Source of the DNA: a bacterium
GTDB taxonomy: Bacteria > Sysuimicrobiota > Sysuimicrobiia > Sysuimicrobiales > Thermofontiviventaceae
Assembly: GCA_030550015.1 (NCBI GenBank)
Contig: JAUQQG010000053.1
Span: 1 to 64,000 of the forward strand
Length of the DNA: 64,000 nucleotides
Reading direction: 5' to 3'
Shown: piece after piece, positions 1 through 64,000 of the stretch
How the letters are laid out: each line of letters begins with the position of its first letter
How positions within the stretch are numbered: the stretch's first letter is position 1
Program-made: the position numbers and the translations under genes
Notes under the pieces: model-generated
The model's input: the letters and a program-made list of their open reading frames with translations, nothing else
Database searches by the model: none
Told to the model about the DNA's origin: nothing

Positions 1-597
1 CTCATCGGCTTCCTGGTCATGCAGCGCGTTGGCGCGGAAGTGTCCCTCCCGCTCCTTCCGATGCGCTGGAACCTGGGGTGGGCATACCCGGCGTTCGCTG
101 CCTGCTACCTTCTGGGGTTTACGAACGGGACGAACCTCACCGACGGGCTGGACGGGCTTGCGGGCGGGGTTGCGGCGCTGGCGAGTGGGGCCTACATCGT
201 CATTGCCTGGAGGATGGGGTATCCTCAGGTCGCTGTGGCAAGCGCAGCCCTCGCCGGCGCATGTTTGGCCTTCCTGTGGTACAACCGGTTCCCTGCGCGG
301 GTGTTTATGGGGGATGTGGGGTCGAATGCGATCGGTGCCGCCCTCGCAACCATCGCAATGGTTACGAAGACGGAGCTCCTCCTCGTGGTCGTCGGGGGCG
401 TCTTTGTGGCCGAGGCGCTCTCGGTGATCCTCCAGGTTGCCTATTTCAAGGCAACTGGAGGGAAACGGATCTTCCGGATGAGCCCGCTCCACCATCATTT
501 TGAGCTCGGGGGACTGGCGGAGCCGCAAGTGGTTCGCCGGTTCTGGGGAGCTGGAGCGCTTCTCGCCTTGATTGGAGTGGCGATGACAGGCTCGTAG
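1..597 (+). CDS. mraY: MraY, phospho-MurNAc-pentapeptide transferase (C-terminal part)
   Basis: The window opens inside this gene, so only the last 198 residues are present. MraY is the integral membrane enzyme that moves phospho-MurNAc-pentapeptide from UDP to undecaprenyl phosphate, giving lipid I. The family motifs are all visible: LTDGLDGLA near fragment residues 46-54, GDVGSNAIG about 100 residues into the fragment, and the HHHFE stretch near the C-terminus. Several hydrophobic helices surround them. It ends 15 bp before the murD-like gene, the usual division/cell-wall cluster order. The 5' end and promoter lie outside the window. Confidence 0.95.
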
Positions 598-612
598 GCT
601 GCGGAGGTACCA

Positions 613-2058
613 TTGTACGAACGGTTTGGTGGGAAAAACATCCATGTAGTAGGGATCTCCGGCGCTGAGGGATCTAGCGTCGTGGACTTCCTCCTGGCGT
701 CTGGGGTCAAAAGCCTCACCGCCCACGACTTCCTCAGTGGGGAGGCTTTCGCCGAGAGCTTCCGCTACCACCATGCCTGGATGTCCCCTGCGCAACAAGA
801 GGAAGCGCTGGCGCGGCTATTGGGCTACCCTATCTCCTACCGTCTGGGGGAGGAGTACCTCCGGGACATTTACGAAGCAGACCTCATCTTTCTTCCCCAG
901 GGGTGGTTCCGCTACCCCCAGAACGCCCCTCTCCACGAGGCGAGACGCCTGGGGATCCCCACAAGCAGCATGATCCGGCTGTTCTTCGAGGTTTGCCCGT
1001 GCCCCATCATCGGTGTCACGGGGACCAACGGCAAGTACACCACGGCATTCCTTGTCTACCAGATGCTTCTCCACTCCGGCTTCCGGGCCTTCTTCAGCGG
1101 GAACGACAGGACCCATGAGCCCATCCTGTATCGGGTCCACGAGCTGACCCCTGATGCATGGCTTGTCCTGGAAGTAAGCAACCGCCAGCTCCTGGACCTC
1201 CCCTATAGCCCGCATATCGCTGTCCTTACAAACATTGCCCCCCACCACCTTGACGACCACGGTTCGATGGAGGCATATGCCGCGGTCAAGGAGACCATCT
1301 TCCGCTCCCAGGGTCAGGGGGATTTCGCTATCCTTAACGCCGACAACCCCTATACCCAGGAGATGATCCCCCGCTGTACAGCCCAGGTCTTTCCTTTCAG
1401 CCGCCTGCAAAGGCTTCCTCGCGGTGCTTACCTGGATGGGGAGGAACTTGTCCTGGCAAACGGGGAGAAGTGCCGCATCCTCTCCCTCGAGGAGCTACAG
1501 GTCCGCTGGACCCACTTCATCGAAAATGCGCTCGCTGCGAGCATGGCTGCTTACCTGGCCGGCGCCTCCCTGGAGTCAATCCGCGCAGTCCTGCGCTCCT
1601 TTTCTGGCCTGCCCTACCGGATGCATCGGTTCGCGGAGGTGGATGGTGTTCAGTTCTACGAGGACTCCCTCGCCACGAACCCGACTGCTGCAGCAGCAAG
1701 CATCTCCTCCCTCCAAGGCCCGCTCCTGGTGATCGCGGGGGGTGTGCGGCCGAGAGCTACCGCGGAGGATTTCGAACCGATGGTCAAGGCCATGGGGGAG
1801 GGCCACGTCAAGACCGTGCTCCTCATTGGGAAGACGGCACCTCTGCTGGAGGAGGCGATCTCCGCGCTCCCGCCGGGGACCCGGCCCAAGGTCGTTCTGT
1901 GCGGGACGCTGGAACGGGCCGTGGAGGTGGCATGGGAGGAAGCCAGGCCCGGGGATACGGTCCTCCTCTCACCAGGTTGCGAGAGCTTTGACCAGTTCAG
2001 GGACTACCGGCAGAGGGGAGATCGCTTCCGCAGCCTCGTCCTGGAGGTGTGTAGGTGA
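613..2058 (+). CDS. murD: MurD-like UDP-MurNAc-L-Ala:D-Glu ligase with altered ATP-site residues
   Basis: A 481-residue Mur ligase in the murD position between mraY and ftsW. MurD adds D-glutamate to UDP-MurNAc-L-alanine with ATP. The TTG start at 613 has GGAGG about 6 bp upstream. Central-domain signatures are present: a P-loop at 137-143, TNIAPHHLDDHGS, and YAAVKETIF with the lysine that is carbamylated in the family. Two residues are unusual. The P-loop reads GTNGKYT, with Tyr142 where family members have Thr or Ser. The DSKATN motif reads DSLATNP, with Leu353 in place of lysine. No other D-Glu ligase is seen in this cluster, so it is probably functional, but its ATP/Mg site is non-standard. 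The stop overlaps the ftsW start. Confidence 0.85.
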   Translation: MYERFGGKNIHVVGISGAEGSSVVDFLLASGVKSLTAHDFLSGEAFAESFRYHHAWMSPAQQEEALARLLGYPISYRLGEEYLRDIYEADLIFLPQGWFRYPQNAPLHEARRLGIPTSSMIRLFFEVCPCPIIGVTGTNGKYTTAFLVYQMLLHSGFRAFFSGNDRTHEPILYRVHELTPDAWLVLEVSNRQLLDLPYSPHIAVLTNIAPHHLDDHGSMEAYAAVKETIFRSQGQGDFAILNADNPYTQEMIPRCTAQVFPFSRLQRLPRGAYLDGEELVLANGEKCRILSLEELQVRWTHFIENALAASMAAYLAGASLESIRAVLRSFSGLPYRMHRFAEVDGVQFYEDSLATNPTAAAASISSLQGPLLVIAGGVRPRATAEDFEPMVKAMGEGHVKTVLLIGKTAPLLEEAISALPPGTRPKVVLCGTLERAVEVAWEEARPGDTVLLSPGCESFDQFRDYRQRGDRFRSLVLEVCR

Positions 2059-3314
2059 GTTCCTTTTCTTCGCTCAGGACGCGATCGCCAGATTACCTCC
2101 TGTTCGGGATCGCCATGATCCTCGCGGGGATCGGGCTCGTGATCATCTACAGCGCCAGCTCGATTGTGGCCATGGAGCAATACCGGGATGCCGCCTACTT
2201 CCTGAAGCGCCAGGCTCTCTGGTTACTGGTTTCGGTCGCGGCTTGCCTCCTGGCGATGCGCGTTCCCTACACTCTGTTACGGCGCCTCACCCTGCCACTT
2301 CTGGTGCTCTCGGTTGCTGGGCTCCTCCTCGTGTTCGCCCCTGGGATCGGACACACTGCCGGTGGGGCGAGCCGTTGGATCGGATGGGGGCCGGTGCGGT
2401 TCCAGCCCGTGGAATTGGCCAAGCTGGCGTTGCTCCTTTACCTTGCTGGATTCCTCGCGGAGCGGGGCCAGGAGGTGCAGAGCTTCACCCGAGGGGTGCT
2501 TCCTCCACTCCTTGTGTTTGGAGCGATGGCAGTGCCAGTGGTAGCGCAGCCGAACCTTGGTTCCACGGCAGTGATGGCACTTGTGACGGGGTTGATGCTT
2601 TGCCTCGGGGGAGCCCGTCTCTTGCATCTTGGGGTGTTGGGAACCGGAGCTTTAGCTCTGTCCTTCCTATTGATCCTCCAGAGGGAGTACAGCCGGCGCC
2701 GCCTCCTTGCTTTCCTGGACCCAGGGGCTGATCCCCGCGGAGCGGGTTATCAGATCATCCAGTCCCTCCTGGGGTTTGGGTCGGGGGGGATCCTTGGCCT
2801 GGGGCTAGGGGAGAGCCGCCAGAAGTTCTTCTATCTCCCTGAGCGCCACACGGATTTCATCTTCTCCATCCTGGGAGAGGAGCTGGGGCTCGTCGGTGCC
2901 GGAGCGGTCCTGATCCTCTTCCTGGGATTCGTCTACAGGGGGTTCCGCATCGCCCGACTCGCCCCCAACAGGTATGCAAGCCTCCTGGCTGGAGGCATCA
3001 CTCTGACCATTGGAATCCAGGCACTCCTGAACATTGGGGTCGTGACGGGGGTTCTCCCCATCACAGGCGTTCCCCTGCCCTTCCTCAGTTACGGCGGTTC
3101 TTCCCTCCTCATGGCCATGATCGCCGTGGGGATCCTTATGAATATCTCCCAGTACATCCGGCCAGCTCCTCCACTCTGGAAGGGCCGGGGGAGACTGGAA
3201 GAGTCGAGCAGTTCCCAGGTTTCAGGTCTTGGAGGTCAGAGAAAGAGAAAAAGCAGAAGGGCGAGGGGAACGCACGAGCGACAACGGGGCAAGGAAGTGT
3301 ACACCAGGAGATGA
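2055..3314 (+). CDS. ftsW: FtsW, SEDS-family septal peptidoglycan glycosyltransferase
   Basis: A 419-residue polytopic membrane protein of the SEDS family (FtsW/RodA/SpoVE), which polymerises lipid II at the division septum together with a class B PBP. The GTG start overlaps the murD stop (GTGA). About ten hydrophobic helices are visible. The loop ESRQKFFYLPERHTDF and the late motif LPFLSYGGSS are typical of the family. The last 40 or so residues are strongly basic (many Arg/Lys) and look like a cytoplasmic tail. Position between murD and murG identifies it as FtsW rather than RodA; a separate rodA begins at 63266. Confidence 0.95.
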   Translation: MSSFSSLRTRSPDYLLFGIAMILAGIGLVIIYSASSIVAMEQYRDAAYFLKRQALWLLVSVAACLLAMRVPYTLLRRLTLPLLVLSVAGLLLVFAPGIGHTAGGASRWIGWGPVRFQPVELAKLALLLYLAGFLAERGQEVQSFTRGVLPPLLVFGAMAVPVVAQPNLGSTAVMALVTGLMLCLGGARLLHLGVLGTGALALSFLLILQREYSRRRLLAFLDPGADPRGAGYQIIQSLLGFGSGGILGLGLGESRQKFFYLPERHTDFIFSILGEELGLVGAGAVLILFLGFVYRGFRIARLAPNRYASLLAGGITLTIGIQALLNIGVVTGVLPITGVPLPFLSYGGSSLLMAMIAVGILMNISQYIRPAPPLWKGRGRLEESSSSQVSGLGGQRKRKSRRARGTHERQRGKEVYTRR

Positions 3315-4432
3315 GGATCGTCATCACAGGAGGAGGGACAGGGGGACACATCTACCCGGGCCTTGCCATCGCCGAGAGGCTTAGGGAAGAAGGGTGGACA
3401 GAGGTCCTGTTCATTGGGGGGGATCGCCTAGAGAGGGAGATCGTCCCCCGGGCAGGGGTCCCGTTCGTCTCGATTCCTGCAGCTCAGCTCCCGCGCAGGC
3501 CAGGGCCTGGCGCCATCCTTGCGCTTTTGCGGACAGCGAGAGGAGCCGTGCAGGCGGCACGCCTTTTGAGGAAGATGCGCCCGCACGCTGTCGTAGCTAC
3601 GGGAGGCTATGCCTCCGCCCCTGTGGCTCTCGCTGCACTCCTTTTGGGAATCCCTCTCTTGCTCCAAGAGCAAAACGCGCTCCCTGGTCTTACCAACAGG
3701 CTTGTGGCCCGGTGGGCTGCGCGTATCGCCGTGGCCCACGGGGAGGCAGGGAAGCTCTTTCCCCCAGGGAAGGTGGTGGTGACGGGGATCCCCATACGAC
3801 CCGCCCTCCTCTTGGGATCGCGGGAGCGGGCGCAAGTAAAGTTTGGCCTTGATCCAGAGAAAGCGACGGTCCTGGTTCTGGGGGGAAGCCAGGGTGCGCA
3901 GGTCCTGAACCGGGCGATCCTGGAGGCGCTCCCCTACTTGGACGGGCTCGGGGTCCAAGTCCTCCACCAAACCGGCACGGCGCACATCTGCTGGGTGCGT
4001 GAGGAAGCGGAGAGGTTGGGCCAACAAGGCCTCAGCGTTTCTTATGTGCCCTTCCCCTACCTTGAATTGGAGGAGATGGCGGATGCCTATGCGTCCGCCG
4101 ACCTCGTGGTCTGCCGTGCCGGAGCGACCACCCTGGCTGAAATCACCGCCGTGGGCCTCCCGGCGATCCTGGTCCCCTACCCGTATGCCGCAGAAGGCCA
4201 CCAGGAGCAGAATGCCAGGATTCTGGAAGAGGCAGGGGGGGCGGTGGTCCTCCTCCAGAACGAGCTCAACGGACCCAGGCTCGCAGGGGAGATCTCCCGG
4301 CTTCTTCGGGATCGTTCCCTCTTGCGCGCCATGGCGGATGCCAGCAAGCGTTGCGGCCGTCCCGATGCCACAAGAGAGGTAGTCCATTTGATCCTGGAGT
4401 TGGCACGGGGCGGGAGGGACGGAATGGGATGA
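3311..4432 (+). CDS. murG: MurG, lipid II synthase
   Basis: A 373-residue GT28-family glycosyltransferase that transfers GlcNAc from UDP-GlcNAc to lipid I on the inner membrane face. The N-terminal glycine-rich loop GGGTGGH is at residues 7-13. The second-domain motif GGSQGAQ and the nucleotide-binding stretch CRAGATTLAEI follow, both standard for MurG. Length is normal. The ATG start overlaps the ftsW stop by ATGA, and its own stop overlaps the murC start, so translation is likely coupled through ftsW-murG-murC-murB. Confidence 0.96.
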   Translation: MRIVITGGGTGGHIYPGLAIAERLREEGWTEVLFIGGDRLEREIVPRAGVPFVSIPAAQLPRRPGPGAILALLRTARGAVQAARLLRKMRPHAVVATGGYASAPVALAALLLGIPLLLQEQNALPGLTNRLVARWAARIAVAHGEAGKLFPPGKVVVTGIPIRPALLLGSRERAQVKFGLDPEKATVLVLGGSQGAQVLNRAILEALPYLDGLGVQVLHQTGTAHICWVREEAERLGQQGLSVSYVPFPYLELEEMADAYASADLVVCRAGATTLAEITAVGLPAILVPYPYAAEGHQEQNARILEEAGGAVVLLQNELNGPRLAGEISRLLRDRSLLRAMADASKRCGRPDATREVVHLILELARGGRDGMG

Positions 4433-5865
4433 CAAGGAAGGTCGCCGTGCAGGAGAAGATCAATCTGCCCCCCGGGGCATCCATCCACTTCGTGGGTATC
4501 GGGGGAGCTGGGATGAGCGCAATCGCACGTCTCCTCCTCGCGTGGGGCTACCGCGTCTCTGGGTCGGACATTCGTGCCTCTGAGGTAACCCGGCGCCTAG
4601 AGGCCCTGGGGGCGCGGATCAGCATTGGGCATAGCCCGGAGAACGTGGGGGAGGCCGATCTGGTCGTGGTCTCTAGAGCTATCCCCGCAGGAAACCCCGA
4701 GGTCCTCTCCGCATCCTCCCGCGGGATTCCCATCCTCCACCGTGCAGAGGTACTCGCCCGGATCCTCCAGGGAGGGTTCAGCATCGCCGTGACAGGGACC
4801 CATGGGAAGACGACAACCGCTGCCATGGTCACGGCAGTTGCCATCGCGTCGGGCCGCGACCCAACGGCGCTCATTGGGGGAGAGGTTCCTGCCTTTGGGG
4901 GGAATGCGCGCGTGGGAAGCCTAGAGACCATCATTGCCGAGGTGGACGAGAGCGACGGATCGTTCCTCTACGTCACCCCTTCGGTGGCTGTGATCACCAG
5001 TCTCGAAGCCACCGACCACCTCGACACCTATGGTGACCTCCAGACTCTCCAGGACGCGTTCCGCAGGTTCCTCTCCACCGTGGGACCATCTGGGCTCGTA
5101 GTGGGGTGCGCGGATAGCCCGGCGGTGCGGGAGCTCCTGGGCGAGATCAAAGCGAGGACCGTGAGCTATGCCCTCCATGCTCCCGCGACCTACACTGCCG
5201 CGTCCGTGGTTCTCTCGGGGCGGTCCGCTAGGTTCCTGGCGGTGCGGGAAGGCCGGTCCTTAGGAGAGGTCATCCTCCAGGTTCCAGGGAGGCACAACGT
5301 GGTCAACGCCCTGGCAGCGCTTGCAACGTCCCTCGAGCTTGGGAGCTCTTTCCATCAGGCGCGAGAAGGGCTGGCCTCGTTCTCGGGCGTCCGGCGGCGC
5401 TTTGAAATCCAGGAGTGCGGGGAGATCCTCGTCGTGGACGACTATGCCCATAATCCAACAAAGGTAAAAGCCGCGCTCCGTACAGCCCGCGAGGGATGGC
5501 CAGGGCGCCGCATCATTGCAGTCTTCCAGCCCCACCGCTACAGCCGCACCCGCACCACCTTCGCCCAGTTTGGGCCCGTCTTTGGAGATGCAGATGAGGT
5601 CATTATCACAGAGATTTACCCGGCAGACGAGCCTCCTCTCCCGGGGGTGAGTGCTAGGCTTATTGTGGACGCGGTGCAGGCGTACCGCCCCGTTCGGTAC
5701 TGTCCATCCCTGGCGGAAGCGACAGAGGAAGTGTTGCGCCTCCTGCGGCCCGGGGACCTGATCCTGACCATGGGCGCAGGGGATGTGTGGAAGGTGGCTC
5801 GGGGAGTGGCAAACCGATTGTTGGGTATTGGTTCTTCGTCTGTCGTTTCACCCATGAACCCATGA
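4429..5865 (+). CDS. murC: MurC, UDP-MurNAc:L-alanine ligase
   Basis: A 478-residue Mur ligase adding L-alanine to UDP-MurNAc. The ATG at 4429 is chosen because it overlaps the murG stop in an ATGA and gives a normal N-terminus with GIGGAGM at residues 23-29. An in-frame extension to 4351 would run deep into murG. The P-loop TGTHGKTTT (122-130) is canonical, unlike that of the murD-like gene upstream. The DDYAHNPTK and FQPHRYSRT motifs of MurC are present in the C-terminal half. The order murG-murC-murB-ftsQ matches Gram-positive and deep-branching cell-wall clusters. Confidence 0.95.
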   Translation: MTRKVAVQEKINLPPGASIHFVGIGGAGMSAIARLLLAWGYRVSGSDIRASEVTRRLEALGARISIGHSPENVGEADLVVVSRAIPAGNPEVLSASSRGIPILHRAEVLARILQGGFSIAVTGTHGKTTTAAMVTAVAIASGRDPTALIGGEVPAFGGNARVGSLETIIAEVDESDGSFLYVTPSVAVITSLEATDHLDTYGDLQTLQDAFRRFLSTVGPSGLVVGCADSPAVRELLGEIKARTVSYALHAPATYTAASVVLSGRSARFLAVREGRSLGEVILQVPGRHNVVNALAALATSLELGSSFHQAREGLASFSGVRRRFEIQECGEILVVDDYAHNPTKVKAALRTAREGWPGRRIIAVFQPHRYSRTRTTFAQFGPVFGDADEVIITEIYPADEPPLPGVSARLIVDAVQAYRPVRYCPSLAEATEEVLRLLRPGDLILTMGAGDVWKVARGVANRLLGIGSSSVVSPMNP

Positions 5866-6782
5866 GGAAGAAGCTGGATATCCTGGAGCGAGAGATCCGG
5901 GCCATCGCCCGGGATGTGCGGCGGGATGAACCTCTCTCCCGACACGTCTCCTTCCATATTGGGGGACCGGCCGACCTTCTTGTCATCCCCCAGTCGCTGG
6001 AGGAGCTTCGCCGGGTGATGGCTTTCCTTTACAAGAAGGTGGAGATCCCTGTGGTTGTGCTGGGCCGAGGGAGCAACGTGCTTATCTCCGACCAGGGCGT
6101 CCGGGGCGTTGTGGTCAAGGTCGGGAGGGGGGTAGATGCCATCGCTTTTTCTGGAACATCGGTGGTTGCAGAGGCGGGGGCCTTCCTCCCTACCCTAGCC
6201 AACCAGGCTGCAAGCCGCGGCCTGTCCGGATTAGAGTTCTGCGCGGGCATCCCAGCTTCCCTCGGAGGTGCTGTGGTGATGAACGCTGGAGCCCACGGGC
6301 ACTGCATCGCGGAGGTGGTTCGGAGGGTGCACCTGATCACGCCTTCTGGAGAAGAGGTGGTCGAGGCGGAATCCCTGGGGTTTGGGTACCGCAGGAGCGT
6401 CCTGCAAGAGAAGAAGGCTGTTGTGGTCATGGCGGAGCTGGAGCTGGATGCGAGCACACCCGAGGAGGTCCGCGCGCGCACAGAGCGATGGCTTCGTCAA
6501 CGGAACACTACCCAGCCCATTGGCCCCCCGAGTTCGGGCTGTATCTTCCGGAATCCCCCGGGTGATCACGCGGGCCGCCTGATCGATCTTGCCGGTGCCA
6601 AGGGGTTGCAGATCGGCGGGGCGAGGGTCTCGGAGGTCCACGCGAACTACATCCTCAATGTTGGCGGGGCCACTGCTTCCGATGTCCTGGCCCTCATGGA
6701 GGAGATCATCCGCCTCGTCCGCAACCAGTTCGGCGTGGTCCTAGAGCCTGAGATCAAGCTTGTAGGCGATTTTTCAGGGTAG
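5862..6782 (+). CDS. murB: MurB, UDP-N-acetylenolpyruvoylglucosamine reductase
   Basis: A 306-residue FAD enzyme that reduces UDP-GlcNAc-enolpyruvate to UDP-MurNAc with NADPH. The start at 5862 forms an ATGA overlap with the murC stop. A longer reading to 5787 would lie within murC. Visible motifs are GRGSNVLISD (FAD binding), GIPASLGGAVVMNAGAHG, YRRSVLQ, and a C-terminal SEVHANYILN. The last motif and the GCIFRNPPGDHAGRLI segment are of the Gram-positive-like type II MurB. It completes the murG-murC-murB coupled series. Confidence 0.95.
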   Translation: MRKKLDILEREIRAIARDVRRDEPLSRHVSFHIGGPADLLVIPQSLEELRRVMAFLYKKVEIPVVVLGRGSNVLISDQGVRGVVVKVGRGVDAIAFSGTSVVAEAGAFLPTLANQAASRGLSGLEFCAGIPASLGGAVVMNAGAHGHCIAEVVRRVHLITPSGEEVVEAESLGFGYRRSVLQEKKAVVVMAELELDASTPEEVRARTERWLRQRNTTQPIGPPSSGCIFRNPPGDHAGRLIDLAGAKGLQIGGARVSEVHANYILNVGGATASDVLALMEEIIRLVRNQFGVVLEPEIKLVGDFSG

Positions 6783-6791
6783 GGGGATAAG

Positions 6792-7670
6792 GTGAGGAGC
6801 GAGGAAGGAGTCGCGAAGCGATATCCTGTGCCCCCGTGGATGGCGATGGAAAAGCCTATTCCGCCTGCCTCTTCTTCAGTGGGAAGGGAAAGGGACGAAG
6901 AGAGTGCAATGGGCCTCGCCCCAACGGAGGGGAGCGAGTTCGAACATCTCCTCTGGAGGCTTGGGCGCTTCTCCGTTGTCGTGGCGTTGCTCCTCTCCCT
7001 CGCATCCCTGCCCTTTTCGAGTTTCTTTGAGGTACGGGAGATCGAGGTGGAAGGGAACCTTCACCTTTCCCGGGAGGAGATTACTGCCCTGGCCAGGGTC
7101 CCGAAGGGTGTGAGTATCTTCCAGGTCGACCAGGGGACTCTGTTGGGACAGGTGGCTGCACACCCAAGGATCCGGAGGGCGACGGCCTTTCCTCGTCCAC
7201 CTCACACCCTCGTCATCCAGGTGGAAGAGCGACGCCCGTTCACCTTGATGGAATACCACGGGCGCACTTGGGTCCTAGACGAGGAGGGCGTGGTGATTGG
7301 GCGTGCCGGGGGCAACGAGCTGGCCCCGTCTTTCCCCGTGCGGCTGCAGGTTTCCTTTCTTTCCATTCCTGCGATCGCTCCTGGGAAACCCATCTCCTTG
7401 GAGGAGGTGCGTCACGCCTTAGAGATCCTCCACTCCCTCCCAAGGGAGGTAGAAGGAGAGGTAAGGGAACTTGTGGTAACCCGGGAAGGGTTCGTCCTGA
7501 GGATGCGCAATGGAATCCGGATCGACCTGGGGGGCTGGAAGGGGATCTCCCTGCGTCTTCACCGTCTCCCGCACGTGTTGCAGGCGGTACGCTCCTTGGA
7601 GGTGCCGGTGGAATCTGTGGACCTGCGCTTCGGGGAGACGGTGGTGATCAATCCGCAGGGCAAGCCGTAG
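6792..7670 (+). CDS. ftsQ: FtsQ/DivIB-type division protein with POTRA domain
   Basis: A 292-residue protein with a cytoplasmic N-terminus of about 55 residues. One hydrophobic helix follows (about 56-78, VVVALLLSLASLPFSSF), then an extracellular part starting with a POTRA-like segment (FFEVREIEVEGNLHLSREEI). FtsQ/DivIB links cytoplasmic Z-ring proteins to septal wall synthesis. It sits between murB and ftsA, the expected place. The GTG start at 6792 lies 9 bp after murB. Sequence conservation in this family is low, so the call rests on topology, the POTRA opening and position. Confidence 0.88.
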   Translation: MRSEEGVAKRYPVPPWMAMEKPIPPASSSVGRERDEESAMGLAPTEGSEFEHLLWRLGRFSVVVALLLSLASLPFSSFFEVREIEVEGNLHLSREEITALARVPKGVSIFQVDQGTLLGQVAAHPRIRRATAFPRPPHTLVIQVEERRPFTLMEYHGRTWVLDEEGVVIGRAGGNELAPSFPVRLQVSFLSIPAIAPGKPISLEEVRHALEILHSLPREVEGEVRELVVTREGFVLRMRNGIRIDLGGWKGISLRLHRLPHVLQAVRSLEVPVESVDLRFGETVVINPQGKP

Positions 7671-7775
7671 GACTGGGGAAAAGGAAGAAGGGAAAATCAC
7701 GTAGAATAACCCATGGTTCACCCAGCAAGGACTTAAGGGATTGGGAACGGGCCAGGATTCCCAAGGTTCCCGCTG

Positions 7776-7793
7776 AAACCCTGAAGGGTTTTT
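7776..7793 (+). terminator. Short hairpin with T-run upstream of ftsA
   Basis: AAACCC and GGGTTT flank a TGAA loop and are followed by two more T residues. The stem is only 6 bp (7 bp if the loop is reduced). It lies in the 146-bp gap between ftsQ and ftsA. It could be a weak terminator or attenuator, but it is too small to be sure. Confidence 0.25.
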
Positions 7794-7816
7794 GAGAGCC
7801 GACGGGAGGTGGGCGT

Positions 7817-9055
7817 GTGGCGAAGGCGCGGACAGTGGTGGGGCTGGATATAGGAACCACCAAGGTATGCGCCGTTGTGGGCGAGATCGATGAGGACGGA
7901 GAGACTCACATTGTAGGTGTGGGAACCGCGCCCTCACGAGGAGTCCGCAAGGGAGTCGTGGTGGACCTGGACAGCACGACCCATGCCATTGAGGAGGCAG
8001 TGGAACGGGCAGAGCGCATGGCGGGCACCAAGATCCTCTCTGCGTTCGTGGCAGCCAGCGGTGAACACATCAGCTCTCAGAATACGCGGGGGGTCGTCGC
8101 TGTGGCGCGCGGCGACCGCGAGATCGGGGATACTGACGTTGCCCGGGTGATCGAGGCCGCTCGTGTGAGCGCGCTTCCCGCCCAAGACCGGGAGATTATC
8201 CATCTCCTCCCCCGCGATTTCATTATCGATGGGCAGGACGGTGTGAAGAACCCAGTAGGAATGTATGGGAGCCGCCTTGAGGTGGAGGCCCACATTGTGA
8301 CAGGGACGAGCACGCTCCTGGCCAACCTCGTCAAGTGTGTCCAGCGCGCAGGGCTAGAGGTGGAGGAGCTCGTCCTCGAGCCCCTCGCGTCGAGCGAGGC
8401 GGTTCTGACCCCCACCGAGAAGGATCTTGGGGTTATCCTCGCAGATATTGGCGGGGGAACGAGTAGCTTGGGGATCTTCCTTGGCGGGGGGCTCTGCCAC
8501 ACGGCAGTGCTCCCGGTGGGGGGGAATCACTTGACCAACGACATCGCCGTTGGCCTGCGCACGCCCATGGCAGAGGCAGAGAAGCTGAAACTCCGACACG
8601 GCGCAGCCATGTCGGCCATGGCCGCGGAGGGGGAACTCATCGAAGTCGTGAACGTGGGAAACGCCAAACCGCGCATCCTCCCCAGGCGGATCCTCTGTGA
8701 GATTATCGAGCCAAGGCTCGTGGAGATTTTTGACCTGATCAAGGCGCAGATCAAACGGTCCGGGTACGGTGCGTTCCTTGCCGGTGGGATCGTCCTCACG
8801 GGAGGGACAGCTCTCTTGGAAGGGATCTCCGAGCTCGCGTCTCGAGAGCTCGATATGCCCGCGCGAGTAGGGGTGCCTGGGAACGTGATCGGCCTCATTG
8901 ATGCCGTAAATAGCCCGATCTATGCGACAGGCGTTGGCCTCGTTCTGTATGGGGCGAGGACGCAGAGAATCGGGCGGGTGAGCCGCACAGCCATCCGTGG
9001 CAGCGTCTGGGTGCGCCTTCGGAATTGGTTGCGGGAGTTCTTCCAAGTCGGCTAA
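7817..9055 (+). CDS. ftsA: FtsA, actin-like Z-ring membrane anchor
   Basis: A 412-residue actin-family ATPase that tethers FtsZ to the membrane. The phosphate-1 loop (VVGLDIGTTKVCAVVG) lies near residues 7-22. The ADIGGGTSSLGIF phosphate-2 and LAGGIVLTGG adenosine motifs follow at family spacing. The C-terminus (NWLREFFQVG) looks like the amphipathic membrane-targeting helix. The GTG start at 7817 has GGAGG upstream. It is followed by ftsZ after a 193-bp gap that contains an inverted repeat. Confidence 0.96.
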   Translation: MAKARTVVGLDIGTTKVCAVVGEIDEDGETHIVGVGTAPSRGVRKGVVVDLDSTTHAIEEAVERAERMAGTKILSAFVAASGEHISSQNTRGVVAVARGDREIGDTDVARVIEAARVSALPAQDREIIHLLPRDFIIDGQDGVKNPVGMYGSRLEVEAHIVTGTSTLLANLVKCVQRAGLEVEELVLEPLASSEAVLTPTEKDLGVILADIGGGTSSLGIFLGGGLCHTAVLPVGGNHLTNDIAVGLRTPMAEAEKLKLRHGAAMSAMAAEGELIEVVNVGNAKPRILPRRILCEIIEPRLVEIFDLIKAQIKRSGYGAFLAGGIVLTGGTALLEGISELASRELDMPARVGVPGNVIGLIDAVNSPIYATGVGLVLYGARTQRIGRVSRTAIRGSVWVRLRNWLREFFQVG

Positions 9056-9070
9056 TACCTCATGCACTGA

Positions 9071-9170
9071 GGAGTAAGCAGTGAGGAGTAAGAGAGCAGG
9101 AGACCACGCGGTAGACATGAACATTGCAGAAGGGTCTTTACTCCTCACTTCTCACTGCTCCCTCTTCAAG
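9071..9170. repeat. Degenerate GAGGAGTAAG repeat and inverted copy between ftsA and ftsZ
   Basis: The gap contains two tandem copies of a TGAGGAGTAAG-like unit (about 9067-9092). A reverse-complement copy, TTACTCCTCAC, followed by a related CTCACTGCTCCCTC segment lies around 9138-9168. GTGAGGAGTAA and TTACTCCTCAC match perfectly over 11 bp and could form a long imperfect stem in the transcript. No promoter or gene was recognised in the gap. Confidence 0.5.
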
Positions 9171-9248
9171 GATCACGGTTGGGAGCAGCTCAGCTTGTTG
9201 GCCCCGGAAGGGGATGCAGAGAATTCTCTCTACAAGGGAGGCGAGGAG

Positions 9249-10307
9249 ATGATCCATCCGGAGCATGATCTCGGCCGGTATGCCACGATTAAGGTCGTAG
9301 GGGTAGGGGGCGGTGGGAGCAACGCGGTGAACCGGATGATCCACGCAGGACTGCGTGGGGTCGAGTTCATCGCCGTCAACACAGATGCTCAGGCCCTTGC
9401 TCTCTCGAACGCCGACCGGAAGATCCACATTGGAGCCAAAATCACCAAAGGTCTTGGGGCTGGTGGGGATCCGGCGATCGGTAGGCAGGCCGCTGAGGAG
9501 AGTCGAGATGAACTCTATGAGGTCCTCCAAGGTTCTGACATGGTCTTCATCACCTGCGGCATGGGTGGGGGTACAGGGACGGGGGGCGCTCCGGTGATCG
9601 CCGCGATCGCTCGAGAAGTGGGAGCGCTCACCATTGGCGTCGTCACGAAACCGTTCACCTTTGAGGGTCGGCGGCGTATGACCACAGCGGAGGAGGGGAT
9701 CCGGGCACTCAAACAGCAGGTGAACACCCTCATTACCATCCCCAACGACCGGTTGCTCCAGATTGTGGACAAGTCGGTGACCATGATCGAAGCCTTCCGG
9801 GTCGCCGATGACGTGCTCCGCCAGGGCGTCCAGGGCATTGCAGACTTGATCACCGTGCCCGGCCTGATCAACCTGGACTTCGCGGATGTGCGCACGGTGA
9901 TGGCCGAGGCCGGCGCTGCCCTCATTGGCATCGGTGTCGCCTCGGGGGAGAACCGGGCGGTGCGGGCCGCTCAGGCGGCCATCAGCAGCCCTCTCTTGGA
10001 GACCTCGATGGACGGAGCAAGAGGGGTTCTCTTCAACGTCACAGGCGGCCTGGATTTGGGGCTCCTTGAGGTGAGCGAGGCTGCGGAGATCATCCAAAAG
10101 GCAGCCGATCCCGATGCCAACATCATCTTCGGTGCGGTGATCGATGAGAAGCTCGAGGGCGAGGTCCGGATCACGGTCATCGCGACAGGCTTCGATCAAG
10201 CCAAGCCGAAGGAGGAGCAGATCCAGGCGATCGCTGAGCAGGTGGCCACGAATAGCCATATCTCCGTGGAGGACCTGGAGATCCCCGCCTTCCTACGGAA
10301 GAGGTAG
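9249..10307 (+). CDS. ftsZ: FtsZ, tubulin-like division GTPase
   Basis: A 352-residue FtsZ, which polymerises into the Z-ring. The start at ATG 9249 is preferred over an in-frame extension to 9081 because GGGAGG lies just upstream and the protein then begins at the usual place, shortly before the [10 protein letters not shown] nucleotide loop. The tubulin signature GGGTGTG is at 106-112. The T7-type segment and the C-terminal conserved peptide [12 protein letters not shown] are present. There is almost no variable linker, so the protein is compact compared with many FtsZs. Confidence 0.97.
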
Positions 10308-10329
10308 GGATCGCACGAGGACAAAAGCG

Positions 10330-11403
10330 ATGAGCGTGGAGTTCTTGTGGCGTCTTGAGGAGATCCGGCAGATCATCGACCAGGTCTTCCCCGTTACCGA
10401 GATCTGGTTCGATGGAGGAAAGCCCATCTTCGCCGTCTACCTTGCCGGGGACACGAAGGCTCGCTTCTTGGCGTTGAAGGAACGCCTGGAGACCCTGGGC
10501 TACCTCCCCTTACTCCGGTACCGCGATGGGATGGCCGTGATCGCCCTGATGCCCAAACCACCGCGGGGGCAGTGGCGCTGGCAAGTGAACCTGCTCCTCT
10601 TCGTGGGAACCCTCCTCACTACCTTTCTTGCAGGGTATTTCAATTTCCGGGAGGATGCCCTTGCAGGGTACCTCCCGAGCGCGGCGATGGGTGGGCTCAC
10701 CTTTTCCCTCTCTCTGATGCTCATCCTCGTGTGTCACGAGATGGGCCATAAGGTCATTTCCGTCTTGCGTGGGATTGACGCGAGCTTGCCCTACTTCATT
10801 CCTGTGCCCCCGCTCCCGGGTGGGCTTTCCATCGGGACCCTGGGGGCAGTCATTGTCACGAGAACTCCCGCCCCCAACCGCGATGCACTGATCGACCTCG
10901 GTGCTTCGGGTCCCATTGCAGGGTTCTTGGTGACGATCCCTATCTTGGCCATTGGGATCTCCCGCTCCGTAGTCCTCACACAACCCATCCCAGGTCCTAC
11001 CCTCCCTACACCCTTACTCATCGACCTGATGCTTCGCTGGATCTTGCACCCCCCCGAGAACGCGGTGGTACTTGTCCATCCCATGGTCTTCGCCGGGTGG
11101 ATCGGGCTTCTCGTTACCGCTTTAAACCTCCTCCCCGCGAGTATGCTGGACGGGGGGCACGTGGCACGATCCCTCCTGGGGAGTCGTCTTCATATGATCG
11201 TTTCTTACGGAGCTGTCGCCCTGGCGATCCTGCTCGGGTACTGGCCCATGGGATTGTTGATCCTCTTCATGATCCGCCGCGGCCATCCGGGTCCTCTCGA
11301 CGATATCTCGACGGTCAGCCCGTTCCGAAGGGTGGTTGCGCTTGCCCTCGTGGTGATCTTCATCCTGAGCGCGGTCCCTCTCCTCCCCATTCGGATGTTC
11401 TAG
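10330..11403 (+). CDS. Site-2-protease-family (M50) membrane metalloprotease
   Basis: A 357-residue polytopic protein. Its zinc motif HEMGH is at 136-140 and the distant metal-binding motif LLPASMLDGGH has its aspartate at 274. This is the standard S2P arrangement. About seven to eight hydrophobic helices are visible after an N-terminal soluble part of roughly 80 residues. The sequence around the active site (GMGG-like helix, then HEMGHK) resembles the EGY/plant-type S2P branch rather than RseP, and no PDZ domain is seen. The substrate is unknown. It follows ftsZ by 22 bp and may be co-transcribed with it. Confidence 0.88.
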   Translation: MSVEFLWRLEEIRQIIDQVFPVTEIWFDGGKPIFAVYLAGDTKARFLALKERLETLGYLPLLRYRDGMAVIALMPKPPRGQWRWQVNLLLFVGTLLTTFLAGYFNFREDALAGYLPSAAMGGLTFSLSLMLILVCHEMGHKVISVLRGIDASLPYFIPVPPLPGGLSIGTLGAVIVTRTPAPNRDALIDLGASGPIAGFLVTIPILAIGISRSVVLTQPIPGPTLPTPLLIDLMLRWILHPPENAVVLVHPMVFAGWIGLLVTALNLLPASMLDGGHVARSLLGSRLHMIVSYGAVALAILLGYWPMGLLILFMIRRGHPGPLDDISTVSPFRRVVALALVVIFILSAVPLLPIRMF

Positions 11404-11623
11404 TGGCTCAGCAAAAGTCTTTCATGCATGCTTTGCCGAAGGCTCCTCCTGAAGAACCAGGCCTTTTGGCGAAACTCTGTCAAAAAAGATTCCGCCGCGG
11501 CCACGTAGAACTTATCCAGGAAAAGATCATGCAAAGGACCAGGCTGGGAATCCAGCGGAGTGAGGAAGCCGCGAGGCTCTCCCCCAGAGCGGACATGGGC
11601 GAGGCCAACCTTTCTGGGAAGCA

Positions 11624-12436
11624 ATGATGCACGAAGCGATCACCGTTGAGGGCTTGTCCAAGTGGTTCGGCAGGTTTCCTGCTGTTCGGAACCTCTCCTT
11701 CACCTGCGCGAGAGGAGAGGTCCTGGGCCTCCTTGGTCCCAACGGCGCAGGAAAGACGACAACGTTGCGCATCCTTGCTACCGTCCTGCGTCCCACGAGC
11801 GGAGTTGCCCGCGTCCTGGGCTACGACGTCGTCCGCCAGGCGAGGGAAGTGCGGAGATCCATCGGGGTCCTCACGGAGCACTCTGGGTTGTACGGGCGTC
11901 TCACCCCTCGCGAGCTACTCTGGTACTTCGGTCGCCTGTATGGCCTCCCTGAAGAGGTCCTGGCGAAGCGGGTCGCGTTCCTCCTTGAGACCCTCGACCT
12001 TGGGGAAGTGGCGGACAAGCCTGCTGAGGGGCTTTCCAGGGGCACCAGGCAAAAAGTTGCCTTAGCCAGGGCCCTCGTCCATAATCCCCCTGTCCTCCTC
12101 CTCGACGAACCCACCTTTGGACTGGACGTCTTTGCTGCAAGACAGGTCAGGGAGTTCATCCGCCAATTCCGGGAGGAGGGGCGAGCAATCCTCCTCTCTA
12201 CCCATCTCATGGAGGAAGCGGAACGCCTTTGTGACCGAGTGGCCATCCTCAACCATGGAAGGCTCATTGCCCTGGGGACCCTGGAGGAGCTCCGGCGCGC
12301 CAGTGGCTTAGGAAGGCTAGAGGAGATCTTCTTGCGGGCTGTAGGGGATGACCCGGCTGAGCCGTCCTCCCAGAATCGGGAAATGGATACCTGCGGGGAC
12401 CTCCCCACAGGGAATGCTCCGGGGAGAAAAGGATAG
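11624..12436 (+). CDS. ABC exporter ATP-binding protein, NatA-like
   Basis: A 270-residue ABC ATPase. Walker A GPNGAGKT is at 38-45, the signature motif is LSRGTRQK, and Walker B ends in LLLDEPTFGLD. The C-terminal half has the H-loop (STHLMEEAERLCD). Sequence style and the adjacent ABC-2 permease suggest a NatAB-like efflux or drug/sodium exporter; the substrate cannot be read from sequence. The ATG at 11624 is followed at once by a second ATG at 11627. The gene begins a two-gene unit with the permease, 9 bp apart. Confidence 0.88.
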   Translation: MMHEAITVEGLSKWFGRFPAVRNLSFTCARGEVLGLLGPNGAGKTTTLRILATVLRPTSGVARVLGYDVVRQAREVRRSIGVLTEHSGLYGRLTPRELLWYFGRLYGLPEEVLAKRVAFLLETLDLGEVADKPAEGLSRGTRQKVALARALVHNPPVLLLDEPTFGLDVFAARQVREFIRQFREEGRAILLSTHLMEEAERLCDRVAILNHGRLIALGTLEELRRASGLGRLEEIFLRAVGDDPAEPSSQNREMDTCGDLPTGNAPGRKG

Positions 12437-12445
12437 AAGGGTACG

Positions 12446-13597
12446 ATGCGCCCTTTCTGGGTGATCTTTTTGAAAGAGGTGCGCGAGGCGAGCAGGGATC
12501 GCCGCACGCTCCTGACCTCCTTCCTTCTGCCGATTCTCCTCGTCCCCTTGCTGGTCCTAGGGTTTCCCGCGCTGGCAAGGCGTCAGGAGAAGGCCCTCTG
12601 GGAGAAGCCCGCCAAGGTGGCCATCGTAGGAGAGGAGGCGAGGGAGCTCATCGCTGAGGGCCTGCGAATGGGGATTCTTGAAGAGGTACCAGGAAGGGTG
12701 AGCGAAGTGGACATCCAGCGCGGGAGGGTGGATGTGATCCTCGCTGTCCCTCCAGATTACCGGGAGCGTCTCCATGCGGGGAAGGCGGCGGTAACGGTCA
12801 TCTTCGATGGGCTAGAGCCTCGCTCGGCCGTGGCCAAGGAGAAACTTCTGAGGATCCTGACGACATCCCTTCTCAGGTACGCACGGGCTCCTGTCGTTTC
12901 TCCCCCGGCGATCCAAGAGCGGAACCTAGCGGTGGAACGCCAGACAGGGAACGTGGTGCTGGCAAATCTCTTGCCCTTCCTTGTCGCTGTCTGGGCTGTG
13001 CTCGGGGGGATGCACAGTGCCGTGGATGTCGCAGCGGGGGAGAAGGAGCGAGGCACCCTGGAGAGTCTCCTTGTGACCCCTCCTTCGCGCCTTCAACTCC
13101 TCCTAGGGAAGTTCCTTGCCGTGCTCGCCACTACGATCGTGGCCATTCTCCTGGTCCTTGGGTCTACCCTGGTTGCCCTGCGCTGGATAGCCCCCTCCCC
13201 AGTGGGGGTACCTTCTGGGCTGCGGTTCGGGGTAGGGACCTTCGGAGTTCTGCTCTGGATCGCATTCCTCCTGAGCAGTCTGACGAGCGGCCTTGCCCTT
13301 ACGCTGAGCCTTCTTAGCCGGTCCATCCGCGAGGCCCAGCAATACCTCATCCCCCTCTATCTGGTAGTGGCTCTCCCCGGGATGGCCGTGCAGTTCCTCT
13401 CGCGCTGGCAACGGGAACCTTGGGCGTACCTTCTCCCGGTGTTCAACACCCTCTTCGCTGCCAGGGCCCTTCTCCTCCAGGTACTCCAGGGGGAGCACCT
13501 CCTGTTGATGACCCTGACGAGCGCGCTCTATGCTGCCGGGGCATTCACTTTGGCTTGGTACGCCTTCTCCAGGGAGGACGTCGTTTTCAGAGCATAG
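12446..13597 (+). CDS. ABC-2 type permease, NatB-like
   Basis: A 383-residue membrane protein. It has one N-terminal helix (about 24-42), a large extracytoplasmic domain of about 130 residues, then five or six hydrophobic helices in the C-terminal half. This is the topology of NatB/YhaP-type ABC-2 permeases. The segment GEKERGTLESLLVTPPSR is characteristic of this family. It partners the ATPase encoded just upstream. It ends about 40 bp before the nrdR promoter. Confidence 0.87.
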   Translation: MRPFWVIFLKEVREASRDRRTLLTSFLLPILLVPLLVLGFPALARRQEKALWEKPAKVAIVGEEARELIAEGLRMGILEEVPGRVSEVDIQRGRVDVILAVPPDYRERLHAGKAAVTVIFDGLEPRSAVAKEKLLRILTTSLLRYARAPVVSPPAIQERNLAVERQTGNVVLANLLPFLVAVWAVLGGMHSAVDVAAGEKERGTLESLLVTPPSRLQLLLGKFLAVLATTIVAILLVLGSTLVALRWIAPSPVGVPSGLRFGVGTFGVLLWIAFLLSSLTSGLALTLSLLSRSIREAQQYLIPLYLVVALPGMAVQFLSRWQREPWAYLLPVFNTLFAARALLLQVLQGEHLLLMTLTSALYAAGAFTLAWYAFSREDVVFRA

Positions 13598-13633
13598 ACC
13601 ACAAAACCCAGCGAAAACCCTCTTCCTTCTCCC

Positions 13634-13662
13634 TTGCCTACTAAATCTTGGCATGCTACACT
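13634..13662 (+). promoter_or_regulatory. Sigma-70-type promoter upstream of nrdR
   Basis: TTGCCT and TACACT are separated by 17 bp, and the -10 is preceded by TG (extended -10, TGCTACACT). It lies 80 bp upstream of the nrdR start, directly after the NatB-like gene. Confidence 0.5.
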
Positions 13663-13741
13663 GTTCTTGCTCAAGATCTAGGTGAGGATGAACCCAAGAG
13701 CGAACAGCTGTTGGGTAAGACCCCTCCGGGGAAGGATCGAC

Positions 13742-14260
13742 GTGCGGTGCCCCTTCTGCGATTACGAGGAGACAAAGGTGCTCGATTCCCGTCCGGTGGA
13801 GGAGGGGACGGTGATTCGTCGCCGCAGGGAGTGCCAGCGGTGTTCCCGGCGGTTCACAACCTATGAGAGGGTGGAGATGACCCCTCTCATGGTGATCAAG
13901 CGAGATGGACGGCGGGAGCCATTCAACAGAAACAAGATCCTCCAAGGGCTGATTCGTGCCGCTCAGAAACGTCCCATTCCCATGGAGGCACTCGAACAGA
14001 TCGCCTTCGAGGTGGAGCGCGAGTTTCGAGATAGGGGAGAGCAGGAAGTGACCTCCTTGGCCATCGGCGAGGCAGTGATGGAGAGGCTTCGGAAACTCGA
14101 TGAGGTGGCGTACGTCCGGTTTGCCTCTGTCTACCGCCGGTTCGCAGACGCCGACAGCGTGATCGAGGCCATCGAGGAGCTCAGGGCCCGCAAGCGGCGC
14201 GAGGAGGAGCTTCGTACCCAGGTCCTCCTGCCCCTGGGGGACGATCACAACAAAGCCTAA
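13742..14260 (+). CDS. nrdR: NrdR, transcriptional repressor of ribonucleotide reductase genes
   Basis: A 172-residue NrdR. The GTG start at 13742 is chosen because family members begin with MRCPFC and because GGGGAAGG lies just upstream; an ATG at 13682 in frame would add 20 unrelated residues. The zinc ribbon cysteines are C3, C6, C31 and C34. The ATP-cone domain starts near residue 47 (VIKRDGRREPFNRNKI). NrdR senses ATP/dATP and represses nrd promoters. The next gene is the B12-dependent RNR, a likely target, but I could not find a convincing NrdR box in front of it. Confidence 0.95.
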   Translation: MRCPFCDYEETKVLDSRPVEEGTVIRRRRECQRCSRRFTTYERVEMTPLMVIKRDGRREPFNRNKILQGLIRAAQKRPIPMEALEQIAFEVEREFRDRGEQEVTSLAIGEAVMERLRKLDEVAYVRFASVYRRFADADSVIEAIEELRARKRREEELRTQVLLPLGDDHNKA

Positions 14261-14262
14261 CG

Positions 14263-14302
14263 CCCGGAAGGAGAGGAGCTCTCCTTTCGGGTCTCTTTGT
14301 CT
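14263..14302 (+). terminator. Rho-independent terminator after nrdR
   Basis: A 12-bp stem (CCCGGAAGGAGA with TCTCCTTTCGGG, one G-T pair) with a 5-nt loop, followed by a T-rich stretch TCTCTTTGTCT. It begins 3 bp after the nrdR stop. This implies that nrdJ has its own promoter or depends on read-through. Confidence 0.75.
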
Positions 14303-14359
14303 CTAAAGCATCCCGTTGTAGGATTCACAGAAGTTTCCGGTAAGGGGAGGAGTGGCGAG

Positions 14360-16846
14360 ATGGAAGAATCCCGGACCACCAAGCAAGCAGAGGCAGCGGT
14401 GCCTGATCTCCCTCAGGAGACCCTCGCTGCATTCGAAGGAGATGAGCTCCGCGCGCGCATCTTCTATGACAAGTATGCCATGCGGGACGAAGCAGGTCGG
14501 GTGGTCGAGCGGACCCCGGAGGAGATGTGGAGAAGGGTGGCGCGGGAGATCGCCTCGGTGGAACCAGATGAGCTGAGACGAGCGGAGTGGGAGAGGAAGT
14601 TCACCTGGCTCCTGGAGGACTTCCGCTTCATCCCGGGAGGCCGGATCTTGCACGGGGCAGGGAACCCTCGGAGGGTCACGTTGCTGAACTGCTATGTCAT
14701 TCCTATCTGCGAGGACTCCATTGAGGCCATCTTCGAATGGATGAAGGAGGCGGCGCGCACCTATTCCTTTGGAGGTGGAGTGGGCACGGACATCAGCGTG
14801 CTCCGCCCGAAAGGTTCGCCGGTCCACAACGCAGCCAGGAGTAGCACGGGCTCCGTTTCCTTTATGGAGCTGTTCTCCCTGACGACGGGGACCATTGGCC
14901 AGAGTGGACGCCGCGGTGCGCTCATGATCACCATCGCCGACAGCCATCCCGACGTCCTGGACTTCATTAAAGTGAAGCGGAACCTTACGAGCGTCCGGTA
15001 CGCCAACATCAGTGTGCGCGTCAGCGATGCCTTCATGCAGGCTGTAAGTGAGGATGGGATGTGGGACCTGTGGTTCCAGAACGAGCGGGTCTCTGTCCGC
15101 AAGAAGGTGAAGGCGCGGGAGATCTGGGAGGAGCTGATCCGGGGAGCCAGGGACTACGCTGAGCCCGGCGTCATCTTCTGGGACACTGTCAAGCGCTTCA
15201 GCACCTCCGAGTACAATGGGATGCAAGTGATCACGACCAATCCGTGCAGCGAGATCCCATTGGAGCCGTATGGATGCTGCTGTCTTGGGAACGTGAACCT
15301 CTCGGCATTCGTCCTCGATCCCTTTACGCCAAGGGCGCGCATTGATTGGGAATCGTTGGAACCGGCGCTCAGGTATGCGACACGCTTTTTGGACAACGTG
15401 CTCGAGTACAACCGGGAGAAGCACCCCCTGCCGCAGCAGCGGGAGGCAAGCTTACGGAGCCGCAGGATCGGCGTGGGGTTCACGGGGCTAGGGGACATGC
15501 TCATCAAGCTCCGCCTGAAGTACGACACCCCTGAGGCCATCGATTTCGTGGATCGCCTGTTCGAGCAGATCAAGAACATCGTCTACGACGAAAGCGTGAA
15601 CCTAGCCATAGAGAAGGGCGTCTTCCCGGCCTTCTCTCTCCACGAACACCTACGGAGCCCGTTCATCCAGAGCCTGGATCCAAGGGTGATCGAACGGATC
15701 CGGCAGCACGGGCTCCGGAATGTCGCACTCCTCACCGTCCCTCCCGTTGGGAGCGGAGCGGCCCTAGCAGGAGTGACGAGCGGTATCGAGCCGGTGTTCG
15801 ACCTCTTCTACACCCGGCGGTCGGAGTCGCTGTCCAAAGGGTACTTCAAGGTCTTCCACCCGCTGGTCAAGGAGTACATGGAGCGCTTCGAGCTTGCCTC
15901 CGAGGAGGAGCTCCCCGAGTACTTCGTGACCGCACACAGGATCAAGCCAGAGATGCGGGTCCAGATGCAGGCGACGATCCAGCGGCATATCGACCATAGC
16001 ATAAGCAGTACCGTCAACCTGCCCAGGGAGACCTCTCCGGAGGAGGTAGAGCGTATCTACTTCCTGGCATGGAAGCTGGGGTGCAAGGGGATCACCGTCT
16101 ACCGCGAGGGGAGTCGGGAAGGGATCCTGCTCACCGAGGAGGAAGCGCGGAAGGCGCGCGAACGGGTGGTCATTCCGCAAGAACCAGCTCCATCTCAGGG
16201 GGAGAAAGCAGGTGAACCGGTCCGTGCCACACCGCGACCACGTCCCAAGGTGACCCATGGGAGGACTGAGCGTATCGAGACACCGCGCGGGCGGATCTAT
16301 GTGACCATCAATGAGGACGAGATGGGGATCTGTGAGGTATTTGTGAAGTCCCTGGACGTTGAGGCGGAGGCTATTGGGAGGCTTGCTTCCCTGGCCTTAC
16401 GTGCAGGCGTCGACCCGCGCGAAATCATTGAGCAACTTTGGCGGGTCCAGAGCACAGAGGTGGCCATGGACCGGAGCACCGATGGCACCGTGGTCCGCAT
16501 CACCACCATCGCCCAGGGAGTTGCCCTGGCTCTTGGTCGGGCCCTTTACGGGGACGGCTTCCGGCCCGATAAAGAGTTCCCTCTCGCCTCCACGCTCCCG
16601 GCCCCGGGTCCCAGGTATAGGCAGGAGATGCTGCGGTTCCGGGGTGAAGCCATCCCTGGCCCCAGCGATGAACCGGAGGGGCGAGGACAACAAATGACTT
16701 TTCCACAGCAGCTTGAGCAGGAAGTGAGTACTTCCAGGAACGGGGATATCCTGGAATTCGTGGGGGTCTGCCCGGACTGCGGGGCTCGGCTGGTGTACGA
16801 GAACGGGTGTACCCTCTGCCGCCTGTGCGGCTACTCACGTTGCTGA
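14360..16846 (+). CDS. nrdJ: Adenosylcobalamin-dependent (class II) ribonucleotide reductase
   Basis: An 828-residue NrdJ that makes deoxynucleotides using a B12 radical and works with or without oxygen. The ATG at 14360 has GGGGAGG 9 bp upstream. An N-terminal helical segment precedes the barrel. Cys111 (NCYVIPI) is the likely reductant partner, and N294-P-C296-S-E298 carries the radical-site Cys and Glu. The phosphate-binding loop, usually PTGTIS, reads PPVGSGAALAG, an unusual version. A TSCPD-type domain lies near 640-745. The C-terminus is a zinc ribbon (C804, C807, C820, C823) ending in Cys828, which may help re-reduce the active site. Confidence 0.93.
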   Translation: MEESRTTKQAEAAVPDLPQETLAAFEGDELRARIFYDKYAMRDEAGRVVERTPEEMWRRVAREIASVEPDELRRAEWERKFTWLLEDFRFIPGGRILHGAGNPRRVTLLNCYVIPICEDSIEAIFEWMKEAARTYSFGGGVGTDISVLRPKGSPVHNAARSSTGSVSFMELFSLTTGTIGQSGRRGALMITIADSHPDVLDFIKVKRNLTSVRYANISVRVSDAFMQAVSEDGMWDLWFQNERVSVRKKVKAREIWEELIRGARDYAEPGVIFWDTVKRFSTSEYNGMQVITTNPCSEIPLEPYGCCCLGNVNLSAFVLDPFTPRARIDWESLEPALRYATRFLDNVLEYNREKHPLPQQREASLRSRRIGVGFTGLGDMLIKLRLKYDTPEAIDFVDRLFEQIKNIVYDESVNLAIEKGVFPAFSLHEHLRSPFIQSLDPRVIERIRQHGLRNVALLTVPPVGSGAALAGVTSGIEPVFDLFYTRRSESLSKGYFKVFHPLVKEYMERFELASEEELPEYFVTAHRIKPEMRVQMQATIQRHIDHSISSTVNLPRETSPEEVERIYFLAWKLGCKGITVYREGSREGILLTEEEARKARERVVIPQEPAPSQGEKAGEPVRATPRPRPKVTHGRTERIETPRGRIYVTINEDEMGICEVFVKSLDVEAEAIGRLASLALRAGVDPREIIEQLWRVQSTEVAMDRSTDGTVVRITTIAQGVALALGRALYGDGFRPDKEFPLASTLPAPGPRYRQEMLRFRGEAIPGPSDEPEGRGQQMTFPQQLEQEVSTSRNGDILEFVGVCPDCGARLVYENGCTLCRLCGYSRC

Positions 16847-16854
16847 GGCTCCTT

Positions 16855-16884
16855 TTGACAACGCACCTCTCACCTTCCTACAAT
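16855..16884 (+). promoter_or_regulatory. Sigma-70-type promoter upstream of cysteine hydrolase
   Basis: A perfect -35 TTGACA and a -10 TACAAT with an 18-bp spacer, starting 8 bp after the nrdJ stop. It is among the best promoter matches in the window. It probably drives the cysteine hydrolase and perhaps the phn genes. Confidence 0.65.
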
Positions 16885-16992
16885 TCGTGATGGGTTTTAT
16901 CCACACGTCTTGGGCCTTTGGCGAAATCGTTGAAGGAGAGTCCTCTGCGGACTCGAACACCATTTCGCTGGGGGCCAAAGGGGGGATTCGAG

Positions 16993-17607
16993 GTGAAGGT
17001 GGAGGTTCCAGAGTACACCGTTCAGTCCGAGGTGGAGGTGGACCCGAAGACGACGGCCCTTATCGTGGTGGACATGCAGAATGACTTCGTCAAGCCCGGC
17101 GGCAAGCTTGTGGTTCCCGATGCGGAGAAGACGATCCCTGCCATCCGTCGCCTGCTTGATTTCGCCAGGGAGCATGGGCTAGCAGTTTTCTTCACCCAAG
17201 ATACCCACGGGAAAGAGGACCCCGAGTTTGCCATCTGGGGAGAACACGTCGTGGAAGGGACCTGGGGATGGCAGATCGTGGAGGAGCTGGCCCCGCGGGA
17301 GGGAGAGCGGGTGATCCGGAAGTTGCGCTACGATGGGTTCTTTGGTACCTCCCTCGATCACGAGCTCCGGCTGCGTCAGATCAAAAACGTGATTGTCTGT
17401 GGGACAGTGGCCAATATCTGTGTCCACTACACGGCGGCGAGCGCTGCCCTCCACGGATACCAGGTCATCCTGCCCATCGATGCCATCTCGGCGCTCAACG
17501 AGTTCGACATGCAGGCAGCCATCCGCCAGGCTAGCTTTCTGTTCCGGGCGATCATCACCACATCCGACGCCCTGCGCGCAAGCAGCCCTGCCGGAGCGCA
17601 TGGATGA
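16993..17607 (+). CDS. Isochorismatase/nicotinamidase-family cysteine hydrolase
   Basis: A 204-residue alpha/beta hydrolase of the isochorismatase-like superfamily. The catalytic triad can be read as Asp27 (VVDMQNDF), Lys110 (VIRKLRYDGF) and Cys143 (TVANICVHY). The TQDTH segment resembles the metal-binding region of nicotinamidases, so amide hydrolysis (possibly nicotinamide to nicotinate) is the best guess; the substrate is not certain. The GTG at 16993 is chosen for its GGGGGG-rich ribosome site. An in-frame extension to a TTG at 16918 would sit too close to the promoter. Confidence 0.82.
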   Translation: MKVEVPEYTVQSEVEVDPKTTALIVVDMQNDFVKPGGKLVVPDAEKTIPAIRRLLDFAREHGLAVFFTQDTHGKEDPEFAIWGEHVVEGTWGWQIVEELAPREGERVIRKLRYDGFFGTSLDHELRLRQIKNVIVCGTVANICVHYTAASAALHGYQVILPIDAISALNEFDMQAAIRQASFLFRAIITTSDALRASSPAGAHG

Positions 17608-17738
17608 ACGAGCCCAGCGAGCTCCTCTGGCAGGATTTCAAGGGATACCTTCGTGGTGCAGGAATTCCATGAGTACCGTGCGAACCTAGACCCTGGAAAG
17701 ATTGCAAGGAAAGTATCTGAAATTGGAGGAGGTGGAGC

Positions 17739-18713
17739 GTGAGGTACTTCCGCCACAGGTTCCTTCTCTCCCTTGTCCTGGGGGCTCTTCTGATGGTCAG
17801 CCTCTCCCCCGGGCTCGGGACTGCACAGGGGACGAAGCTCGTGATGGCGTTCGTCCCGTCGATGGAGGCACAGAGGGTTCTGGCCACCGGGGCAACGCTT
17901 GCCCGGATGATGGAGCTCTCCACTGGCTACAAGATCGAGGCCACAGTACCAACAAGTTATGCCGCAACCATCGAGGCGCTGTGTGCAAAGCGCGTGGACA
18001 TCGCTTGGCTCGCGCCATTTAGCTATGTGATTGCCAAAGCCAAGTGCAACGCCGATGTGCGCCTCATCACCGTTCGCTTTAACCTTCCCTACTACCGGAG
18101 CCAGATCATGGTGCGCGCGGACTCGGGGATTACCAAGATCGATCAGCTCAAGGGGAAGAAGTTTGCCTTCACCGACCCGGCTTCTACTTCCGGCTATCTC
18201 TTCCCTGCAGCGATGCTGAAGAAGCTCGGCTACGATCCTGATCGCTTCTTCAGCCAGAAGATCTTCGTGGGCTCTCACCCCAACGCGGTTCTGGCCGTCT
18301 ACCGGGGGCAGGTGGATGGAGCTGCTTCCTTTGAAGACGCCCGCCTCGCCGTGGCCAGGCAGTTCCCGGATGTGCTCGAGAAGGTCAAGGTCATCGCGTA
18401 TACCGATCCCATCCCCAACGACACGGTGAGCTTCGGGGCGCATGTGCCCGAGGAGGTCAAGCAAAAGATGACCAAGGCCCTTCTCCGCCTCTCCGCCACT
18501 CCCGCCGGCCAGGAGGAGCTCAAGAAGCTTTACGAAATTCAGAAGCTCGTGGACTACGAAACCCTGGTGACCACTACGTGGACGCAACCAGATGGGAAGC
18601 CCCTGCGCATTGACAGGAAGAAGGTTCCTAACCTGGATGCCTTCTTCCAGCCCATCCGGGATGTAGCCAAGTACCTGGGCATCGACCTGGAGGAGTTCAT
18701 CAAGCCGAGGTAA
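17739..18713 (+). CDS. phnD: PhnD-type phosphate/phosphonate/phosphite-binding lipoprotein or periplasmic protein
   Basis: A 324-residue solute-binding protein of the PhnD/PtxB family. A signal peptide covers about residues 1-30 (RHRFLLSLVLGALLMVSL), with an AQG cleavage-like end and no obvious lipobox cysteine. The segment VDIAWLAPFSYVIA, the TDPASTSGYLFPAAML motif and VDGAASFEDAR are typical of the family. It delivers an oxyanion such as phosphonate or phosphite to the PhnC/PhnE importer encoded next. GGAGGAGG lies directly upstream of the GTG start. No phosphonate-degrading gene is in the window, so the ligand is open. Confidence 0.87.
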   Translation: MRYFRHRFLLSLVLGALLMVSLSPGLGTAQGTKLVMAFVPSMEAQRVLATGATLARMMELSTGYKIEATVPTSYAATIEALCAKRVDIAWLAPFSYVIAKAKCNADVRLITVRFNLPYYRSQIMVRADSGITKIDQLKGKKFAFTDPASTSGYLFPAAMLKKLGYDPDRFFSQKIFVGSHPNAVLAVYRGQVDGAASFEDARLAVARQFPDVLEKVKVIAYTDPIPNDTVSFGAHVPEEVKQKMTKALLRLSATPAGQEELKKLYEIQKLVDYETLVTTTWTQPDGKPLRIDRKKVPNLDAFFQPIRDVAKYLGIDLEEFIKPR

Positions 18714-18788
18714 GGATTTCGGATTTCGGAATGCGGATTGCGGATTTAAAAATCCGAAGTTCGAAATCCGCAATCCGAAATTGAAGTG
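18714..18788. repeat. AATCCG-type palindromic intergenic repeat, phnD-phnC
   Basis: Almost the whole gap consists of GGATTTCGG/GGATTGCGG units followed by their reverse complements (AAATCCGAAG, GAAATCCGCAATCCGAAATT). It forms a long imperfect stem-loop in RNA or DNA. Related sequence occurs at 20851-20890 and 22500-22578. Confidence 0.75.
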
Positions 18789-18790
18789 GG

Positions 18791-19561
18791 GTGGAAAAGC
18801 TGGCGTTCCTGGAGGTTGAGCATCTTACCAAGGTATACGAGGACGGGACCAAGGCCCTTGAGGATGTCTCCTTCAAGGTGGAGAGGGGAGAGTTTGTTGT
18901 GATCATTGGCCTCTCCGGTTCGGGCAAGTCTACCTTGTTGCGGTGCATCAACCGGCTGGTGGAGCCCACCTCTGGGAAGATCTACCTCGATGGGGTGGAG
19001 GTGACCGCCCTCGCTCCCGATGAGCTCCGTCGGCTGCGCCGCCAGATCGGGATGATCTTCCAACAGTTTAATCTGGTGAAGCGGGCCTCTGTCCTGACCA
19101 ACGTACTCTCCGGGCGCCTGGGGTACGTCCCTTCCATCTGGTCGTTGGTGAACTACTGGCCCCGCGAGGAGGTGCAGCGGGCGTTTCTGAACCTGGAGCG
19201 GGTGGGGATTGCGGATAAGGCCTATACACGGGCGGACCAACTATCCGGGGGCCAGCAGCAGCGCGTGGGGATCGCCCGGGCTCTGATGCAAGAACCCAAG
19301 CTGATCCTTGCCGATGAGCCCGTGTCTGCCCTCGATCCTGCGACCTCTCACTCGGTCCTGAAATATATCGAGGACCTGAACAGGGAAGGGATTACCGTCC
19401 TGTGCAGCCTCCACTTTCTGAGCCTCGCCCGCCGGTACGGGAGGCGGATCATCGCCCTGAAGGCAGGGAGGATCGTCTTCGACGGCCATCCTGAAGAGAT
19501 CGACGACCGGCGGTTCAGGGAGATCTATGGAGAGGAAGCGGTGGAGGTGGAGATTCGCTAA
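18791..19561 (+). CDS. phnC: PhnC-type ABC importer ATP-binding protein
   Basis: A 256-residue ABC ATPase that powers the PhnD/PhnE importer. Walker [10 protein letters not shown] is at 40-48, the Q-loop is in [14 protein letters not shown], the signature is [15 protein letters not shown], and Walker B is [12 protein letters not shown]. The [17 protein letters not shown] segment is diagnostic of PhnC. The GTG start at 18791 comes directly after the palindromic repeat, with only GAAGTGGG as a weak ribosome site. Confidence 0.92.
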
Positions 19562-19675
19562 GTACCCATCAAACGTCCTTTTTAGGGTTTCCTGAGTACT
19601 GGGCGAAATCTTGCGAGGAGATCTTGCTGGAGCTACTCAGGGACGGTATATCACCTGTCCTGAGCAGAGGCAAGG

Positions 19676-20848
19676 ATGCGCAACCAGACCGTGACCCCAA
19701 AAGCAATCCCACATATCCACCCAGGGCGCCGCTCCCTTATCCGTTCCTGGCAGTTCCTCATGTTGCTTCTGGCCATTCTGTTGATCTATGGCTACGGGTG
19801 GCGGGTCACGCAGATCAACATGGGAGAGCTGTTTACCAAGGCGCACCTCATCCGACCGCTCCTCAGCTCCCTGGTGCGCCCTGATCTCCTCACCCGGGAC
19901 CAGGAAGTCCAAGTCGCCCGTGCCCCATTCCTGACGGGGGAGGGGGAGCTTCCCACGCTCCCTCCATCCACTGAGGGGACTTCCCTCAACCTCTCTCGGA
20001 CGCGCGGGAGGATCGGCGATCGCCTCGTGGTGAGGGGGCAAGGGTTCCGGCCGAACACAGAGGGTGTGCTCTGGTGGGAGAACCAGATCGGCCAGCGCCT
20101 TCCCATGCGGCGATTCAAGACGGATGAGCAGGGGCGCTTCACCCTGGAGATCGCTGTTCCTCAGACTCCCGGAGTGGAGCATGTAGTCATCGCGGAAGTA
20201 AGCTGGCCTGTTGGTCCCCTCAAGCCCAGTGAGACGCTGAAGATCGTCACCGAGCGAATGATTGAGACGGTGTTCCTCGCCTTGATGGGGACCACCATCG
20301 CCGTGGTTGTGGCCGTTCCGTTGAGCTTTCTGGGTGCGCGGAACCTCATGGCCAGGAATCCTGTGGGGTTCACCATCTACTTGATCACGAGGACGGTTTT
20401 TAACATTGCCCGCTCCATCGAGCCCCTGATTATGGCGACTGTCTTCGCGGTGTGGGTCGGGATTGGCCCATTCGCTGGTGTCCTCGCGCTTGGGGTGCAC
20501 TCCATCGCCGCCTTGGGGAAGCTCTACTCAGAACAGATCGAATCCATCGACCCCGGGCCAATCGAGGCCGTGATGGCTACAGGGGCGACGCCCCTTCAGG
20601 TGGTACGCTACGCGGTGATCCCGCAGATCGTTCCTCAGTTCATCGCCTTTACCATCTACCGCTGGGACATCAACGTGCGGATGTCCACCGTTATCGGGTT
20701 CGTGGGCGGGGGAGGCATCGGGTTCATCCTTATGCAGTATATCAACCTGCTCCAGTGGCGCCAGGCAGCCACGGCGGTATGGGCGATCACCCTTGTGGTT
20801 GCACTCATGGACTATGCCAGCGCAGTCATCAGGGAGAAGGTCATATAG
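19676..20848 (+). CDS. phnE: PhnE-type ABC importer permease with inserted extracytoplasmic domain
   Basis: A 390-residue permease. The C-terminal 200 residues are a normal PhnE core: five or so helices and the EAA-like loop EAVMATGATPLQVVRYAVIPQ. Between the first helix (about 25-41) and the core lies an extra region of about 110 residues (roughly 75-185). It is rich in beta-type sequence (GDRLVVRGQGF, DEQGRFTLEIAVP) and resembles a small Ig-like or TIG-like domain. It would lie outside the membrane and may contact the binding protein. PhnE proteins normally lack it. The 114-bp gap after phnC contains no clear terminator. Confidence 0.87.
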   Translation: MRNQTVTPKAIPHIHPGRRSLIRSWQFLMLLLAILLIYGYGWRVTQINMGELFTKAHLIRPLLSSLVRPDLLTRDQEVQVARAPFLTGEGELPTLPPSTEGTSLNLSRTRGRIGDRLVVRGQGFRPNTEGVLWWENQIGQRLPMRRFKTDEQGRFTLEIAVPQTPGVEHVVIAEVSWPVGPLKPSETLKIVTERMIETVFLALMGTTIAVVVAVPLSFLGARNLMARNPVGFTIYLITRTVFNIARSIEPLIMATVFAVWVGIGPFAGVLALGVHSIAALGKLYSEQIESIDPGPIEAVMATGATPLQVVRYAVIPQIVPQFIAFTIYRWDINVRMSTVIGFVGGGGIGFILMQYINLLQWRQAATAVWAITLVVALMDYASAVIREKVI

Positions 20849-20936
20849 CTTGTATTTCGGATTTCAGAATGTGGATTTCGGATTTGGTTAACTAGACCAG
20901 ATAGACCAAATAGACCAAACTGACGAGATAGACCAG
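20849..20936. repeat. Composite intergenic repeat (AATCCG-like plus 9-bp TAGACCAGA units) before pgeF
   Basis: The gap starts with TATTTCGGATTTCAGAATG-like sequence related to the phnD-phnC repeat. It then switches to a 9-bp period (TAGACCAGA, TAGACCAAA, TAGACCAAA, CTGACGAGA, TAGACCAG) that runs straight into the ATG of pgeF. No Shine-Dalgarno sequence is visible in front of that ATG. Confidence 0.7.
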
Positions 20937-21737
20937 ATGTTCCGTTGGCACGAGGCGGATGGACTTCCTTACCTGTCCAGCGAGCTCCTGGAAGCTACGG
21001 GGCTTGTCATCCACGGCTTCACCACGCGCCTGGGCGGAGTCAGTAAAGGGCCCTTCACCTCCCTGAACCTCGGCAGGGGGGTGGGGGATGCGATCTCCTG
21101 CGTGCTGGAGAACAGGGAGAGAGCCAACCGGACCATCGGCGTGGATCCAAAGCTCCAGGTTGAGGCGGAACAGGTCCACGGCACGGCCGTAGCCCTTGTC
21201 GGTCGTGGGGAGGGAGGCATGCTATGCCCTGGTTGCGACGGGCTCATGACCTCGGAGGAGGGAGTCTCGCTCGCCATCCATACTGCCGACTGCGCCTCGG
21301 TGCTCATCCTTGACCCCGATCACCCTGCCGTAGCAGCTGTGCACATTGGGTGGAGGGGAGTTGCCGCGGGAATGGCAGGAGAGGTCATCAGGGGCATGCA
21401 GGCCTCCTTTGGCTCCAAGACCCAGAGCCTGCTTGTGGCCATTGGTCCTGCCATCGGGGCATGTTGTTACGAAGTCGGGCCCGATGTGCTGGAGCAGATG
21501 CGTCATTGGGTTTGGATCGAGGAGGTGTTGTGGCCGAACGAGCGGGGCCGCTGGCAGTTCGACTTGAAGGCGGCTATCTCTCGCCAGCTCGTCGATGCCG
21601 GCGTCCCACCCGGGCACATTGCCACCTGTACCCTATGTACTGCCTGCCATCCCGACCTTTTCTTCTCCTACCGGCGCGATGGGGTGACTGGGCGGATGGC
21701 AGGGATCATTGCCCTACGGGGCACCCGATGGACCTAG
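20937..21737 (+). CDS. pgeF: PgeF/YlmD (YfiH-family) purine nucleoside phosphorylase / polyphenol oxidase-fold enzyme
   Basis: A 266-residue protein of the multicopper-polyphenol-oxidase fold family, now known to act as a purine nucleoside phosphorylase and adenosine deaminase with a single zinc. The metal ligands can be read as His81 (EQVHG), Cys119 (HTADCA) and His136 (HIGWRG). Length is normal. The next gene is the YlmE/YggS PLP protein, the same neighbour as in Firmicutes (ylmD-ylmE). The start codon abuts a 9-bp repeat array with no ribosome site, so translation initiation may be weak or unusual. Confidence 0.92.
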   Translation: MFRWHEADGLPYLSSELLEATGLVIHGFTTRLGGVSKGPFTSLNLGRGVGDAISCVLENRERANRTIGVDPKLQVEAEQVHGTAVALVGRGEGGMLCPGCDGLMTSEEGVSLAIHTADCASVLILDPDHPAVAAVHIGWRGVAAGMAGEVIRGMQASFGSKTQSLLVAIGPAIGACCYEVGPDVLEQMRHWVWIEEVLWPNERGRWQFDLKAAISRQLVDAGVPPGHIATCTLCTACHPDLFFSYRRDGVTGRMAGIIALRGTRWT

Positions 21738-21811
21738 GACATCGCTGACAGCAATCCGCTCCGTGCTTTCCTTCGGAACGCGACATACCCGATCAACCCG
21801 AGAAATGCGAA

Positions 21812-22495
21812 ATGTCTGAGATCGAAAGGAACATCGCCATCGTACGGGAGAGGATTGCTGCTGCAGCCACCCGGGCAGGCCGGAACCCCGAAGAGGTGAC
21901 CCTTGTGGCGGTGACCAAAGGGGTTGGAATCGATAGGGTCCTGGAGGCCATTGCCAGCGGGGTCACCCACATCGGGGAGAACCGTGTTCAGGAAGCAGCT
22001 GTCAAGTTCCCCCACCTTCCTCCCGGCATCGTCCGGCACATGGTAGGTCACCTCCAGCGCAACAAAGCGAAGCTAGCCCTGCGCCTTTTTGATCTTATCC
22101 ACTCTGTGGATTCCCTCCGGCTTGCCGAGGAGCTCAACCGCCGTGCCATGGACGCCGGGGTGACCATGGATGTCCTCATCCAGGTCAACGTCTCAGGGGA
22201 ACCAACAAAATATGGCATTTCCCCGGAGGAAGTTGAAGCGCTGGTGGAGAATATGACATCGTTCCCAGGGCTCCGCCTCCGCGGTCTGATGACGATTGCG
22301 CCCCTGGGAGAGCATGCGGAGCAAGCCAGGCCGTACTTCCGGAGGCTCCGGGAGCTCGGGGAGCGGCTCAGGAACAAAGTCCGACTGGAGAAACTCGAAC
22401 TTTCTATGGGGATGACCGACGACTTCGAAGTTGCCGTAGAAGAAGGGGCGACTATTGTGCGCATTGGTCGGGCCATCTTCGGTCCAAGGGAATGA
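21812..22495 (+). CDS. ylmE: YggS/YlmE-family PLP homeostasis protein
   Basis: A 227-residue single-domain PLP-binding TIM-barrel protein of the YggS/PROSC family, involved in vitamin B6 and amino-acid balance. Lys36 in VAVTKG is the PLP lysine. HMVGHLQRNKAK (usually HFIGxLQxNK), IQVNVSGEPTKYGI and LSMGMTDDFEVAVEEGAT are the family motifs. It follows pgeF by 74 bp. No clear ribosome-binding site precedes the ATG at 21812. Confidence 0.94.
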   Translation: MSEIERNIAIVRERIAAAATRAGRNPEEVTLVAVTKGVGIDRVLEAIASGVTHIGENRVQEAAVKFPHLPPGIVRHMVGHLQRNKAKLALRLFDLIHSVDSLRLAEELNRRAMDAGVTMDVLIQVNVSGEPTKYGISPEEVEALVENMTSFPGLRLRGLMTIAPLGEHAEQARPYFRRLRELGERLRNKVRLEKLELSMGMTDDFEVAVEEGATIVRIGRAIFGPRE

Positions 22496-22579
22496 ATGCA
22501 ATTTCGGATTGGCAATTTCGGATTGCGGATTTTGTTGTATTCAAATCCGAAATCCGCATTCCGAAATTCGAAATCCAAC
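22496..22579. repeat. AATCCG-type palindromic intergenic repeat, ylmE-mtnA
   Basis: ATTTCGGATTGGCAATTTCGG and GGATTGCGGATTTTG on the left are followed by the reverse complements CAAATCCGAAATCCGCATTCCG and AAATTCGAAATCC on the right. It fills the gap and ends right at the mtnA ATG. It is the same family as 18714-18788. Confidence 0.75.
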
Positions 22580-23623
22580 ATGAGGACGATCTGGTGGGAA
22601 GAGGAGCGAGTGAAACTCCTGGATCAGACCAAGCTCCCGCATAGGGTCGAGGTTGTGGAGTGCACTCGCTGGGAGGAGGTCGCCGAGGCCATCCGGACCC
22701 TCAAGATCCGCGGCGCCCCTGCGATTGGTGTGGCTGGCGCCTTCGCCCTGGCCCTTGCGGCACGCACGCTTCCTTCCCGCACACGGGAGGAGTTCCTGGA
22801 AGCGCTTACCCACATCTCCCGCCAGATTCAACAGACCCGGCCCACCGCGGTCAACCTCTCCTGGGCCCTTCATAGGCTTCTCCAGTTCGCGCGGAACTAT
22901 CCGGGGAACTTTCAGGAGCTCCCATCCCTTCTCCTGGAAGAGGCAGGGAGGATCGCCCAGGAAGATATCGAGACGAACCGTGCGATCGCCCGCCATGGGA
23001 GTAGCCTGATCAAGCCGGGAGAGCGCATCCTCACCTACTGCAACACCGGATCCCTGGCAACGGTGGACTATGGCACTGCTCTGGGCATTATCCGGGCTGC
23101 CCACGAGCAAGGGAAGGGTGTGCACGTCTACGTCTGCGAGACCAGGCCTGTCCTCCAGGGAGCACGGCTGACAGCCTGGGAGGTCCTCCAGTATGGAATC
23201 CCTGCCACGTTGATCACCGACAACGCCGCGGGTTTCTTGATGCGGAAGGGACAGGTCGACCGGGTGCTTGTGGGAGCCGATAGGATTGCCAGGAATGGGG
23301 ACGTTGCCAACAAAATTGGGACCTACACCCTGGCGATCCTGGCGCGCTTCCATGGGATCCCCTTCATCGTTGCTGCGCCCCTCTCCAGCGTAGACTTTGA
23401 GGCTCCCGATGGGTGGGCGATCCCCATCGAGGAACGTCCACCGGAGGAGGTCACCCATATCGGCGGTCTGCGCATCGCCCCGGAGGGGATCCAAGTGGCC
23501 AACCCGGCGTTCGACGTCACGCCCGCTGACCTGGTGACTGCCATCGTGACCGAGCGGGGGATCGCCACCCCACCTTTCAAGGAGAGCCTGGAAGGGCTAA
23601 GGTCCAGGGCGATGGTCTCCTGA
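22580..23623 (+). CDS. mtnA: MtnA, 5-methylthioribose-1-phosphate isomerase
   Basis: A 347-residue aldose-ketose isomerase of the eIF2B-alpha-like family in methionine salvage (MTR-1-P to MTRu-1-P). Catalytic Cys154 (TYCNTGSLAT) and Asp234 (GADRIARNGD) are present, as are KIRGAPAIG near the N-terminus and the late VTPADLVTAIVTERG motif. The ATG at 22580 is chosen over an in-frame extension through the upstream palindromic repeat. The repeat leaves no ribosome site. Some members of this family act on ribose-1-phosphate in other pathways; the motif set fits MtnA best. Confidence 0.92.
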   Translation: MRTIWWEEERVKLLDQTKLPHRVEVVECTRWEEVAEAIRTLKIRGAPAIGVAGAFALALAARTLPSRTREEFLEALTHISRQIQQTRPTAVNLSWALHRLLQFARNYPGNFQELPSLLLEEAGRIAQEDIETNRAIARHGSSLIKPGERILTYCNTGSLATVDYGTALGIIRAAHEQGKGVHVYVCETRPVLQGARLTAWEVLQYGIPATLITDNAAGFLMRKGQVDRVLVGADRIARNGDVANKIGTYTLAILARFHGIPFIVAAPLSSVDFEAPDGWAIPIEERPPEEVTHIGGLRIAPEGIQVANPAFDVTPADLVTAIVTERGIATPPFKESLEGLRSRAMVS

Positions 23624-23659
23624 GGACGGTCCACCTACCCCTGTGCATGGGAGGGATCG

Positions 23660-25009
23660 ATGGAACGGGAACGGCGCAGGCGTGAGATCTTTACCCTCTG
23701 TATCCTGGGAATCGGCTGGGCCTTCCTCGTCGCCCACACCTTGAGAGAACGGGACATCCGCTGGCTCCAACTCCTCTTCTTGATCTTTGCCATCTACGGA
23801 AGCCTGCTCTTTCTCACAGGCCTCGTGAGAGGCCCCAGGGCACGGACCCTCGGTGGATCTTCAGAGACATACCGGCCCTTCGTCAGCATCCTCGTCCCTG
23901 CGAAGAACGAGGAGAAGGTCATCGGGGAAGCGATCAAACATCTGTGCTTTCTTGACTATCCAGATGCGCGGGGGGCACGGAACTATGAGGTGATCGTGAT
24001 CGAGGACCGGTCTACCGACGGAACCGGAGCGATCCTCGAGAATTTGCAGAAGTGGTATCCCTTCAAGGTCATCCGCCCGCCCCTTGGATCCAACCACGGG
24101 AAGGCTGCTGCCTTAAACGTCGGGCTCCGCGCATGCCGGGGAGAAGTCGTGGCGGTGTTCGATGCAGACGCCATTGTGCCACGGGATTTCCTCAAGAAAA
24201 CCGTTCCCTACCTGAACTCACCGGTTGTGGCAGCTGTTCAGGCTCGCAAGCTCGTGAGTAACGGGCGGCGCAACCTCCTCACCCGGGTCCAAGAGGACGA
24301 GTACGCCATCTTCCAGGTCCTCCTCCAGAGGAGCAGGAGCCTCCTGGGAGGGTATGTGAGTCTTGCGGGGAACGGTATGGTTCTTCGTAGGGAGGTCCTG
24401 GAAGCAGTCGGGGGATGGAACGAACGGGCGTTGACCGAGGATCTGGAGATGACCTTGCGCCTCACCCTCCGTGGTTGGCAGATCCGCTACTGTGAAGAAG
24501 CGGTGGTCTGGGAGGAAGCGGTAGGGAGATGGAAGAGCCTCTTCCTGCAAAGGGCACGGTGGACAGAGGGGGCATTGCAGTGTTTCTTCCAGTACCTGCC
24601 CAACTTGCTCTTTCAATATGAGATCTCCTGGGTGCGCCGCCTGGATGCCCTCTTTTTCTACTCCAGCGCTCTCCTCCTCCCCGTTGCCCTTTTGACCAGC
24701 TATCTCTATGCCGTCGTGAGCTTTCTTGAGGGGGAGAGGTTCTCTCTTACCCTTCCGGAACCCGCCCTCACGCTGGGATCGGCCTTGTTCACCGCCAGCG
24801 CCTTCCTCTCTATACTCCAGGGGATCGGGGATCTCCCTCGGGCGATCGTCGCGTTCGTTCGCTTCGGCATCTTCACAATCTCCCAGCTCGTGGCGACCCT
24901 GCTGGCCCTCGCTCACTACCTGCGGAGCCTCTGGACAGGCCGGATCGAGTGGGTGAAGACAGAGCACGAAGGAGCTAGCGTGCAGGGGTTTTGGTGGGGG
25001 CGTGAATGA
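23660..25009 (+). CDS. Membrane GT2 processive glycosyltransferase (cellulose/hyaluronan-synthase-like)
   Basis: A 449-residue family 2 glycosyltransferase. Two N-terminal helices are followed by the catalytic domain from about residue 72 (VSILVPAKNEE). Motifs are FDADAIVP (DxD), ALTEDLEMTLR (catalytic base) and QRARWTEG (QxxRW-type), which together mark processive or polysaccharide-type GT2 enzymes. Three to four C-terminal helices follow from about residue 325. The product is unknown. No other polysaccharide genes lie nearby. Its 3' end overlaps the convergent thiI gene by 35 bp. Confidence 0.88.
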   Translation: MERERRRREIFTLCILGIGWAFLVAHTLRERDIRWLQLLFLIFAIYGSLLFLTGLVRGPRARTLGGSSETYRPFVSILVPAKNEEKVIGEAIKHLCFLDYPDARGARNYEVIVIEDRSTDGTGAILENLQKWYPFKVIRPPLGSNHGKAAALNVGLRACRGEVVAVFDADAIVPRDFLKKTVPYLNSPVVAAVQARKLVSNGRRNLLTRVQEDEYAIFQVLLQRSRSLLGGYVSLAGNGMVLRREVLEAVGGWNERALTEDLEMTLRLTLRGWQIRYCEEAVVWEEAVGRWKSLFLQRARWTEGALQCFFQYLPNLLFQYEISWVRRLDALFFYSSALLLPVALLTSYLYAVVSFLEGERFSLTLPEPALTLGSALFTASAFLSILQGIGDLPRAIVAFVRFGIFTISQLVATLLALAHYLRSLWTGRIEWVKTEHEGASVQGFWWGRE

Positions 25010-26162
25010 ACGCGATCTGGCTCTTCTGAAGTGCCTCCTCCAAGAGCCCTTCTATGGGAAGGGAGGCTTCTCTCCTTACCACCTCTTGTAACTCCGGCCG
25101 GGTGCGTGGGTGGGCCGGGACGAAGAGGGAGCAGCAGTCCTCGTACGGGAGGATAGAGATCTCGTAGGTTCCAATCTCCCTGGCGCGGGCGGTGATCTCT
25201 GTCTTATCGAAGCCGATGAGCGGGCGGAAGACAGGCATCCCGGTCGCTTCCTCGATGACGGCAATGCTTTCTAGGGTTTGGCTAGCCACTTGCCCGAGGC
25301 TCTCCCCGGTGACGATGGCCAGCGCTCCTTCCCGGTGGGCAATGCGCTCGGCGAGGCGCATCATCATCCGGCGCATCAAAATCACACGCAAGTCCTCGGG
25401 GGCGTGGAGCTGGATCGCTCGCTGGATCTCGGTGAAGTAGACAATCCAGACCTTGAGGGGGCCCGTCCACGCCGAAAGAACCCGGCAGATCTCTAGGACC
25501 TTCTCCTTGGAACGCTCGCTGGTGAAAGGGAAGGAATGGAAGTGGACAGGGATCACCTCAAGACCGCGCTTGGCAGCCATCCACGCTGCCACGGGGCTGT
25601 CGATCCCTCCAGAGATCAGGGCCACGGCCCTTCCGCTTGTCCCCACGGGGAGCCCACCAGGGCCGGGGATGCGGCGGGAATACAGGTAAGCCTCCTCGCG
25701 GATCTCGATAGAGATCACCAGGTCTGGGTCCTCAAGGCGCACGCGGAGGTGAGGGAACTGCTCCTGTAAAAAAGCGCCGATCCGGGCGTTGAGCTCCATG
25801 GAGGTAAGAGGGAACCGCTTGTCAGCCCGGCGCGTGTCCACCTTGAAGGTGGAAGGGGAGTCTCTCGTGAGCGCTTCCTCCACAAGGCTCCTGGCTGCGC
25901 GGGCGATTTCCTCGACATCCCATGGGACAGCCCACGCAGGGCTTACACTGGTGACCCCGAAGACGCGGCGGAGGCGTGAGAGGACGTGCTCCTCTGCTGC
26001 TCCTGTATGCACGAGGATGCGGCCGAACCGCTCTCGCACCTGCACCTCCCCCAGACCCTCCAGGGCCTCCTCAACGTTCCGCACGAGGCGGCGGAGGAAG
26101 AAGGGTCGGTTCCCGCCTTTGAGGGCGACCTCCCCGTAGCTGACGAGATAGAGCCGGTTCAT
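24975..26162 (-). CDS. thiI: ThiI, tRNA 4-thiouridine / thiazole sulfurtransferase (no rhodanese domain)
   Basis: A 395-residue ThiI that adenylates U8 of tRNA for thiolation. A ferredoxin-like region and THUMP domain occupy roughly residues 1-165. The PP-loop SGGIDSP is at 184-190. The protein ends without the C-terminal rhodanese domain of E. coli ThiI, as in Bacillus, where a dedicated NifS-type desulfurase supplies the sulfur. The adjacent overlapping cysteine desulfurase fits this. The start overlaps the desulfurase stop by 4 bp (ATGA on the - strand). Confidence 0.93.
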   Translation of the reverse strand: MNRLYLVSYGEVALKGGNRPFFLRRLVRNVEEALEGLGEVQVRERFGRILVHTGAAEEHVLSRLRRVFGVTSVSPAWAVPWDVEEIARAARSLVEEALTRDSPSTFKVDTRRADKRFPLTSMELNARIGAFLQEQFPHLRVRLEDPDLVISIEIREEAYLYSRRIPGPGGLPVGTSGRAVALISGGIDSPVAAWMAAKRGLEVIPVHFHSFPFTSERSKEKVLEICRVLSAWTGPLKVWIVYFTEIQRAIQLHAPEDLRVILMRRMMMRLAERIAHREGALAIVTGESLGQVASQTLESIAVIEEATGMPVFRPLIGFDKTEITARAREIGTYEISILPYEDCCSLFVPAHPRTRPELQEVVRREASLPIEGLLEEALQKSQIAFIHAPTKTPAR

Positions 26163-27331
26163 AGGATTTTCAAGCTCGCAAGCTCATCCACAGCCTGAAG
26201 GATTGCTTGGGCAGCAACCTCCACGTCCCCCTCTGTCGTCTCATACCCGAGGCTGATGCGGATGGTGGAAAGCGCCTCCTCTTTGCTCAACCCCATCGCC
26301 AGGAGGACATGGCTGGGTTCGGCCCTGCGGGAGTGACAGGCTGAACCTGTGGAGACATAGATCCCGTCGAGCTCAAGGCGGTGGACGAGGTGCTCACCAA
26401 GCACCCCCTTCACGGTAATGCTCAGGATGTGCGGGGCCGCCTGCTCAACCGGTGGTCCATTGATTTGGATCCTGGGGTGGCCACTGAGGGCTGCGATGAG
26501 GCGCGCCCGTAAGATATGGAGGCGAGGGATGGCAGTTCCTTGGGTCTCCGCAAGGATGCGAGCTGCAGCCCCCATCCCAACGATGCCGGGGACGTTCTCC
26601 GTCCCGGGGCGAAGACCTCGCTCCTGCTCGCCACCGGAGAGAAGAGGAACGAGCTGGACGCCTTCCCGGACGAACAGGACTCCAACCCCTTTTGGTCCAG
26701 CGATCTTATGTCCACTTAGGGAGAGGAGGTCGATCCCCGCTTGGTGGGGTGAGAAAGGGACCTTGCCCAGCGCCTGGACTGCGTCCACGTGGAAGAAGAT
26801 CTTTCGCCCCAGCTTCTTCCCGGCTTCTTGCACAATCTTTCCGATCTCCTCGATGGGCTGGACGCTCCCTACCTCGTTGTTCACCGCCATGATGCTCACG
26901 AGGATCGTTTCCGGTCTGATAGCATCCGCAACAGATGCAGGGTCGAGGATCCCGTGTCGGTCAACGGGAAGGAAGGTGACTTGGAATCCCTCCTCCTGGA
27001 GGCGCCGGCACGGCTCGAGCACGGAGGAGTGCTCGATTTGCGTCGTCATCAAATGCCTTCCCCTTCTCTGATACGCGTAGGCAATTCCCCGGATCGCCAA
27101 GTTGTTCGCTTCGGTGGCGCCCGAGGTGAAGAGGATCTCCCGCGGGTTCACCCCGAGCAGGGCTGCGATATCTGCGCGCGCCTCCTCGATCCGACGTTCG
27201 GCTTCCACGCCCATGCGATGGAGGGAGGAGGGGTTGCCGTAGGCCTGTGTCAACACCTCCTGCATCGCCTCCACAACTGCAGGGTGCGGGCGCGTGGTGG
27301 CCGCATTGTCCAGGTAGATCTCTCGGCGCAT
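26159..27331 (-). CDS. Cysteine desulfurase (NifS/IscS family), ThiI partner
   Basis: A 390-residue class V PLP aminotransferase that takes sulfur from cysteine as an enzyme persulfide. The PLP lysine is Lys209 (SLSGHKIAGPKG). The catalytic Cys332 sits in a loop of the IscS-like type (TGSACHSRRAEPSH). GGAAGG lies upstream of the ATG at 27331 on the - strand. Coupling to thiI suggests a role in tRNA thiolation (and thiamine), as for Bacillus NifZ. A role in Fe-S assembly cannot be excluded, since no isc or suf scaffold gene is in the window. Confidence 0.92.
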   Translation of the reverse strand: MRREIYLDNAATTRPHPAVVEAMQEVLTQAYGNPSSLHRMGVEAERRIEEARADIAALLGVNPREILFTSGATEANNLAIRGIAYAYQRRGRHLMTTQIEHSSVLEPCRRLQEEGFQVTFLPVDRHGILDPASVADAIRPETILVSIMAVNNEVGSVQPIEEIGKIVQEAGKKLGRKIFFHVDAVQALGKVPFSPHQAGIDLLSLSGHKIAGPKGVGVLFVREGVQLVPLLSGGEQERGLRPGTENVPGIVGMGAAARILAETQGTAIPRLHILRARLIAALSGHPRIQINGPPVEQAAPHILSITVKGVLGEHLVHRLELDGIYVSTGSACHSRRAEPSHVLLAMGLSKEEALSTIRISLGYETTEGDVEVAAQAILQAVDELASLKIL

Positions 27332-27708
27332 CTCTACCTTCCACTATAGTCTACACAGTCTTCACAGTCTACACGGTCTTCACGGTTTAAACCCCGACAG
27401 ATGTGGAGCGATCCAGGAATTGCCCTCCGAGTGTCTCATGATTTCTGGCCAGTGTAAAGGCTCAGCAGGAGCCTCATCCTCCCAGGTCTCGTCTATCTGG
27501 GGATCTGGTTACCTCCACCCAGGCCTAGGGGCAGGTCTCAACCCTGCCCTTCGATACACTCTGGATTCCCAAGACTGTGTAGACGGTGCAGACCGTGTAG
27601 ACTGTGTAGACTGTGCAGACCGTGCAAACCGTGTAGAGGAACTCCCGTGCGGACACCGAACTCCCTAATGAGGTGGGTGAACGCCCCTTCCGCGAGGAGG
27701 CCTCTTAG
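27332..27708. repeat. 377-bp divergent gap with two inverted 9-bp repeat arrays
   Basis: No gene is seen. Around 27348-27388 is an array of TCTACACAG/TCTTCACGG units. Around 27571-27640 is an array of the reverse-complement type (GACTGTGTA, GACCGTGTA, GACTGTGCA, GACCGTGCA). The two arrays therefore face each other like terminal inverted repeats around about 180 bp. The interior has two small hairpins: AGGCTC/GAGCCT (about 27459-27475), and GGGCAGG/CCTGCCC (27529-27549). The gap separates the divergent desulfurase and MFS genes; no strong promoter was found for either. Confidence 0.65.
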
Positions 27709-28935
27709 GTGAGAACGCTCACGTTTCGCGAGCTTTTCCTTATGAGCATCTTCTGGTTTGCTTTGAACTTCCACTGGGGCGCACTCCTCACGGTAGCCAT
27801 CCCTGCCGAGGTCCTGCGATTTGTCCCCGATGAATACAAGGGCCGTGCGCTCTCCACCGTGTTCTCCGCCGGTGCATTCGTCGCGATGGTGACGCTTCCC
27901 CTGGTCGGTGCCCTCAGCGACAGGGCTACCTTCCGCATGGGACGTCGGAGGCCCTTTGTCCTCCTGGGGACTCTCCTCAACAGCCTTGTCCTCCTCGGGT
28001 TGGCCTATGCGCCCTCCCTCGCCCTGTTCACGTTGGCCTACCTCCTCGTACAGTTCTCCAACAACGTCTCCGGAGCTGCCTACCAAGGATTCATCCCCGA
28101 CCTCGTTCCAAAGGAGCAGAGGGGGATGGCCTCTGGGTTGATGGGGCTCATGACCATGCTGGGGACGATCATTGCAGCAGTCCTCGCTGGGATCCTCATG
28201 CAGCGCGGGCTCAACCTGGTCCTCTACCTGACCATTTCCGCCGTGATGGTCGTGTGCATGGTCCTGACCGTGTGGGGAGTGCGGGAAACTCCCCTCCTCC
28301 ATGCTGAACCCTTTCATCTGGCCACATTCCTCCGCAGTTTCTACGTCAGCCCACGCCAGTATCCCGACTTCGCATGGTTGTTTCTCTCCAGGGCACTCGT
28401 GATGATGGGCTTTTACACCCTTCTGAACTTCCTCCAGTTCTTCCTGAAAGATGCGGTCCGGCTCCCGAATTTCCAGGAGGCCACAGGAATCGTGAGCGCG
28501 GCGGTGATCGTGGGTGCCATGGTCAGTTCCTTGTGGGCAGGCTGGATCTCGGACCGCGTGGGCAGGAGGGGGATCGTCTCCCTCTCTAGCCTTGTGATGG
28601 GGCTCACCCCTCTCGTCTTCCTGGCACGGCCCTCCTTCCAGGTGATCCTCCTGTTCGCAGTGGTCTTCGGGATCGGGTATGGCGCCTTCATTAGCGTGGA
28701 TTGGGCTCTTGCTACGGATGTGCTCCCCTCTGCTGCCGCGGCGGCCAAGGATCTGGGGATCTGGGGGATCGCTGTTACCCTTCCCCAAGTCATTGCCCCC
28801 GTCATCGGAGGTCCCATAGTGGACCGGTTCAACCTGATCGCCCCCGCGCTTGGTTACATCGTGCTCTTTACCATCACCACGGTCTACTTTGCAGGAGGGG
28901 CAGTGACGGTTTGGAGGATCCGAGGGGCGAGGTGA
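27709..28935 (+). CDS. MFS transporter
   Basis: A 408-residue major facilitator with 12 predicted helices. The cytoplasmic loop between helices 2 and 3 reads GALSDRATFRMGRRRPF, a variant of the MFS DRxGRR signature, and a second copy (GWISDRVGRRG) lies between helices 8 and 9. The style resembles the sugar/cation-linked SLC45-like or GPH-like branches. The substrate cannot be inferred. It is followed after 3 bp by the first nitrilase-fold gene, so the transporter and the two nitrilase-like proteins probably form one unit. The start is GTG. Confidence 0.85.
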   Translation: MRTLTFRELFLMSIFWFALNFHWGALLTVAIPAEVLRFVPDEYKGRALSTVFSAGAFVAMVTLPLVGALSDRATFRMGRRRPFVLLGTLLNSLVLLGLAYAPSLALFTLAYLLVQFSNNVSGAAYQGFIPDLVPKEQRGMASGLMGLMTMLGTIIAAVLAGILMQRGLNLVLYLTISAVMVVCMVLTVWGVRETPLLHAEPFHLATFLRSFYVSPRQYPDFAWLFLSRALVMMGFYTLLNFLQFFLKDAVRLPNFQEATGIVSAAVIVGAMVSSLWAGWISDRVGRRGIVSLSSLVMGLTPLVFLARPSFQVILLFAVVFGIGYGAFISVDWALATDVLPSAAAAAKDLGIWGIAVTLPQVIAPVIGGPIVDRFNLIAPALGYIVLFTITTVYFAGGAVTVWRIRGAR

Positions 28936-28938
28936 TCT

Positions 28939-29841
28939 ATGCGCGGGAGGATCCGGGTCGCGGCGGTGCAGCTGGAAGCCAGGCGTTACCGGGATCCTGA
29001 GGAGTACTTCCGAGGGATGTCGGCTGTTCTGGATCAGGCGGGGGAAGTGGACCTCGTCGTCTTCCCCGCGTACACCGGGCTGATGTTGCTGGAAGCTGTT
29101 GTACGAGAGCCTCTCACCCTGGACAGATCGCTGGTGGGGCACGTAGAAGCCTGGGGGCAGGAGTTACTCCAGCTCTTCCGGGAGGGTTGGGGCTCCTTGG
29201 CTAAGGCCAGGGGGCTCTTCCTTGTTGCGGGGACCGTTCCCATCCTTAAGGAGGGGAGGTACTTCCACGCCGCGGTCTTGTTGGCCCCCGATGGGGGCGT
29301 TGTAGGAACCCAGCCCCAGACCCACCTCCTCCCTTGGGAACGGGAGATCGGGTGGAGCGCGGGGACAGAACTCCATACCTTCCCCACCGAAGTCGGCCCT
29401 CTGGGGATCCTGGTCAACACCGATACCTGGTATCCAGAGGTGAGTCGGATCCTTTCCCTCCAGGGGGCAGCGCTCTTGCTCGCCGTGAATGCTGTTCCAA
29501 AGCCATATGCCTACTGGCACCAGGTTCGTGGCCTCTGGCAGGAGGTCCAGCAGAACCAGGTGTTCGGGGTGGAGAGCGGGCTGGTGGGAAGCGCCTTTGG
29601 GAGGGAGTTTGAGGGGAGGACGGCAGCTTTTGGCCCTTGCGAGGCGACCCCAGGGGAGACAGGCTGGATGGGAACCCTGGAAGACCCCACACATCCAGGG
29701 GTACTTACCGTGGAACTCTCCTACGCCCGCCTGCAGGAGGTTATCGATCAGTATTCTGTCTTCGCGCAGTTCCACTATGGTCTGTACGACCGGTTCCTGC
29801 CGAGCATCTACTTCCTGGGGGCACCGCCGGAGGCGGGGTGA
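28939..29841 (+). CDS. Nitrilase-fold protein lacking the catalytic triad (pseudoenzyme?)
   Basis: A 300-residue protein that clearly has the carbon-nitrogen hydrolase fold (IRVAAVQLEA opening, LVVFPAYTG, GTQPQTHLL, ILVNTDTWYPE). The catalytic Glu-Lys-Cys positions are all changed. FPE is FPA (Ala44), the lysine site is Gln127, and the cysteine site is Asn160. Alignment with the intact neighbour at 29846 fixes these positions. The fold core is otherwise well kept, so decay to a random pseudogene is unlikely. It may be a regulatory or structural partner of the active paralogue, or use other chemistry. It ends 4 bp before that gene. Confidence 0.82.
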   Translation: MRGRIRVAAVQLEARRYRDPEEYFRGMSAVLDQAGEVDLVVFPAYTGLMLLEAVVREPLTLDRSLVGHVEAWGQELLQLFREGWGSLAKARGLFLVAGTVPILKEGRYFHAAVLLAPDGGVVGTQPQTHLLPWEREIGWSAGTELHTFPTEVGPLGILVNTDTWYPEVSRILSLQGAALLLAVNAVPKPYAYWHQVRGLWQEVQQNQVFGVESGLVGSAFGREFEGRTAAFGPCEATPGETGWMGTLEDPTHPGVLTVELSYARLQEVIDQYSVFAQFHYGLYDRFLPSIYFLGAPPEAG

Positions 29842-29845
29842 TCAT

Positions 29846-30949
29846 GTGGAGGTGAAGGGGGTACTGCTGGCACGTGCGCTGAGATCCCTGCTGTGGTGGA
29901 GGTCGGCGGGGTGGCGCATCCACAGGGTGTTGCGGAGGAAGCGGATCACCCGCAGCCGTGCTTGCGACGATCTTCCTTCTCCCAGGGTGCGCGTTGCGGC
30001 GGTCCAGATGGAGTTGAAGGCGTTGCGATCTGCGGAGGAATACGCCGAAAAGGTGTACGGGCTCATGGTCCAGGCTGTCCAGCAAGGTGCGCATCTCGTG
30101 GTCTTCCCCGAGGATAGCGGGACCCATCTCGTGGGGCTCCTCCCAGGCATCGCCGATCTTCCTCCCGACCTCCCCGTGGAGGATGCCCTGGCACAGGTGG
30201 GTGGACCGGAGATTCGGGTGGCGGAGATCTTCCGGACCATCGGCCCTGCGGTGAGGAGGATCTATGAAACCACCTTTTCCTTCCTCGCCCGCGCATTTGG
30301 GGTTTATGTAGTCACTGGGAGTGCCCTTCTTCCCGACGAGCAGGGCAACGTCAGGAACATCGCCTACTTCTACGGCCCCGACGGTAGGATCATCGGGACG
30401 CACGCCAAGTGCCATCTCATCCAGCTTGAGGCGCGATGGGGACTCGTCCCAGGCGACGACCTCCGGGTATACCGGACGCCGGTGGGGAACCTTGCCTTCC
30501 CCATCTGCATGGACCGGACCTACTTTGAGACGACGCGCATCCTGCGCCTCCTCGGGGCTGACCTCATCCTCGTCCCGAGCGCTGATCCTGACCCGTTCAA
30601 TTTCTGGAAGAAGTGGAGGGGGACCTGGCCCAGGGTCCAGGAGACCCAGGTCTATGGGGTGGACGCTTTCATGGTGGGCCGCTTCATGGGGCTGACGATT
30701 ACTGGAAGGAGCGCCGTGTACGCTCCCATCGAGCTCACATCGGACGGCACAGGGGTACTTTCCAAGGCGAGGACGTTTGACCAAGAGGAGGTTGTTGTGG
30801 GGGAGATCGATTACGCGTTGCTGGAGGAGGTCCGCAGGGCATTCCCTGTGGAGGCGGGGTTCAACCTGGAGCTGTACAAGCGGTATTTCCCCCGCGTCTA
30901 CCACGAGTACCGTGCGCGCACGGGCACACATCGGAGGATCTTCCCCTGA
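29846..30949 (+). CDS. Carbon-nitrogen hydrolase (nitrilase superfamily), intact triad
   Basis: A 367-residue nitrilase-superfamily amidohydrolase. The triad is complete: Glu89 (VVFPED), Lys188 (HAKCHL) and Cys221 (PICMDRTYFE). A basic N-terminal extension of about 50 residues precedes the hydrolase domain. The GTG at 29846 is chosen because GGAGGCGGGG lies at proper spacing; GTG 29852 is an alternative. The enzyme should hydrolyse an amide, carbamoyl or nitrile compound, but which one is unknown. It lies next to an MFS transporter and its triad-less paralogue. Confidence 0.86.
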   Translation: MEVKGVLLARALRSLLWWRSAGWRIHRVLRRKRITRSRACDDLPSPRVRVAAVQMELKALRSAEEYAEKVYGLMVQAVQQGAHLVVFPEDSGTHLVGLLPGIADLPPDLPVEDALAQVGGPEIRVAEIFRTIGPAVRRIYETTFSFLARAFGVYVVTGSALLPDEQGNVRNIAYFYGPDGRIIGTHAKCHLIQLEARWGLVPGDDLRVYRTPVGNLAFPICMDRTYFETTRILRLLGADLILVPSADPDPFNFWKKWRGTWPRVQETQVYGVDAFMVGRFMGLTITGRSAVYAPIELTSDGTGVLSKARTFDQEEVVVGEIDYALLEEVRRAFPVEAGFNLELYKRYFPRVYHEYRARTGTHRRIFP

Positions 30950-31023
30950 GCGTCCAATGCGCACTCTGGCTTGAAGGCTATCTGGTTTCAGGTACCAATA
31001 GAGCCATCCATGGGAGCGTGGGG

Positions 31024-31443
31024 ATGCGTTCAATGGACGAGGAGATTCGTAGAGTGCTGGAGATGGCCAAGGTCATTGCCGTGGTAGGGCTCTCCCCCAA
31101 CCCCTCCCGGCCCAGCCATGATGTGGCCTCCTACCTCAAGAAACATGGGTACCGGATCATCCCCGTGAACCCTCACGCCGCAGAGATCCTTGGCGAACGC
31201 AGCTACCCGGACCTGCGGGAGGTTCCGGAGCCGGTGGATATTGTGAACATCTTCCGGCGCCCAGAATTTGTGCCAAGCATTGTGGAGAGCGCCATTGCCA
31301 TCGGCGCGAAAGCGATATGGATGCAGCTGGGGATCGTTCACGAGGAAGCCGCGGCCAGGGCGCGCGAAGCAGGAATTCTCGTGGTCATGGACCGGTGCAT
31401 CAAGGTGGAGCACCAGAAGTACCTCCGTTCTCTCTCTCCTTGA
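31024..31443 (+). CDS. CoA-binding protein, YccU family
   Basis: A protein of about 139 residues with a Rossmann-type CoA-binding domain. VIAVVGLSPNPSRPSHDVASY forms the nucleotide loop, GYRIIPVNP and VDIVNIFRRPEFVP follow, and the end is VVMDRCIKVEHQKY. This matches the stand-alone YccU/succinyl-CoA-ligase-like family, whose cell role is still poorly defined. Three possible starts (GTG 31018, ATG 31024, ATG 31033) exist; 31024 has GGGAG at good distance. Confidence 0.87.
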   Translation: MRSMDEEIRRVLEMAKVIAVVGLSPNPSRPSHDVASYLKKHGYRIIPVNPHAAEILGERSYPDLREVPEPVDIVNIFRRPEFVPSIVESAIAIGAKAIWMQLGIVHEEAAARAREAGILVVMDRCIKVEHQKYLRSLSP

Positions 31444-31481
31444 CTCGCCACTGCATCCTCCTACCTCTTCCACGTCGACCG

Positions 31482-31490
31482 TGCTACAAT
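31482..31490 (+). promoter_or_regulatory. Extended -10 promoter element upstream of the class A PBP
   Basis: TGCTACAAT is an extended -10 hexamer with no good -35. It lies 25 bp upstream of the PBP ATG in the short gap after the CoA-binding protein. Confidence 0.35.
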
Positions 31491-31514
31491 TGAGCTTGTC
31501 CGGCCTAGGGGACA

Positions 31515-33980
31515 ATGACGCGACGACGCGAGGAAGGGAAAAGCAGAGGGAACTTGCCGCGGAGGCCTGTGCCACCGCGCAGGAGGAAACCTAAACCAAA
31601 GCCTATCCTTCGGATTGTGGGCCTGACCGCACTTCTTGGAGGAGCCCTCCTCGTGGTGGGCCTGGGAGTTGTGGTAGGGATGGCGATGGCCATCACCAAG
31701 CAGCTTCCAGATGTCTCTCAGGTATACGCGCCACCGTGCGAGGCCACGAGGATCTACGCCTCCAACGGGGAGTTGATCGCCAGCCTCTATCGCGAAAACC
31801 GGATCTTCGTCCCTCTCTCCCAGATCCCCCTCCACCTCCAGCAGGCCGTGATCGCCGTCGAAGATGCGGGCTTCTACCAACACCGCGGGATATCCCTCCG
31901 GGGGATCGCCAGGGCGATGTGGCGCAACCTCTTGGCGGGGGAGCTCATCGAAGGGGGGAGCACAATCACCCAGCAGCTCGCCAGGACGCTTTTCCTCTCG
32001 CAGGAACGAGCCCTCAGCCGCAAGATCGCCGAGATCCTCCTCGCCCTTGAGATCGAGCGCAGGTTGACCAAGGAGGAGATCTTGGAGCGCTACCTCAACC
32101 AGGTGTACTTCGGCCAGGGGGCCTACGGGGTGGAGATGGCTGCGCGGATCTACTTTGGGAAGAGCGTGGGCCAGCTGACCCTGGCGGAGAGCGCCATGCT
32201 CGCGGGCCTCATCCGTGCTCCTTCCCTGTACTCCCCTTACGAGAATTTCCAGCTGGCCAAACGGAGGCAGATCATTGTCCTGGACCGGATGGTCGAATCG
32301 GGGTACATCACGCCTGAGGAGGCGGAGAAAGCCAAGCAGGAACCGGTGAGACTGGTGGAGCGGGCGAACGCTGGCTTGATCGGGATCCGGGCACCCTACT
32401 TTGTTTCCTACATCCTTCCCCAGCTCTTGGAGCGCTACGGCGAGGACGGGGTGTACTGCGGCGGGTTGCAGGTCTATACAACCCTGGATGTGCGGATGCA
32501 AGCCGTGGCGGAGAAAGCGGTGCGCCTAGGGATCGATGAAGCGAAGCGGGCGAACCTGCGCATCACGCAGGGAGCACTTGTGGCCATCGATCCTCGGACG
32601 GGCGCCATCCGCGCCATGATCGGCGGCTACGACTTCCGGAAGAGTCAGTTTAACCGGGCCTGGCAGGCCAGGAGGCAACCTGGGTCGGCGTTCAAGCCGT
32701 TCATCTATGTAACGGCTCTGGCCAACGGGATCCCTCCCACACGCATCATCGTGGACGAGCCCCTCTCCCTGGAGATCCCCGGCGTGCGCGAGAAGTGGGA
32801 GCCCCAGAACTACGACCTGAAATTCCGTGGCCCTGTGACATTGCGACAGGCTGTGGAGCAATCCATCAACATCCCTGCCATCAAGATCCTCAGCGAGCTT
32901 GGGCCCCAGCAGGTGATCGCCTATGCCCACCGCATGGGGATCAAGAGCCCTCTTCCTCCTGTGCTCTCCCTGGCCCTGGGGACAGCAGAAGTCACCCCTC
33001 TGGAGATGGCTTCGGCCTTCGGCGTGCTTGCAGCGAATGGGATCAGGGCAGAACCCTTCGCCATCATTCGTGTGGAAGATCGCCAGGGAAGGGTGCTGGA
33101 AGAGTCCATCCCACGGAGGGAGGTGGCCCTGAAGAGAGAAGTCGCCTACCTGATGACGGACATCCTCAAGGGGGTCATCCAGCGGGGAACGGGGAGGGCT
33201 GCGGAGATCGGGAGACCGGCCGCTGGGAAGACTGGAACCACCGATGACTACCGGAACGCCTGGTTTGTGGGGTACACGCCGCAGCTCGTGGCAAGCGTAT
33301 GGGTAGGAAACGATGACAACACCCCGATGCGCCGGGTGGTAGGGGGGACGGTTCCTGCCAGGATCTGGGCCATGTTCATGAAGGAGGCGCTCGCGGGTAC
33401 TTCGCCAGAGGACTGGCCTGTTCCCGAGGGCATCGTGGAGGCCACGGTGTGCGGATCCTCTGGCCTCCTGGCCACGGGGGCTTGCCCAAACCCGAAGAAG
33501 GAGCTTTTCATCAAGGGCACGGAGCCAACAGAGTATGACACCCGCTTTCCTGGAACACTGCTGGCGAGCCCGCCTGTGAGGACGGCTCCTCCAGGGGAGA
33601 CCACCTCCCCTACTCCACCACGAGAGGAATCGAATCCTCCCCAGGTCTCTCCCTCAGGGAACCGTCCATCCTCCCAGGGTACATCGGCTGTAAGTCTGTC
33701 CATCGACATGCCCACAGACGGGGAGCGAGTGAGGAGCCCCTTCCTCATCCAGGGGAGAGCCACCCCCGGGAGCACAGTCTCCCTGCAGATCTACGCAGAG
33801 GGCGGGGTGGTGAGCGTGAGGAGCGTGGAACGCCTGCTGCGCGTGGGATCCGACGGGAAGTTCCAATACGAGTACAGGCCCATGGTGCGGATCCCCGGAA
33901 TCCGGTACGTGATCACCGTCAGCTTGACCAGAGCGGACGGGAAGGTCCTCTCCCAGACGGTCTCCGTGGTTGAAGGGTGA
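31515..33980 (+). CDS. Class A penicillin-binding protein (PBP1A family) with C-terminal Ig-like domain
   Basis: An 821-residue bifunctional peptidoglycan polymerase and transpeptidase. A very basic cytoplasmic N-terminus is followed by one membrane helix (about 33-60). The GT51 domain has catalytic Glu116 in AVEDAGFYQH and the GGSTITQQLARTLF motif. The transpeptidase domain has Ser391-x-x-Lys394, SIN and KTGTT from Lys572. A Pro/Ser/Thr-rich linker follows (about 675-720), then an Ig-like domain of about 95 residues that may bind wall. A promoter element precedes it. No spore-specific partner is nearby. Confidence 0.93.
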   Translation: MTRRREEGKSRGNLPRRPVPPRRRKPKPKPILRIVGLTALLGGALLVVGLGVVVGMAMAITKQLPDVSQVYAPPCEATRIYASNGELIASLYRENRIFVPLSQIPLHLQQAVIAVEDAGFYQHRGISLRGIARAMWRNLLAGELIEGGSTITQQLARTLFLSQERALSRKIAEILLALEIERRLTKEEILERYLNQVYFGQGAYGVEMAARIYFGKSVGQLTLAESAMLAGLIRAPSLYSPYENFQLAKRRQIIVLDRMVESGYITPEEAEKAKQEPVRLVERANAGLIGIRAPYFVSYILPQLLERYGEDGVYCGGLQVYTTLDVRMQAVAEKAVRLGIDEAKRANLRITQGALVAIDPRTGAIRAMIGGYDFRKSQFNRAWQARRQPGSAFKPFIYVTALANGIPPTRIIVDEPLSLEIPGVREKWEPQNYDLKFRGPVTLRQAVEQSINIPAIKILSELGPQQVIAYAHRMGIKSPLPPVLSLALGTAEVTPLEMASAFGVLAANGIRAEPFAIIRVEDRQGRVLEESIPRREVALKREVAYLMTDILKGVIQRGTGRAAEIGRPAAGKTGTTDDYRNAWFVGYTPQLVASVWVGNDDNTPMRRVVGGTVPARIWAMFMKEALAGTSPEDWPVPEGIVEATVCGSSGLLATGACPNPKKELFIKGTEPTEYDTRFPGTLLASPPVRTAPPGETTSPTPPREESNPPQVSPSGNRPSSQGTSAVSLSIDMPTDGERVRSPFLIQGRATPGSTVSLQIYAEGGVVSVRSVERLLRVGSDGKFQYEYRPMVRIPGIRYVITVSLTRADGKVLSQTVSVVEG

Positions 33981-33998
33981 GAGGAGGTCGTGTACAAT
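33970..33998 (+). promoter_or_regulatory. Sigma-70-type promoter upstream of yebC
   Basis: TTGAAG and TACAAT with a 17-bp spacer. The -35 lies inside the last codons of the PBP gene and the -10 is 37 bp before the yebC start. Confidence 0.55.
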
Positions 33999-34034
33999 CT
34001 TGGTGGGACTGAAGCGATCTGAGGAGGTTTCTCC

Positions 34035-34781
34035 ATGTCTGGACACTCCAAGTGGCACAATATCCGGATCAAGAAGCAGAAGATGGACCAGATCAGGGGG
34101 AAGCTCTTCAGCAAGCTTTCCCGGGAGATCAGTGTAGCTGCCCGCGAGGGTGGCGGAGATCCCGAGATGAACCCCCGGCTCCGCACTGCAATCGAGCGGG
34201 CCAGGGAGGCTGGGATGCCTAACGAAAACATCCAGCGGGCGATTCAAAGGGGTGTTGGCGGTGGGGGAGCAGAGATGTACGAGCAGGTGATCTATGAAGG
34301 CTATGCCCCTGGCGGCGTTGCAGTGCTCATCGAGGCCCTCACCGACAACCGCAACAGGACCGCAGCGGAGGTTCGAAGCCTCTTCACAAAGAACGGAGGG
34401 AGTCTCGCAGAAGCGGGAGCAGTTGCTTGGCTCTTTGACAAGAAGGGGCTCATCACTGTGGAGCGTGAGGCGATTCCAGAGGATGAGTTGCTCTTGTTGA
34501 TCCTGGAGGCTGGAGCGGAGGATATGCGGGTTGCCGATGATTCTTACGAGATCGTCACACCCCCGGAGGCATTTGAGACAGTGAAGGGTGTGTTGCAGGC
34601 CAAGGGGGTGCCCATGACCTCCGCCGAGCTAACCATGATCCCCAAATCGACAACCCATGTGGAAGGACCAGAAGCCGTCCGGGTCCTCAAGCTCCTGGAG
34701 GCTCTGGAGGACCACGACGACATCCAGCGGGTCTACTCCAACTTCGACATCCCGGAGGAGATCCTCCAGAAGGTAAGCTAA
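34035..34781 (+). CDS. yebC: YebC/PmpR-family protein (translation/transcription factor)
   Basis: A 248-residue YebC/TACO1 protein. The N-terminus MSGHSKWHNIRIKK and the GVGGGGAEMYEQVIYEGYAPGG region are diagnostic. Members have been described as DNA-binding regulators and, more recently, as factors that help ribosomes through difficult proline stretches. GAGGAGG lies upstream of the ATG. It begins the yebC-ruvC-ruvA-ruvB order found in many bacteria, but here a 327-bp gap separates it from ruvC. Confidence 0.95.
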   Translation: MSGHSKWHNIRIKKQKMDQIRGKLFSKLSREISVAAREGGGDPEMNPRLRTAIERAREAGMPNENIQRAIQRGVGGGGAEMYEQVIYEGYAPGGVAVLIEALTDNRNRTAAEVRSLFTKNGGSLAEAGAVAWLFDKKGLITVEREAIPEDELLLLILEAGAEDMRVADDSYEIVTPPEAFETVKGVLQAKGVPMTSAELTMIPKSTTHVEGPEAVRVLKLLEALEDHDDIQRVYSNFDIPEEILQKVS

Positions 34782-34787
34782 GTAGCC

Positions 34788-34813
34788 CGGCAAAAGTCCA
34801 AAGCCTTTTGCCG
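34788..34813 (+). terminator. Hairpin after yebC (terminator without clear U-tract)
   Basis: CGGCAAAAG and CTTTTGCCG form a perfect 9-bp stem with an 8-nt loop, 6 bp after the yebC stop. No T-run follows, so termination strength is uncertain. A similar CCGGCAAG/CTTGCCGG hairpin occurs after tatA. Confidence 0.45.
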
Positions 34814-35108
34814 CGCTCCGTGTAGAAGGTACCCCTCACTGATGGTCTCCCCTATGTAAAGCATGTTGTGGCATCCTACACCCTTGGGGATTTGACTGAT
34901 GGTGATCTGGCTTGTCCGTGGAGGAAGCTCAACTTGCGGCTTAGGAGTTTCAGGTTCTGTGATTCCCGTTGATCCGGCTCGCCCCTGTGGACCGGTTCTC
35001 CCCCTGGAGGAATGTCACGAATTGAATCGAACACTTTATCGGTCCCAACCCCCACGGTTGATTGCTGAGACCGTGAAGACCGTGTAGACCGTGAAGACCG
35101 TGTAGACT
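34814..35108. repeat. Gap between yebC and ruvC with 9-bp repeat array at its end
   Basis: No gene is recognised. The last 45 bp (about 35065-35112) are 9-bp units GACCGTGAA, GACCGTGTA, GACCGTGAA, GACCGTGTA, GACTATGAA. The array continues through the ruvC ATG, so the first codons of ruvC (ATG AAG ACC GTC) are themselves a repeat unit. No ribosome site or clear promoter is seen in the gap. Confidence 0.7.
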
Positions 35109-35615
35109 ATGAAGACCGTCCTTGGCATAGACCCTGGTCTGCAGGCGACAGGCTACGCCCTGGTTTCTGGGGATAGGGAGGGGATCCGCCTGTTGCAGAA
35201 AGGAGTCATTCGACCACGCCCTGGAGCCCTGGAGGAGCGCTTGTGGGAACTTTATCACCAGGTCAAACGGGTCCTCTGGGAGGTTCCCCTTGATCTCGTG
35301 GCCATGGAGGACCTCTTCAGCCACCACCATTATCCGAAGGCCGCGCTTCTCCTCGGACACGTGCGTGGCGTCATTTGCCTAGCAAGTGCAGAGCGTGGGG
35401 TACAGGTGGCTTCCCTCCCTCCTGCGGAGATCAAGAGGGCCCTTGTGGGAAACGGGAGGGCGAGCAAAGTCCAGGTCCAGCGGGCGGTGCAGAGGTTCAT
35501 GGTATTGCCAGAACCCCCACCTACCCACGTGGCGGATGCCCTGGCTGTCGCGTTGACAGCCCTCTCTCGCCAAGGGGTACGCCTTGTTCCCTGTTGGGAG
35601 GAGGTGCGAGTGTGA
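35109..35615 (+). CDS. ruvC: RuvC, Holliday junction resolvase
   Basis: A 168-residue RNase H-fold endonuclease that cuts Holliday junctions in the RuvABC pathway. Acidic residues are in GIDPG (residues 6-10), AMEDLF and HVADALAVAL, the usual positions. The ATG sits inside a 9-bp intergenic repeat and lacks a Shine-Dalgarno sequence. Its stop overlaps the ruvA start (GTGA). Confidence 0.95.
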   Translation: MKTVLGIDPGLQATGYALVSGDREGIRLLQKGVIRPRPGALEERLWELYHQVKRVLWEVPLDLVAMEDLFSHHHYPKAALLLGHVRGVICLASAERGVQVASLPPAEIKRALVGNGRASKVQVQRAVQRFMVLPEPPPTHVADALAVALTALSRQGVRLVPCWEEVRV

Positions 35616-36256
35616 TCGCCTACCTACGGGGACGGCTCGTGCGCAGGACCGAGGAGACCGTGGTAGTGGAGGCCGGCGGCGTAGGGTACGAAGTGCACCT
35701 CCCGGCAGTTGTGGCCCAACACCTAAAGCCCACCCCCTCTCCCGAAGGGGAGGTAATCGAGCTGTTCATCTCCTACCATGTGACCCCCAACCAGCCACGA
35801 CCTTTGCTCGTCGGGTTCCTGCGGGAAGCTGAGCAGGAATTCTTCGAGCGGTTCATCACCGTCGATGGCCTCGGACCGCTCAAGGCCCTACGGGCAATCG
35901 TGCGCCCCATCCACGAGATCGCTGACGCAGTTGAGCGGAAGGATGTGGACTTCCTGCGCCATTTGCCTGGGATCGGAGGGAGGACTGCGGAGAAGATCGT
36001 GGCCAGTCTGCATGGGAAGATGGCGAAATTCGCCTTGCTCCAAGAGGAGACCCTGGTTCCGCCCACGCCGGCGGACATCCGGGAGGAGGCCATCGAGATC
36101 CTGACCAAGCAACTCGGGCACCGCACCCAGGAGGCACGAAAGATGGTCGAGGAGGCCATGGCTCGCAACCCGCGCATCGAGACCACGGAAGAACTCCTCC
36201 AGGAGATCTACAAAGTCAAGAGGAGGGGCGAGGCGCATGCAAAGGGAGCGTCCTAG
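35612..36256 (+). CDS. ruvA: RuvA, Holliday junction recognition subunit
   Basis: A 214-residue RuvA. The GTG at 35612 overlaps the ruvC stop and gives the standard opening MIAYLRGRL. The OB-fold domain (about 1-65) is followed by tandem helix-hairpin-helix motifs ([13 protein letters not shown] and [12 protein letters not shown]). A C-terminal helical domain that contacts RuvB ends the protein. It overlaps ruvB by 20 bp. Confidence 0.95.
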
Positions 36257-37286
36257 TCTTGCACGCCAATCCATGCCCGCAGGGGGTGAGGAGGAGCGAT
36301 TTATCAGGAGTCTCAGGCCGCGAACCCTGGACGAATGCATTGGGCAGAGGAAGGTCATTGAGGGGCTGCGCATCTCGATCCAGGCGGCGAAGCAGCGCGG
36401 CGAACCCCTCGACCATGTCCTCCTCCACGGGCCGCCAGGTCTTGGAAAGACCACGCTTGCCAATGTGATCTCCGCGGAGATGGGAACCAATATCGTGACC
36501 ACCTCCGGGCCTGCCCTGGAGCGTGGCGGTGACTTGATGGGGATCTTGACCAACCTGGAAGAAGGAGACATCCTGTTCATCGACGAGATCCATCGCCTGC
36601 CGCGTGCAGTAGAAGAGCTCCTGTACCCGGCAATGGAAGACTTCTGCGTCAACTTTGTACTGGACAAGGGGGTCCACGCTCGAACCCTGCGGTACTCCCT
36701 CAAACCTTTCACGCTTGTGGGTGCGACCACCAGGGCAGGATTGCTCTCCTCTCCGCTGCGGGAGCGCTTTGGTATCACCCATCACCTCGACTTCTTCTCC
36801 CCCGAAGAGTTGATGTTGATCGTCAAACGATCGGCGGCAATCCTCGAGGTACCCATCGAGGAGGGAGGAGCGTGGGAGATTGCCCGCAGATCCCGAGGGA
36901 CCCCGCGGATTGCCAACCGCCTGTTGCGGAGGGTGCGGGACTACGCGCAGGTGAAAGGGAACGGCGTGATCACGGAGCCGATCGCCCGGGAAGCGCTGGA
37001 CTTCGAAGGAGTGGACCATCTCGGCCTCGACAGCCTGGACAGGGAGCTCCTGCGCACCATCATCGAAGTCTACGGAGGCGGACCCGTGGGGATCGAAGCC
37101 CTCGCAGCCACCCTCAACGAGGAGGTGGACACCCTCGTGGAGGTCGTGGAACCCTACCTGTTGAAGATCGCCCTCCTCACCAGAACCCCTGCAGGACGCC
37201 GTGCAACGACCCTCGCCTACGAACACCTCGGCATGAGCCTTCCCTCGAAGCAAGGAGACGGAAAAGCGCAGGGGCAGTTATGGTGA
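36237..37286 (+). CDS. ruvB: RuvB, Holliday junction branch-migration ATPase
   Basis: A 349-residue AAA+ helicase motor. Walker A GPPGLGKT is at 65-72, Walker B is [10 protein letters not shown], sensor 1 is VGATTRAG, and the arginine-finger segment is SSPLRERFG. The C-terminal winged-helix domain includes [16 protein letters not shown]. The ATG at 36237 lies within the end of ruvA. Confidence 0.97.
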
Positions 37287-37322
37287 GTCTTCCTTCTCTC
37301 TTCGCGCGCAGCCGGTTCCCGG

Positions 37323-37328
37323 TATAAT
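37323..37328 (+). promoter_or_regulatory. -10 element upstream of DUF2905 gene
   Basis: A perfect TATAAT lies 20 bp before the DUF2905 start. The -35 region is poor (CTTCGC at 17 bp), so this is a partial promoter call. Confidence 0.35.
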
Positions 37329-37347
37329 ACATGAGGGGTGAGATGAG

Positions 37348-37575
37348 GTGACAGAACTTGCTCCTTTTGGCAGGATGTTGATCTTTTTTGGCGTCCTCCT
37401 TGTGGTGATGGGACTGGCTGTAACCTTTGCAGGACGGTTGCACCTCCCCAGGTTGCCAGGGGACATCTACATCCAACGGGGGAACTTCGTATTCTACTTC
37501 CCCTTGGCGACTGGACTCCTCCTGAGCGTGCTTCTCACGCTCCTTCTCAATCTCTTCTTCTTTGCCCGCAGGTAA
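37348..37575 (+). CDS. DUF2905 small membrane protein
   Basis: A 75-residue protein with two hydrophobic helices separated by a short loop, LPGDIYIQRGNFVFYFPL, that is the hallmark of DUF2905. The function is unknown. It is often found between ruvB and spoIID/queA in Gram-positive-type genomes, as here. GTG start with GAGGTGA-type sequence upstream. Confidence 0.85.
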   Translation: MTELAPFGRMLIFFGVLLVVMGLAVTFAGRLHLPRLPGDIYIQRGNFVFYFPLATGLLLSVLLTLLLNLFFFARR

Positions 37576-37580
37576 AGCCG

Positions 37581-38810
37581 ATGGGTTCCCAGGGGGAAAT
37601 GGGGGAAACGCGCGCAATGTGGAAGGCCTGGATAGTCCAGGCCGCCTTGATCATCCTCTTCAGCGCGATCCCTCTCCCCTCCCCTAGTTCGGCGCAGGAG
37701 AACGCAGGCTCTCCCTTTCTCATGGTGCGCGTGGGCCTCGCCGTCAACCAGCCCGTCGTGGAGGTAGGCGCAGCGGGACCTGTGGATGTAGAGGACGTGA
37801 CCTCAGGGGAGCGAAGGCACCTGGGAGGTGGGCGTTGGGTGATCTTCCCGATTGCCAAGGGGCTGGAAATCTCTGGGATCGGGCCGCTTGGGCCTGTCGT
37901 GCGGTTCCTTCCCTCCCCTGGCACGAGGATGACCTTCAAGTCCCGCGCCTATCGGGGGAACTTCCTCGTCCGCAGGGATCCCGCGGGGCTCCGGTTGACC
38001 CTGATCAACGAGGTGGACCTGGAGGAATACTTGTATGGCGTCCTCAAGATGGAAATCTCCCCCACTTGGCCCATGGAAGCCCTCAAGGCCCAGGCAGTGG
38101 CGGCTAGGACCCTCGCCGTTTACCTGATCCAGCAGGGCCGGTACAGGGAGGAAGGGTACGATGTGCGTGACACTGTGGAGAGCCAGGTGTACGCCGGGAT
38201 CAATGCTGAGGATCCGCTGACGACACAAGCGGTAGACGCGACGCGGGGCCTCATTCTTTCCTCCCAGGGGCGGCCCATCAACGCCGTCTATCACGCAGAC
38301 TCCGGTGGGCACACGGAGGACAGCGAGTACGTCTGGGGGAGGTTCTATCCTTACCTGCGCGGGATTCCCGATCCCTACAGCGGGGACTCCCCCTATAGCC
38401 AGTGGTCACTCCGCATGAGCCTCCAGGAGATCGAAGAACGCCTGCGCCGCCAGGGGTTCAGCTTCGAGGGGATCGAGCGGATTGAGCCAGTGCAACGGAG
38501 TCCCTCGGGCCGGGTCACGAGGGTCCGCATCACGGCCGCTCGTGGAAATGGGGAGATCTCTGGGGAGCAGTTGCGGAGGGCCCTTGGGTATGATCTCCTG
38601 CGGAGCACGAAGTTCACCATCCTTCCCCTTCCCGGGGAGGTAGGTCCTGCGGTGGAATTCAGAGGGAGTGGATGGGGGCATGGTGTGGGTCTTCCTCAGT
38701 GGAGCGCGAGGAACATGGCCATTTCTGGTCGCACATTCGAAGAGATCCTCACCTACTACTACCAGGGAATTTCCGTATTGCCCATCCGCGCACTCACCAT
38801 CTCGAACTAG
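37581..38810 (+). CDS. SpoIID/LytB-domain peptidoglycan lytic protein
   Basis: A 409-residue secreted or membrane-anchored protein. A hydrophobic segment (about 15-38) acts as signal or anchor. The SpoIID domain carries its catalytic-type glutamate in GVLKMEISPTWP and then EALKAQAVAARTLAVY. YHADSGGHTEDSEYVWG and SGWGHGVGLPQWSARNMA are the other family blocks. SpoIID removes non-crosslinked glycan strands. The domain is widespread outside spore formers, so it is not proof of sporulation. A start at ATG 37617 is also possible. Confidence 0.88.
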   Translation: MGSQGEMGETRAMWKAWIVQAALIILFSAIPLPSPSSAQENAGSPFLMVRVGLAVNQPVVEVGAAGPVDVEDVTSGERRHLGGGRWVIFPIAKGLEISGIGPLGPVVRFLPSPGTRMTFKSRAYRGNFLVRRDPAGLRLTLINEVDLEEYLYGVLKMEISPTWPMEALKAQAVAARTLAVYLIQQGRYREEGYDVRDTVESQVYAGINAEDPLTTQAVDATRGLILSSQGRPINAVYHADSGGHTEDSEYVWGRFYPYLRGIPDPYSGDSPYSQWSLRMSLQEIEERLRRQGFSFEGIERIEPVQRSPSGRVTRVRITAARGNGEISGEQLRRALGYDLLRSTKFTILPLPGEVGPAVEFRGSGWGHGVGLPQWSARNMAISGRTFEEILTYYYQGISVLPIRALTISN

Positions 38811-38834
38811 ATGATTCGCGCTAGATGATTCGCG
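38807..38834. repeat. Tandem 14-bp direct repeat at the SpoIID/LytB stop codon
   Basis: CTAGATGATTCGCG occurs twice head to tail. The first copy contains the stop codon of the upstream gene. It lies just before the promoter of the ferritin-like gene. Confidence 0.8.
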
Positions 38835-38840
38835 GACAGC

Positions 38841-38861
38841 ACATGCTATACTAGAGCATGT
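38841..38861 (+). promoter_or_regulatory. Palindrome ACATGCT-N7-AGCATGT overlapping a -10 box (possible operator)
   Basis: Seven-bp perfect inverted repeats flank ATACTAG. The -10 hexamer TATACT (38847-38852) lies inside it. The ferritin-like gene starts 64 bp downstream, and a repressor binding here would block its promoter. The -35 is weak. Confidence 0.45.
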
Positions 38862-38924
38862 GGAGCTTCTCTGCACCCGCTCCGCGTGTAACCTCATCAA
38901 ACCACTTCAAAGGAGGGATGGACA

Positions 38925-39407
38925 ATGGGAACGAAGGGGCGCTCCATTCTGGAAGTTGACGTGAACACGGTGATTAACGAGCTCAAGAAAGCCTACCTGG
39001 ATGAGCTCATGGCCTTCTACTCCTACTGGATCACCGCCATCGTTGCGGAAGGGTTCCATGGTGAAGAGCTCACTGAGCACTTCAAGCAGGAAGCCATGGA
39101 GGAGCTAGGACACGCGGAGAAGCTGGCCAACCGCATCCTGGAGCTCGGTGGCGACCCGGTCGTTCATCCTAAGGACTGGGAGGCTGGGGCAAACGCTCCA
39201 TTCACCAGCCCGCGCGCGGACCGGACGGACGCCGAGGGGATGGTCGAGGACCAGATCAAGGCAGAGGCAGGAGCCATCGAGGCCTACAATCGCCTCGCCA
39301 AGCTGACTTTTGGCAAAGATCCTGTCACCTACCACTTGGCTACGGAACTCCTCGCCGATGAGGTGCGTCACGAGGAGTTCCTGGAAAACCTCCTCGGGAA
39401 GAAGTAG
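38925..39407 (+). CDS. Ferritin-like (Dps/bacterioferritin-like) diiron protein
   Basis: A 160-residue four-helix protein. Metal-ligand motifs are visible: ELMAFYSYW in helix A, EAMEELGHAEKLA (ExxH) in helix B, EAGAIEAYNRLA in helix C and ELLADEVRHEEFL (ExxH) in helix D. This is the ferritin/rubrerythrin pattern without a rubredoxin domain. It probably binds iron, stores it or detoxifies peroxide. GGAGGG precedes the ATG. The palindromic promoter upstream suggests regulation by iron or oxidative stress. Confidence 0.85.
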   Translation: MGTKGRSILEVDVNTVINELKKAYLDELMAFYSYWITAIVAEGFHGEELTEHFKQEAMEELGHAEKLANRILELGGDPVVHPKDWEAGANAPFTSPRADRTDAEGMVEDQIKAEAGAIEAYNRLAKLTFGKDPVTYHLATELLADEVRHEEFLENLLGKK

Positions 39408-39470
39408 CGCGAGCAGCTTCGCTTGGCGAGATCTCGCTGCCACTGAAGTGGGGGTGGTCCTTGGAAAGGA

Positions 39471-40502
39471 ATGGTTTCCCTGTCAGAGTTTGACTATTCT
39501 CTTCCAGAAGAGCTCATCGCCCAGCAGCCTATAGAGCCTCGGGATACTTCCAGGCTGCTGGTCGTCCACCGGCACACGGGCTCTTTAGAGCACCGGATCT
39601 TTTCCCAGGTGGTGGAGTACCTTCGCCCGGGAGATGTCCTGGTGATCAACGACACCCGTGTGATCCCCGCTCGCTTACGGGGGGAGAAGGAGGGGACCGG
39701 TGGGCGGGTGGAAGTGCTGATCTTCCAGGCCCTCGAAGCCTCCTCGGAAGGGGAAGTGTGGAAGGCCCTGGTGCGCGGCAAGAGGGTACGTGAGGGTACC
39801 CGGGTCCGCCTCCGGGGAGGAATCACTGCCATATTACGGGAACGGGACGGGGAGGGGTGGGTGGTGGAGTTCCAGGCTCCCCGTCCCCTTCTTTCCCTTC
39901 TTCACGAGATTGGGGAGGTACCGGTCCCTCCTTACATCCACGTCCCCATCAGGGATCCCGAGGAGTACCAGACGGTGTATGCTAGGCGAAACGGTTCAGT
40001 GGCCGCCCCCACAGCAGGACGCCACTTTACCCCGAGCCTTCTCTCACGGATCGAGGCGAGTGGGGTCAAGATCGTCCCGGTGACGCTCCACATCGGGCCT
40101 GGGACGTTCCTCCCAGTGCGCGTAGAGGAAGTAACCCGCCACCGCATGATGCCGGAAGCCTATGAAGTGAGCGAGGAGGCTGCGGAAAAGATCAATGAGG
40201 CCCGCTGCGCTGGAGGGAAGGTCATTGCCATAGGAACCTCCACCGTGAGGACGCTGGAATCCGTGGCCGATGAAGCGGGGAGGGTCCGCCCCGGGAAAGG
40301 ATGGACAGATCTCTTCATCCTTCCAGGCTATCGCTTCAAGGTCGTGGATGCTCTTGTGACCAACTTCCACCTGCCCAAGTCTACGCTCCTCATGCTGGTC
40401 TGTGCATTCGCAGGAAGGGCCCTGATCTTCTCTGCGTACCAAGAGGCCATCCTGAACCGCTACCGCTTTGGGAGCTTCGGCGATGCGATGCTGATCCTTT
40501 AA
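39471..40502 (+). CDS. queA: QueA, S-adenosylmethionine:tRNA ribosyltransferase-isomerase
   Basis: A 343-residue enzyme that adds the epoxycyclopentane ring in queuosine synthesis. The family blocks VINDTRVIPARL, TAGRHFTPSLL, LHIGPGTFLPV, AIGTSTVRTLES and LVTNFHLPKSTLLMLV are all present. Length is normal. It is followed, after a convergent gene, by tgt, which inserts the queuosine precursor into tRNA. Confidence 0.96.
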   Translation: MVSLSEFDYSLPEELIAQQPIEPRDTSRLLVVHRHTGSLEHRIFSQVVEYLRPGDVLVINDTRVIPARLRGEKEGTGGRVEVLIFQALEASSEGEVWKALVRGKRVREGTRVRLRGGITAILRERDGEGWVVEFQAPRPLLSLLHEIGEVPVPPYIHVPIRDPEEYQTVYARRNGSVAAPTAGRHFTPSLLSRIEASGVKIVPVTLHIGPGTFLPVRVEEVTRHRMMPEAYEVSEEAAEKINEARCAGGKVIAIGTSTVRTLESVADEAGRVRPGKGWTDLFILPGYRFKVVDALVTNFHLPKSTLLMLVCAFAGRALIFSAYQEAILNRYRFGSFGDAMLIL

Positions 40503-40571
40503 ATAGCCCAGCGGATCCGTTTACCTAGATTTGGCCGGGAACCCCAATGAGGAGGTGGAGTAGAGGGAGGA

Positions 40572-40588
40572 GCATGGCGGCGCCATGC
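40572..40588. terminator. Symmetric hairpin between convergent queA and the - strand gene
   Basis: GCATGGC and GCCATGC form a perfect 7-bp stem with a 3-nt loop. It lies between the two convergent genes and could mark the 3' end of both transcripts. No T-run is seen on either strand. Confidence 0.35.
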
Positions 40589-40602
40589 CCTAGGGGAGGG
40601 AA

Positions 40603-41013
40603 TTAACCGAGACGCGTCCAGCCCCTCTTCTCTGGAGCCCACTGATCCAGCGGGCGGCCCATGAAATCCTGTCCTTCCACCTGATACCCCGCAGCCTCTA
40701 ACCTCCTCTTGGCCTCGGCGAAGTAGCGATAGTCGATCTGCCAGGCTCCAGCCCGGAGGGGGTTCTGGTAGAGGCCGAGGCCCCCAAGGAGCTTCTTGAT
40801 TGTAGCCTCCTCGCTCTCTGCGAACCGGAGCTCGACCCCCTGGTTAATGGTGCCAAAGGCGGTCACTTTCGGATTCTGCGGGGCAGATGCAGGTGCGCCT
40901 CCGGGGTTTATCGAGGAAACCGGAACGGGAATCCCCGCCTGTGGCGCTCCTTCTCCCCGTACTGCCCTCGCGGGTGGCGTTCGCGGTTGCTCCTCCTTGC
41001 GCTCCTCGTCCAT
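40603..41013 (-). CDS. Hypothetical protein
   Basis: A 136-residue protein I do not recognise. The start at 41013 is chosen because GAGGAGGG lies 9 bp upstream; a longer reading to 41127 lacks support. The first 50 residues are Glu/Arg- then Pro/Ala-rich and look disordered. The C-terminal 85 residues (from NPKVTAFGTINQG) look folded and end with LDQWAPEKRGWTRLG. The GVELRFAESEEATIKKLL segment and following helix could be a small nucleic-acid- or protein-binding fold. It is one of only three - strand genes in the window, between queA and tgt. Confidence 0.6.
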   Translation of the reverse strand: MDEERKEEQPRTPPARAVRGEGAPQAGIPVPVSSINPGGAPASAPQNPKVTAFGTINQGVELRFAESEEATIKKLLGGLGLYQNPLRAGAWQIDYRYFAEAKRRLEAAGYQVEGQDFMGRPLDQWAPEKRGWTRLG

Positions 41014-41178
41014 CCGCTTTCCCTCCTCATTCCTTCTTTCCCACCAGACACCCATGTGCCATTCTACACACTTCACCGAGGGCGATGCAACATTCTCTTC
41101 TGGGAGGGGGCTCCGGGGAGAGTCCAAGGGCTTTTGCCGGACACCACGACCATAGAAGATGACCCTATATGGTCTCTG

Positions 41179-41187
41179 TGCTATACT
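41179..41187 (+). promoter_or_regulatory. Extended -10 promoter immediately upstream of tgt
   Basis: TGCTATACT is an extended -10. ATGACC at 41159-41164 is a possible -35 with a 17-bp spacer. The tgt ATG is only 17 bp after the -10, so the transcript would have a leader of about 10 nt and no Shine-Dalgarno sequence. Confidence 0.45.
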
Positions 41188-41204
41188 CCTTCGTGGACTT
41201 CACC

Positions 41205-42320
41205 ATGGCCATTCGCTTCGAATTGCTGAAGAGTTCCTCGCAGACTGGGGCAAGGCTGGGCCGCCTCATCACTTCTCATGGGACCATCGAGACCCCTGCC
41301 TTTATGCCTGTAGGGACCCAGGGGGCGGTGCGAGGGATGTTGCCCAGGGAGCTCCGGGAGATGGGGGTCCAGATCATCCTTGGGAATACTCTCCACCTCT
41401 ACCTCCGACCCGGGGTTGACCTCATCGAGCGCGCTGGCGGCTTGCACCGCTTCATGCGCTGGGAGGGGGCGATCCTGACCGATAGTGGGGGGTTCCAGGT
41501 GTTCAGCTTAGCCCACCTACGGCGCCTGAGCGATGAGGGCGTTCTCTTCCGGTCTCCCATCGATGGGAGCGAGCACTTCTTGACTCCCGAGCGGGTGGTG
41601 GAGATCCAGGAAGCTCTGGGATCAGATATCGCCATGCCCTTGGATGTCTGCTTGGGATACCCTGCGGATGAGACCCAGGCAAAAGAAGAGCTACGGCGGA
41701 CCCTGATCTGGGTAGAGCGGTCCCAGCGTCATCACCGAGGGGGGAATCAGGCCCTCTTTGCCATCGTCCAGGGCGGGTTCTCCCCCTCTCTCCGACGGGA
41801 AGCTGCGAAAGCCGTGGCATCGATGGACTTTCCCGGATATGGCATCGGCGGGTTGAGCGTGGGGGAGCCGCACGCCCTGACCTATGCACTGGTCGAGGCC
41901 GTAACGGAGGTCCTTCCCCCGCACCGCCCTCGCTACCTTATGGGCGTTGGCTCCCCACCAGGGATCGTCGAGGCCGTCGCACGGGGCGTAGACCTCTTCG
42001 ATTGCGTCCTCCCTACGCGGGTCGCACGGACAGGGGTGGCCTTCACCCGCCGCGGTCGCATCAATCTGCGCAACGCCATGTACCGGGAGGATTTCTCCCC
42101 TCTCGATCCCTCTTGCACCTGCGAAGTTTGCCAGACATACCCCCGGGCATACATCCGTCACCTCTTCAAGGTCGAGGACATGCTGGGACCTCGGTTGACC
42201 ACGTTCCACAACCTGTACTTCCTCTCCCAGTTGATGGAGGAGATCCGGCGGGTGATTGCCGAGGAGAGGTTTCAGGAGTGGAGGGAGGAGTTCCTACGGT
42301 CCTACACCACGCCTTGGTGA
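41205..42320 (+). CDS. tgt: Tgt, queuine/preQ1 tRNA-guanine transglycosylase
   Basis: A 371-residue TIM-barrel enzyme that swaps G34 for preQ1 in GUN anticodons. Asp93 (TDSGGFQVFS) and Asp266 (DLFDCVLPTR) are the catalytic aspartates. The zinc site includes Cys304, Cys306 and Cys309 (CTCEVC). The ATG at 41205 gives the usual N-terminus (MAIRFELL). A reading from 41169 would start upstream of the -10 box. It works with queA in queuosine synthesis. Confidence 0.95.
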   Translation: MAIRFELLKSSSQTGARLGRLITSHGTIETPAFMPVGTQGAVRGMLPRELREMGVQIILGNTLHLYLRPGVDLIERAGGLHRFMRWEGAILTDSGGFQVFSLAHLRRLSDEGVLFRSPIDGSEHFLTPERVVEIQEALGSDIAMPLDVCLGYPADETQAKEELRRTLIWVERSQRHHRGGNQALFAIVQGGFSPSLRREAAKAVASMDFPGYGIGGLSVGEPHALTYALVEAVTEVLPPHRPRYLMGVGSPPGIVEAVARGVDLFDCVLPTRVARTGVAFTRRGRINLRNAMYREDFSPLDPSCTCEVCQTYPRAYIRHLFKVEDMLGPRLTTFHNLYFLSQLMEEIRRVIAEERFQEWREEFLRSYTTPW

Positions 42321-42324
42321 TCCG

Positions 42325-42412
42325 CGGTCTACACCGTCTTCACAGTCTACAGGGTCTTCACGGTCGTTATGATGTTGACCATGCAGACGGTGAAGACCGT
42401 GCAGACAGGGGT
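42325..42412. repeat. 9-bp repeat arrays in inverted orientation after tgt
   Basis: TCTACACCG, TCTTCACAG, TCTACAGGG, TCTTCACGG units (42331-42366) are followed by reverse-complement units GCAGACGGTGAAGACCGTGCAGAC (about 42384-42407). Together they could fold into a long hairpin after tgt. They belong to the same repeat family as 27348, 27571 and 35065. Confidence 0.65.
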
Positions 42413-42419
42413 AGGCCCA

Positions 42420-42448
42420 TTGCGGGACAAAGAAATCTGTGGTACACT
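42420..42448 (+). promoter_or_regulatory. Sigma-70-type promoter upstream of yajC
   Basis: TTGCGG and TACACT with a 17-bp spacer, about 95 bp upstream of yajC. Confidence 0.45.
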
Positions 42449-42542
42449 GCCACCGCGGGTGAATTCCTAGACCATCCATGTATCAGGTATCAGGTGTGCA
42501 TCAGCAGCTGGGACCGAGGACCTGCTTAAGGGAGGTGCCGCG

Positions 42543-42824
42543 TTGCCACAACAGTACAACATTATCCTGATCTACATCATCCTGTTCGCCCTTCTCTACT
42601 TCCTGTTGATCCGGCCGCAGCAGGTCCAGCGGAGAAGGCGGCAGGAGATGCTGAGCAAACTTAAGAAGGGGGACCGCGTCGTGACCCTGGGAGGTTTCCA
42701 CGCCACCATCGTGGACCTGAAGGACGAAGTCCTCACACTGGAGATCGCACCCAACGTGCGGGTCAAGGCAGATCGAAGCGCGGTCAGCTACGTGCGGTCA
42801 AAACAGGAGAAGGAGGATGGATGA
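42543..42824 (+). CDS. yajC: YajC, Sec translocon accessory subunit
   Basis: A 93-residue protein with one N-terminal membrane helix (about 7-24, ending in LLIRPQQ). The conserved cytoplasmic segment LKKGDRVVTLGGFHATIVDL follows. YajC associates with SecDF. secD and secF do not follow here, unlike in many genomes. The TTG start has GGGAGG upstream. Its stop overlaps the next ATG by 8 bp. Confidence 0.93.
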   Translation: MPQQYNIILIYIILFALLYFLLIRPQQVQRRRRQEMLSKLKKGDRVVTLGGFHATIVDLKDEVLTLEIAPNVRVKADRSAVSYVRSKQEKEDG

Positions 42825-43542
42825 CAAGGCCCGCATCAGCGAAATCAAGGAGGCTCCACCCGCAGCCCCTGCCCAGCTAAAGCTCCTGACCCTTGAGGAG
42901 ATCCGGCGGGATCCCGAGGTCGAGGCGTTCATCGCGAAGGCCGACGCCTACACTGCAGCAATCGGGTACACGGAGCACGGGTTCCGCCACGCCAACCTTG
43001 TCGCCAGCATCGCCATGAATATCCTCAAGCGCCTCGGCTATGAGGAGCGCCAGACGCAGCTTGCCGCCATCGCCGGCTACCTCCACGACATCGGCAACGT
43101 GGTGGGGCGTATCAACCACGAGCATACGGGGGCGCTCCTTGCTGGGAGGATCCTGGAGCGGCTAGGGATGGATCCCGCAGAGCGGGCCATCGTCATGGGA
43201 GCCATCGGGAACCACGAGGAAGATACCGGCGATCCTGTAAGCCCCGTAGGCGCAGCTGTGATCTTGGCGGATAAGTCTGATGTCCACCGGACCCGCGTCC
43301 GCAACCCTGATCCCACCACCTTTGATATTCACGATCGCGTCAACTACGCCGTGGAGCACTCCTTCCTGCGGGTGGATGAGATCGCTCGCGCCATCACCCT
43401 GGAGCTCGCCATCAACACAGAGATTTCCAAAGTGATGGAGTACTTTGAGATTTTCCTCTCGCGGATGGTGATGTGCAGACGCGCGGCTCAGTTCCTGGGC
43501 TGCGACTTCAAGCTCCAGATCAACGGGGTCAAGCTCCTGTAA
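42817..43542 (+). CDS. HD-domain phosphohydrolase
   Basis: A 241-residue HD-superfamily protein. The metal motif H...HD...D is visible: GFRHANLV, then GYLHDIGNVVGR, then HEHTGALLAGR and GNHEEDTGD. The spacing suits a stand-alone phosphohydrolase (nucleotide or cyclic nucleotide); the substrate is unknown. The C-terminal 60 residues (about 180-241) are not part of the HD fold and look like a small alpha/beta appendage. It is translationally linked to yajC. Confidence 0.83.
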   Translation: MDDKARISEIKEAPPAAPAQLKLLTLEEIRRDPEVEAFIAKADAYTAAIGYTEHGFRHANLVASIAMNILKRLGYEERQTQLAAIAGYLHDIGNVVGRINHEHTGALLAGRILERLGMDPAERAIVMGAIGNHEEDTGDPVSPVGAAVILADKSDVHRTRVRNPDPTTFDIHDRVNYAVEHSFLRVDEIARAITLELAINTEISKVMEYFEIFLSRMVMCRRAAQFLGCDFKLQINGVKLL

Positions 43543-43601
43543 GAGTCCGCCCACCAACATTCTCATACTCCCGTGCGCAAGCGATCGAGGTGTGGAGAAG
43601 A

Positions 43602-44405
43602 ATGTCCAAAGCTCAGGCGCTGATCCTCATGCCGTTGTACAATGAAGCGCAGACCCTGGAGCTGGTGTTGCAGGAGGTCCGAAGGTATGTCGCCAGTTTG
43701 GACCAGACGATGCAGGTGAAGGCGGATATCCTGGTGGTGGACGATGGCTCAACAGATTGTTCTCCTCAGATCCTAGAGCGGTTCCCTGAGGTCATGGTCA
43801 TCCGCCACCCGACCAATCTTGGGTACGGGCAATCGCTCATTGACGGCTTCCAGTACGCAATCCAGAACGAGTACGAAATCGTCGTCACCATGGACTGCGA
43901 TGCACAGCATGAGCCGCAGATGATCCCCCGGTTCATTTCCGAGATCGTTGGGTACGACATCGTCTCGGGGAGCCGATACCTGGACCCTGAAGCAGCAGGG
44001 GATCCCCCACCACCGGACCGCCGGATGCTCAACGAAGAGATCACAAGGATCTTGCGGGAGTTGACGGGCTATCCTTTAACCGACGCCTGGTGCGGCTTCA
44101 AGGCGTACCGCGTAGAGGCGCTTACCAAGCTTGAGCTCACCGAACCGAGCTACGGGATGCCGCTCCAGGTGTGGATCCAGGCCGCTGCCCACAACTTGAG
44201 GGTGAAGGAGATCCCGGTGGCCCGCATCTACAAGAATCCCAACCGCCGCTTCTGGGGAGGGCTGGACGATCCGTCGGTGCGGCGTGCCTACTACTTCCGC
44301 ATCATCGAGCAGGAGGCGAAGCGCTGGTTGAATCGCTCAGTAGGGGGAGGAAGGATCCATGAGCCGTCACGCCCGGGCCCTTGCCATCGGCGCACATCCC
44401 GATGA
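43602..44405 (+). CDS. GT2 glycosyltransferase, dolichol-phosphate-mannose-synthase-like
   Basis: A 267-residue soluble GT2 enzyme. Motifs LMPLYNEAQTLELVL, ILVVDDGSTD, NLGYGQSLIDGFQYA and TMDCDAQHEP mark the DPM1/polyprenyl-phosphate glycosyltransferase branch. No C-terminal membrane helix is seen. The acceptor is unknown. Its last 47 bp overlap the bshB-type gene, so it is probably co-translated with the thiol-synthesis-like pair, but it is not a BshA (which is a GT4-family enzyme). The ATG at 43602 is chosen from the position of the GT2 opening. Confidence 0.84.
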   Translation: MSKAQALILMPLYNEAQTLELVLQEVRRYVASLDQTMQVKADILVVDDGSTDCSPQILERFPEVMVIRHPTNLGYGQSLIDGFQYAIQNEYEIVVTMDCDAQHEPQMIPRFISEIVGYDIVSGSRYLDPEAAGDPPPPDRRMLNEEITRILRELTGYPLTDAWCGFKAYRVEALTKLELTEPSYGMPLQVWIQAAAHNLRVKEIPVARIYKNPNRRFWGGLDDPSVRRAYYFRIIEQEAKRWLNRSVGGGRIHEPSRPGPCHRRTSR

Positions 44406-45048
44406 TGTGGAGATCGGGATGGGCGGGACGATCCTGGCGATGCGCGCGGAGGGGTACGAGGTATGGATCCTCGACCTGACCGATGGGGAGCCCACACCCA
44501 TGGGTACGCCGGAGCGGCGGAGACAGGAAGCCGCGGCTGCGGCAGAGATTCTCGGGGTGAGGCGCATCACCCTCCCTCTCAAGAATCGGGAGCTCATGGA
44601 CACCGTGGAAGCGCGGAGGATGGTCGCGGAGGTGATCCGGGAGGTGCGCCCGGAGCTGCTGTTTCTCCATTACTGGGAGGATGCACACCCCGACCATGTG
44701 GCTGCCTGTCGCCTCTCTGAGGCGGGGAGGTTCTACGCCAAGCTCACCAAAGCAGGGCTGGCAGGGGAGCCATTCTATCCCAGGAGGGTCTTCCACTTCG
44801 CCGCCATCCACTATCGCCTCCACCTCAAACCCTCATTCATCCTGGATATCAGCGCCTATATCGATCAGAAGTTGGAGGCGATCCGCTGCTATGCCAGCCA
44901 GTTTAACGTGGAGCGGGGGAACATCGGCCTCCTTGAGGAGATTCGCGAGGAGAATCGTTACTGGGGTTCCCTCATTGGGTGTGCGTATGGAGAGCCCTTC
45001 GTGTGCAGGGAGGAGATCGGGTTGAGGGGGGTTGGTGCGCTGGTATGA
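44359..45048 (+). CDS. bshB1: BshB1-type LmbE/PIG-L N-acetylglucosaminyl deacetylase
   Basis: A 229-residue zinc deacetylase of the LmbE/PIG-L family. Zinc-site motifs are A12-H13-P-D15-D16 and H110-P-D-H113. FNVERGNIGLLEEI and the late GEPFVCREEIGL segment match bacillithiol BshB1, which deacetylates GlcNAc-malate. The next, overlapping gene encodes a BshC-like protein, which supports a bacillithiol or related thiol pathway. BshA is not in the window. Members of this family can also act on mycothiol conjugates or other GlcNAc compounds. Confidence 0.83.
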   Translation: MSRHARALAIGAHPDDVEIGMGGTILAMRAEGYEVWILDLTDGEPTPMGTPERRRQEAAAAAEILGVRRITLPLKNRELMDTVEARRMVAEVIREVRPELLFLHYWEDAHPDHVAACRLSEAGRFYAKLTKAGLAGEPFYPRRVFHFAAIHYRLHLKPSFILDISAYIDQKLEAIRCYASQFNVERGNIGLLEEIREENRYWGSLIGCAYGEPFVCREEIGLRGVGALV

Positions 45049-46622
45049 GCGAGGCTCCATGGATTGACGAAGTTCGCATCCCCCAGGGGCGAGGGGAGGT
45101 CCTCTGCGTCCCCCCTGCGGGGAAAGCAGGAGAGCTCCTCCAGAGAAACCCTCTGGCCACCCTGGACGTAGAAGTCCTGGGGAGGAGCCTCCCTGAGTTC
45201 CGCGAGGAACTTCAGGAGGCCGTCTTGGGGTTGGCTCGGAAGTTCATGGAATCCATAGGGGTCACAGTTCCTACTCCTCCTTGTAAGGGAGCGAGGTTTA
45301 TCCTCACAGGCCACCAGCCTGTTTTCTTCCACCCTGGGATCTGGATCAAGCACTTCCTCCTTGAGCGGCTCAGGATCTCCTTGGGAGCAATTGGCCTCAA
45401 CGTGGTGGTCGATACCGACGAGGTAGGGGAGGTCACGGTCGAGATCCCCGCGCGAAGGGAACGGTTTCGCATCGTCCGGGAAACACTCCTGCGTGCTCCC
45501 AGCGATGTCCCCTTTGAGGCCCATCGGCCTCCTTCGAGGGATGAGTGGGATGGATTCCTTGGGCGGATCGCCGCGCACCTGAATACATTGGGGAAGCCTC
45601 GCTTCAGAGAATCGTTGGACCACTTCTCAGAAGCCGCGGTATTTGTGCAGGAACGCGTCCAAACCCTGGGGGAGTTCCTGGCTGCAGCTCGCAGGCGGTA
45701 TGAACAGGGAGGAGGGTCCAGGGGGTATCTGGAGGTCCCTCTCTCCTGGATCTGCCAGCTGCCGCAGTTCTTGTGGTTTTTCCTTTCCATCGCTGTGCGT
45801 GCCCAGACCTTCGCGCGTATCACGAATGCGCATCTCGCTACCTACAGACGTCGCCATGGTCTGCGTTCCCCGGCCCATCCGTTCCCCGACCTCCTGGCCG
45901 AGGGGGAGCTCGTGGAACTTCCTTTTTGGGCCGTTCTCCAGGGCAGGCGCAGGGAGCTCTTCGCCGTCCCTGCACCTGGGGAGATTGCACTCGTTGCCGA
46001 CCGCAGTACGCTGGTTACGCTCCCGGCCGCGCCTGAGGAAGCCCTGGAGGTCCTGGTGCGTTCTGCCCTCAAGATCCGCCCCCGGGCGATTACATTGACC
46101 ATGTTCTGCCGCCTCTTCATAGCGGACCTGTTCATCCACGGTGTCGGAGGAAGTCGCTACGACGAGGTGACCGATGCTGTCATCCGTGACTTCTGGGGGA
46201 TCGCGCCGCCTCCTTACATCGTGGCATCGGCGACACTCTGGCCGGATCTCGACGGTCACGAGGAGGTGGAGGAGGAGCGCAGGCAGCTGCAGAAACGTCT
46301 CCTGGACCTCCGCCACAATCCTGACCGCCACCTTCCGAACCCCACTCCTGAGCAAGTCGCGCTCATCGAGGAGAAATGGCGGTATATCCGCTCCCTGGAG
46401 GAGGGACTCCCGCGCAAGAGGCGGAGGGAGCTGACCAGGCGGATCAGGGAGATCAACGTGCGCCTGAGCGAAGCCCTGCGGGAGGAGATTGCCGAAGTGG
46501 AGGAGAGGCTCAGCCAGCTCAAGTCCCGGTTGGAAGAGGCACAAGCAGCCACGTATCGCGGGTACCCGTACTTCTTGTTCTTCCCCCACGAGGTGGAATC
46601 GCTCGTGGATCACATGGGGTAG
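45045..46622 (+). CDS. BshC-like protein (putative cysteine-adding enzyme of a bacillithiol-type pathway)
   Basis: A 525-residue protein. The N-terminal half has a TGHQPVFFHPGIWIKH motif (from residue 88) followed by VVVDTDEVGEV. This resembles, at low identity, the TGQQPG...YK and ...EDHD pattern of BshC. The middle has ITLTMFCRLFIADLFIHGVGG and PPYIVASATLWP. The C-terminal 120 residues form a long heptad-rich coiled coil, also a BshC trait. BshC joins cysteine to GlcN-malate. The ATGA overlap with bshB supports that role, but the usual BshC residues differ enough that substrate or chemistry may differ. It also resembles uncharacterised GHQP-motif proteins. Confidence 0.6.
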   Translation: MSEAPWIDEVRIPQGRGEVLCVPPAGKAGELLQRNPLATLDVEVLGRSLPEFREELQEAVLGLARKFMESIGVTVPTPPCKGARFILTGHQPVFFHPGIWIKHFLLERLRISLGAIGLNVVVDTDEVGEVTVEIPARRERFRIVRETLLRAPSDVPFEAHRPPSRDEWDGFLGRIAAHLNTLGKPRFRESLDHFSEAAVFVQERVQTLGEFLAAARRRYEQGGGSRGYLEVPLSWICQLPQFLWFFLSIAVRAQTFARITNAHLATYRRRHGLRSPAHPFPDLLAEGELVELPFWAVLQGRRRELFAVPAPGEIALVADRSTLVTLPAAPEEALEVLVRSALKIRPRAITLTMFCRLFIADLFIHGVGGSRYDEVTDAVIRDFWGIAPPPYIVASATLWPDLDGHEEVEEERRQLQKRLLDLRHNPDRHLPNPTPEQVALIEEKWRYIRSLEEGLPRKRRRELTRRIREINVRLSEALREEIAEVEERLSQLKSRLEEAQAATYRGYPYFLFFPHEVESLVDHMG

Positions 46623-46633
46623 GGAGTGCAAGG

Positions 46634-47353
46634 ATGGTGCAGGAGGACCGAAGAGCAGTCGAGGCCCGTGGCGTGAAAAAGGCCTTCGGGCGAACTTGGG
46701 CGTTGAGGGGCGTGGACCTCGAGGTGAGGCCAGGGGAGTATCTCGCCTTGCTCGGGCCCAACGGTTCGGGGAAGACGACCCTTTTGCGGATCCTGGCCAC
46801 GCTCATCCGCCCGACGGAGGGGAACATCCGGATCTTCGGGCGTGACCCGCGCAGGGAGGGCGAGGAGTGCAGGAGGCTCCTGGGCTTCGTGGGCCATGAC
46901 TCCTTCCTCTACGGGAGCCTTTCGGTGAGCGAGAATTTGCATTTCTACGCGCGCTTGTTTGGCCTTCCTGATATCCCGGCCCGTACGAGGCAGGTCCTGG
47001 AAGCATTGGGACTTGAGCGCCGCGCCCATGACCTTGTCCGGACCCTCTCCCGAGGTCTCCAACAACGGGTCGCTATTGCGCGCGCGCTGCTTCATGATCC
47101 CATTTTGCTTCTTTTGGATGAGCCTTTCACAGGGCTGGATGCGCAGGCCAGTCGCAGTCTAGGAGAGCTGCTGGCCTCTCTCCGTCAGGAAGGGAGGGCG
47201 ATCATCATGGCGACCCATAACCTGAACGAAGGTCTCGAGGCCTGCGACCGGGCGGTGATCCTCCTCGATGGGCGCGTTGCCCGAGTGATGGAAGGTCCAG
47301 AGATACGAGGGGAGCGCCTGCGGGAGGCGTTCCTGGCTACACTGGAAAGCTGA
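46634..47353 (+). CDS. ccmA: CcmA, haem exporter ATP-binding subunit
   Basis: A 239-residue ABC ATPase. Walker A GPNGSGKT is at 41-48, signature LSRGLQQRVAIARAL and Walker B LLLDEPFTGLD. It is called CcmA from the following ccmB, ccmC, ccmD and ccmE. CcmAB with C and D releases haem-loaded CcmE for cytochrome c maturation. It begins 11 bp after the BshC-like gene. Confidence 0.9.
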   Translation: MVQEDRRAVEARGVKKAFGRTWALRGVDLEVRPGEYLALLGPNGSGKTTLLRILATLIRPTEGNIRIFGRDPRREGEECRRLLGFVGHDSFLYGSLSVSENLHFYARLFGLPDIPARTRQVLEALGLERRAHDLVRTLSRGLQQRVAIARALLHDPILLLLDEPFTGLDAQASRSLGELLASLRQEGRAIIMATHNLNEGLEACDRAVILLDGRVARVMEGPEIRGERLREAFLATLES

Positions 47354-47419
47354 AAGAGCTCCAGCAAACGTCAACATTCTTTGGCCGGGTGAAACATCTT
47401 TGCATCCTCGGAGGTATCT

Positions 47420-48094
47420 ATGGGGAGGGCGATCCTGACGTTGCTCTGGAAGGACCTGCGCGTCGAGCTCAGGACCAAGGAGATCCTGACCACCATGATG
47501 GTCCTGGCTCTGCTCATCCTTGTGATCCTGAACGTGGCCATGGGACAAAACGTCGTGACCGTCAAGCTGGCTGCATCCGGGGTCCTCTGGGTAGTCTTCA
47601 CCTTCGCTGCAACCCTGGGCCTGAGCAGGGTTTTCCTTGTCGAGAAGGAGCGGGGCCAGCTCAGCGGCATCCTCCTTGCCCCCATGGACAGGAGCGCGAT
47701 CTTCCTGGGGAAGATGATCGGGAGCACCATCCTCGTCCTCCTTGTGGAGGCCGTAGCCCTTCCTGTCTTCGTGGTGTTGTTCAACTTCCCTCTTGGGGGA
47801 CGGGTCGGTCCCCTCCTCCTTCCCCTGTTTCTGGGGACGGTTGGGTTTATTGCGGTGGAGACCCTGTTCTCGGCGATCTCGGCGCAGACACGCCTCCGGG
47901 AGATCCTCCTTCCCCTCCTGGCGTTCCCCGTGGCGATGCCGGCTCTGGTGGGAGCGGTCGGTGCGACAGCGAAGGTGCTGGATGGCCTTCCCCTTCAGTC
48001 CGCCGCGCCTGAGTTGCAACTCCTGGTGGCCTTTGATATACTCTTCGTGGCCATTGGGCTGGTTGTCTTCGAGTACGTCGTGGAGGAGGAATGA
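47420..48094 (+). CDS. ccmB: CcmB, haem exporter permease
   Basis: A 224-residue membrane protein with six hydrophobic helices. The motif EKERGQLSGILLAPMDRSAIFLGK is typical of CcmB. The 66-bp gap after ccmA contains the GACGTTTGC-type repeat in reverse orientation. Its stop overlaps the ccmC ATG (ATGA). Confidence 0.92.
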   Translation: MGRAILTLLWKDLRVELRTKEILTTMMVLALLILVILNVAMGQNVVTVKLAASGVLWVVFTFAATLGLSRVFLVEKERGQLSGILLAPMDRSAIFLGKMIGSTILVLLVEAVALPVFVVLFNFPLGGRVGPLLLPLFLGTVGFIAVETLFSAISAQTRLREILLPLLAFPVAMPALVGAVGATAKVLDGLPLQSAAPELQLLVAFDILFVAIGLVVFEYVVEEE

Positions 48095-48768
48095 TGGCCA
48101 GAGGCTTTGATGATCGGGCCATTGCCTGGATTCTCCTCGTCGCAATGGTTGTCTCCCTGTACATGGTCTTCATGTACGTCCCCACAGAACGAGAGATGGG
48201 CATCATCCAGCGGATCTTCTACTTCCATGTCCCCCTTGCGTGGATTTCCTTCCTGGCCTTCCTGATGGTATGTATCGCAGGGATTCAGTACTTGCGGCAG
48301 CGGTCCCGTTGGTGGGATGCCCTTGGTACAAGTGCCGCCGAGATCGGGGTGCTCTTTAGCACACTCGTCCTCATCACTGGTTCGATCTGGGCAAAGCCCA
48401 TTTGGGGGACGTGGTGGACGTGGGAGCCCAGGCTCGTGACCTTCCTGATCCTCTGGTTCATCTACGTGGGCTACCTCTTGTTGCGTGCCGCCGCAGGTGA
48501 TGACGAGCGGAAGGCGCGGCTCGCTGCAGTTGTAGGGATCGTGGGATTTCTAGATGTCCCCCTGGTCTTCTTCTCTGCCCGCCTCCTCCGAGGGCTGTCA
48601 CCGGTGGTGTTCACGCGCCAGGGTGCCGGCCTTGCTCCACCGATGCTGTGGACGCTTCTCGTCTCCCTGGCCACCTTCACGCTCCTCTTCGTTCTCTTGC
48701 TTCGTCAGAGGCTTTTCCTAGAGCTTGCAAGGGATGAAGTAGAATCGCTCAAGGAGCTGGTACCGTGA
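48091..48768 (+). CDS. ccmC: CcmC, haem-handling membrane protein
   Basis: A 225-residue protein with six hydrophobic helices and the tryptophan-rich motif WGTWWTWEPRLVTFLILW. The haem-binding histidine candidate is in IFYFHVPLAW. A second expected histidine in the later loop is not obvious. CcmC loads haem onto CcmE. It overlaps ccmB and ccmD at both ends (4 bp each). Confidence 0.93.
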   Translation: MMARGFDDRAIAWILLVAMVVSLYMVFMYVPTEREMGIIQRIFYFHVPLAWISFLAFLMVCIAGIQYLRQRSRWWDALGTSAAEIGVLFSTLVLITGSIWAKPIWGTWWTWEPRLVTFLILWFIYVGYLLLRAAAGDDERKARLAAVVGIVGFLDVPLVFFSARLLRGLSPVVFTRQGAGLAPPMLWTLLVSLATFTLLFVLLLRQRLFLELARDEVESLKELVP

Positions 48769-48950
48769 AGAACCTGACGCTGCTGTTCTTTGCTTATCTC
48801 ATGATCTGGATCGGCCTGTTTGCCTACCTGCTCTTTCTCATCCAGCGGGGGCTGGCGCTGTCAAGGGAGATTGCGGCGTTGAAGCAAGCGCTTGCTGCAG
48901 GGAACAAGGGCGACCCTGAGAAGAGAAAGGACCGAGGGGAGACTCCATGA
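48765..48950 (+). CDS. ccmD: CcmD-like small membrane protein
   Basis: A 61-residue protein with one membrane helix (about 5-28) and a charged cytoplasmic tail. It lies between ccmC and ccmE with a GTGA overlap. CcmD helps release haem-CcmE from CcmABC. Sequence conservation is low, so the call is by position and topology. Confidence 0.75.
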   Translation: MKNLTLLFFAYLMIWIGLFAYLLFLIQRGLALSREIAALKQALAAGNKGDPEKRKDRGETP

Positions 48951-49025
48951 GAGGGACCCCGGGCGGATGGGAAAAGACCTTTTGGAAGGGCACTGAGAAA
49001 CTCATCCGGTTGTAGGGGGGTAGCG

Positions 49026-49418
49026 ATGCGAGGGAAACGGTGGAAATTCCTGGTCGTCGTCCTGGCCATTGTGCTCGTGCTGTCGTACCTGGTGTATGCC
49101 GGGGTCCGCAGGGCTTCGGTGTACTACCTTACCGTGAGCGAGCTCCTGGTCCAGGGGAACCGGAGCATGGATCTCCCCGCCCGCGTTAGCGGGAAGGTTG
49201 TCCCTGGTTCGATCCAGTGGGACCAGCTCCGCCAGTCCCTTCGCTTCCGCATCACGGATGGGCAGAAGGTCCTCTTTGTACGCTACCAGGGTGTCGTCCC
49301 GGATATTTTCGGTGACGGCAAGGAGGTTGTGGTGGAGGGGCGCCTCAGCCCGCAAGGGGAGTTCATGGCCACAACCCTCCTGGCCAAGTGCCCCACGAAG
49401 TACGAGCCAGCGGAGTAG
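49026..49418 (+). CDS. ccmE: CcmE, periplasmic haem chaperone of the CxxxY type
   Basis: A 130-residue OB-fold protein with an N-terminal membrane anchor (about 8-26). The residue that binds haem covalently in E. coli is a histidine in HxxxY. Here the site reads C122-P-T-K-Y126, the CxxxY variant known from some archaea and delta-type proteobacteria. GIQWDQ, LRFRITDG, VRYQGVVPDIF and VVVEGRL are the usual family blocks. It passes haem to apocytochromes such as the dihaem cytochrome c encoded next. ccmF, ccmG and ccmH are not in the window. Confidence 0.92.
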   Translation: MRGKRWKFLVVVLAIVLVLSYLVYAGVRRASVYYLTVSELLVQGNRSMDLPARVSGKVVPGSIQWDQLRQSLRFRITDGQKVLFVRYQGVVPDIFGDGKEVVVEGRLSPQGEFMATTLLAKCPTKYEPAE

Positions 49419-49473
49419 ATCTCCCGGGAAGTGAAGCGGAACTGCTCATGGCGTTATAGGGCAGAAAGGAGAT

Positions 49474-49511
49474 CTCAGAAGTCCCTATTCGCCAAGGAGG
49501 GAAATCCTGAG
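49474..49511. other. Two-step hairpin between ccmE and the dihaem cytochrome gene
   Basis: CTCAG/CTGAG (5 bp) enclose TCCCT/AGGGA (5 bp) with an 11-nt loop. It sits in the 190-bp gap and is not followed by a T-run. It may be an RNA processing or attenuation element, or chance. Confidence 0.3.
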
Positions 49512-49608
49512 AGAGGTCGAATCCAGTGAGGTGTTTTTAAGTGCCCTGTTGAAATGGCTTTGGTGTACAACGAGGCGGAAGGGTGAAACAGACGGGTGAA
49601 GGGAAAGG

Positions 49609-50484
49609 ATGCGGATTCAAATCGGTCCTTTGATTGTGACGGCTCTGGCAGTGATTGTGTTGCTCCTGATTGCCTTCCCTCCCACGGTGGATTTCTCCCG
49701 GGCGCAGGTAGGTCTCAACACGCCTCTCCCGTTGTCCAGGGGGGAGCAGCGCCTTGTCCCTGGTAAGCCCTCGGCGGTCCGCGGGGAGAAGGTCTTCCAG
49801 AAACAGTGCGCCCTGTGTCATGGTCCGGAGGGACGAGGGGATGGTCCTGCGGCGAGCAAATTGGTGACGCCGGGGCGTAGCCTCCTCACCGATTTCCTGG
49901 GGGTCTTCGGGATCAAGGTCAAAGCCGAGCAGTTGCCTTCCCGCCCGGCGAACTTCCACAACCTGGACGCCCAGCGGCTCAACTCCCCCTTCCTGAACTA
50001 TGAGACGGTCACGCTGGGTCGCCCGCATACAGCGATGCCCGCGTTCGGCCCGAGAGCACCTTATGGCGTCAACAAAGGCGCCATGTTGACCGATCAGGAG
50101 CGCTGGGATGTGGTCTTCTTTGAATGGGAGTTCCAAACCTCCGCGGAGCGCCTAGCGCGAGCCAAGGAGATCTACGAGAACCGGGTGATCGAAGGGAACA
50201 CTTGCGCAAGTTGCCACGGGGTTGCTGGGGACGGCCGAGGGCCGCGGGGTGCGGAGATGGCCGGGAAATTGTGGACGTGGGCGGCGGGACGAGGGCCAGG
50301 GATTTTCACCGACATCAACCACCTGGGCCAACGAAAGCCCTCCGACCTCTTCCAGGTGATCGAGGATGGGAGTCCCAACGGCTTGATGCCCTCGTACAAG
50401 GGGAAACTCTCCGAGGATGAGATGTGGATGCTTGTGGAGTATGTCTATACCTTCGTCTACGAACCGAAAGGGCAGGTGAAGTAA
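49609..50484 (+). CDS. Dihaem cytochrome c, membrane-anchored
   Basis: A 291-residue protein with an N-terminal hydrophobic anchor (about 8-26) and two c-type haem sites, C67-ALCH and C199-ASCH. The likely methionine ligands lie in AMPAFGP (first half) and GLMPSYKGKL (second half). Each half looks like a class I cytochrome c domain. It precedes the Rieske gene by 5 bp, so it should be the cytochrome c subunit that takes electrons from the Rieske centre. Its maturation proteins (ccmABCDE) are encoded directly upstream. Confidence 0.9.
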   Translation: MRIQIGPLIVTALAVIVLLLIAFPPTVDFSRAQVGLNTPLPLSRGEQRLVPGKPSAVRGEKVFQKQCALCHGPEGRGDGPAASKLVTPGRSLLTDFLGVFGIKVKAEQLPSRPANFHNLDAQRLNSPFLNYETVTLGRPHTAMPAFGPRAPYGVNKGAMLTDQERWDVVFFEWEFQTSAERLARAKEIYENRVIEGNTCASCHGVAGDGRGPRGAEMAGKLWTWAAGRGPGIFTDINHLGQRKPSDLFQVIEDGSPNGLMPSYKGKLSEDEMWMLVEYVYTFVYEPKGQVK

Positions 50485-50489
50485 AACGG

Positions 50490-51131
50490 ATGGAAGAGCG
50501 CGTCAACCGGAGGACGTTTCTCAAACTCCTTATGGGCGTGCCGGCTTTTGGTGCCATCGCAGCAGCGCTTTCCCCGTTGCTCCGGTACCTCAAGCCCAAT
50601 CTCCCACCCTATCAGCTGAACCCGCTGACCGTTGGGGACAAACCCCATGGATCCCCGGTAGTGGCGGCAACCCTCTCGGAGCTTCGGGAGCCCTGGAGTT
50701 ACAAGTACTTTACCTTCGTCCAGCAGTATCCCCAGTACACGCCTGAAGGGTTCAAGAACGCCACCGTTCCAGGGGTCGTCATCCGCCTCCCCCGGAAGGT
50801 TGTCCTTCCCTGGGAGTGGGCGGGCGAAAAGCGGAAGGAGAGCGATATCGTCGCCTTCTCGCGCATCTGTCCCCATCTCGGGTGCATCTTCAACTACGTT
50901 CCTGAGTGGAAGGAGATCACATCTGGGTATGGAGGCTATGTTCCGCCCCCGGATCGTCGCCATGCGCTCATGGGCTGCCCATGCCATCTCAGCATCTATG
51001 ATCCTGCCGATCCCGATGTCCCAGGGAGGGTCCTCTCCGGTCCAGCGCCGCGACCTCCTCGGACCTTCCTGTTTGCGGTGAAGGAGGGGGACATTGTCAT
51101 CACCGACGTGGAGCCCGGTGGGATCGCCTAG
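50490..51131 (+). CDS. Rieske iron-sulfur protein of a cytochrome b complex (Tat signal)
   Basis: A 213-residue Rieske protein. The N-terminus NRRTFLKLLMG followed by a hydrophobic stretch is a twin-arginine signal that also anchors the protein. The 2Fe-2S ligands and disulfide lie in C127-PHLGC132 and C163-PCH166. An insert of about 30 residues between the two boxes and a rather long segment at 60-95 are noticeable. It should accept electrons from quinol at the Qo site of the cytochrome b encoded next. tatA is encoded at 57423. Confidence 0.93.
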   Translation: MEERVNRRTFLKLLMGVPAFGAIAAALSPLLRYLKPNLPPYQLNPLTVGDKPHGSPVVAATLSELREPWSYKYFTFVQQYPQYTPEGFKNATVPGVVIRLPRKVVLPWEWAGEKRKESDIVAFSRICPHLGCIFNYVPEWKEITSGYGGYVPPPDRRHALMGCPCHLSIYDPADPDVPGRVLSGPAPRPPRTFLFAVKEGDIVITDVEPGGIA

Positions 51132-51175
51132 AGGATCCCCCGAGGCGTGAAAAGCTTCCCTAGTTAGGGAGGTGG

Positions 51176-52315
51176 ATGGGAAAGTTGGGAGTCGTTGGGG
51201 AATGGATCAAAGACCGGAAGGAACACCTCGATCTCTTTGACGAGACCAACGTCCATAGACAGGGGAATCCCTTTTATCTCCTCGGCCCGATGGTGTACTA
51301 CTTCTGGCTCATCACCATCGTGAGTGGTCTCCTCCTTATGATCTGGTACGAGCCCACCACTGCCGGTGCATACAACTCCATCCTGCACATCCAGCACGAG
51401 ATCCCTCTTGGCTGGTTGATCCGCGGCCTCCACAAGTACGGCGCTGATGCCTTGATCATCGCCATTACCCTGCGCATCTACCGTATGTACTTCCTGGGGG
51501 AGTACAAGAAGCCAGGGGAGCTCTCCTGGATGATCGCGTTCGCCTCGCTGATCCTGGCGATGATTTCTGGGATCACAGGCTATCTCCTCATCTGGAACCA
51601 GCGTGCCTTCTGGGCGGCCAAGGTCGTGCTCACGGTCCCCATCTACTTTGACGAGCTCCCCCTCATTGGGCAGACGAGGTTTGGTTCCGCTATCGCTTAC
51701 ATCTTCCTCGGGGGCCCGGCCATCGGCCAGGCAACCCTCACCAGGTTCTATATGATCCATTTCAGCATCTCTGTGATTGCCCTCATCCTCACGGAGATCT
51801 TCTTCCAGCGGACCCGGCGCAAGCGGTTGAATATGTCGCTTGCAAGTGTCCTGGTCTTCTTCCTCATGCTCGCCGCGATCAGCTACCTCCTCCCAGCGGA
51901 ACTGGGGAGGAGAGCTAACCCAGACCGGACGCCCCTTCCTATTCTCTCGGACTGGTACTTCCTGGCCCTCTACCAGTTCGTCAAGTACACGCCGCCCCTG
52001 TGGGCTGGTCTTGGGCCGGGGTTGCTCATCGCCTTCGGGATGCTTGTCCCCTTTCTGGATAGGAGCAAAGGGAGACGGCCTTCGGAGCGTCCCTTCTTTA
52101 CCGTGGTGGGGATCATGGCCCTCGTCTACTTCCTTGTGTTCACAGTCCTGATTCTGTTCAATATCGCTGTCATCGAGCGCGATCCACCAATCATCCTAGC
52201 CATCACCGTCGTGGTCCTTGCACTTGGACTCCTTTGGGAGATCCGCTACCGGAGGCGACAGCTTGGACAGCTCGTGTCTTCGCCGAAGCCTGCCGAGAAC
52301 CCGGCCTCGGAGTAG
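51176..52315 (+). CDS. Cytochrome b (first of two), fused b6-IV type, lacking haem bH ligands
   Basis: A 379-residue cytochrome b with about eight helices. His86 (GLHKYGAD, helix B) and His195 (MIHFSIS, helix D) match the two haem bL ligands. The haem bH positions are not histidine: residue 100 is Arg (TLRIYRMY) and there is no His in the rest of helix D (Phe209/Phe210). Cys35 of b6-type haem ci is also absent. The Qo motif reads S258-D-W-Y261, close to PEWY/PDWY. It should still form a Qo site but cannot pass electrons to a normal haem bH. GGGAGG precedes the ATG. Confidence 0.88.
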   Translation: MGKLGVVGEWIKDRKEHLDLFDETNVHRQGNPFYLLGPMVYYFWLITIVSGLLLMIWYEPTTAGAYNSILHIQHEIPLGWLIRGLHKYGADALIIAITLRIYRMYFLGEYKKPGELSWMIAFASLILAMISGITGYLLIWNQRAFWAAKVVLTVPIYFDELPLIGQTRFGSAIAYIFLGGPAIGQATLTRFYMIHFSISVIALILTEIFFQRTRRKRLNMSLASVLVFFLMLAAISYLLPAELGRRANPDRTPLPILSDWYFLALYQFVKYTPPLWAGLGPGLLIAFGMLVPFLDRSKGRRPSERPFFTVVGIMALVYFLVFTVLILFNIAVIERDPPIILAITVVVLALGLLWEIRYRRRQLGQLVSSPKPAENPASE

Positions 52316-52339
52316 CGTAGGTCGTCCAGAGAAAACCCC

Positions 52340-52368
52340 TTGAACGATGGTGCGGTTGTGTCTATGAT
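52340..52368 (+). promoter_or_regulatory. Sigma-70-type promoter inside the cytochrome complex locus
   Basis: TTGAAC and TATGAT with a 17-bp spacer, 24 bp upstream of the first small membrane gene. It separates the cytochrome c/Rieske/cytochrome b1 genes from the cytochrome b2-ferredoxin part and would allow them to be expressed differently. Confidence 0.55.
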
Positions 52369-52391
52369 GGGGGGAGGATAGGGGAGCAAAG

Positions 52392-52652
52392 ATGTGGCGG
52401 CATCTATGGTTTTATCTCACCTTCCTGATTGCTGTTCTCGCCCTTTCTCGACTGATCGGGGCAGTGGAGGAGGCGCTGGCGAGAGGGACTGTCCAAGCAT
52501 GGGCACGTGCAGCAATCGTTGTCGCCGCCCTTTTTGTTTCCTTCCTGTACCTGGGGTTTACCCTCTACGAAGTAGATCGCAGGGCTGGAAGGGTGCGACG
52601 GCCCCTCCGGCTGTATGAGTGGTGGATCCGGGCTCGGGGAACGCAGAGGTAA
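52392..52652 (+). CDS. Small two-helix membrane protein of the cytochrome b locus
   Basis: An 86-residue protein with two hydrophobic helices (about 5-25 and 38-60) and a basic C-terminal tail. I do not recognise a family. It starts a group of three genes ending with the cytochrome b-ferredoxin fusion, which suggests an accessory subunit of that complex. Confidence 0.65.
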   Translation: MWRHLWFYLTFLIAVLALSRLIGAVEEALARGTVQAWARAAIVVAALFVSFLYLGFTLYEVDRRAGRVRRPLRLYEWWIRARGTQR

Positions 52653-52656
52653 GGAG

Positions 52657-52845
52657 ATGACGCAGGGGAAGCTGTTGGGTCTGATCCTGGTGCTGTCTGC
52701 GATCGTCGCCGCCGCGAGCGGGGCGATTGTCTACGGGGAGTTCTCCAGAAAGCAGCTCGTTGTCGGAGCCTCCCTTGGGATCATCTTCTTGGCCTATGGA
52801 TTGATCCTGATCATTCTCCGGAAGGGGCGATGGATCCAGGAGTGA
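52657..52845 (+). CDS. Small two-helix membrane protein of the cytochrome b locus
   Basis: A 62-residue protein with two hydrophobic helices separated by GEFSRKQLVVG. The ATG at 52657 has AAGGAG in front; an upstream in-frame ATG at 52615 lies inside the previous gene. No family is recognised. It is probably a small subunit or assembly factor of the neighbouring cytochrome b complex. Confidence 0.6.
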   Translation: MTQGKLLGLILVLSAIVAAASGAIVYGEFSRKQLVVGASLGIIFLAYGLILIILRKGRWIQE

Positions 52846-52909
52846 GGTTGCGAATGCCCCGTACCGGGCCCCGCGGCAATCTGGCACAGCACGAAGGAGG
52901 AAAGGGAGG

Positions 52910-54067
52910 TTGTACAAGCGCATCCTGAAGAACTTGCAGCGAGCCACCCTCCAAGTGGATGTCCTGCTCAACCGCGTTCTGCCTTCTGATTGGAACCCGT
53001 TGTATTACACTGGAGGGCTGTCGAACCTCTTCCTGACCATCCTGATCCTTTCAGGGATCTTTCTCTTCTTCTACTACGTGCCGGATCCCAACGAGGCCCA
53101 CCGCTCCATCACCTTCATCACGGAGCGCGTCCCGTACGGGAGGATCATCCGCGGGGTTCACCGCTATGCCGCCGATGGGTTCATGGTAGCGATTTTCCTC
53201 CACCTTTTCCGGAACTGGTTCACGGAGCGTTACCTTTTCTCCCGGGATATCCCCTGGATCTCCGGGATGTTCCTCCTTGGCTTCGCTGGGTTCGTGGGAA
53301 TCACCGGATACTTCATGGCGTGGGACGACCGGGCGCAGGCCCTCCTGGCAATGACCCTGCATATGCTTCGGTCGATCCCGCTTGTTGGCCCGTGGCTCAA
53401 CGAGCTCCTCCTGGGAGGAGGGGGAGTCGGCGAACGCACCCTCGTGCGTTTTCTCTTCCTCCACGTGGTCCCCGCCGTGACCCTCTACCTCCTGCTCTGG
53501 TGGCATTATATCCGCATCCGTCACCCCAAAATCTGGCCACCGGCGGTCTGGGTGCTGTTCAGCCTGGGGCTTGTCTTTCTCCTCAGTTCCCTCGTGCCTG
53601 TGGTGAGCGGGGTGCCCGCCTCCCCCACGGCACAGCCGCAGGTGATCCCCCTCGACTTCTTATATATGTGGCCTTACTGGTTGCTGAAGTACGTTGGACC
53701 GATCTGGGCGATCGTGCTCGGGTTCGTCCTGTTCAGTTATGGAATGTACATCCCTTACCAACTCCGGGAGAAGCCGGAGGTCATGGGCGTCCGTCACGCA
53801 GGGGTAGCCCAGGTCATTGAGCCGAACTGCACGGGATGCGAGCTTTGTTACTATGACTGCCCCTACAACGCGATCATCATGGTCCCCTCGCCAAGGCCTG
53901 GGCAGACCAAAGCAGCGCAGAACCGCAAGCTGCTTGCCGTGGTGATTGAGTCGCGGTGCGTAGAATGCGGCATCTGCATTGGCGCTTGCCCGTTCCAGGC
54001 TTTAGAACTCCCTCGTTTGATGGAGAATCAAGTGCTTGAAAGGGTGCTGGCAGCATGTCGGAGCTAG
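52910..54067 (+). CDS. Cytochrome b (second of two) fused to a C-terminal 2[4Fe-4S] ferredoxin
   Basis: A 385-residue fusion. The cytochrome b part keeps all four haem histidines: His84 and His98 in helix B, His185 and His199 in helix D (14-residue spacing). The Qo motif is degraded; the PEWY region reads P247-L-D-F-L-Y. The C-terminal domain holds two ferredoxin motifs, C307/C310/C313/C317 and C350/C353/C356/C360. The iron-sulfur domain would face the cytoplasm if helix count is as in cytochrome b. The TTG start has GAAGGAGG 9 bp upstream. It overlaps the MvhD-like gene by 13 bp. Confidence 0.88.
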   Translation: MYKRILKNLQRATLQVDVLLNRVLPSDWNPLYYTGGLSNLFLTILILSGIFLFFYYVPDPNEAHRSITFITERVPYGRIIRGVHRYAADGFMVAIFLHLFRNWFTERYLFSRDIPWISGMFLLGFAGFVGITGYFMAWDDRAQALLAMTLHMLRSIPLVGPWLNELLLGGGGVGERTLVRFLFLHVVPAVTLYLLLWWHYIRIRHPKIWPPAVWVLFSLGLVFLLSSLVPVVSGVPASPTAQPQVIPLDFLYMWPYWLLKYVGPIWAIVLGFVLFSYGMYIPYQLREKPEVMGVRHAGVAQVIEPNCTGCELCYYDCPYNAIIMVPSPRPGQTKAAQNRKLLAVVIESRCVECGICIGACPFQALELPRLMENQVLERVLAACRS

Positions 54068-54543
54068 AGCACAGTTCCTCTCTGCAATCCCAGGAAAAGC
54101 CCACCCTGAAGGTGGTAGGGTTTGTCTGCGACTGGAGCGTGGATCTCAAAGGTGCGCTCACGGAGGACGGGAGGCTCCGGGAGGTTCCGAACGTCTACGT
54201 GATGATGATCCCCTGTTCGGGGTTCATCCGGCCCTCCTGGCTGGAGTTCGCCCTGAAGAACGGAGCTGACGGAGTGTTTGTCTGCGGGTGCCCGTATGGG
54301 GACTGCCTGAACCGGGAGGGGAATTTTCTCATCAGGAACAGGATCCAGCAGATGCGCCGCCGCCTCCAGCGTCAGAGGATCGATCCAGAGCGGGTAACGA
54401 TGCTGGCTTATGGGCTGCATGATCGGGAGGGATTCCTCTTGGCGATCAAGGCTTTCCTGGAGGATCTGCGCAGGCGGGTCGTGCCAGGAGGCCAGGCGGT
54501 GACGAGGGCCGCTCAGCAAAGCAGCCCCAACGAAATCTCTTGA
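54055..54543 (+). CDS. MvhD-like iron-sulfur protein (hydrogenase/heterodisulfide-reductase-associated family)
   Basis: A 162-residue protein of the MvhD/FlpD family. Family motifs are VGFVCDWS near the N-terminus, MMIPCSGFIRPSWL, GADGVFVCGCPYGDC and REGNFLIRNR. MvhD carries a 2Fe-2S cluster and passes electrons between hydrogenase or formate dehydrogenase and HdrA. The usual N-terminal CCNWCS is reduced to a single Cys (VCDWS). Translation overlaps the cytochrome b-ferredoxin fusion, so it is likely its soluble redox partner. No hdr or mvh genes are in the window. Confidence 0.82.
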   Translation: MSELEHSSSLQSQEKPTLKVVGFVCDWSVDLKGALTEDGRLREVPNVYVMMIPCSGFIRPSWLEFALKNGADGVFVCGCPYGDCLNREGNFLIRNRIQQMRRRLQRQRIDPERVTMLAYGLHDREGFLLAIKAFLEDLRRRVVPGGQAVTRAAQQSSPNEIS

Positions 54544-54621
54544 CAAGGTTCCGCTGGGGACAACGTCAAGGGGCGTCCTTTCAACCGTCGAGCATTATAA
54601 TAATGGAAAGTACCCTAGGTG

Positions 54622-54738
54622 ATGGAGATGATCCGGCGGAAGAGTGTAGGGACGATCTTGGCTTATGCCCTTTTCTACATCGTGTTCTTCGCCCTCCTCT
54701 TGCTCGTGGCCTCGTTTGGGCTCATCGCCGAAGCTTGA
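54622..54738 (+). CDS. 38-residue single-helix membrane protein
   Basis: A tiny gene starting ATGGAGATGATCCGG; ATG 54628 is an alternative giving 36 residues. The product has a basic N-terminus (MIRRKS) and one helix (TILAYALFYIVFFALLLLVA). It follows a TATAAT box at 54596-54601 and precedes the cupredoxin gene. Its size and shape resemble small subunits of oxidases or bc-type complexes (for example subunit IIa), but nothing more specific can be said. A ribosome site is weak. Confidence 0.5.
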   Translation: MEMIRRKSVGTILAYALFYIVFFALLLLVASFGLIAEA

Positions 54739-54781
54739 GACAGGGCTATGTACTCTCATCATAGAAAGGAGGAACAGGACG

Positions 54782-55153
54782 ATGCGATTTGTTCGCGCCA
54801 CGATCCTCGCTGTCGCCGCCCTTGTGCTGCTCGCAGCCTGCGCACGCCAGCAGGCCCAGCCACCTGCCCCAGCACCATCGGCAGCGGGTGAGATCGCGAT
54901 TACCGAGAACGAGTGGTCGATCCAACCGAAGGAGATCCGTGCAAAACCAGGGAAGGTTACCTTTGTGATCAAGAACCAGGGCGCCGTAGAGCACAACTTC
55001 GTGATCGAAGGAGTTGGGGAGGTCGACAAGATTGCGCCGGGGGAGACGAAGAAGCTGGAGGTGACTCTCCAACCGGGGACCTACAAGGTTGTGTGTAATC
55101 TCCCCGGTCACCAGGAAGCTGGCATGGAGGCCACACTCACCGTCTCAGAGTGA
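54782..55153 (+). CDS. Cupredoxin lipoprotein (plastocyanin/azurin-like)
   Basis: A 123-residue lipoprotein. The lipobox LLAAC gives a lipidated Cys at residue 20, followed by an Ala/Pro/Gln-rich linker. The copper ligands are visible: His in VEHNFVIEG, then Cys, His and Met in VVCNLPGHQEAGM. This is a type I blue-copper site. It may carry electrons from the dihaem cytochrome or Rieske complex to a terminal acceptor outside this window. GAAAGGAGG precedes the ATG. Confidence 0.9.
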   Translation: MRFVRATILAVAALVLLAACARQQAQPPAPAPSAAGEIAITENEWSIQPKEIRAKPGKVTFVIKNQGAVEHNFVIEGVGEVDKIAPGETKKLEVTLQPGTYKVVCNLPGHQEAGMEATLTVSE

Positions 55154-55206
55154 GGCAGTCTCACGAGCCAATCAAAGCCAAGCAAAATAGAGTTTTTTGA
55201 AAGAAC

Positions 55207-55232
55207 GGGAGACGTTTGCCAGGGAGCTCTGA
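55207..55232 (+). repeat. GACGTTTGCCAGGGAGCTC-type short intergenic motif
   Basis: GAGACGTTTGCCAGGGAGCTC lies before the polyprenyl synthase. Related sequence occurs at 56278 (GTTGACGTTTGCCAGG) and on the - strand at 47357-47375 (GTTGACGTTTGCTGGAGCTC). It seems to be a small dispersed repeat. Confidence 0.4.
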
Positions 55233-55269
55233 GGAGCCGGAGGATCCGTCCTATGAAGGACGCCCAGGG

Positions 55270-56244
55270 GTGAACGGGGTGGATCTTGCTGCAATCTACG
55301 AGCCTGTTGCAGGCGACCTTGAGAGGCTGAACTCCCTCCTCTTGGAAGAGCTGCAATCCGACGATGTCTTCATCGGGCAACTCGTCCACCACGTTCTCTC
55401 CACACGCGGGAAGATGGTACGGCCGGCCCTCGTCTTCCTCGCAGCCCAGGCGTGCGGAGGAGCAGGGGAGGAGCGCCTGTACATCGCCGGGGCCGTCGAG
55501 CTCATCCACGTGGCTTCCCTGATCCACGATGATATCATCGACCAGTCGGACATGCGCCGTGGTACAGCCACGGCGCATGTGCGCTGGGGGAACCAAGTGG
55601 CCGTTCTCCTGGGGGATTATCTCTTTGCCAAATCCTTTCACCTCCTCTCGCGGGTGAGCCATCCGCTGGTTGCGCCCGCAATGGCCTACGCGACAGTTGG
55701 GATGAGCCAGGCAGAGATCAAGCAGATCAAGATGGGGAGCGTCCCCCATACAGACGAGGAGGTCTACTTCGAGATCATTGAGGGGAAGACTGCCCGCCTG
55801 TTCTCGGCTGCTTGCCGGGCCGGAGCCCTGGTCGCCGGGGCTCCGTTAGAGGAAGCGGAAGCTCTGGCTACCTTCGGTCTCAACTGGGGGATGGCTTTCC
55901 AGATTGTGGACGATACACTGGACCTGACGAGCTCGCCTGAGGTCCTGGGGAAGCCGATCGCGAGCGACATCCATGGAGGAAAGATCACCCTTCCTATGAT
56001 CATCGCCCTCCGGGAGGGAACGCCTTCCGACCAGGACAGGCTCCGGCGCCTCCTCCAGGAGCCCGAGGGCCGGTTGGAGGAGATCCGCATGGTTCTCGAT
56101 CGGTACAACGCGATCCCAGCCGCGCTGGATATTGCCCGTTCCTACAGTGAGAGGGCTGCGGAAGCCCTTCGCATCCTCCCGGAGAGCCGGGCAAAGCGGA
56201 GCTTGATGGAACTGACCGAATTCGTGACCAGCCGAGTAAGATAG
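55270..56244 (+). CDS. Trans-polyprenyl diphosphate synthase (long-chain, quinone tail)
   Basis: A 324-residue IspB/HepT-type enzyme. The first aspartate-rich motif is H86-D-D-I-I-D91 with DMRRG, the second is IVDDTLDLTS. RGKMVRPALV is the usual IPP-binding stretch. The residues before the first DDxxD (VASLI) are small, which suits a long-chain product such as hepta- to nonaprenyl diphosphate for menaquinone. The GTG at 55270 is preferred; a TTG at 55216 would add 18 residues from the GACGTTTGC repeat. It fits with the quinol-using complex upstream. Confidence 0.88.
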   Translation: MNGVDLAAIYEPVAGDLERLNSLLLEELQSDDVFIGQLVHHVLSTRGKMVRPALVFLAAQACGGAGEERLYIAGAVELIHVASLIHDDIIDQSDMRRGTATAHVRWGNQVAVLLGDYLFAKSFHLLSRVSHPLVAPAMAYATVGMSQAEIKQIKMGSVPHTDEEVYFEIIEGKTARLFSAACRAGALVAGAPLEEAEALATFGLNWGMAFQIVDDTLDLTSSPEVLGKPIASDIHGGKITLPMIIALREGTPSDQDRLRRLLQEPEGRLEEIRMVLDRYNAIPAALDIARSYSERAAEALRILPESRAKRSLMELTEFVTSRVR

Positions 56245-56265
56245 GGATATAGGGATGAATATCCC
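56244..56265 (+). terminator. Hairpin after polyprenyl synthase
   Basis: GGGATAT and ATATCCC form a 7-bp stem with an 8-nt loop, beginning in the stop codon. No T-run follows, so it is a weak terminator candidate. Confidence 0.3.
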
Positions 56266-56358
56266 GGTGAACGTCTGTTGACGTTTGCCAGGCCTCCAGC
56301 GAAACCTTACCAGAAGAGTCGCTGGGACTAGTGATCCCACCTATTCGCCTGAGGGGAG

Positions 56359-57327
56359 ATGCCTCCCATGATTGCTGTCACCGGGGCCAGCGGATTTGTA
56401 GGGAGGAACCTCCTCCGCGTTATGCGAGAACGCGGCATACCCGTCCGCGCCGTGGTTCACTCGTCGCAGGGGGAGACATGGGCTCGTTCGCTGGGGATCG
56501 AAGGAGTGCAAGCCGATGTCCGGGATGAAGTTTCCCTGGAAAGGGCATTTCAAGGTTGCTCCGTGGTCGTCCACCTTGTGGCCATCATCCGGGAGCGGGG
56601 CCCCCATACCTTCGAAGCTATCAACCACCTTGGGACCCAGGCAGTGGTCTCCGCTGCCCACCGCTGCGGCGTGCGAAAACTGATTCACCTGAGCGCGCTG
56701 GGCGCTTCTCCCGTAACCCCGAGTCGGTACCTAGCCTCGAAGTGGCGCGGTGAGGAAGCCGTGAGGAGAGGAGCGGTTCCTTATACCATCTTCCGCCCTT
56801 CGTTGATCTTCGGCCCTGGAGGGGGCGCGCTAGCACAGCTCCTTGCACTCACCCGGTATGGTCCCTTCTACCCGTTCATCCTCAGGGTCGGCGAAAGCCC
56901 GCTCCTGGAGCGCCTGGCTGACCTCCTCCCCTTGATCCCCGTACTTGGGGACGGGACCTACCGGTCTATGCCCATCGACTTGCGGGATGTGATCAGGTGC
57001 GTGATCCAGGCGGTCGAGCGAGAGGACGTGGTGGGCCGGGAGTTCGATCTCGGAGGCCCGGAGGTGGTAACATACAGCTCTTTGCTCGACCGGCTCCTCC
57101 AGATCCTGCGCAAGCATCGCTATAAGGTTCACATCCCCCTCTCCCTCTCTTGGTTCCTCGTGCGAGCCGGGGAGCGCATCCTTTCCAATCCTCCCATCAC
57201 TTCCGCGGAGTTTGAGGCGCTTCTTCTGGACAATGTCTGCGATCCCGCCCCTGCCTACCAGACCTTCGGCCTCACGCCGCGTCCACTGGACGAGACGCTG
57301 CGCTGGGCACTAGGACTCCAGGAGTAA
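56359..57327 (+). CDS. NAD(P)-binding SDR protein, NDUFA9/atypical SDR type
   Basis: A 322-residue Rossmann protein. The nucleotide motif TGASGFVG is at residues 8-15. VVHLVAIIRERG and a YLASKWRGEE segment follow, with the YxxxK pair replaced by YLASK. This is the atypical SDR branch related to NDUFA9 of complex I and to UbiA-adjacent quinone-related proteins. Position next to the polyprenyl synthase hints at a link to quinones or respiration, but the activity is unknown. ATG 56368 is an alternative start. Confidence 0.83.
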   Translation: MPPMIAVTGASGFVGRNLLRVMRERGIPVRAVVHSSQGETWARSLGIEGVQADVRDEVSLERAFQGCSVVVHLVAIIRERGPHTFEAINHLGTQAVVSAAHRCGVRKLIHLSALGASPVTPSRYLASKWRGEEAVRRGAVPYTIFRPSLIFGPGGGALAQLLALTRYGPFYPFILRVGESPLLERLADLLPLIPVLGDGTYRSMPIDLRDVIRCVIQAVEREDVVGREFDLGGPEVVTYSSLLDRLLQILRKHRYKVHIPLSLSWFLVRAGERILSNPPITSAEFEALLLDNVCDPAPAYQTFGLTPRPLDETLRWALGLQE

Positions 57328-57398
57328 TGGGTCTTCTTGGGACATCGCCCCATGGTCACGTGTCGTTTTTCCTTCTGGTAAGGGTCTGGACGCCGAGG

Positions 57399-57404
57399 TA
57401 TAAT
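57399..57404 (+). promoter_or_regulatory. -10 element upstream of tatA
   Basis: TATAAT lies 18 bp before the tatA ATG. A good -35 was not found (TTCTGG at 20 bp is the nearest match). Confidence 0.35.
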
Positions 57405-57422
57405 AGGGCAGGAGGTGGCTCC

Positions 57423-57602
57423 ATGTTCGGGTTAGGTACGCAGGAGCTTATCATCATTCTGGTTATCGCCCTGTTGATCTTTGGTCCTGCCCGGCTTGCC
57501 GGCATCGGGGGTGCGCTGGGGAAGGCGATCAAGGAGTTCCGGGGAGCGGTTAAGGAGACAGAGGAAGAGCTGAAGAGCGCATCCCGGGATGAGGACCGCT
57601 GA
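57423..57602 (+). CDS. tatA: TatA, twin-arginine translocase subunit
   Basis: A 59-residue TatA/E protein. The short N-terminal helix (TQELIIILVIALLIFGP) with the FGP hinge is followed by the amphipathic helix GALGKAIKEFRGAV and an acidic tail. It forms the Tat pore that exports folded proteins, such as the Rieske protein at 50490. No tatC is in the window. AGGAGGTGG precedes the ATG. Confidence 0.93.
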   Translation: MFGLGTQELIIILVIALLIFGPARLAGIGGALGKAIKEFRGAVKETEEELKSASRDEDR

Positions 57603-57858
57603 GCGGCATGAGGGTTCTTTCCTCAACCTCGTTGGGAAGGGAATCTTCATTGATTTCTTGGGGATCTCCGGCAAGAGCAAAACTTGCCGGGGTACGAAAG
57701 CCACTATGAACGCTAGCCGTTCCCTTAGGGCTTTGAGGAAGGACATCTCCCTGCCGGAAATTTCCCGTAGCTGGAGAGCGAAAGGGTATCGTTGAATTTC
57801 CCCGTCGAGGCGCGTACGCATCAGCTCCTGTGACGGGGACAACGTTCGGAGGAGCTTC
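57603..57858. other. 256-bp gap with strong secondary structure (possible structured RNA)
   Basis: No gene is recognised. CCGGCAAG and CTTGCCGG (about 57669-57691) form a perfect 8-bp hairpin. AAAGCC pairs with GGCTTT downstream and encloses GAACG/CGTTC. A third stretch with GGAAATTTCC follows. The run GGTACGAAAGCC faintly recalls c-di-GMP riboswitch cores but the rest does not fit. It lies between tatA and DUF4321 and could be a leader of the downstream genes. Confidence 0.35.
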
Positions 57859-58119
57859 GTGGCCAGAAGGTACAGGAGCCCCTGGTGGGTTCTGGTCTTC
57901 GTAATCGTCATCGGGGGGTTCCTGGGTAGTGTGATTGCCGAGGCAGTGGGCCAGTACCCTGCCTTCCAGTTCCTCGCGCGTAGCGTGGGGGCTGGACTTG
58001 ACCCTCCCCTCACAGTGGACCTCCGCCTTCTCAGGCTCACCATTGGGTTTACAGTTCGATTGAACCTGGCCATGCTCGTTGGTATAATACTTGCGATTTG
58101 GATCTACCGGCTTTTGTAA
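57859..58119 (+). CDS. DUF4321 small membrane protein
   Basis: An 86-residue protein with two hydrophobic helices (about 8-28 and 63-85) and a middle loop ending in LDLRLLRLTIGFTVRLNLAM. This is the DUF4321 pattern, found upstream of radC/mreB in Gram-positive-type genomes. The function is unknown. The GTG has GGAGG 7 bp upstream. The radC promoter lies in its last codons. Confidence 0.8.
   Translation: MARRYRSPWWVLVFVIVIGGFLGSVIAEAVGQYPAFQFLARSVGAGLDPPLTVDLRLLRLTIGFTVRLNLAMLVGIILAIWIYRLL
58060..58088 (+). promoter_or_regulatory. Sigma-70-type promoter upstream of radC
   Basis: TTGAAC and a perfect TATAAT with a 17-bp spacer, about 100 bp upstream of radC and inside the end of the DUF4321 gene. 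Confidence 0.6.
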
Positions 58120-58191
58120 GGATAAACAACGTCTGCACGAACCGGTACACTGGGAGGAGGAGTACCCCGGCAAGGGCGGGGGAAGCAGGGA

Positions 58192-58893
58192 GTGACCTTG
58201 GAGTTCCAAAGGAAGTTAACGCTAAAGGAGCTTCCAGAGGAGATTCGACCTCGAGAACGGCTCTTGCGCTCTGGTGCCGAGACGCTTTCTACGACCGAGC
58301 TCATGGCAATCCTGTTGCAATCGGGAACGCCACAACGTACAGCGCTTGATCTAGCTGAGGAATTGCTCTCCCGCTTTGGCTCTCTCGACCAGCTTGCCAA
58401 GGCAAAGGTCGCGGATCTCCTTTCCGTGAAAGGGGTCGGGCCAGCCAAAGCGGTCCGGGTTGTCGCAGCCCTGGAGCTAGGAAAGCGGTTACTCACCGCG
58501 CCACCCACCCCTCGCCCCGCGATCCGTTCTCCCCATGACGTGGCCCGGCTTCTGATGCCCGAGATGCGCATGTTGGACCGGGAGCACTTCCGGGTGATCC
58601 TCCTGGACACCAAGCACCGCGTGCTGGGTATCGTGAACATCTCCGTCGGGAGCTTGAACGCCACGACGGTCCACCCCAGGGAGGTGTTTAAAGAAGCGAT
58701 CCGGAAGAGTGCTGCTGCGGTCGTTCTCGTCCATAACCACCCTTCGGGCCAAGCGGAGCCAAGCCGGGAAGATATGCGGATTACCGAGCAACTCCAAGCT
58801 GCGGGGGAGATCGTGGGGATCAAGGTGGTTGACCACATCATCCTGGGCGATGGACAATTCTATAGTTTCCGGGAGCACGCGCTCCTGGCATGA
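58192..58893 (+). CDS. radC: RadC-family JAB metalloprotease-fold protein
   Basis: A 233-residue RadC. An N-terminal helix-hairpin-helix region (LLSVKGVGPAKAVRV) precedes the JAB/MPN domain with its metal motif HNHPSGQAEPSRED. The exact role is unclear; it is not a proven repair enzyme. It stands directly before mreB, as in Bacillus. GTG start. Confidence 0.93.
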   Translation: MTLEFQRKLTLKELPEEIRPRERLLRSGAETLSTTELMAILLQSGTPQRTALDLAEELLSRFGSLDQLAKAKVADLLSVKGVGPAKAVRVVAALELGKRLLTAPPTPRPAIRSPHDVARLLMPEMRMLDREHFRVILLDTKHRVLGIVNISVGSLNATTVHPREVFKEAIRKSAAAVVLVHNHPSGQAEPSREDMRITEQLQAAGEIVGIKVVDHIILGDGQFYSFREHALLA

Positions 58894-59988
<1,095 letters not shown>

Positions 59989-60018
59989 GGCACAACACCT
60001 TTTGAGCAATCCCCAAGG

Positions 60019-60037
60019 ATTCGCTTGGCGAATTTTT
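60019..60037 (+). terminator. Terminator-like hairpin between mreB and mreC
   Basis: ATTCGC and GCGAAT form a 6-bp stem with a TTG loop, followed by TTTT. The T-run overlaps the proposed TTG start of mreC. It may act as an attenuator that lowers mreC expression relative to mreB. Confidence 0.45.
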
Positions 60038-60878
60038 GAAAGTGGGCGAGAAGATCGCGGTGGTGAGCGTGGTCAGCCGGCGAATGGTCTTGTTCGCACT
60101 CCTGGTCCTATTTGCGTTGGCCGTTTTGACGGTTCAGGCGCGTTCCGAGGACAGGAGGGAGATTGGGTTCCTGGGTACTCTCGTCGTCGCAGCCATGACG
60201 CCCGTCCAGGCTGCGCTGGCTCGTGTGAGCGAAGCGGTCGCAAGCACATGGAGAGCTCTCTCAGAAATTGGGGAGCTCCGTGTGGAGAACCAGCAGCTCC
60301 GCCGCCAGGTTGAAATGCTCTCGGAAGAGATTCACCGCCTCCGGGAGCAGGCCCGGGAGGCTGAACGACTCGAGAGGATTCTCGGACTCGCCCGGTCCCT
60401 TCCTCAGCGGACCATCGCAGCACGGGTCATTGCCCGCAGCCCTAACGCTTGGTATCACACCATCCTTCTCGACCGGGGGAGTAGGAGCGGGATCTCCGTG
60501 AACGACCCGGTTCTCGCCCCTTCCGGCCTTGTAGGGAGGGTGATGGAGGTCACGCCTGCCAGCGCGCGGGTTCTGCTCATCTCCGATCCACGGAGTGCTG
60601 TAGGGGCATTGGTTCAGCGATCGAGGGATGTTGGGGTAGTCCAGGGCCTTGGAGAAGGCCGGCTGTCTATGCGGTACCTGACCCGCTCTGCAGAGGTTCA
60701 GGAAGGAGATCTCGTGGTGACCTCCGGCCTTGGAGGCATCTTCCCCCGAGGTTTATTCATCGGGACCATCGTTACAGTGACCAAGGACGAGTCAGGACTT
60801 TTCCAGGAAGCAGAAGTTCGGCCAGGGGCAGACCTGGATCGGCTTGAAGAGGTCCTCGTCGTCCTGCAGGGGAGATAA
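60036..60878 (+). CDS. mreC: MreC, cell-shape scaffold protein
   Basis: A 280-residue bitopic protein. One membrane helix (about 16-36) is followed by a coiled coil (about 73-115) and two beta domains (RSPNAWYHTILLDRGSRSGI, VTSGLGGIFPRGLFIG). MreC links MreB to PBP2/RodA outside the membrane. The start is uncertain. TTG 60036 sits in the T-run of a hairpin; GTG 60042 is an alternative and neither has a clear ribosome site. Confidence 0.9.
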   Translation: MKVGEKIAVVSVVSRRMVLFALLVLFALAVLTVQARSEDRREIGFLGTLVVAAMTPVQAALARVSEAVASTWRALSEIGELRVENQQLRRQVEMLSEEIHRLREQAREAERLERILGLARSLPQRTIAARVIARSPNAWYHTILLDRGSRSGISVNDPVLAPSGLVGRVMEVTPASARVLLISDPRSAVGALVQRSRDVGVVQGLGEGRLSMRYLTRSAEVQEGDLVVTSGLGGIFPRGLFIGTIVTVTKDESGLFQEAEVRPGADLDRLEEVLVVLQGR

Positions 60879-60879
60879 A

Positions 60880-61410
60880 GTGCGGGTCACGCTCATCCTC
60901 TTGGTCATTCTTGTCACGACCATCGTCCAGACGACATGGCTCGTGCATATCGCGATCATGGGTGTCGTCCTGGATCCAGTCCTGCCTCTTGTCATGGCCA
61001 TTGGCTTGCTGAGGGGTCCAGAGGAGGGAGCTCTCTTCGGGTTGGCCGGCGGCCTCGCGCAGGATTTGTTCGGTGGAACAAGCCTCGGCCTTATGGGTAT
61101 GGCGAAACTTTCCCTCGGATACCTCTCGGGGTTCCTCAGGGCAGGCCTCTACCTCGAGTCCCCCTTGCCGGTTCTCGTGGTCACGGGGTTAGGCACCTTC
61201 CTTCACGAGGCGATTTGGACCAGCCTCGCAGCCCTCACCGGCCAATTCCAGGTTCTCTTCCTCCAGTGGATTGAAAAAGCGCTCCTACAGGCCCTCTATA
61301 ACGCCCCGTTTGGTCCGCTCTTCCTCGCCCTCCTCCGGGGGATTGAAGAGAGGTTTTCAGGGAGCCGCCAGTCGTTCCGAGGGAGATCACGGAGGGAGGG
61401 GGGAAGATGA
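60880..61410 (+). CDS. mreD: MreD, cell-shape membrane protein
   Basis: A 176-residue membrane protein with five or six helices. The segment LRGPEEGALFGLAGGLAQDLFGGTSLGL is characteristic of MreD. The GTG at 60880 is chosen because GGGGAG lies 7 bp upstream and the start is 1 bp after mreC; an upstream in-frame ATG is inside mreC. The C-terminal tail is basic. Its stop overlaps the PBP2 start by ATGA. Confidence 0.92.
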   Translation: MRVTLILLVILVTTIVQTTWLVHIAIMGVVLDPVLPLVMAIGLLRGPEEGALFGLAGGLAQDLFGGTSLGLMGMAKLSLGYLSGFLRAGLYLESPLPVLVVTGLGTFLHEAIWTSLAALTGQFQVLFLQWIEKALLQALYNAPFGPLFLALLRGIEERFSGSRQSFRGRSRREGGR

Positions 61411-63269
61411 GTATAGACCCCCAGAGGCGCCTGACCATTTTGCGGATGGCGATTCTCCTCCTCTTCCTTGTCCTGGTGGGACGTCTCTGGCAGCTCCAGG
61501 TACTGCGCGGGGAGGAGTTCCTTCGCCTCTCCGAGGAGAATAGGATTAGGAGCTATCCCGTGACCGCTCCACGCGGGCTGATCTATGATCGCCAAGGCAA
61601 GCCTCTCCTCTCCAACCGTCCCTCCTTCACCGTTTCGGTTCTCCCCATGGAGGTCCAGAGCTCTCAGGAGTTTGCTCTCCTAGGGCGGCTCCTCGGTATG
61701 GATCCTTCCGAAATCGCTGGGAAGGTTCAGGCAGCAATCCGTTACCGTCCCTTCGAACCAGTACGCATTGCCCGTGATGTTAGCCTCGAAGTGGTCACGA
61801 AGATTGAGGAGCGCCGCCTGGAGCTCCCTGGCATCCTTATCCAGGCAGAACCTGTGCGTCACTACCTCTATGGAAAGCTTGCTGCTCATGTTCTTGGATA
61901 CCTCGGGGAGATCAGCGAGGAGGAGTTGAAGGTGAGGAAGGGGCAGGGGTACTCCATGGGCGACCTCATTGGGAAGACGGGGATCGAGCGGATGTACGAC
62001 CGCCTGCTCCGGGGCACCAACGGTCGCCTCCAGGTGGAGGTAGACGCCATGGGGCGGCCTCTTCGGGTCCTGGGATCGACGCCCCCCACCCCGGGGAACT
62101 CCCTTGTCTTATCCCTGGATGTAAACTTGCAACGAGCCGCCGAGGAAGCACTCGGGGACCGCAAGGGTGCGATCGTCGCCATGGACCCGAAGAGTGGAGA
62201 GATCCTGGCGCTAGTGAGCCATCCGGCGTTCGATCCCAATCTTTTTGCTGTAGGCATCTCCGCCCAGGAGTGGAAACGGATCATGACGGATCCGGGTCTT
62301 CCCCTGCTGAACCGCGCCGTAGACATGACGTACGAGCCTGGCTCCGTGTTCAAGATTGTCACAGCCCTGGCGGCCGTGGACGCAGGTGTGGCGACAGAGA
62401 GGACGACCATCAACTGCCCAGGATTCCTGCGTTTGGGAAAGTGGGTGTTCAAGGACTGGAAGGCTCATGGCCGCGTCAATTTCATCGAGGGTGTGGCCCA
62501 GTCCTGTAATGTGATGTTTTGGATTCTGGGACGGCAGGTCGGCCCAGAGCGCCTCGCCGAATACGCGAGGCGCCTTGGGATGGGCCGGCCCACGGGCATA
62601 GACCTTCCCAGCGAAGCCAAGGGTCTGATCCCGGACCCTGCCTGGAAGGAGCAAGAGAAGGGGGAGCTCTGGTATCCTGGCGAGACCCTGAACATGGCCA
62701 TTGGACAGGGGTACGTCCAGGTAAGCCCCCTGCAGGTCGCCCGGGCCATCAGCGCCATCGCAAATGGAGGGTTCCTCCCAAGACCCCATCTCCTGCGGAG
62801 CGTCCTCGCACCGGATGGGAGTGTGTTAGAGCGTGTTCCCCACGGGCCTTTTGAGTCCGTCCCCGTCCGGCCGCGATCCCTGCAGGTCCTCCGGGAGGGG
62901 ATGATCGCCGTCGTGACGAGGGGGACGGGACGCTCTGCTGCAGTATCCGGCCTCTCCATCGCTGGGAAGACAGGAAGTGCCGAGAACCCGCTTGGAGAAC
63001 CCCATGCTTGGTTCGGGGGGTTTGCGCCTGCTGAGGATCCCCAGCTGGTTGTGGTCGTGCTGGTGGAGTTCGGCAGGAGGGGAGGGGTGGCGGCAGCACC
63101 TATTGCCCGGCAGATCTTTGCCGCATATTTTTCAGAGGTGGGACGCCGGCCAGGGGCGTCCTACGCTGGAGGATCCCCTCCAGGGATCGCTGGAGAAGCT
63201 CCAAAGAATGCTCGCGAGAAAAATTGGGTGGGTAGTGAAATACTCCTGCAAGGACGCCGCGAGCGATGA
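61407..63269 (+). CDS. mrdA: PBP2 (MrdA), class B transpeptidase of the elongasome
   Basis: A 620-residue monofunctional transpeptidase. One N-terminal helix (about 12-30) is followed by the pedestal domain with RGLIYDRQGKPLLSNRP. The transpeptidase domain has Ser313-V-F-Lys316, S366-C-N368 and K521-T-G-S. It works with RodA, whose gene overlaps by 4 bp (ATGA). The C-terminal extension of about 50 residues is Gly/Pro-rich and looks unstructured. Confidence 0.95.
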   Translation: MSIDPQRRLTILRMAILLLFLVLVGRLWQLQVLRGEEFLRLSEENRIRSYPVTAPRGLIYDRQGKPLLSNRPSFTVSVLPMEVQSSQEFALLGRLLGMDPSEIAGKVQAAIRYRPFEPVRIARDVSLEVVTKIEERRLELPGILIQAEPVRHYLYGKLAAHVLGYLGEISEEELKVRKGQGYSMGDLIGKTGIERMYDRLLRGTNGRLQVEVDAMGRPLRVLGSTPPTPGNSLVLSLDVNLQRAAEEALGDRKGAIVAMDPKSGEILALVSHPAFDPNLFAVGISAQEWKRIMTDPGLPLLNRAVDMTYEPGSVFKIVTALAAVDAGVATERTTINCPGFLRLGKWVFKDWKAHGRVNFIEGVAQSCNVMFWILGRQVGPERLAEYARRLGMGRPTGIDLPSEAKGLIPDPAWKEQEKGELWYPGETLNMAIGQGYVQVSPLQVARAISAIANGGFLPRPHLLRSVLAPDGSVLERVPHGPFESVPVRPRSLQVLREGMIAVVTRGTGRSAAVSGLSIAGKTGSAENPLGEPHAWFGGFAPAEDPQLVVVVLVEFGRRGGVAAAPIARQIFAAYFSEVGRRPGASYAGGSPPGIAGEAPKNAREKNWVGSEILLQGRRER

Positions 63270-64000
63270 GCATGGTCATGGCGGTGATGCGCAAGCTCTT
63301 GAAGAACCTGGACTGGGTGCTCCTGTTGGCCACGGTCATCCTAGTGATTGTGGGGATCTTGTTGGTCTATAGCGCCACGCACATGAAGGGTGATGATCCC
63401 TGGGCATTTGTCAAGGCTCGCCTCTTCCATCTCACTCTCGGCGTCCTCGCCATGGCCTTCATCATCCTCATCGACTACCACGCTCTCGCCCGGCAGTGGG
63501 TGCTTCTGTACGTGGGAAATCTCCTCGCCCTCCTCATTGTGCTGGTCATCGGCCGGGAGACTCAGGGAGCGCAGCGATGGATCTCTCTGGGGTTTTTAGG
63601 GACCATCCAACCCTCTGAGTTCGCCAAGGTTTCCCTGATTGTGACGCTCGCTACCCATCTCTCGGCACGGCGCGGACCTTACCGGCGCCTCCGGGAACTC
63701 GTCCCCTTCCTCCTCCACGCAGGAGTTCCCATGATCTTGATCATCCAGCAACCCGATCTTGGGACTGCCCTGGTCTACCTGGCGATCCTGTTCGGGATGC
63801 TCTACGCTGCCGGCGCCGAGCCTCGCCCGATCCTTGGCGTTGCCGGAGTTGGCCTGGCTTTGAGCCCCGTCCTCTGGCACTTCCTGAAAGATTACCAGCG
63901 CGCGCGCCTTCTTGCATTCCTGGATCCCTTGAAGGATCCCCTCGGGGCTGGATACGCCATCATCCAATCGAAGATTGCCATTGGATCAGGTCAGATCTTC
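63266..64000 (+). CDS. rodA: RodA, SEDS-family elongation glycosyltransferase (N-terminal part)
   Basis: The window ends inside this gene; 245 codons are open to the last base. The protein starts MSMVMAVMRKLLKNLDW and has SEDS helices with LLVYSATH, RETQGAQRWISLG and FLGTIQPSEFAKV. The loop LDPLKDPLGAGYAIIQSKIAI matches RodA/FtsW. Position after PBP2 in the mre operon makes it RodA, distinct from ftsW at 2055. Confidence 0.94.
   Translation, partial: MSMVMAVMRKLLKNLDWVLLLATVILVIVGILLVYSATHMKGDDPWAFVKARLFHLTLGVLAMAFIILIDYHALARQWVLLYVGNLLALLIVLVIGRETQGAQRWISLGFLGTIQPSEFAKVSLIVTLATHLSARRGPYRRLRELVPFLLHAGVPMILIIQQPDLGTALVYLAILFGMLYAAGAEPRPILGVAGVGLALSPVLWHFLKDYQRARLLAFLDPLKDPLGAGYAIIQSKIAIGSGQIF

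Follow-up and report, generated by a model that had tools for sequence, protein, structure and literature searches.

A class-wide variant of the peptidoglycan ligase MurD with a probably rebuilt active site in the Sysuimicrobiia

The window, by which we mean the whole stretch of 64,000 nucleotides that was analyzed (contig JAUQQG010000053.1, positions 1 to 64,000), opens with peptidoglycan genes in the order mraY-murD-ftsW-murG-murC-murB, where murB was assigned by position and by eye (Table 1). The MurD protein scored 283.4 bits against the NCBIfam murD family (TIGR01087; cut-off, 211.95), and Pfam matched only its middle and C-terminal Mur domains. Its AlphaFold2 model (mean pLDDT, 90.1) aligned over its whole length with E. 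coli MurD 8vw0 (Z 38.1, rmsd 2.8, 430 residues), the best-matching chains were those of MurD, and the likeness spanned all three domains, including the N-terminal stretch that lies outside the TIGR01087 match. No Rfam family was matched in the window. Farther along the window, two adjacent overlapping reading frames (28939-29841 and 29489-30949) both appeared nitrilase/carbon-nitrogen hydrolase-like by eye.

Table 1. Genes and residue features of the murD locus, with positions in the window
Feature	Positions	Strand	Comment
mraY, 3' part	1..597	+	gene start lies before the window; operon order and comparison with E. coli MraY
murD	613..2058	+	TTG start, 481 aa; NCBIfam TIGR01087 match and AlphaFold2 model
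P-loop GTNGKYT, residues 137-143	1021..1041	+	Tyr142 is TAC at 1036-1038
Pro95-Gln96	895..900	+	stands for Ser-Pro of the SPG loop (E. coli 71-72)
Ser-Asn-Arg-Gln, 189-192	1177..1188	+	stands for Ser-Ser-Phe-Gln (E. coli 159-162)
His-His-Leu-Asp-Asp, 211-215	1243..1257	+	metal histidine kept as His212; E. coli Asp182 and Arg186 switched to His211 and Asp215
Lys226	1288..1290	+	equivalent of E. coli Lys198; Lys in 39/39 class rows
Asp-Ser-Leu-Ala-Thr-Asn (DSLATN), 351-356	1663..1680	+	Leu353 is CTC at 1669-1671, in place of E. coli Lys319 (DSKATN)
Arg379-Pro380-Arg381	1747..1755	+	at the Gly347-Lys348 place (glutamate carboxylate site)
Glu457-Ser458-Phe459	1981..1989	+	Glu for Ala414; Ser415 kept
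ftsW	2055..3314	+	ORF list and family comparison
murG	3311..4432	+	ORF list and family comparison
murC	4351..5865	+	longest frame, real start probably later; NCBIfam TIGR01082, 493.6 bits (cut-off, 335.1)

A sequence-only reading that preceded this work had placed a murD in its canonical position here and had pointed to Tyr142 in the P-loop and Leu353 in place of the DSKATN lysine; all three observations were confirmed. To describe these and other positions, we use E. coli MurD numbers as in the literature, which lie one below the gene numbering (checked against K-12 MurD), and our own handles for genomes (G), contigs (C) and loci (L). Searches of the class and of the phylum returned the same 43 genomes, all of one order, a pattern that would fit the description of Sysuimicrobiota in PMC11604079 as a phylum with a single class and a single order. 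TIGR01087 was passed in 39 of them, with one copy each, and exactly one murD match at E <= 1e-40 was present in 40, one of these being a fragment at a contig end (G032). The three genomes without such a match (G002, G040 and G042) are 89, 69 and 68% complete, respectively. Comparisons were made between 39 distinct class MurDs, one per genome with G032 left out, and 120 outside MurDs, consisting of the best 80 of 524 confirmed proteins and 40 from the 192 outside genomes matched at E <= 1e-45, the latter picked mostly from the top of the 192-genome list.

The residue that follows the P-loop lysine (Lys+1), the sole departing residue of that motif, was Phe in 37 and Tyr in 2 of the 39 class MurDs, versus Thr in 90, Ser in 29 and Gly in 1 of the 120 outside proteins, none of which had an aromatic residue. 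Position 319 was Leu in all 39 class members, versus Lys in 117, Thr in 2 and Met in 1 outside. A sequencing error or an oddity of a single genome was ruled out, as the switches occur in 39/39 distinct class MurDs. Further switches, beyond those first noticed, were found at positions 72, 160, 161, 182, 186, 268, 347, 348 and 414. Every class row has Gln at 72 (Pro in 118/120 outside rows), Asn-Arg at 160-161 (outside, Ser160 in 117/120 and an aromatic 161 in 119/120), Asp for Arg at 186 and Arg at 347. Position 182 is His in 38 of the 39 and Asn in 1; Asn268 is replaced by Met, Ala, Thr or others; position 348, Lys in E. coli, is Pro in 19, Arg in 16 and something else in 4; and Ala414 is Glu in all 38 rows that have a letter there. 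Positions 182 and 348 vary among outside MurDs as well, 182 being neither Asp nor Asn in 11/120 and 348 not Lys in 12/120.

Every class row with a letter at the position in question keeps Lys115, Thr117, Asn138, Glu157, Ser159, Gln162, His183, Tyr194, Lys198, Asn271, Arg302, Asp317, Ser318, Thr321, Ser415 and Arg425, and by this alignment the catalytic core is retained. Lys226 of the window protein corresponds to Lys198 of E. coli MurD, a lysine that undergoes carbamylation. Relative to canonical MurD (E. coli 4uag, 2jfg and 8vw0; TIGR01087), the class thus shares a like fold, the operon place and the catalytic Lys, Glu, His, Lys, Asp, Thr and Ser, but differs in Phe or Tyr at Lys+1, Leu for Lys319, SNRQ for SSFQ, HH for DH, HLDD for HLDR, a lost SPG loop and changes at 347/348 and 414. 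A non-catalytic relic, or an artefact of sequencing, might be read from the absence of two residues commonly cited as binding ATP and substrate; with the core invariant, one copy per genome and frames open throughout except for a broken one in G041 and the fragment in G032, we regard this as next to impossible.

As one way to account for the unusual residues, it had been suggested that a second MurD exists elsewhere and that this one has a changed role. This found no support. Among the 40 class genomes in which murD was matched (E <= 1e-40), none showed a second MurD, and the six Mur_ligase_M matches in the window's own genome are MurC and MurE (named by NCBIfam), MurF (named by tandem position and motif), a MurT-like protein, a FolC-like protein and the window MurD itself. 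The sequence-only reading had also reasoned that a broad set of proven MurDs with the same residues would make the change an ordinary family variant. Many class orthologs do share them, although none is known to us as a proven enzyme, and we know of no assayed MurD that carries them. As judged by titles and abstract openings, no paper was found in the collection searched on a MurD with an aromatic P-loop residue or a Lys-to-Leu change, and nothing on Lys319, Lys348 or Ser116 was found in the part of PMC4816537 that was available. We regard this as a real, lineage-wide MurD variant.

To see whether MurD stands out, a site was counted as lost when 85% or more of the outside rows conserved it but no more than 10% of class rows kept it. 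The count took in 12 class genomes and a maximum of 40 outside rows, E. coli among them, with G146, a relative described below, left out. By this measure, the class lost 17 of 86 conserved sites in MurD, compared to 6/94 in MurC, 1/92 in MurE, 1/52 in MurF, 1/47 in MurG, 4/79 in MraY and 0/44 in FtsW, and MurD is therefore selectively remodeled. The earlier claim that the P-loop change is specific to MurD, which cited a canonical MurC in the same operon, held in part. The MurC of the window does have GTHGKTT, and the P-loop Thr is kept in 12/12 class MurC proteins and in 11/12 MurF rows, the motif pattern having found none in the last. In MurE, however, Lys+1 is Gly in 9 of the 12 class genomes (GTNGKGT, GTNGKGA or GTNGKGV; own genome, L082; others, L071-L081) and Thr in the other 3; outside the class, every MurE row with a letter at this position has Thr or Ser, including that of E. 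coli. In class MurC, 12/12 proteins have Asn for His355 and Lys for Glu358 (E. coli numbering) in the region of the C-terminal DDYAH motif.

The MurE result suggests that the P-loop hydroxyl is probably dispensable in these cells. It would also suit neutral or inhibitor-driven drift in an otherwise ordinary MurD, where the switches would leave the substrate unchanged and could at most shift inhibitor sensitivity or metal preference, as a sister enzyme of the same cells seems able to do without the hydroxyl. Changes due to drift should be scattered, yet the MurD switches are fixed in 39 genomes while the neighboring Mur proteins have retained the majority of their conserved sites, and we consider this explanation quite improbable.

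Several of the switched positions have published roles. In HiMurC, Thr130 at Lys+1 and Glu173 are Mg1 ligands, according to the available part of PMC3060825. The Mg1 glutamate is followed by a residue pair, made up of serines in MurD but of acidic residues in MurC, that lies at Mg2 and the acceptor carboxylate together with a conserved histidine (PMC6085368, available part). In closed E. coli MurD, Lys319 nears or touches ADP and UDP-MurNAc-L-Ala (PMC4652230), and glutamate mimics bind Lys348, Thr321, Ser415 and Phe422 (PMC3527612), as stated in the accessible portions of these papers. Because the class switches fall on these positions, both metal sites and the glutamate site appear to be altered while the core is kept. 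The idea that ATP binding is altered, raised by the sequence-only reading, gains support in the same way, as the lost hydroxyl would sit at the place that binds Mg1 in MurC and Lys319 is the residue described as touching ADP.

The predicted fold, operon place, single copy, retained core and class-wide fixation of the switches were all seen, and we consider it likely that this protein is the lineage's only MurD and still catalyzes the MurD step, on UDP-MurNAc-L-Ala, glutamate and ATP, with a rebuilt active site. In such an enzyme, Lys141 and Thr143 would still hold the phosphates and Glu187 would still hold Mg1, which would do without a P-loop hydroxyl ligand, its place being filled by Phe or Tyr142. 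The second metal and acceptor-carboxylate site would be re-cut by the changes of Ser160 to Asn and Asp182 to His. Arg191 (E. coli Phe161) would supply positive charge from the central domain, standing in for Lys319, and we propose that the loss of Lys319 is tolerated because this charge is already provided. The end product is probably ordinary, since nearly all conserved sites of MurE are kept and MurT is present (see below).

The order in which the changes arose was approached with a tree of 160 proteins (FastTree, approximate supports), in which the class was monophyletic (0.992) and was joined by the MurD of G146, a genome of another phylum (1.0), with L110, L197, L199 and L235 as the next branches (0.978). 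The G146 protein shares the SNRQ/HLDD part with the class (Gln72, Asn160, Arg161 and Asp186) but still has the P-loop Ser116, Asp182, Asn268, Lys319 and Lys348. As G146 has only the former set, the SNRQ/HLDD part is older and the changes at the P-loop, 182, 268, 319 and 347-348 are later; the active-site rebuild probably predates the class in part. This order, from Arg with Lys in G146 to Arg with Lys lost in the class, suits the proposal that Arg161 made Lys319 dispensable. Against such compensation stand two outside MurDs, L110 and L235, which changed Lys319 to Thr while keeping Trp or Phe at 161. A search of the G146 genome with its own MurD gave no second MurD at E <= 1e-20, while as a control the ordinary MurD of a phylum-mate (G282) was matched at 1.3e-59. 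No other Mur gene was present in the 20 kb read around the G146 murD (L196:9416-10904), which by eye adjoins a gene for a PLP-dependent enzyme resembling threonine synthase; a gene that resembles alanine racemase lies some 5 kb farther along.

The same reaction with another geometry is not the sole fit to these data, because the switches fall on published determinants of glutamate chirality. As reported in the available part of PMC8788868, the K319T exchange lets E. coli MurD accept L-Glu, the first time that the chirality of this enzyme had been altered; the E197D/R358K exchange in Xanthomonas MurD2 (E. coli positions 182 and 348) turns its specificity from L-Glu to D-Glu; and E. coli D182E/K348R gave no acceptance of L-Glu. 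The assay with L- and D-amino acids that the sequence-only reading had proposed is, in light of K319T, well aimed. The class is changed at all three positions, 182, 319 and 348. It also resembles MurD2 in which glutamate-site positions differ (182, 348, 414 and 416), with His, Pro/Arg, Glu and Phe in the class versus Glu, Arg, Pro and Phe in MurD2 by its published description (PMC8788868). Based on these precedents, together with the Arg at 347, the class MurD might add L-Glu like MurD2, with an independent origin, and a so far unknown epimerase would then produce D-Glu on the nucleotide, or L-Glu would be kept.

The supply of glutamate was surveyed in the same 43 genomes. MurI (TIGR00067) was over the cut-off in 0/43, with weak central matches in 30. 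MurL (NF041275) was likewise over the cut-off in none, by a model that is named for Xanthomonadales and that a distant MurL could escape; weak matches of 33-43 residues (E 9.5e-4 or worse) in 13/43 genomes read as a PP-loop-like stretch. A racemase of the Asp/Glu type (TIGR00035) passed in 33/43 genomes and was unrecognized in 4 of the 28 good ones, including the window's own, where the single Aminotran_4 protein is named as a branched-chain aminotransferase. The best NCBIfam name for an example of this racemase was cysteate racemase CuyB (267.1 bits; cut-off, 190). Given the four good genomes in which it was unrecognized, this racemase is a candidate rather than a certain source of D-Glu. By eye, its gene is flanked on one side by the 3' end of an ileS-like gene and on the other by a TraR/DksA-like gene that is followed by lspA (L065-L070, e.g., L065:1219-1992); in many genomes it shares a contig with murD, at a distance of about 30 kb. 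MurT_C was found in 40/43 class genomes and in 28/28 good ones, and contig C97 of the own genome (L005:1318-3561) carries adjacent MurT-like and GatD-like genes, the GatD match being below the curated cut-off. MurT amidates the D-Glu of lipid II, and the MurT-like/GatD-like pair implies amidated D-Glu in the wall. Taken with the ordinary conservation of MurE, this argues for D-Glu in the completed stem peptide, no matter which isomer is used by MurD.

The absence of a recognizable MurI, with neither a TIGR00035 racemase nor a second Aminotran_4 protein in the own genome, would fit addition of L-Glu. As proof of L-Glu use, however, this was dropped, since 10 of 21 control genomes whose MurD keeps Lys319 also had no MurI over the cut-off. 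Conversely, MurI is present in G102 (Thr319) and G171 (Met319), which have lost Lys319; the small genome that holds L110 (Thr319) has none. MurL in 0/43 genomes and a racemase in 33/43 further argue against this route, as do the variation of 182 and 348 in ordinary MurDs and a MurE that looks ordinary. The class gene also differs from the MurD2/MurL route in lying in the dcw cluster. L-Glu use by the class MurD is thus not favored, and we hold it to be unlikely; that the whole class has an L-Glu-stereospecific MurD, which arose independently of the Xanthomonas enzyme MurD2 and works together with an epimerase that is not related to MurL, is slightly more doubtful. Altered stereospecificity nevertheless stays a modest possibility. 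Other sources of D-Glu have precedents, in DapF of Chlamydia (PMC5885031) and in a D-amino acid transaminase/ADC lyase of Mycobacterium (PMC8105722), each as described in the available part of the source.

The missing MurI, the changed glutamate site and the CuyB-like racemase of the conserved ileS-lspA locus could also be combined, if MurD were to add another acidic amino acid supplied by that racemase, such as D-Asp or D-cysteate. This we consider highly improbable, given the good genomes in which the racemase was unrecognized, own genome included, the presence of MurT in every good genome and the kept sites of MurE. Overall, we conclude that the class has a genuine MurD variant, which probably uses a rebuilt site to carry out the ordinary step.

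MurD is an essential, nearly invariant enzyme and a drug target, and here a whole lineage has fixed residues unlike those usually described for Mg-ATP and substrate binding. As published work makes Lys319 a point at which glutamate chirality is controlled, the substrate preference of the class enzyme is worth asking about, and the class raises the question of where D-Glu comes from where no MurI is recognizable. The 39 orthologs and the intermediate G146 form a natural mutational series, in which the need for the P-loop hydroxyl and for Lys319, and the setting of glutamate chirality, may be followed.

Follow-up and report, generated by a model that had tools for sequence, protein, structure and literature searches.

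Two unlike cytochromes b encoded with one Rieske protein: a candidate natural heterodimeric cytochrome bc complex with a putative iron-sulfur arm

Introduction

Cytochrome bc1 and b6f complexes are homodimers of a single cytochrome b, which unites haem bL, haem bH and the Qo motif. The operon described here resembles theirs in encoding a Rieske protein with intact [2Fe-2S] ligands, a cytochrome b fold with bL and a Qo site, and a c-type cytochrome. It differs in that these features are not all found in one cytochrome b: two unlike cytochromes b are encoded, one (b1) without bH, the other (b2) carrying a ferredoxin domain and paired with an MvhD protein, and the complex predicted from these sequences is a heterodimer. 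In the Qmo complex of sulfate reducers, too, a membrane cytochrome b at the quinone pool is associated with iron-sulfur parts of the Hdr/MvhD type, but QmoC belongs to a different cytochrome b family, and Qmo is not known to have a Rieske protein or a Qo motif.

The two bL haems of a bc1 dimer lie close together. Electrons pass between them on the catalytic time scale in engineered Rhodobacter bc1 (B-B fusions pairing a G158W half with an H212N half), where one side of the dimer has a Qo site but no bH and the opposite side has bH but an impaired Qo site; bL-bL transfer is thus catalytically competent there (PMC4330944). So far, bL-bL crossing in bc1 and its purpose have been argued from such engineered mutants. 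The losses of Qo and bH in our operon are complementary in the same way; however, the engineered halves are point mutants of one protein, whereas here there are two divergent natural genes and an additional, predicted iron-sulfur arm. That arm, in which a ferredoxin domain for two clusters precedes MvhD and the cysteines are conserved, is like the one of HdrA2 and of HdrABC-MvhD of methanogens, where MvhD is the point of electron entry into HdrABC (PMC6019823). Unlike in those systems, a membrane cytochrome b takes the place of the flavin-bearing HdrA body, and a family search of the compared loci found neither that body nor HdrB or HdrC partners in the operon. We found no description of a natural heterodimeric or bH-less cytochrome bc complex, or of a cytochrome b-MvhD complex, in the open-access papers that were searched.

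Gene content of the operon

The window, by which we mean the whole stretch of 64,000 nucleotides that was analysed, carries the following genes:

49609..50484, + strand: dihaem cytochrome c (PF00034/PF13442), with two CxxCH motifs and an N-terminal membrane anchor
50490..51131, + strand: Rieske [2Fe-2S] protein (PF00355), with a Tat-type RR signal
51176..52315, + strand: cytochrome b1, the putative Qo half, with haem bL only and a b6-like cd1 helix (cytochrome b family match, ligand pattern)
52392..52652, + strand: small membrane protein s1, two hydrophobic segments, no family match
52657..52845, + strand: small membrane protein s2, two hydrophobic segments, no family match
52910..54067, + strand: cytochrome b2-ferredoxin, six-helix, with a C-terminal 2x[4Fe-4S] domain (cytochrome b and ferredoxin families)
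54055..54543, + strand: MvhD/FlpD-type [2Fe-2S] protein (PF02662; HdrA2 model NF040770)
54619..54738, + strand: possible tiny membrane protein of 39 aa with a GTG start (ORF only)
54782..55153, + strand: cupredoxin lipoprotein with an LAAC lipobox (PF13473/PF00127)

All genes named in the original prediction were confirmed at their positions and in the order claimed. An internal promoter that it had placed at 52340 did not stand out from chance, as the scan returned 2 sites against 1.5 +/- 1.1 in shuffled sequence. The start of the MvhD gene overlaps the end of b2 by 13 bases, and the surrounding genes include bshB1/bshC, ccmABCDE, a polyprenyl synthase, tatA, radC and mreB. The host genome assembly (2.65 Mb, 94% complete) also has two genes of the MqnA/MqnD family, which make it probable that menaquinone is produced through the futalosine route. 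We take the host group to be Sysuimicrobiota (CSP1-3), judging from the names of b2 relatives (Armatimonadetes, ANGP1 and HRbin32 records). The paper describing the phylum is silent on any bc complex (PMC11604079).

The Rieske protein is divergent, scoring 20.6 bits with PF00355 against a cut-off of 20.3, and its cluster ligands (CxHxGC and CPCH) are invariant in 30/30 sequences. Both CxxCH motifs of the cytochrome c are equally constant (30/30), and this dihaem protein is the likely acceptor of electrons from the Rieske protein. The cupredoxin, a possible soluble electron acceptor, is found downstream in many, though not all, loci of relatives. Between b1 and b2, two small hydrophobic ORFs, replaced in a few loci by longer frames, were present in all 28 loci checked.

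Complementary losses in the two cytochromes b

The original prediction held that b1 has a near-canonical Qo motif but no ligands for bH, and that b2 has four haem histidines but a degraded Qo motif and an iron-sulfur tail; both descriptions were upheld by the comparison of relatives. In b1, all 32 of 32 sequences keep H86 and H195, the first histidines of helices B and D and the ligands of bL. Where helix B should supply a ligand to bH there is an invariant arginine, R100, and helix D contains no second histidine. An alignment with a solved b6 structure sets the helix B ligand of bH opposite Arg100 in b1 and His98 in b2. E207, likewise invariant among the aligned b1 sequences, could pair with R100 inside the empty haem pocket. 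The Qo motif reads SDWY (ADWY in L157/L158), close to the canonical PEWY, and the cd1 helix keeps the b6-like pattern QxxFWA. The best alignment of b1 is to b6 together with subunit IV, and a full bc1-like set of helices is predicted for it. The phylum's canonical cytochromes b, examined side by side with these proteins, have four histidines and PEWY. One further b1 candidate, from G243, was rejected as a canonical cytochrome b with all four histidines.

In b2, by contrast, all four haem histidines (H84, H98, H185 and H199) are invariant in 31/31 sequences, as are the eight cysteines of the ferredoxin domain, which correspond to two [4Fe-4S] clusters. Its Qo motif is degraded (LDFL in the window), with the acidic residue (Asp) alone nearly constant, and the b1/b6 pattern QxxFWA is lost from its cd1 helix. 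Six membrane helices are predicted, the last one ending on the bH side and followed by the ferredoxin domain, which is thus predicted, with the topology assigned by analogy, to be cytoplasmic and to adjoin bH. The b2 tail and MvhD together match the C-terminal arm of HdrA2 over positions 571-769 (571-640 and 642-769 of NF040770), and four cysteines of MvhD (C25, C54, C79 and C84) are invariant. The operon MvhD is the only FlpD-family protein in most genomes of the phylum; since a second such protein is missing from most of them, MvhD is unlikely to be shared with HdrABC or a hydrogenase.

Cytochrome b-ferredoxin-MvhD also occurs as a single polypeptide with four haem histidines, without Rieske or b1, in deltaproteobacterial and other genomes (L087, L141-L144, L146-L152), where it adjoins a six-His haem-copper oxidase, a CoxII-like protein and SCO1. 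The three modules and their order are the same as here; our operon differs in that b2 and MvhD are separate proteins and that b1 and a Rieske protein are present. The existence of this natural fusion argues, by analogy, that b2 and MvhD are in contact. In a tree of cytochrome b domains, b1 forms one clade over both phyla in which the operon was found (support 99/93), with the canonical, fused and b2 cytochromes b all lying outside it; b2 (61/77) and the fused type (57/62) are only weakly supported as clades. Because b1 is placed apart from b2, the two are, as judged from this tree, not recent duplicates of each other.

Distribution and linkage

The operon is present across all seven families and in 22 genera of Sysuimicrobiota, and a second phylum carries it with cytochromes b that are 42-44% identical; this conservation excludes chance. 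Nearly all genomes compared are metagenome-assembled. Among the 43 Sysuimicrobiota genomes, b1 was found in 39 (in one as an end fragment), and b2 was matched over its full length, or nearly so, in 37. The full order of cytochrome c, Rieske, b1, small proteins, b2 and MvhD was seen in the window and in 26 fetched loci, the remaining ones being cut by contig ends, and one locus of another phylum (L145) is colinear too. In the 343 genomes searched outside the phylum, b1 was found at high score only once, in G151, with an operon identical in layout down to the two small membrane proteins. Two relatives of that genome, G386 and G387, have genes for cytochromes c, b1, b2 and MvhD, the last three kept together with overlapping ends, and neither Pfam nor an operon-specific profile found a Rieske protein in them.

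A search for co-occurrence and conserved order of the two cytochromes b thus gave a colinear arrangement and a one-way dependence. Loci of b2-type do occur independently, fused to MvhD and without b1 or Rieske, whereas b1 was never seen without b2 except where the contig stops at b1, in G004 (at locus L054) and in G019 (where b1 runs to position 18,103 of an 18,105-base contig). The ligand complementarity, b1 with bL only and b2 with four histidines, recurs in the second phylum. On the strength of this dependence, of gene order, of the ligand losses in two phyla and of the 16 genomes discussed next, the proposal that b1 and b2 form a complementary pair is strongly supported by comparative genomics.

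In 16 genomes (G001-G003, G007, G013, G020-G022 and G035-G042), b1 and b2 are the sole cytochromes b. COX1, the haem-copper oxidase, is present in 38/43 genomes, and all four genomes without b1/b2 lack it. This association is significant by Fisher's test (p = 4e-5), although the test ignores relatedness and the four negatives belong to one genus. Given this association and the 16 genomes with no other cytochrome b, the pair is most likely the bc complex of aerobic respiration, and nearly all aerobic Sysuimicrobiota appear, from their gene content, to build their bc complex from two unlike cytochromes b. With no other bc complex present in at least 16 genomes, it would shape how most of this uncultured phylum respires.

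Proposed electron path and alternative readings

Since the functions of b1 and b2 are divided as in cross-inactivated bc1, we propose a heterodimer in which bL-bL transfer would be obligatory; by this analogy, the complex looks like a natural version of the half-and-half bc1 built in laboratories. Quinol oxidation would be confined to the Qo site of b1. One electron would reach the dihaem cytochrome c and cupredoxin by way of the Rieske centre; the other, at low potential, would enter haem bL of b1 and, there being no bH in this half, cross to bL and then bH of b2. Quinone would most likely be reduced at a putative Qi-type site of b2, which would complete a Q cycle spanning both halves. On the b2 side, the pair of [4Fe-4S] clusters would act with MvhD as a cytoplasmic port through which a soluble partner exchanges electrons with bH, with input from a cytosolic reductant favoured as the energetically easier direction. 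From the sequences compared, we put the probability of this asymmetric Rieske/cytochrome b complex, with its b1/b2 core, bL-bL crossing, quinone reduction at b2 and cytoplasmic iron-sulfur port, at about 0.62. We give even odds to the broader statement that two phyla possess a natural heterodimeric bc complex, Rieske-free in G386 and G387, in which each half lacks the site retained by the other, bL-bL transfer is obligatory and an HdrA2-type arm leads to a cytosolic partner. If the proposal is true, there is a natural enzyme with bL-bL crossing as its sole exit, which would mean that the crossing is used in biology and would offer a system in which to measure it. It would also join the quinone cycle to the Hdr/MvhD world and would be, to our knowledge, the first bc complex with a built-in cytosolic iron-sulfur port.

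Structure prediction points in the same direction. Because b1 and b2 share a reading frame, a read-through chain with a disordered linker of ~185 residues could be modelled by AlphaFold. We estimated that pTM should be 0.39-0.48 if the halves float freely and about 0.6-0.7 if they are placed against each other. The b1-linker-b2 chain scored 0.67, and a control chain of two unrelated proteins (CcmC-linker-cytochrome c), not a clean baseline, scored 0.51 where ~0.40 was expected of floating domains. The gap favours a b1-b2 placement but, with the control above expectation, is suggestive only. A Foldseek search with the read-through model re-found single cytochrome b chains and nothing else.

The genes could instead specify two separate complexes: a homodimeric b1/Rieske quinol oxidase delivering both electrons to the p side, and a homodimeric quinone-linked dehydrogenase made of b2-ferredoxin and MvhD. 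Such a division would fit the different lineages of the two cytochromes b and the single polypeptide that stands alone in other phyla. It would, however, leave a b1 homodimer with no exit for the electron on bL, and it does not accommodate the fact that b1 never goes without b2, whereas some operons show no Rieske gene, nor the link, seen in two phyla, between a b1 that has lost bH and the presence of b2. We regard it as unlikely.

Two other readings concern what the arm is for; both seem to us improbable as descriptions of its main task. One is confurcation or reverse use, in which a cytosolic reductant would feed MvhD, the ferredoxin domain and b2, quinone being reduced jointly with electrons from b1, or the flow reversed. 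Flow from the cytosol to quinone is downhill, known MvhD proteins take electrons from hydrogenase or formate dehydrogenase (PMC6019823), and the fused relatives adjoin haem-copper oxidases that need electrons. However, no conserved soluble dehydrogenase was found in the operon among the compared loci, and 16 genomes have no bc complex other than this pair.

The other is quinol-based bifurcation by a heterodimer, as first proposed for this locus, with the low-potential electron exported through ferredoxin and MvhD to a cytosolic acceptor. An unbroken chain, bL-bL-bH-[4Fe-4S]2-[2Fe-2S], can indeed be drawn from invariant ligands, and the arm matches that of the bifurcating HdrA2. The energetics are less favourable. 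The potential of a Rieske centre is near +150 mV; with menaquinone at around -80 mV (as quoted in PMC4683180), the second electron could have a potential of some -310 mV but not one much lower, and it would have to move against the membrane potential as well. Ferredoxin potentials are thus hardly within reach of a Qo reaction driven by menaquinol, which makes such export hard. Moreover, no HdrABC-type acceptor is at hand, MvhD usually being the sole FlpD-family protein. Output to ferredoxin and MvhD is thus unsupported, and completion of the Q cycle via b2, or cytosolic electron input, is likelier.

Finally, that b1 is a decayed cytochrome b beside an ordinary bc complex of b2 homodimers is hardly credible: b2 does have all four haem histidines, but it is b1 that has kept the Qo motif, and b1 is retained everywhere and is at least as conserved as b2 (mean column identity 71% versus 68%).

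The vacated haem site of b1

Two b1 residues that lie in the emptied bH pocket or close to it are both invariant across the aligned Sysuimicrobiota set:

window 51176-52312: b1, residues R100 and E207

The arginine is conserved in the second phylum also. A buried Arg-Glu pair may fill the haem site.

Variants of the operon and neighbouring oxidases

Two relatives of the second-phylum genome, G387 and G386, carry the b1-b2-MvhD operon, which here includes additional dihaem cytochromes c; we found no Rieske protein in the whole of either genome:

L157:45-5122 and L158:2-5535: b1-b2-MvhD operon (G387, G386)

In families f6 and f7 and in genome G012, mvhD is followed in the operon by a degenerate COX1-fold protein from which the haem-binding histidines are absent:

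L048:4188-5576 (-); L053:7577-8986 (+); L030:2829-4277 (+)

Elsewhere, a six-His haem-copper oxidase is encoded, together with CoxII-like and SCO1 genes, next to a single-chain cytochrome b-ferredoxin-MvhD protein:

L087:4414-9488; L141; L142-L144; L146-L152: fused protein and oxidase genes

The oxidase has GHxSQQIN in its helix VI region, where the usual HPEVY tyrosine is missing. These loci may encode a kind of oxidase or NO reductase not described before, into which electrons would enter from the cytosol.

Other redox loci in the genome of the window

Outside the b1/b2 operon, this genome (G000) encodes HdrA-MvhD-type and further Hdr-like clusters; most other Sysuimicrobiota genomes lack a second FlpD-family protein. 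A canonical cytochrome b/Rieske locus is present as well, the second in this genome, and adjoins a nine-haem cytochrome c:

L160:87-3485 and L161:82-8578 (G000:C125): HdrA-MvhD-type and other Hdr-like clusters
L056:6052-9174 (G000:C112): canonical cytochrome b/Rieske locus

Follow-up and report, generated by a model that had tools for sequence, protein, structure and literature searches.

The DNA stretch analysed here (the window, 64,000 nucleotides of a bacterial contig) carries at positions 51176–52315 of the + strand a gene for a cytochrome b of 379 aa, which we call CytB-A (A below; Pfam Cytochrome_B, E 3.7e-32). According to an initial annotation this protein has lost both ligands of haem bH while keeping both ligands of haem bL, and may pass electrons sideways to another cytochrome b. 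This raises the question of whether the loss is genuine and, if it is, where the electron from haem bL would go.

Haem ligands of CytB-A

The codons for His86 (CAC, 51431–51433) and His195 (CAT, 51758–51760) were read in the gene, and these residues are conserved in 94/94 and 95/95 orthologues, respectively. Alignment with solved b6 structures placed R100 (CGC, 51473–51475) opposite the helix-B ligand of haem bH and H195 opposite the helix-D ligand of haem bL; the pairing of ligands can be made precise, with haem bL held jointly by H86 and H195. The lost helix-D ligand of haem bH corresponds to F209 (TTC, 51800–51802), which is followed by F210 (TTC at 51803). The orthologues, 95 distinct A sequences from relatives of the same order and from a collection of genome contigs, have Arg (86) or Lys (8) in column 100 and Tyr (71), Phe (18), Leu (5) or Met (1) in column 209, and never His in either, so that both annotated absences hold throughout. 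The Qo motif SDWY (residues 258–261, 51947–51958), described as close to normal, is identical in 95/95.

A joint alignment of 95 A sequences, 92 sequences of a second cytochrome b described below (CytB-B, or B) and 19 ordinary cytochromes b revealed His in columns 100 and 209 of every B (92/92) and every ordinary protein (19/19). The Gly of helix C on the bH side (column 121) is present in 100% of the B and ordinary sequences and in 23/95 of A, where 70/95 have Ala, Leu, Cys or Ser instead; the glycines on the bL side are invariant in A, and G37 of helix A is retained. Judged from the aligned residues, the ligand pattern of A lies far beyond chance. The absence of the bH ligands from all orthologues sampled, together with the single origin of A on the tree (see below), agrees with the earlier view of a coordinated loss and not of random decay. 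No support was found for a decaying gene or an assembly artefact, the chance of which we regard as negligible: the reading frame is open and conserved, the bL, Qo and cd-loop residues are invariant in the 95 distinct orthologues, and a sequencing error at the bH codons is excluded because dozens of independent genomes agree.

A second explanation would be that haem bH or some other cofactor is still bound in A, either through unusual ligands (M104, K/R100) or with no axial ligand at all. M104, a Met in 87/95 sequences, lies a single helical turn away from R100, and the retention of G37 also fits a cofactor at this place. However, M104 is not universal, no conserved His, Met or Cys is present at the helix-D site, column 209 is mostly aromatic and the helix-C Gly has been replaced as described. 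In A, only four other His, Met or Cys columns (M104, M129, M231 and M314) exceed 60%, and none of them is a universal replacement at the bH site. We consider retention of a cofactor highly unlikely. Two individual candidates were rejected: M104 as a replacement ligand, being neither universal nor provided with a partner in helix D, and E207 (GAG, 51794–51796) either as a ligand in place of His or as the counterpart of R100 in a salt bridge, because position +12 from H195 faces well off the direction of haem bH in ideal helix geometry. E207 is an invariant residue of helix D peculiar to A, with Glu in 95/95 A sequences, Trp in 91/92 B and Gly, Val, Ala, Leu, Ile or Phe in ordinary cytochromes b.

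The AlphaFold2 model of A (mean pLDDT 82.2, pTM 0.83) gave VIA-align Z scores of ~20–25 to bc1-type cytochromes b, and that of B (mean pLDDT 81.7, pTM 0.82) scores of ~23–28. By Pfam and by the models (Z >20 for both), A and B have the cytochrome b fold. The two pairs of His of a normal cytochrome b are found in B and not in A, which we do not class as a normal cytochrome b because its bH pair is absent.

The operon and the second cytochrome b

The genes are arranged on the + strand in the order ccmC, ccmE, cytochrome c, Rieske, CytB-A, two small ORFs, CytB-B, FlpD and cupredoxin. The cytochrome is a di-haem c-type protein with two CxxCH motifs (49609–50484; Pfam Cytochrom_C, E 2.6e-20, in two stretches) and the probable acceptor of electrons from the Rieske protein; a homologue precedes A in most loci that reach far enough. 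The Rieske iron-sulfur protein (50490–51131; Pfam Rieske, E 4.6e-4) contains both cluster motifs, CxH..C and CxxH, as CPHLGC...CPCHLSIYD. Between A and B, reading of the sequence gave an ORF of ~86 aa (52392–52652) and one of 62 aa (52657–52845), both apparently for membrane proteins; the latter has weak homologues in the same position at about a dozen same-order loci. Inspection of ORFs, Pfam searches and comparison of neighbours detected no flavin or NAD(P) gene from cytochrome c through FlpD. Positions 46376–49418 of the window, 5′ of the operon, hold cytochrome c maturation genes (an ABC transporter-like ORF, CcmC and CcmE).

CytB-B (52910–54067, start probably TTG; Pfam Cytochrome_B, E 3.5e-28) has the haem ligands H84, H98, H185 and H199, and all four are found in 92/92 aligned sequences (91/91 where the helix-D region is covered). 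Its C-terminus (53822–54007) carries two [4Fe-4S] motifs matching Pfam Fer4 families, C307/310/313/317 and C350/353/356/360; seven of these eight Cys are invariant in the B alignment and C317 is nearly so. Compared with the PEWY type, the predicted Qo motif is an invariant SDWY in A and a degenerate xDWF or less, with loss of the Tyr, in B. The next gene (54055–54543; Pfam FlpD, E 4.1e-26) codes for a FlpD/MvhD-type iron-sulfur protein in which C25, C54, C79 and C84 are kept in 69–70 of 70 sequences. Four His, eight Fe-S Cys and FlpD, the marks of a cytochrome b/[4Fe-4S]/FlpD module, are thus all present. The Fe-S motifs and degenerate Qo site of B, the FlpD gene and a spread over three phyla are features beyond those of the initial annotation.

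Linkage was counted at loci on genome contigs with enough sequence, leaving out seven where the contig stops first. B was found downstream of A in 73/73 such loci and FlpD beyond B in 68/68. B-like modules were also found outside this setting: 13 other stretches encode relatives in which B and FlpD are fused into one protein with four His and all eight Cys. No Rieske motif and no A were found among the ORFs listed in these stretches; the B module therefore occurs, and can function, without A as well. In the annotated stretches L190 and L193 the fusions (L190–L202, for example L193:6819–8477 and L190:7738–9798) lie near haem-copper oxidase subunits and SCO1-like genes. They share with B and FlpD the four-His cytochrome b, the two [4Fe-4S] motifs and FlpD itself, and differ from the A/B operon in being single proteins with oxidase neighbours and neither A nor Rieske. 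Electrons in these fusions might flow outward from the cytoplasm.

Based on these observations we consider it probable (about 0.6) that A and B would be the unequal, obligately paired protomers of one Rieske/cytochrome b complex, with lateral transfer between their bL haems. A keeps the Qo site and haem bL without bH, while B keeps both haem sites and has a degenerate Qo; in addition, the four same-order genomes of genus g5, which gave no strong match to A, gave none to B either. The existence of B-FlpD fusions without A argues against the pairing. These fusions would equally suit an arrangement in which A forms a homodimer without bH and B belongs to a separate complex encoded in the same operon, both quinol electrons leaving A singly via the Rieske protein or A acting as a slow, non-bifurcating quinol oxidase; physical contact of A with B is a prediction. 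This second arrangement appears improbable to us in view of the perfect linkage at 73/73 loci. Where bH is knocked out, a bL haem that cannot pass its electron on promotes trapping of a semiquinone (PMC4892266), yet the Qo motif of A is invariant.

Distribution and descent of the A/B pair

Carriers of A are recorded as Armatimonadetes, Terrabacteria ANGP1, CSP1-3 (Sysuimicrobiota), Melainabacteria, Vampirovibrio and other non-photosynthetic Cyanobacteria. Among 386 broadly sampled genomes, strong matches to A were confined to its own order and to one further genome, G151, and A was present in 9/386 genomes of the cyanobacterial sample. A third phylum, represented by four genomes, contributed two divergent relatives of A with the same bH loss, in G151 (L143) and G387 (L172). 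The G151 protein has Arg in the bH column and Glu in the E207 column. The pair in G387 is the most divergent: its A has Arg in the bH column, Phe at the position of E207 and ADWY instead of SDWY.

A tree of 110 rows built by maximum likelihood recovered a single origin each for A (support 100/99), B (99/96) and the ordinary cytochromes b (99/95); L172 and L143 drew long-branch warnings. Three A contigs labelled Bacillota, Actinobacteria and Proteobacteria (L045, L082 and L102) fell inside the two main clades and, because of this grouping, are probably mislabelled bins. Pairwise identities of A and of B in 76 genomes were correlated with r 0.935, a value equally expected under plain vertical inheritance. 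At the level of sequence, comparison of the loci demonstrates that the bH ligands are lost in a conserved manner, that A, B and FlpD are linked, that the motifs are present and that A and B each arose once. In Obscuribacter-type proteins (L091:5968–7866 and similar) A is followed by a C-terminal extension of ~200 aa with no Pfam match.

A possible path for the low-potential electron

We infer an A-B heterodimer, a bL-bL step and the direction of flow past bH(B). Quinol, most likely menaquinol, would surrender two electrons at Qo(A), the first of them passing through the Rieske cluster to the di-haem cytochrome c. The second would move from bL(A) across the dimer to bL(B); this low-potential electron must cross because A has no bH. 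From bL(B) it would travel to bH(B) and on to the two [4Fe-4S] clusters and FlpD at the cytoplasmic side. When haem bH is knocked out in Rhodobacter bc1, the remaining b-chain can take up just one electron, and electron transfer between the bL haems of the two monomers has been documented (PMC4892266). By analogy, the earlier proposals that this protomer could not run a normal Q cycle alone and that its haem bL might hand electrons laterally to another cytochrome b both find support, the second as an inference to which the complete cytochrome b downstream of A lends weight.

The quinone and the Rieske potential bear on whether such a path is feasible. Menaquinone is likely because the genome contains futalosine-type genes (two matches to the pathway family PF02621). 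The operon Rieske retains both the Ser and the Tyr that raise the potential of the cluster, and the orthologues compared read CPCHLS[IV][YF] or close variants with the Ser conserved. The Rieske encoded beside the other cytochrome b of the same genome has CACHDGHY and lacks this Ser. That other cytochrome b (L149, contig C112 of the genome, 4358–5440, minus strand) is an ordinary one with all four His and PEWY. In Kuenenia, a Rieske potential above +300 mV has been argued to permit reduction of NAD(P) by a menaquinol complex (PMC12954380). Read from the parallel in the Rieske motif, a wide potential span in the A/B system would favour an uphill branch.

The most likely exit, to which we give a slightly less than even chance, is to a low-potential carrier in the cytoplasm, so that quinol oxidation would drive electrons onto an acceptor that is ferredoxin-like or linked to NAD(P). 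Against such an exit, the operon lacks a conserved subunit for flavin or NAD(P), and most A/B genomes tested have no HdrA-like proteins. HdrA was also rejected as the universal partner of FlpD: it was detected in the genome studied here, in G012 and in G387, and not in the Vampirovibrionia-type genomes tested nor in G017, G036 and G151. More tentative still is the full combination of a natural obligate heterodimer in which the bL-bL step is the sole low-potential outlet, quinol oxidation is coupled to a cytoplasmic ferredoxin-like carrier and there is no Qi site.

As the main alternative, the cytoplasmic arm could run in reverse within the same heterodimer. Ferredoxin or another reductant would then feed FlpD, the [4Fe-4S] clusters and bH(B) in turn, and quinone would be reduced at a putative Qi site on B by the injected electron together with one from bL(A), giving a Q cycle that contains a ferredoxin:quinone reductase. 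The oxidase-linked B-FlpD fusions without Rieske suggest a flow from cytoplasmic Fe-S centres to the membrane, and some Melainabacteria are described as having a partial complex I without NADH-binding subunits (PMC6349859). On the other hand, B lacks the Cys that holds haem c_n in the b6f type (the aligned column is Tyr in 92/92), and the Rieske Ser indicates a large driving force that a reversed arm would not need. We regard the reversed arm as rather unlikely, its probability overlapping with that of the preferred reading.

Returning to that reading, in which A and B pair and electrons leave through the cytoplasmic arm, the nearest known systems share some of its parts. With the bc1/b6f complexes it has in common Rieske, the cytochrome b fold, the bL ligands, a predicted Qo motif and a c-type cytochrome; here, unlike there, two different cytochromes b occur, one without bH ligands and the other with ferredoxin motifs, and FlpD is part of the operon. 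The system appears to be a variant of the Rieske/cytochrome b complexes; its ligand loss is confirmed, and the reading as a coordinated loss with possible lateral transfer is well supported. The anammox complexes of Kuenenia stuttgartiensis (Kuste4569-4574 and Kustd1480-1485) also have a Rieske with the potential-raising Ser, and use of the low-potential electron at the cytoplasmic side through Fe-S clusters has been proposed for them (PMC12954380). In the model of these complexes the cytochrome b forms a homodimer whose haems b occupy the positions known from b6f, and subunit IV-like proteins, multihaem c and an oxidoreductase for NAD(P) are also present (PMC12954380), whereas the A/B operon has two differing cytochromes b, the first without bH ligands, and no gene for an NAD(P) subunit.

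It is a long-standing debate whether electrons cross from bL to bL during normal turnover, and most of the experiments addressing it have relied on engineered mutants. Heterodimeric bc1 of Rhodobacter, attributed to Swierczek 2010 and Lanciano 2013, reportedly had one monomer without bH and the other without Qo, so that crossing was forced. The A/B arrangement resembles these heterodimer mutants, which are laboratory variants of one gene, whereas the A/B asymmetry is natural and common to several phyla. If the A-B dimer is real, the bL-bL step would be obligatory by nature in a family spanning three phyla and would therefore be measurable in a wild-type enzyme; the complex would also show a way of dividing the Q cycle between Qo and bH halves, the latter wired to cytoplasmic Fe-S proteins. 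The open papers searched contain no account of a cytochrome b without bH that is paired with another cytochrome b, though an earlier one may exist. The terms cytochrome b, complex III and Rieske are absent from the Sysuimicrobiota paper (PMC11604079).

The A/B system also bears on the respiration of the non-photosynthetic relatives of Cyanobacteria. In Melainabacteria petB and petC have been reported near oxidases (PMC6349859), a likeness to the A/B operons with petB/petC-like genes near an oxidase; in the part of that article used here this complex III/IV set is annotated as b6f subunits and ligand loss goes unmentioned. In Vampirovibrio the A-B operon comes after genes for a cbb3-type oxidase, which would accept electrons from the c cytochromes. 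At two loci of non-photosynthetic Cyanobacteria (L067:1281–3763 and L091:1629–3982) oxidase genes (COX1; FixO-like in Vampirovibrio) are situated directly 5′ of the cytochrome c-Rieske-A-B-FlpD operon. FlpD also occurs in other company in the genome studied here: on contig C125 (L173 and L174) an HdrA-FlpD fusion follows genes whose starts resemble 2-oxoacid oxidoreductase subunits, and a second HdrA-like/FlpD/CCG-domain set is accompanied by an NADH-dehydrogenase 20 kDa-type small subunit.

Follow-up and report, generated by a model that had tools for sequence, protein, structure and literature searches.

The cytochrome b-ferredoxin fusion and the MvhD-like protein encoded side by side in the window (the whole stretch of 64,000 nucleotides analysed, part of contig C86 in a draft genome of 2.65 Mb) close a conserved operon for a Rieske/cytochrome b complex. 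On balance, we consider the pair to be the cytoplasmic arm of an asymmetric complex of this type, with quinol bifurcation as the favoured though less certain net reaction. The more unusual part of the locus is the other cytochrome b of the operon (cytb1), which is without N-side heme ligands and was absent from the preliminary description of this DNA. The genes and motifs are as follows.

49609-50484, + strand: diheme c-type cytochrome (Pfam Cytochrom_C, E 2.6e-20; two CxxCH motifs)
50490-51131, + strand: Rieske [2Fe-2S] protein whose N-terminus is twin-arginine-like (Pfam Rieske, E 4.6e-4; NCBIfam PetC-like, E 6.6e-10)
51176-52315, + strand: cytb1, full-length cytochrome b (Pfam Cytochrome_B, E 3.7e-32, plus Cytochrom_B_C)
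52392-52652, + strand: small two-helix membrane protein of 86 aa (two hydrophobic helices; conserved position between cytb1 and the fusion)
52657-52845, + strand: small two-helix membrane protein of 62 aa (from hydrophobicity; position kept in many relatives)
52910-54067, + strand: cytochrome b-ferredoxin fusion of 385 aa (from Pfam, alignment, and the His and Qo region)
53828-53860, + strand: first CxxCxxCxxxC motif, C307-C317 of the fusion (invariant in the ortholog alignment)
53957-53989, + strand: second CxxCxxCxxxC motif, C350-C360 of the fusion (invariant in the ortholog alignment)
54055-54543, + strand: MvhD/FlpD-family protein of 162 aa (FlpD, E 4e-26; phmmer to MvhD 5odc_D, E 1.2e-17)
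54622-54738, + strand: 38-aa single-helix protein with the C-terminal sequence ASFGLIAEA (from its sequence; no known family assigned)
54782-55153, + strand: cupredoxin-like lipoprotein (Pfam Cupredoxin_1, E 6.5e-16)

The operon was compared across the order to which the genome belongs, which is, in our reading, the lineage named CSP1-3/Sysuimicrobiota or Sysuimicrobiia in published work. On contigs that are long enough, it consists of the diheme cytochrome c, the Rieske protein, cytb1, one or two small membrane proteins, the fusion and the MvhD-like protein, often followed by a cupredoxin and then a polyprenyl synthase gene. This gene order is conserved in 22 named contigs, and the fusion and MvhD-like pair never stands alone in the order. 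A Rieske protein is therefore encoded together with a cytochrome b and a c-type cytochrome, as in bc complexes. The diheme cytochrome c keeps its place as the first gene and has two CxxCH motifs in 17 of 18 orthologs; it is likely the P-side electron acceptor of the complex. Both cluster motifs of the Rieske protein are present in 13 of 13 orthologs. Its longest open reading frame begins at 50424, and the ATG at 50490 is the more likely start. The cupredoxin-like protein is a possible P-side carrier; homologs occupy the same place in some relatives and are found in part of the order. In some families of the order, the genes directly after the MvhD-like one encode a COX1-type oxidase subunit and a cytochrome c with a single heme. 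Neither an HdrA flavin protein nor, by reading of the open reading frames and family scans, an NAD(P) oxidoreductase (FAD) subunit was found in the operon. Genes resembling CcmB, CcmC and CcmE (cytochrome c maturation) lie upstream at 47420-49418 and are near the operon in many relatives. The ASFGLIAEA ending recurs downstream of the MvhD-like gene in the relative L018.

Cytochromes b of bc complexes have two pairs of His ligands, and in each ligand helix the first His belongs to the P-side heme (bP or bL) and the second to the N-side heme (bN or bH). We checked these positions by alignment to cytochrome b6 structures. In cytb1, the P-side ligands H86 and H195 are retained in all orthologs with coverage, and the SDWY motif of the Qo site is invariant wherever the region is covered. 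The N-side ligands are gone. The first is R100 in all covered orthologs, and position 209 is Phe, Tyr, Leu, Met, or Trp and never His (F209 in the window); loci L040 and L060, which hold fusion sequences, are excluded from these counts. The window copy has six His in total and no Cys, and cytb1 may use a different, unusual heme ligand. Of the two bis-His hemes b per cytochrome b, cytb1 therefore has ligands for the P-side heme only, and the fusion has both pairs: His84, His98, His185 and His199 are all present in 23 of 23 orthologs. In the ortholog alignment, the PEWY motif of the fusion is replaced by LDFLY, VDWLF or similar sequences, and W-D-(D/E)-R-A-Q takes the place of the absent cd1 motif W-(G/D/N)-Q-x-x-(F/Y)-W. 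The Qo site of the fusion appears eroded from its sequence, with an acidic residue retained that leaves its inactivity not provable. The losses in cytb1 and the fusion look complementary, because a cytb1 homodimer would lack any route across the membrane. The same genome encodes another Rieske/cytochrome b complex on contig C112, whose cytochrome b has all four His and PEWY. This gene is at 7354-8430 of L039 (G000:C112), with a Rieske-like match adjoining.

In the fusion, a Cytochrome_B N-terminal domain (PF00033, E 3.5e-28) is followed at the C-terminus by a 4Fe-4S dicluster domain (Fer4_7, E 5e-9), and the protein has no PetD/Cytochrom_B_C match. It starts with a TTG codon just downstream of a strong Shine-Dalgarno-like stretch, and its identity across the order is 59-70% in the alignment. 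These domains and the invariant cysteine motifs bear out the preliminary description, in which two CxxCxxCxxxC motifs were fused to a four-His cytochrome b. The 13 bp overlap with the MvhD-like gene reported there also holds, with the reading frame starting at 54055 and the fusion ending at 54067. The pairing is conserved in relatives: the MvhD-like gene adjoins the fusion in 30 of 30 loci of the order and in 22 of 22 named contigs. Because the fusion is found in 37 genomes and the adjacent gene is conserved with it across the order, a frameshift or misassembly as the origin of the fusion is excluded. Hydropathy predicts six helices in the fusion. An AlphaFold2 model from 15 sequences agrees, and it was used for the helix count only since its mean pLDDT was low (57.7). 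With six helices, the iron-sulfur domain would be located on the cytoplasmic side beside heme bN. Toward its C-terminus, HdrA2 is collinear with the iron-sulfur/MvhD arm (profile positions 571-640 and then 642-769), and the ferredoxin domain scores no better against HdrA2 than against generic dicluster ferredoxins. Of these observations, the collinearity with MvhD alone hints at a possible derivation specifically from HdrA.

The MvhD-like protein matches the FlpD profile with 91.8 bits against a curated cut-off of 22.3. Four cysteines (Cys25, Cys54, Cys79, and Cys84) are kept in every member of the order that is readable there and would be enough in number for one [2Fe-2S] cluster. The second Cys of the CNWC motif is Ser or Ala in 23 of 23 orthologs, so the canonical N-terminal CxxC is reduced to one Cys. 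The earlier count of two lost among three N-terminal cysteines is right in comparison with archaeal CCxxC proteins; against the canonical MvhD of the same genome, which has FxCNWC, only one is lost.

A search of 43 genomes of the order found the fusion in 37. The carriers are little-studied bacteria of soil, groundwater, and hot springs. Most of the named relatives in the order are recorded as Armatimonadetes/Armatimonadota or as 'Terrabacteria group bacterium ANGP1', and some as Bacillota; Bacterium HR32 and a single uncultured bacterium are also among them. The genome G195, which belongs to a different phylum, has the same core order, from the diheme cytochrome c through two small membrane proteins to the MvhD-like gene. 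Its cytb1 keeps SDWY and the P-side pair of His but neither N-side ligand, the first of which is replaced by Arg; its fusion is 420 aa long, and its MvhD-like protein has the same four cysteines. The main text of a description of the phylum CSP1-3/Sysuimicrobiota (PMC11604079) does not mention cytochromes or complex III, and no published description of the fusion or of the heme-ligand loss was found in the open-access literature. The locus is best called a new arrangement within the Rieske/cytochrome b complexes.

From the complementary losses and the shared operon, we infer that cytb1 and the fusion may form a heterodimer. In cytb1 alone, the quinol electron would stop at heme bP with no further path across the membrane, and the fusion alone apparently would have no working site for quinol oxidation; together they would make a complete path. 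Quinol would be oxidised at the Qo site of cytb1. One electron would pass through the Rieske protein and cytochrome c to the oxidase. The other would move from heme bP of cytb1 to heme bP of the fusion and on to its heme bN, and from there through the two [4Fe-4S] clusters and the [2Fe-2S] cluster of MvhD to a carrier in the cytoplasm; a quinone close to bN could take it as well or instead. The net reaction would most likely be quinol-based bifurcation, in which the drop to O2 would lift electrons to a cytoplasmic acceptor. Inward electron flow along the same wire would also be possible. We infer this putative path, its direction, the cluster types and the partner from sequence, and their probabilities differ. 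A paired, asymmetric transmembrane wire that serves the aerobic chain is fairly likely. Outward flow to a cytoplasmic acceptor is favoured with modest confidence by analogy with anammox complexes, for which NAD(P)H formation through quinol bifurcation has been proposed (PMC12954380), and we place it close to, and slightly under, an even chance. The complete scheme is plausible at a tentative level: a natural obligate heterodimer would divide Qo and bN between its halves, every low-potential electron would cross from bP to bP and exit by the fused [4Fe-4S] clusters and MvhD, and aerobic respiration would drive the quinol bifurcation.

The mitochondrial complex III is a relative of this enzyme. 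It normally consists of two identical halves, and here the cytochrome halves look specialised. Electron crossing between the halves in nature has so far been argued mainly from engineered enzymes. If the scheme is true, one half would be unable to work alone, so that transfer between the monomers would be compulsory and could readily be tested. The cytoplasmic iron-sulfur exit would then give aerobic bacteria a simple route from quinol to a low-potential reductant. A close functional parallel is the engineered cross-inactivated bc1 complex (B-B and BS-B fusions with G158W/H212N; PMC4330944). One of its halves has a working Qo site but, through a mutated bH ligand, no heme bH; in the other half heme bH is intact and the Qo site is blocked. 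This enzyme turns over by bL-bL transfer (PMC4330944), and its electrons can pass only from one bL heme to the other, as proposed here. However, it is man-made and has no iron-sulfur exit, whereas the present candidate is natural and conserved across an order.

The anammox complexes of Kuenenia (Kuste4569-4574 and Kustd1480-1485; PMC12954380) share the Rieske/cytochrome b core and c-type cytochromes with this operon. They also have a cytoplasmic iron-sulfur module, which is proposed there to take the low-potential electron of bifurcation. In the model of these complexes, the dimer is symmetric and contains b6 and subunit IV, and the FAD/NAD(P) module is a protein of its own. In contrast, the clusters here are fused to a second cytochrome b, the soluble end is MvhD-like, and cytb1 is without bN ligands. 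Compared with the cytochrome b6f and bc1 complexes (1vf5, 1q90, and 1be3), the fold, the heme-ligand positions of both cytochromes b and the Rieske partner are alike. The differences are that the two cytochromes b are dissimilar, that cytb1 has one ligand pair and that the fusion lacks the PetD/Cytochrom_B_C region by profile match.

Inward flow from a soluble donor is a serious rival, and we regard it as a real possibility that falls short of probable. A low-potential donor such as ferredoxin, an HdrA-type protein or another flavoprotein would reduce MvhD, and electrons would then reach heme bN of the fusion by way of the [4Fe-4S] clusters and continue to quinone or the oxidase branch, with the Rieske protein and cytb1 performing an ordinary quinol-cytochrome c step alongside. 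MvhD passes electrons into HdrA in known complexes (PMC9012536; PMC12350162). In a Sporomusa Hdr-MetVF assembly lacking a known membrane partner, no protein is more membrane-associated than MvhD, which was 75% membrane-bound and is proposed as a membrane linker (PMC9430772). The present genome encodes HdrA and MvhD, and the single-chain relatives described below, which are beside oxidases without a Rieske protein, also fit electron entry. However, entry leaves the loss of the heme bN ligands of cytb1 in all relatives unexplained, and HdrA is absent from most carriers. At a threshold of E<=1e-60, HdrA was found in 11 of the 43 genomes of the order, six of which have the fusion, and gave no match in 31 of the 37 fusion-bearing genomes. 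The carriers without HdrA include G003 (estimated 100% complete) and G017 (97% complete, in four contigs), and in all 31 the linked MvhD-like protein is the only FlpD-family match. HdrA occurs without the fusion in G004, G021, G029, G032 and G038, and a contig break may explain G038. The distribution of HdrA against the fusion gives p=0.0025 in Fisher's exact test, uncorrected for kinship.

HdrA as a universal partner is rejected by this pattern of presence and absence in the order. What accompanies the fusion is the operon for the Rieske protein and cytochrome c, along with heme-copper oxidases. Of the 37 fusion-bearing genomes, 36 have COX1, and it is absent from the four genomes of genus g5 that lack the fusion; the contrast between COX1 and HdrA rests largely on this one genus. 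Since HdrA is mostly absent and COX1 is nearly always present, the partner is not generally HdrA and the setting is aerobic respiration. The earlier proposal of a link between the quinone pool and a soluble acceptor keeps its membrane cytochrome b joined to an iron-sulfur/MvhD arm, and gives up an Hdr partner in general. The arm resembles that of HdrABC-MvhAGD (5odc and 7bkb) in outline, with two [4Fe-4S] clusters followed directly by MvhD and with sequence homology in MvhD itself. Unlike in that complex, the partner is a membrane cytochrome b and not the HdrA flavin protein, which the genomes usually lack, and the N-terminal CxxC of MvhD is down to one Cys. We do not claim membership in the Hdr-MvhD bifurcating complexes because of the missing HdrA and the altered N-terminal cysteines.

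Genomes of several other phyla encode the three parts, a cytochrome b, a pair of [4Fe-4S] motifs and an MvhD-like domain, in a single polypeptide. In 19 aligned members, the four heme-ligand His are invariant, Cytochrome_B and Fer4 match all 19, and FlpD matches 17. HdrA is absent from 11 of 17 single-chain genomes outside the order. The genes are mostly in COX2-COX1-SCO operons from reading of the open reading frames, with Pfam confirmation in the three loci tested; SCO and oxidase subunits are nearby, and some loci also have synthase genes for heme o or heme a. L113 (G149:C4) and L116 (G289:C73) are exceptions, as these divergent single chains are beside a gene for a 544-555-aa membrane protein and no oxidase. 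The cytochrome b-ferredoxin-MvhD module in the oxidase operons of these phyla appears to be an unnamed family. For single chains beside oxidases without a Rieske protein, a plain wire fits better than bifurcation at a Qo site. The same neighbourhood would suit a role in oxidase maturation, in which the wire brings cytoplasmic electrons across the membrane for the reduction of SCO or copper sites or for heme insertion and not for catalysis. Within the order, however, the fusion is tied to the Rieske protein, cytb1 and cytochrome c, a constant partnership that argues for catalysis, and an SCO gene was not seen in the order operon. We consider maturation unlikely.

The one named relative of the single-chain form that was found is on the Defluviimonas sp. 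plasmid NZ_CP156080. Its protein, annotated only as 'cytochrome b N-terminal domain-containing protein', is alignable over 92% of a single-chain cytochrome b-[4Fe-4S]x2-MvhD protein. The gene adjoins those for oxidase subunit I, heme o synthase, and SCO. Unlike the order operon, this form is one chain without a Rieske protein or cytb1 nearby. Many single-chain fusions (L036, L108, L110, L114 and others) carry an extra C-terminal helix and a domain that looks periplasmic. L111, L112, and L115 have a short separate gene after the single-chain fusion in place of the C-terminal extension.

In its narrow form, the preliminary reading would have the pair tie the quinone pool to one kind of partner in particular, either an Hdr-type flavin-bifurcating complex or a hydrogenase or formate dehydrogenase; this genome does have, on contig C125, genes for two HdrA, a canonical MvhD, Etf and a VhuG-like [NiFe] small subunit, but most fusion carriers have neither HdrA nor a second FlpD protein and the five genomes with HdrA and no fusion point the same way, which makes this version very unlikely. 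Contig C125 ends just past the VhuG-like gene, and no large subunit was seen on it. In L005 (G000:C125:45000-56611), positions 3082-11581 hold an HdrC/B-like gene, EtfAB, a 660-aa membrane Fe-S protein, HdrA, the canonical MvhD, and the VhuG-like subunit. In L004 (G000:C125:20000-39999), positions 5087-8488 encode a 1133-aa HdrA2-type protein with MvhD fused at its C-terminus. An HdrC/B-like protein and EtfAB are encoded downstream of it, and citrate synthase and succinate dehydrogenase/fumarate reductase-like genes are near.
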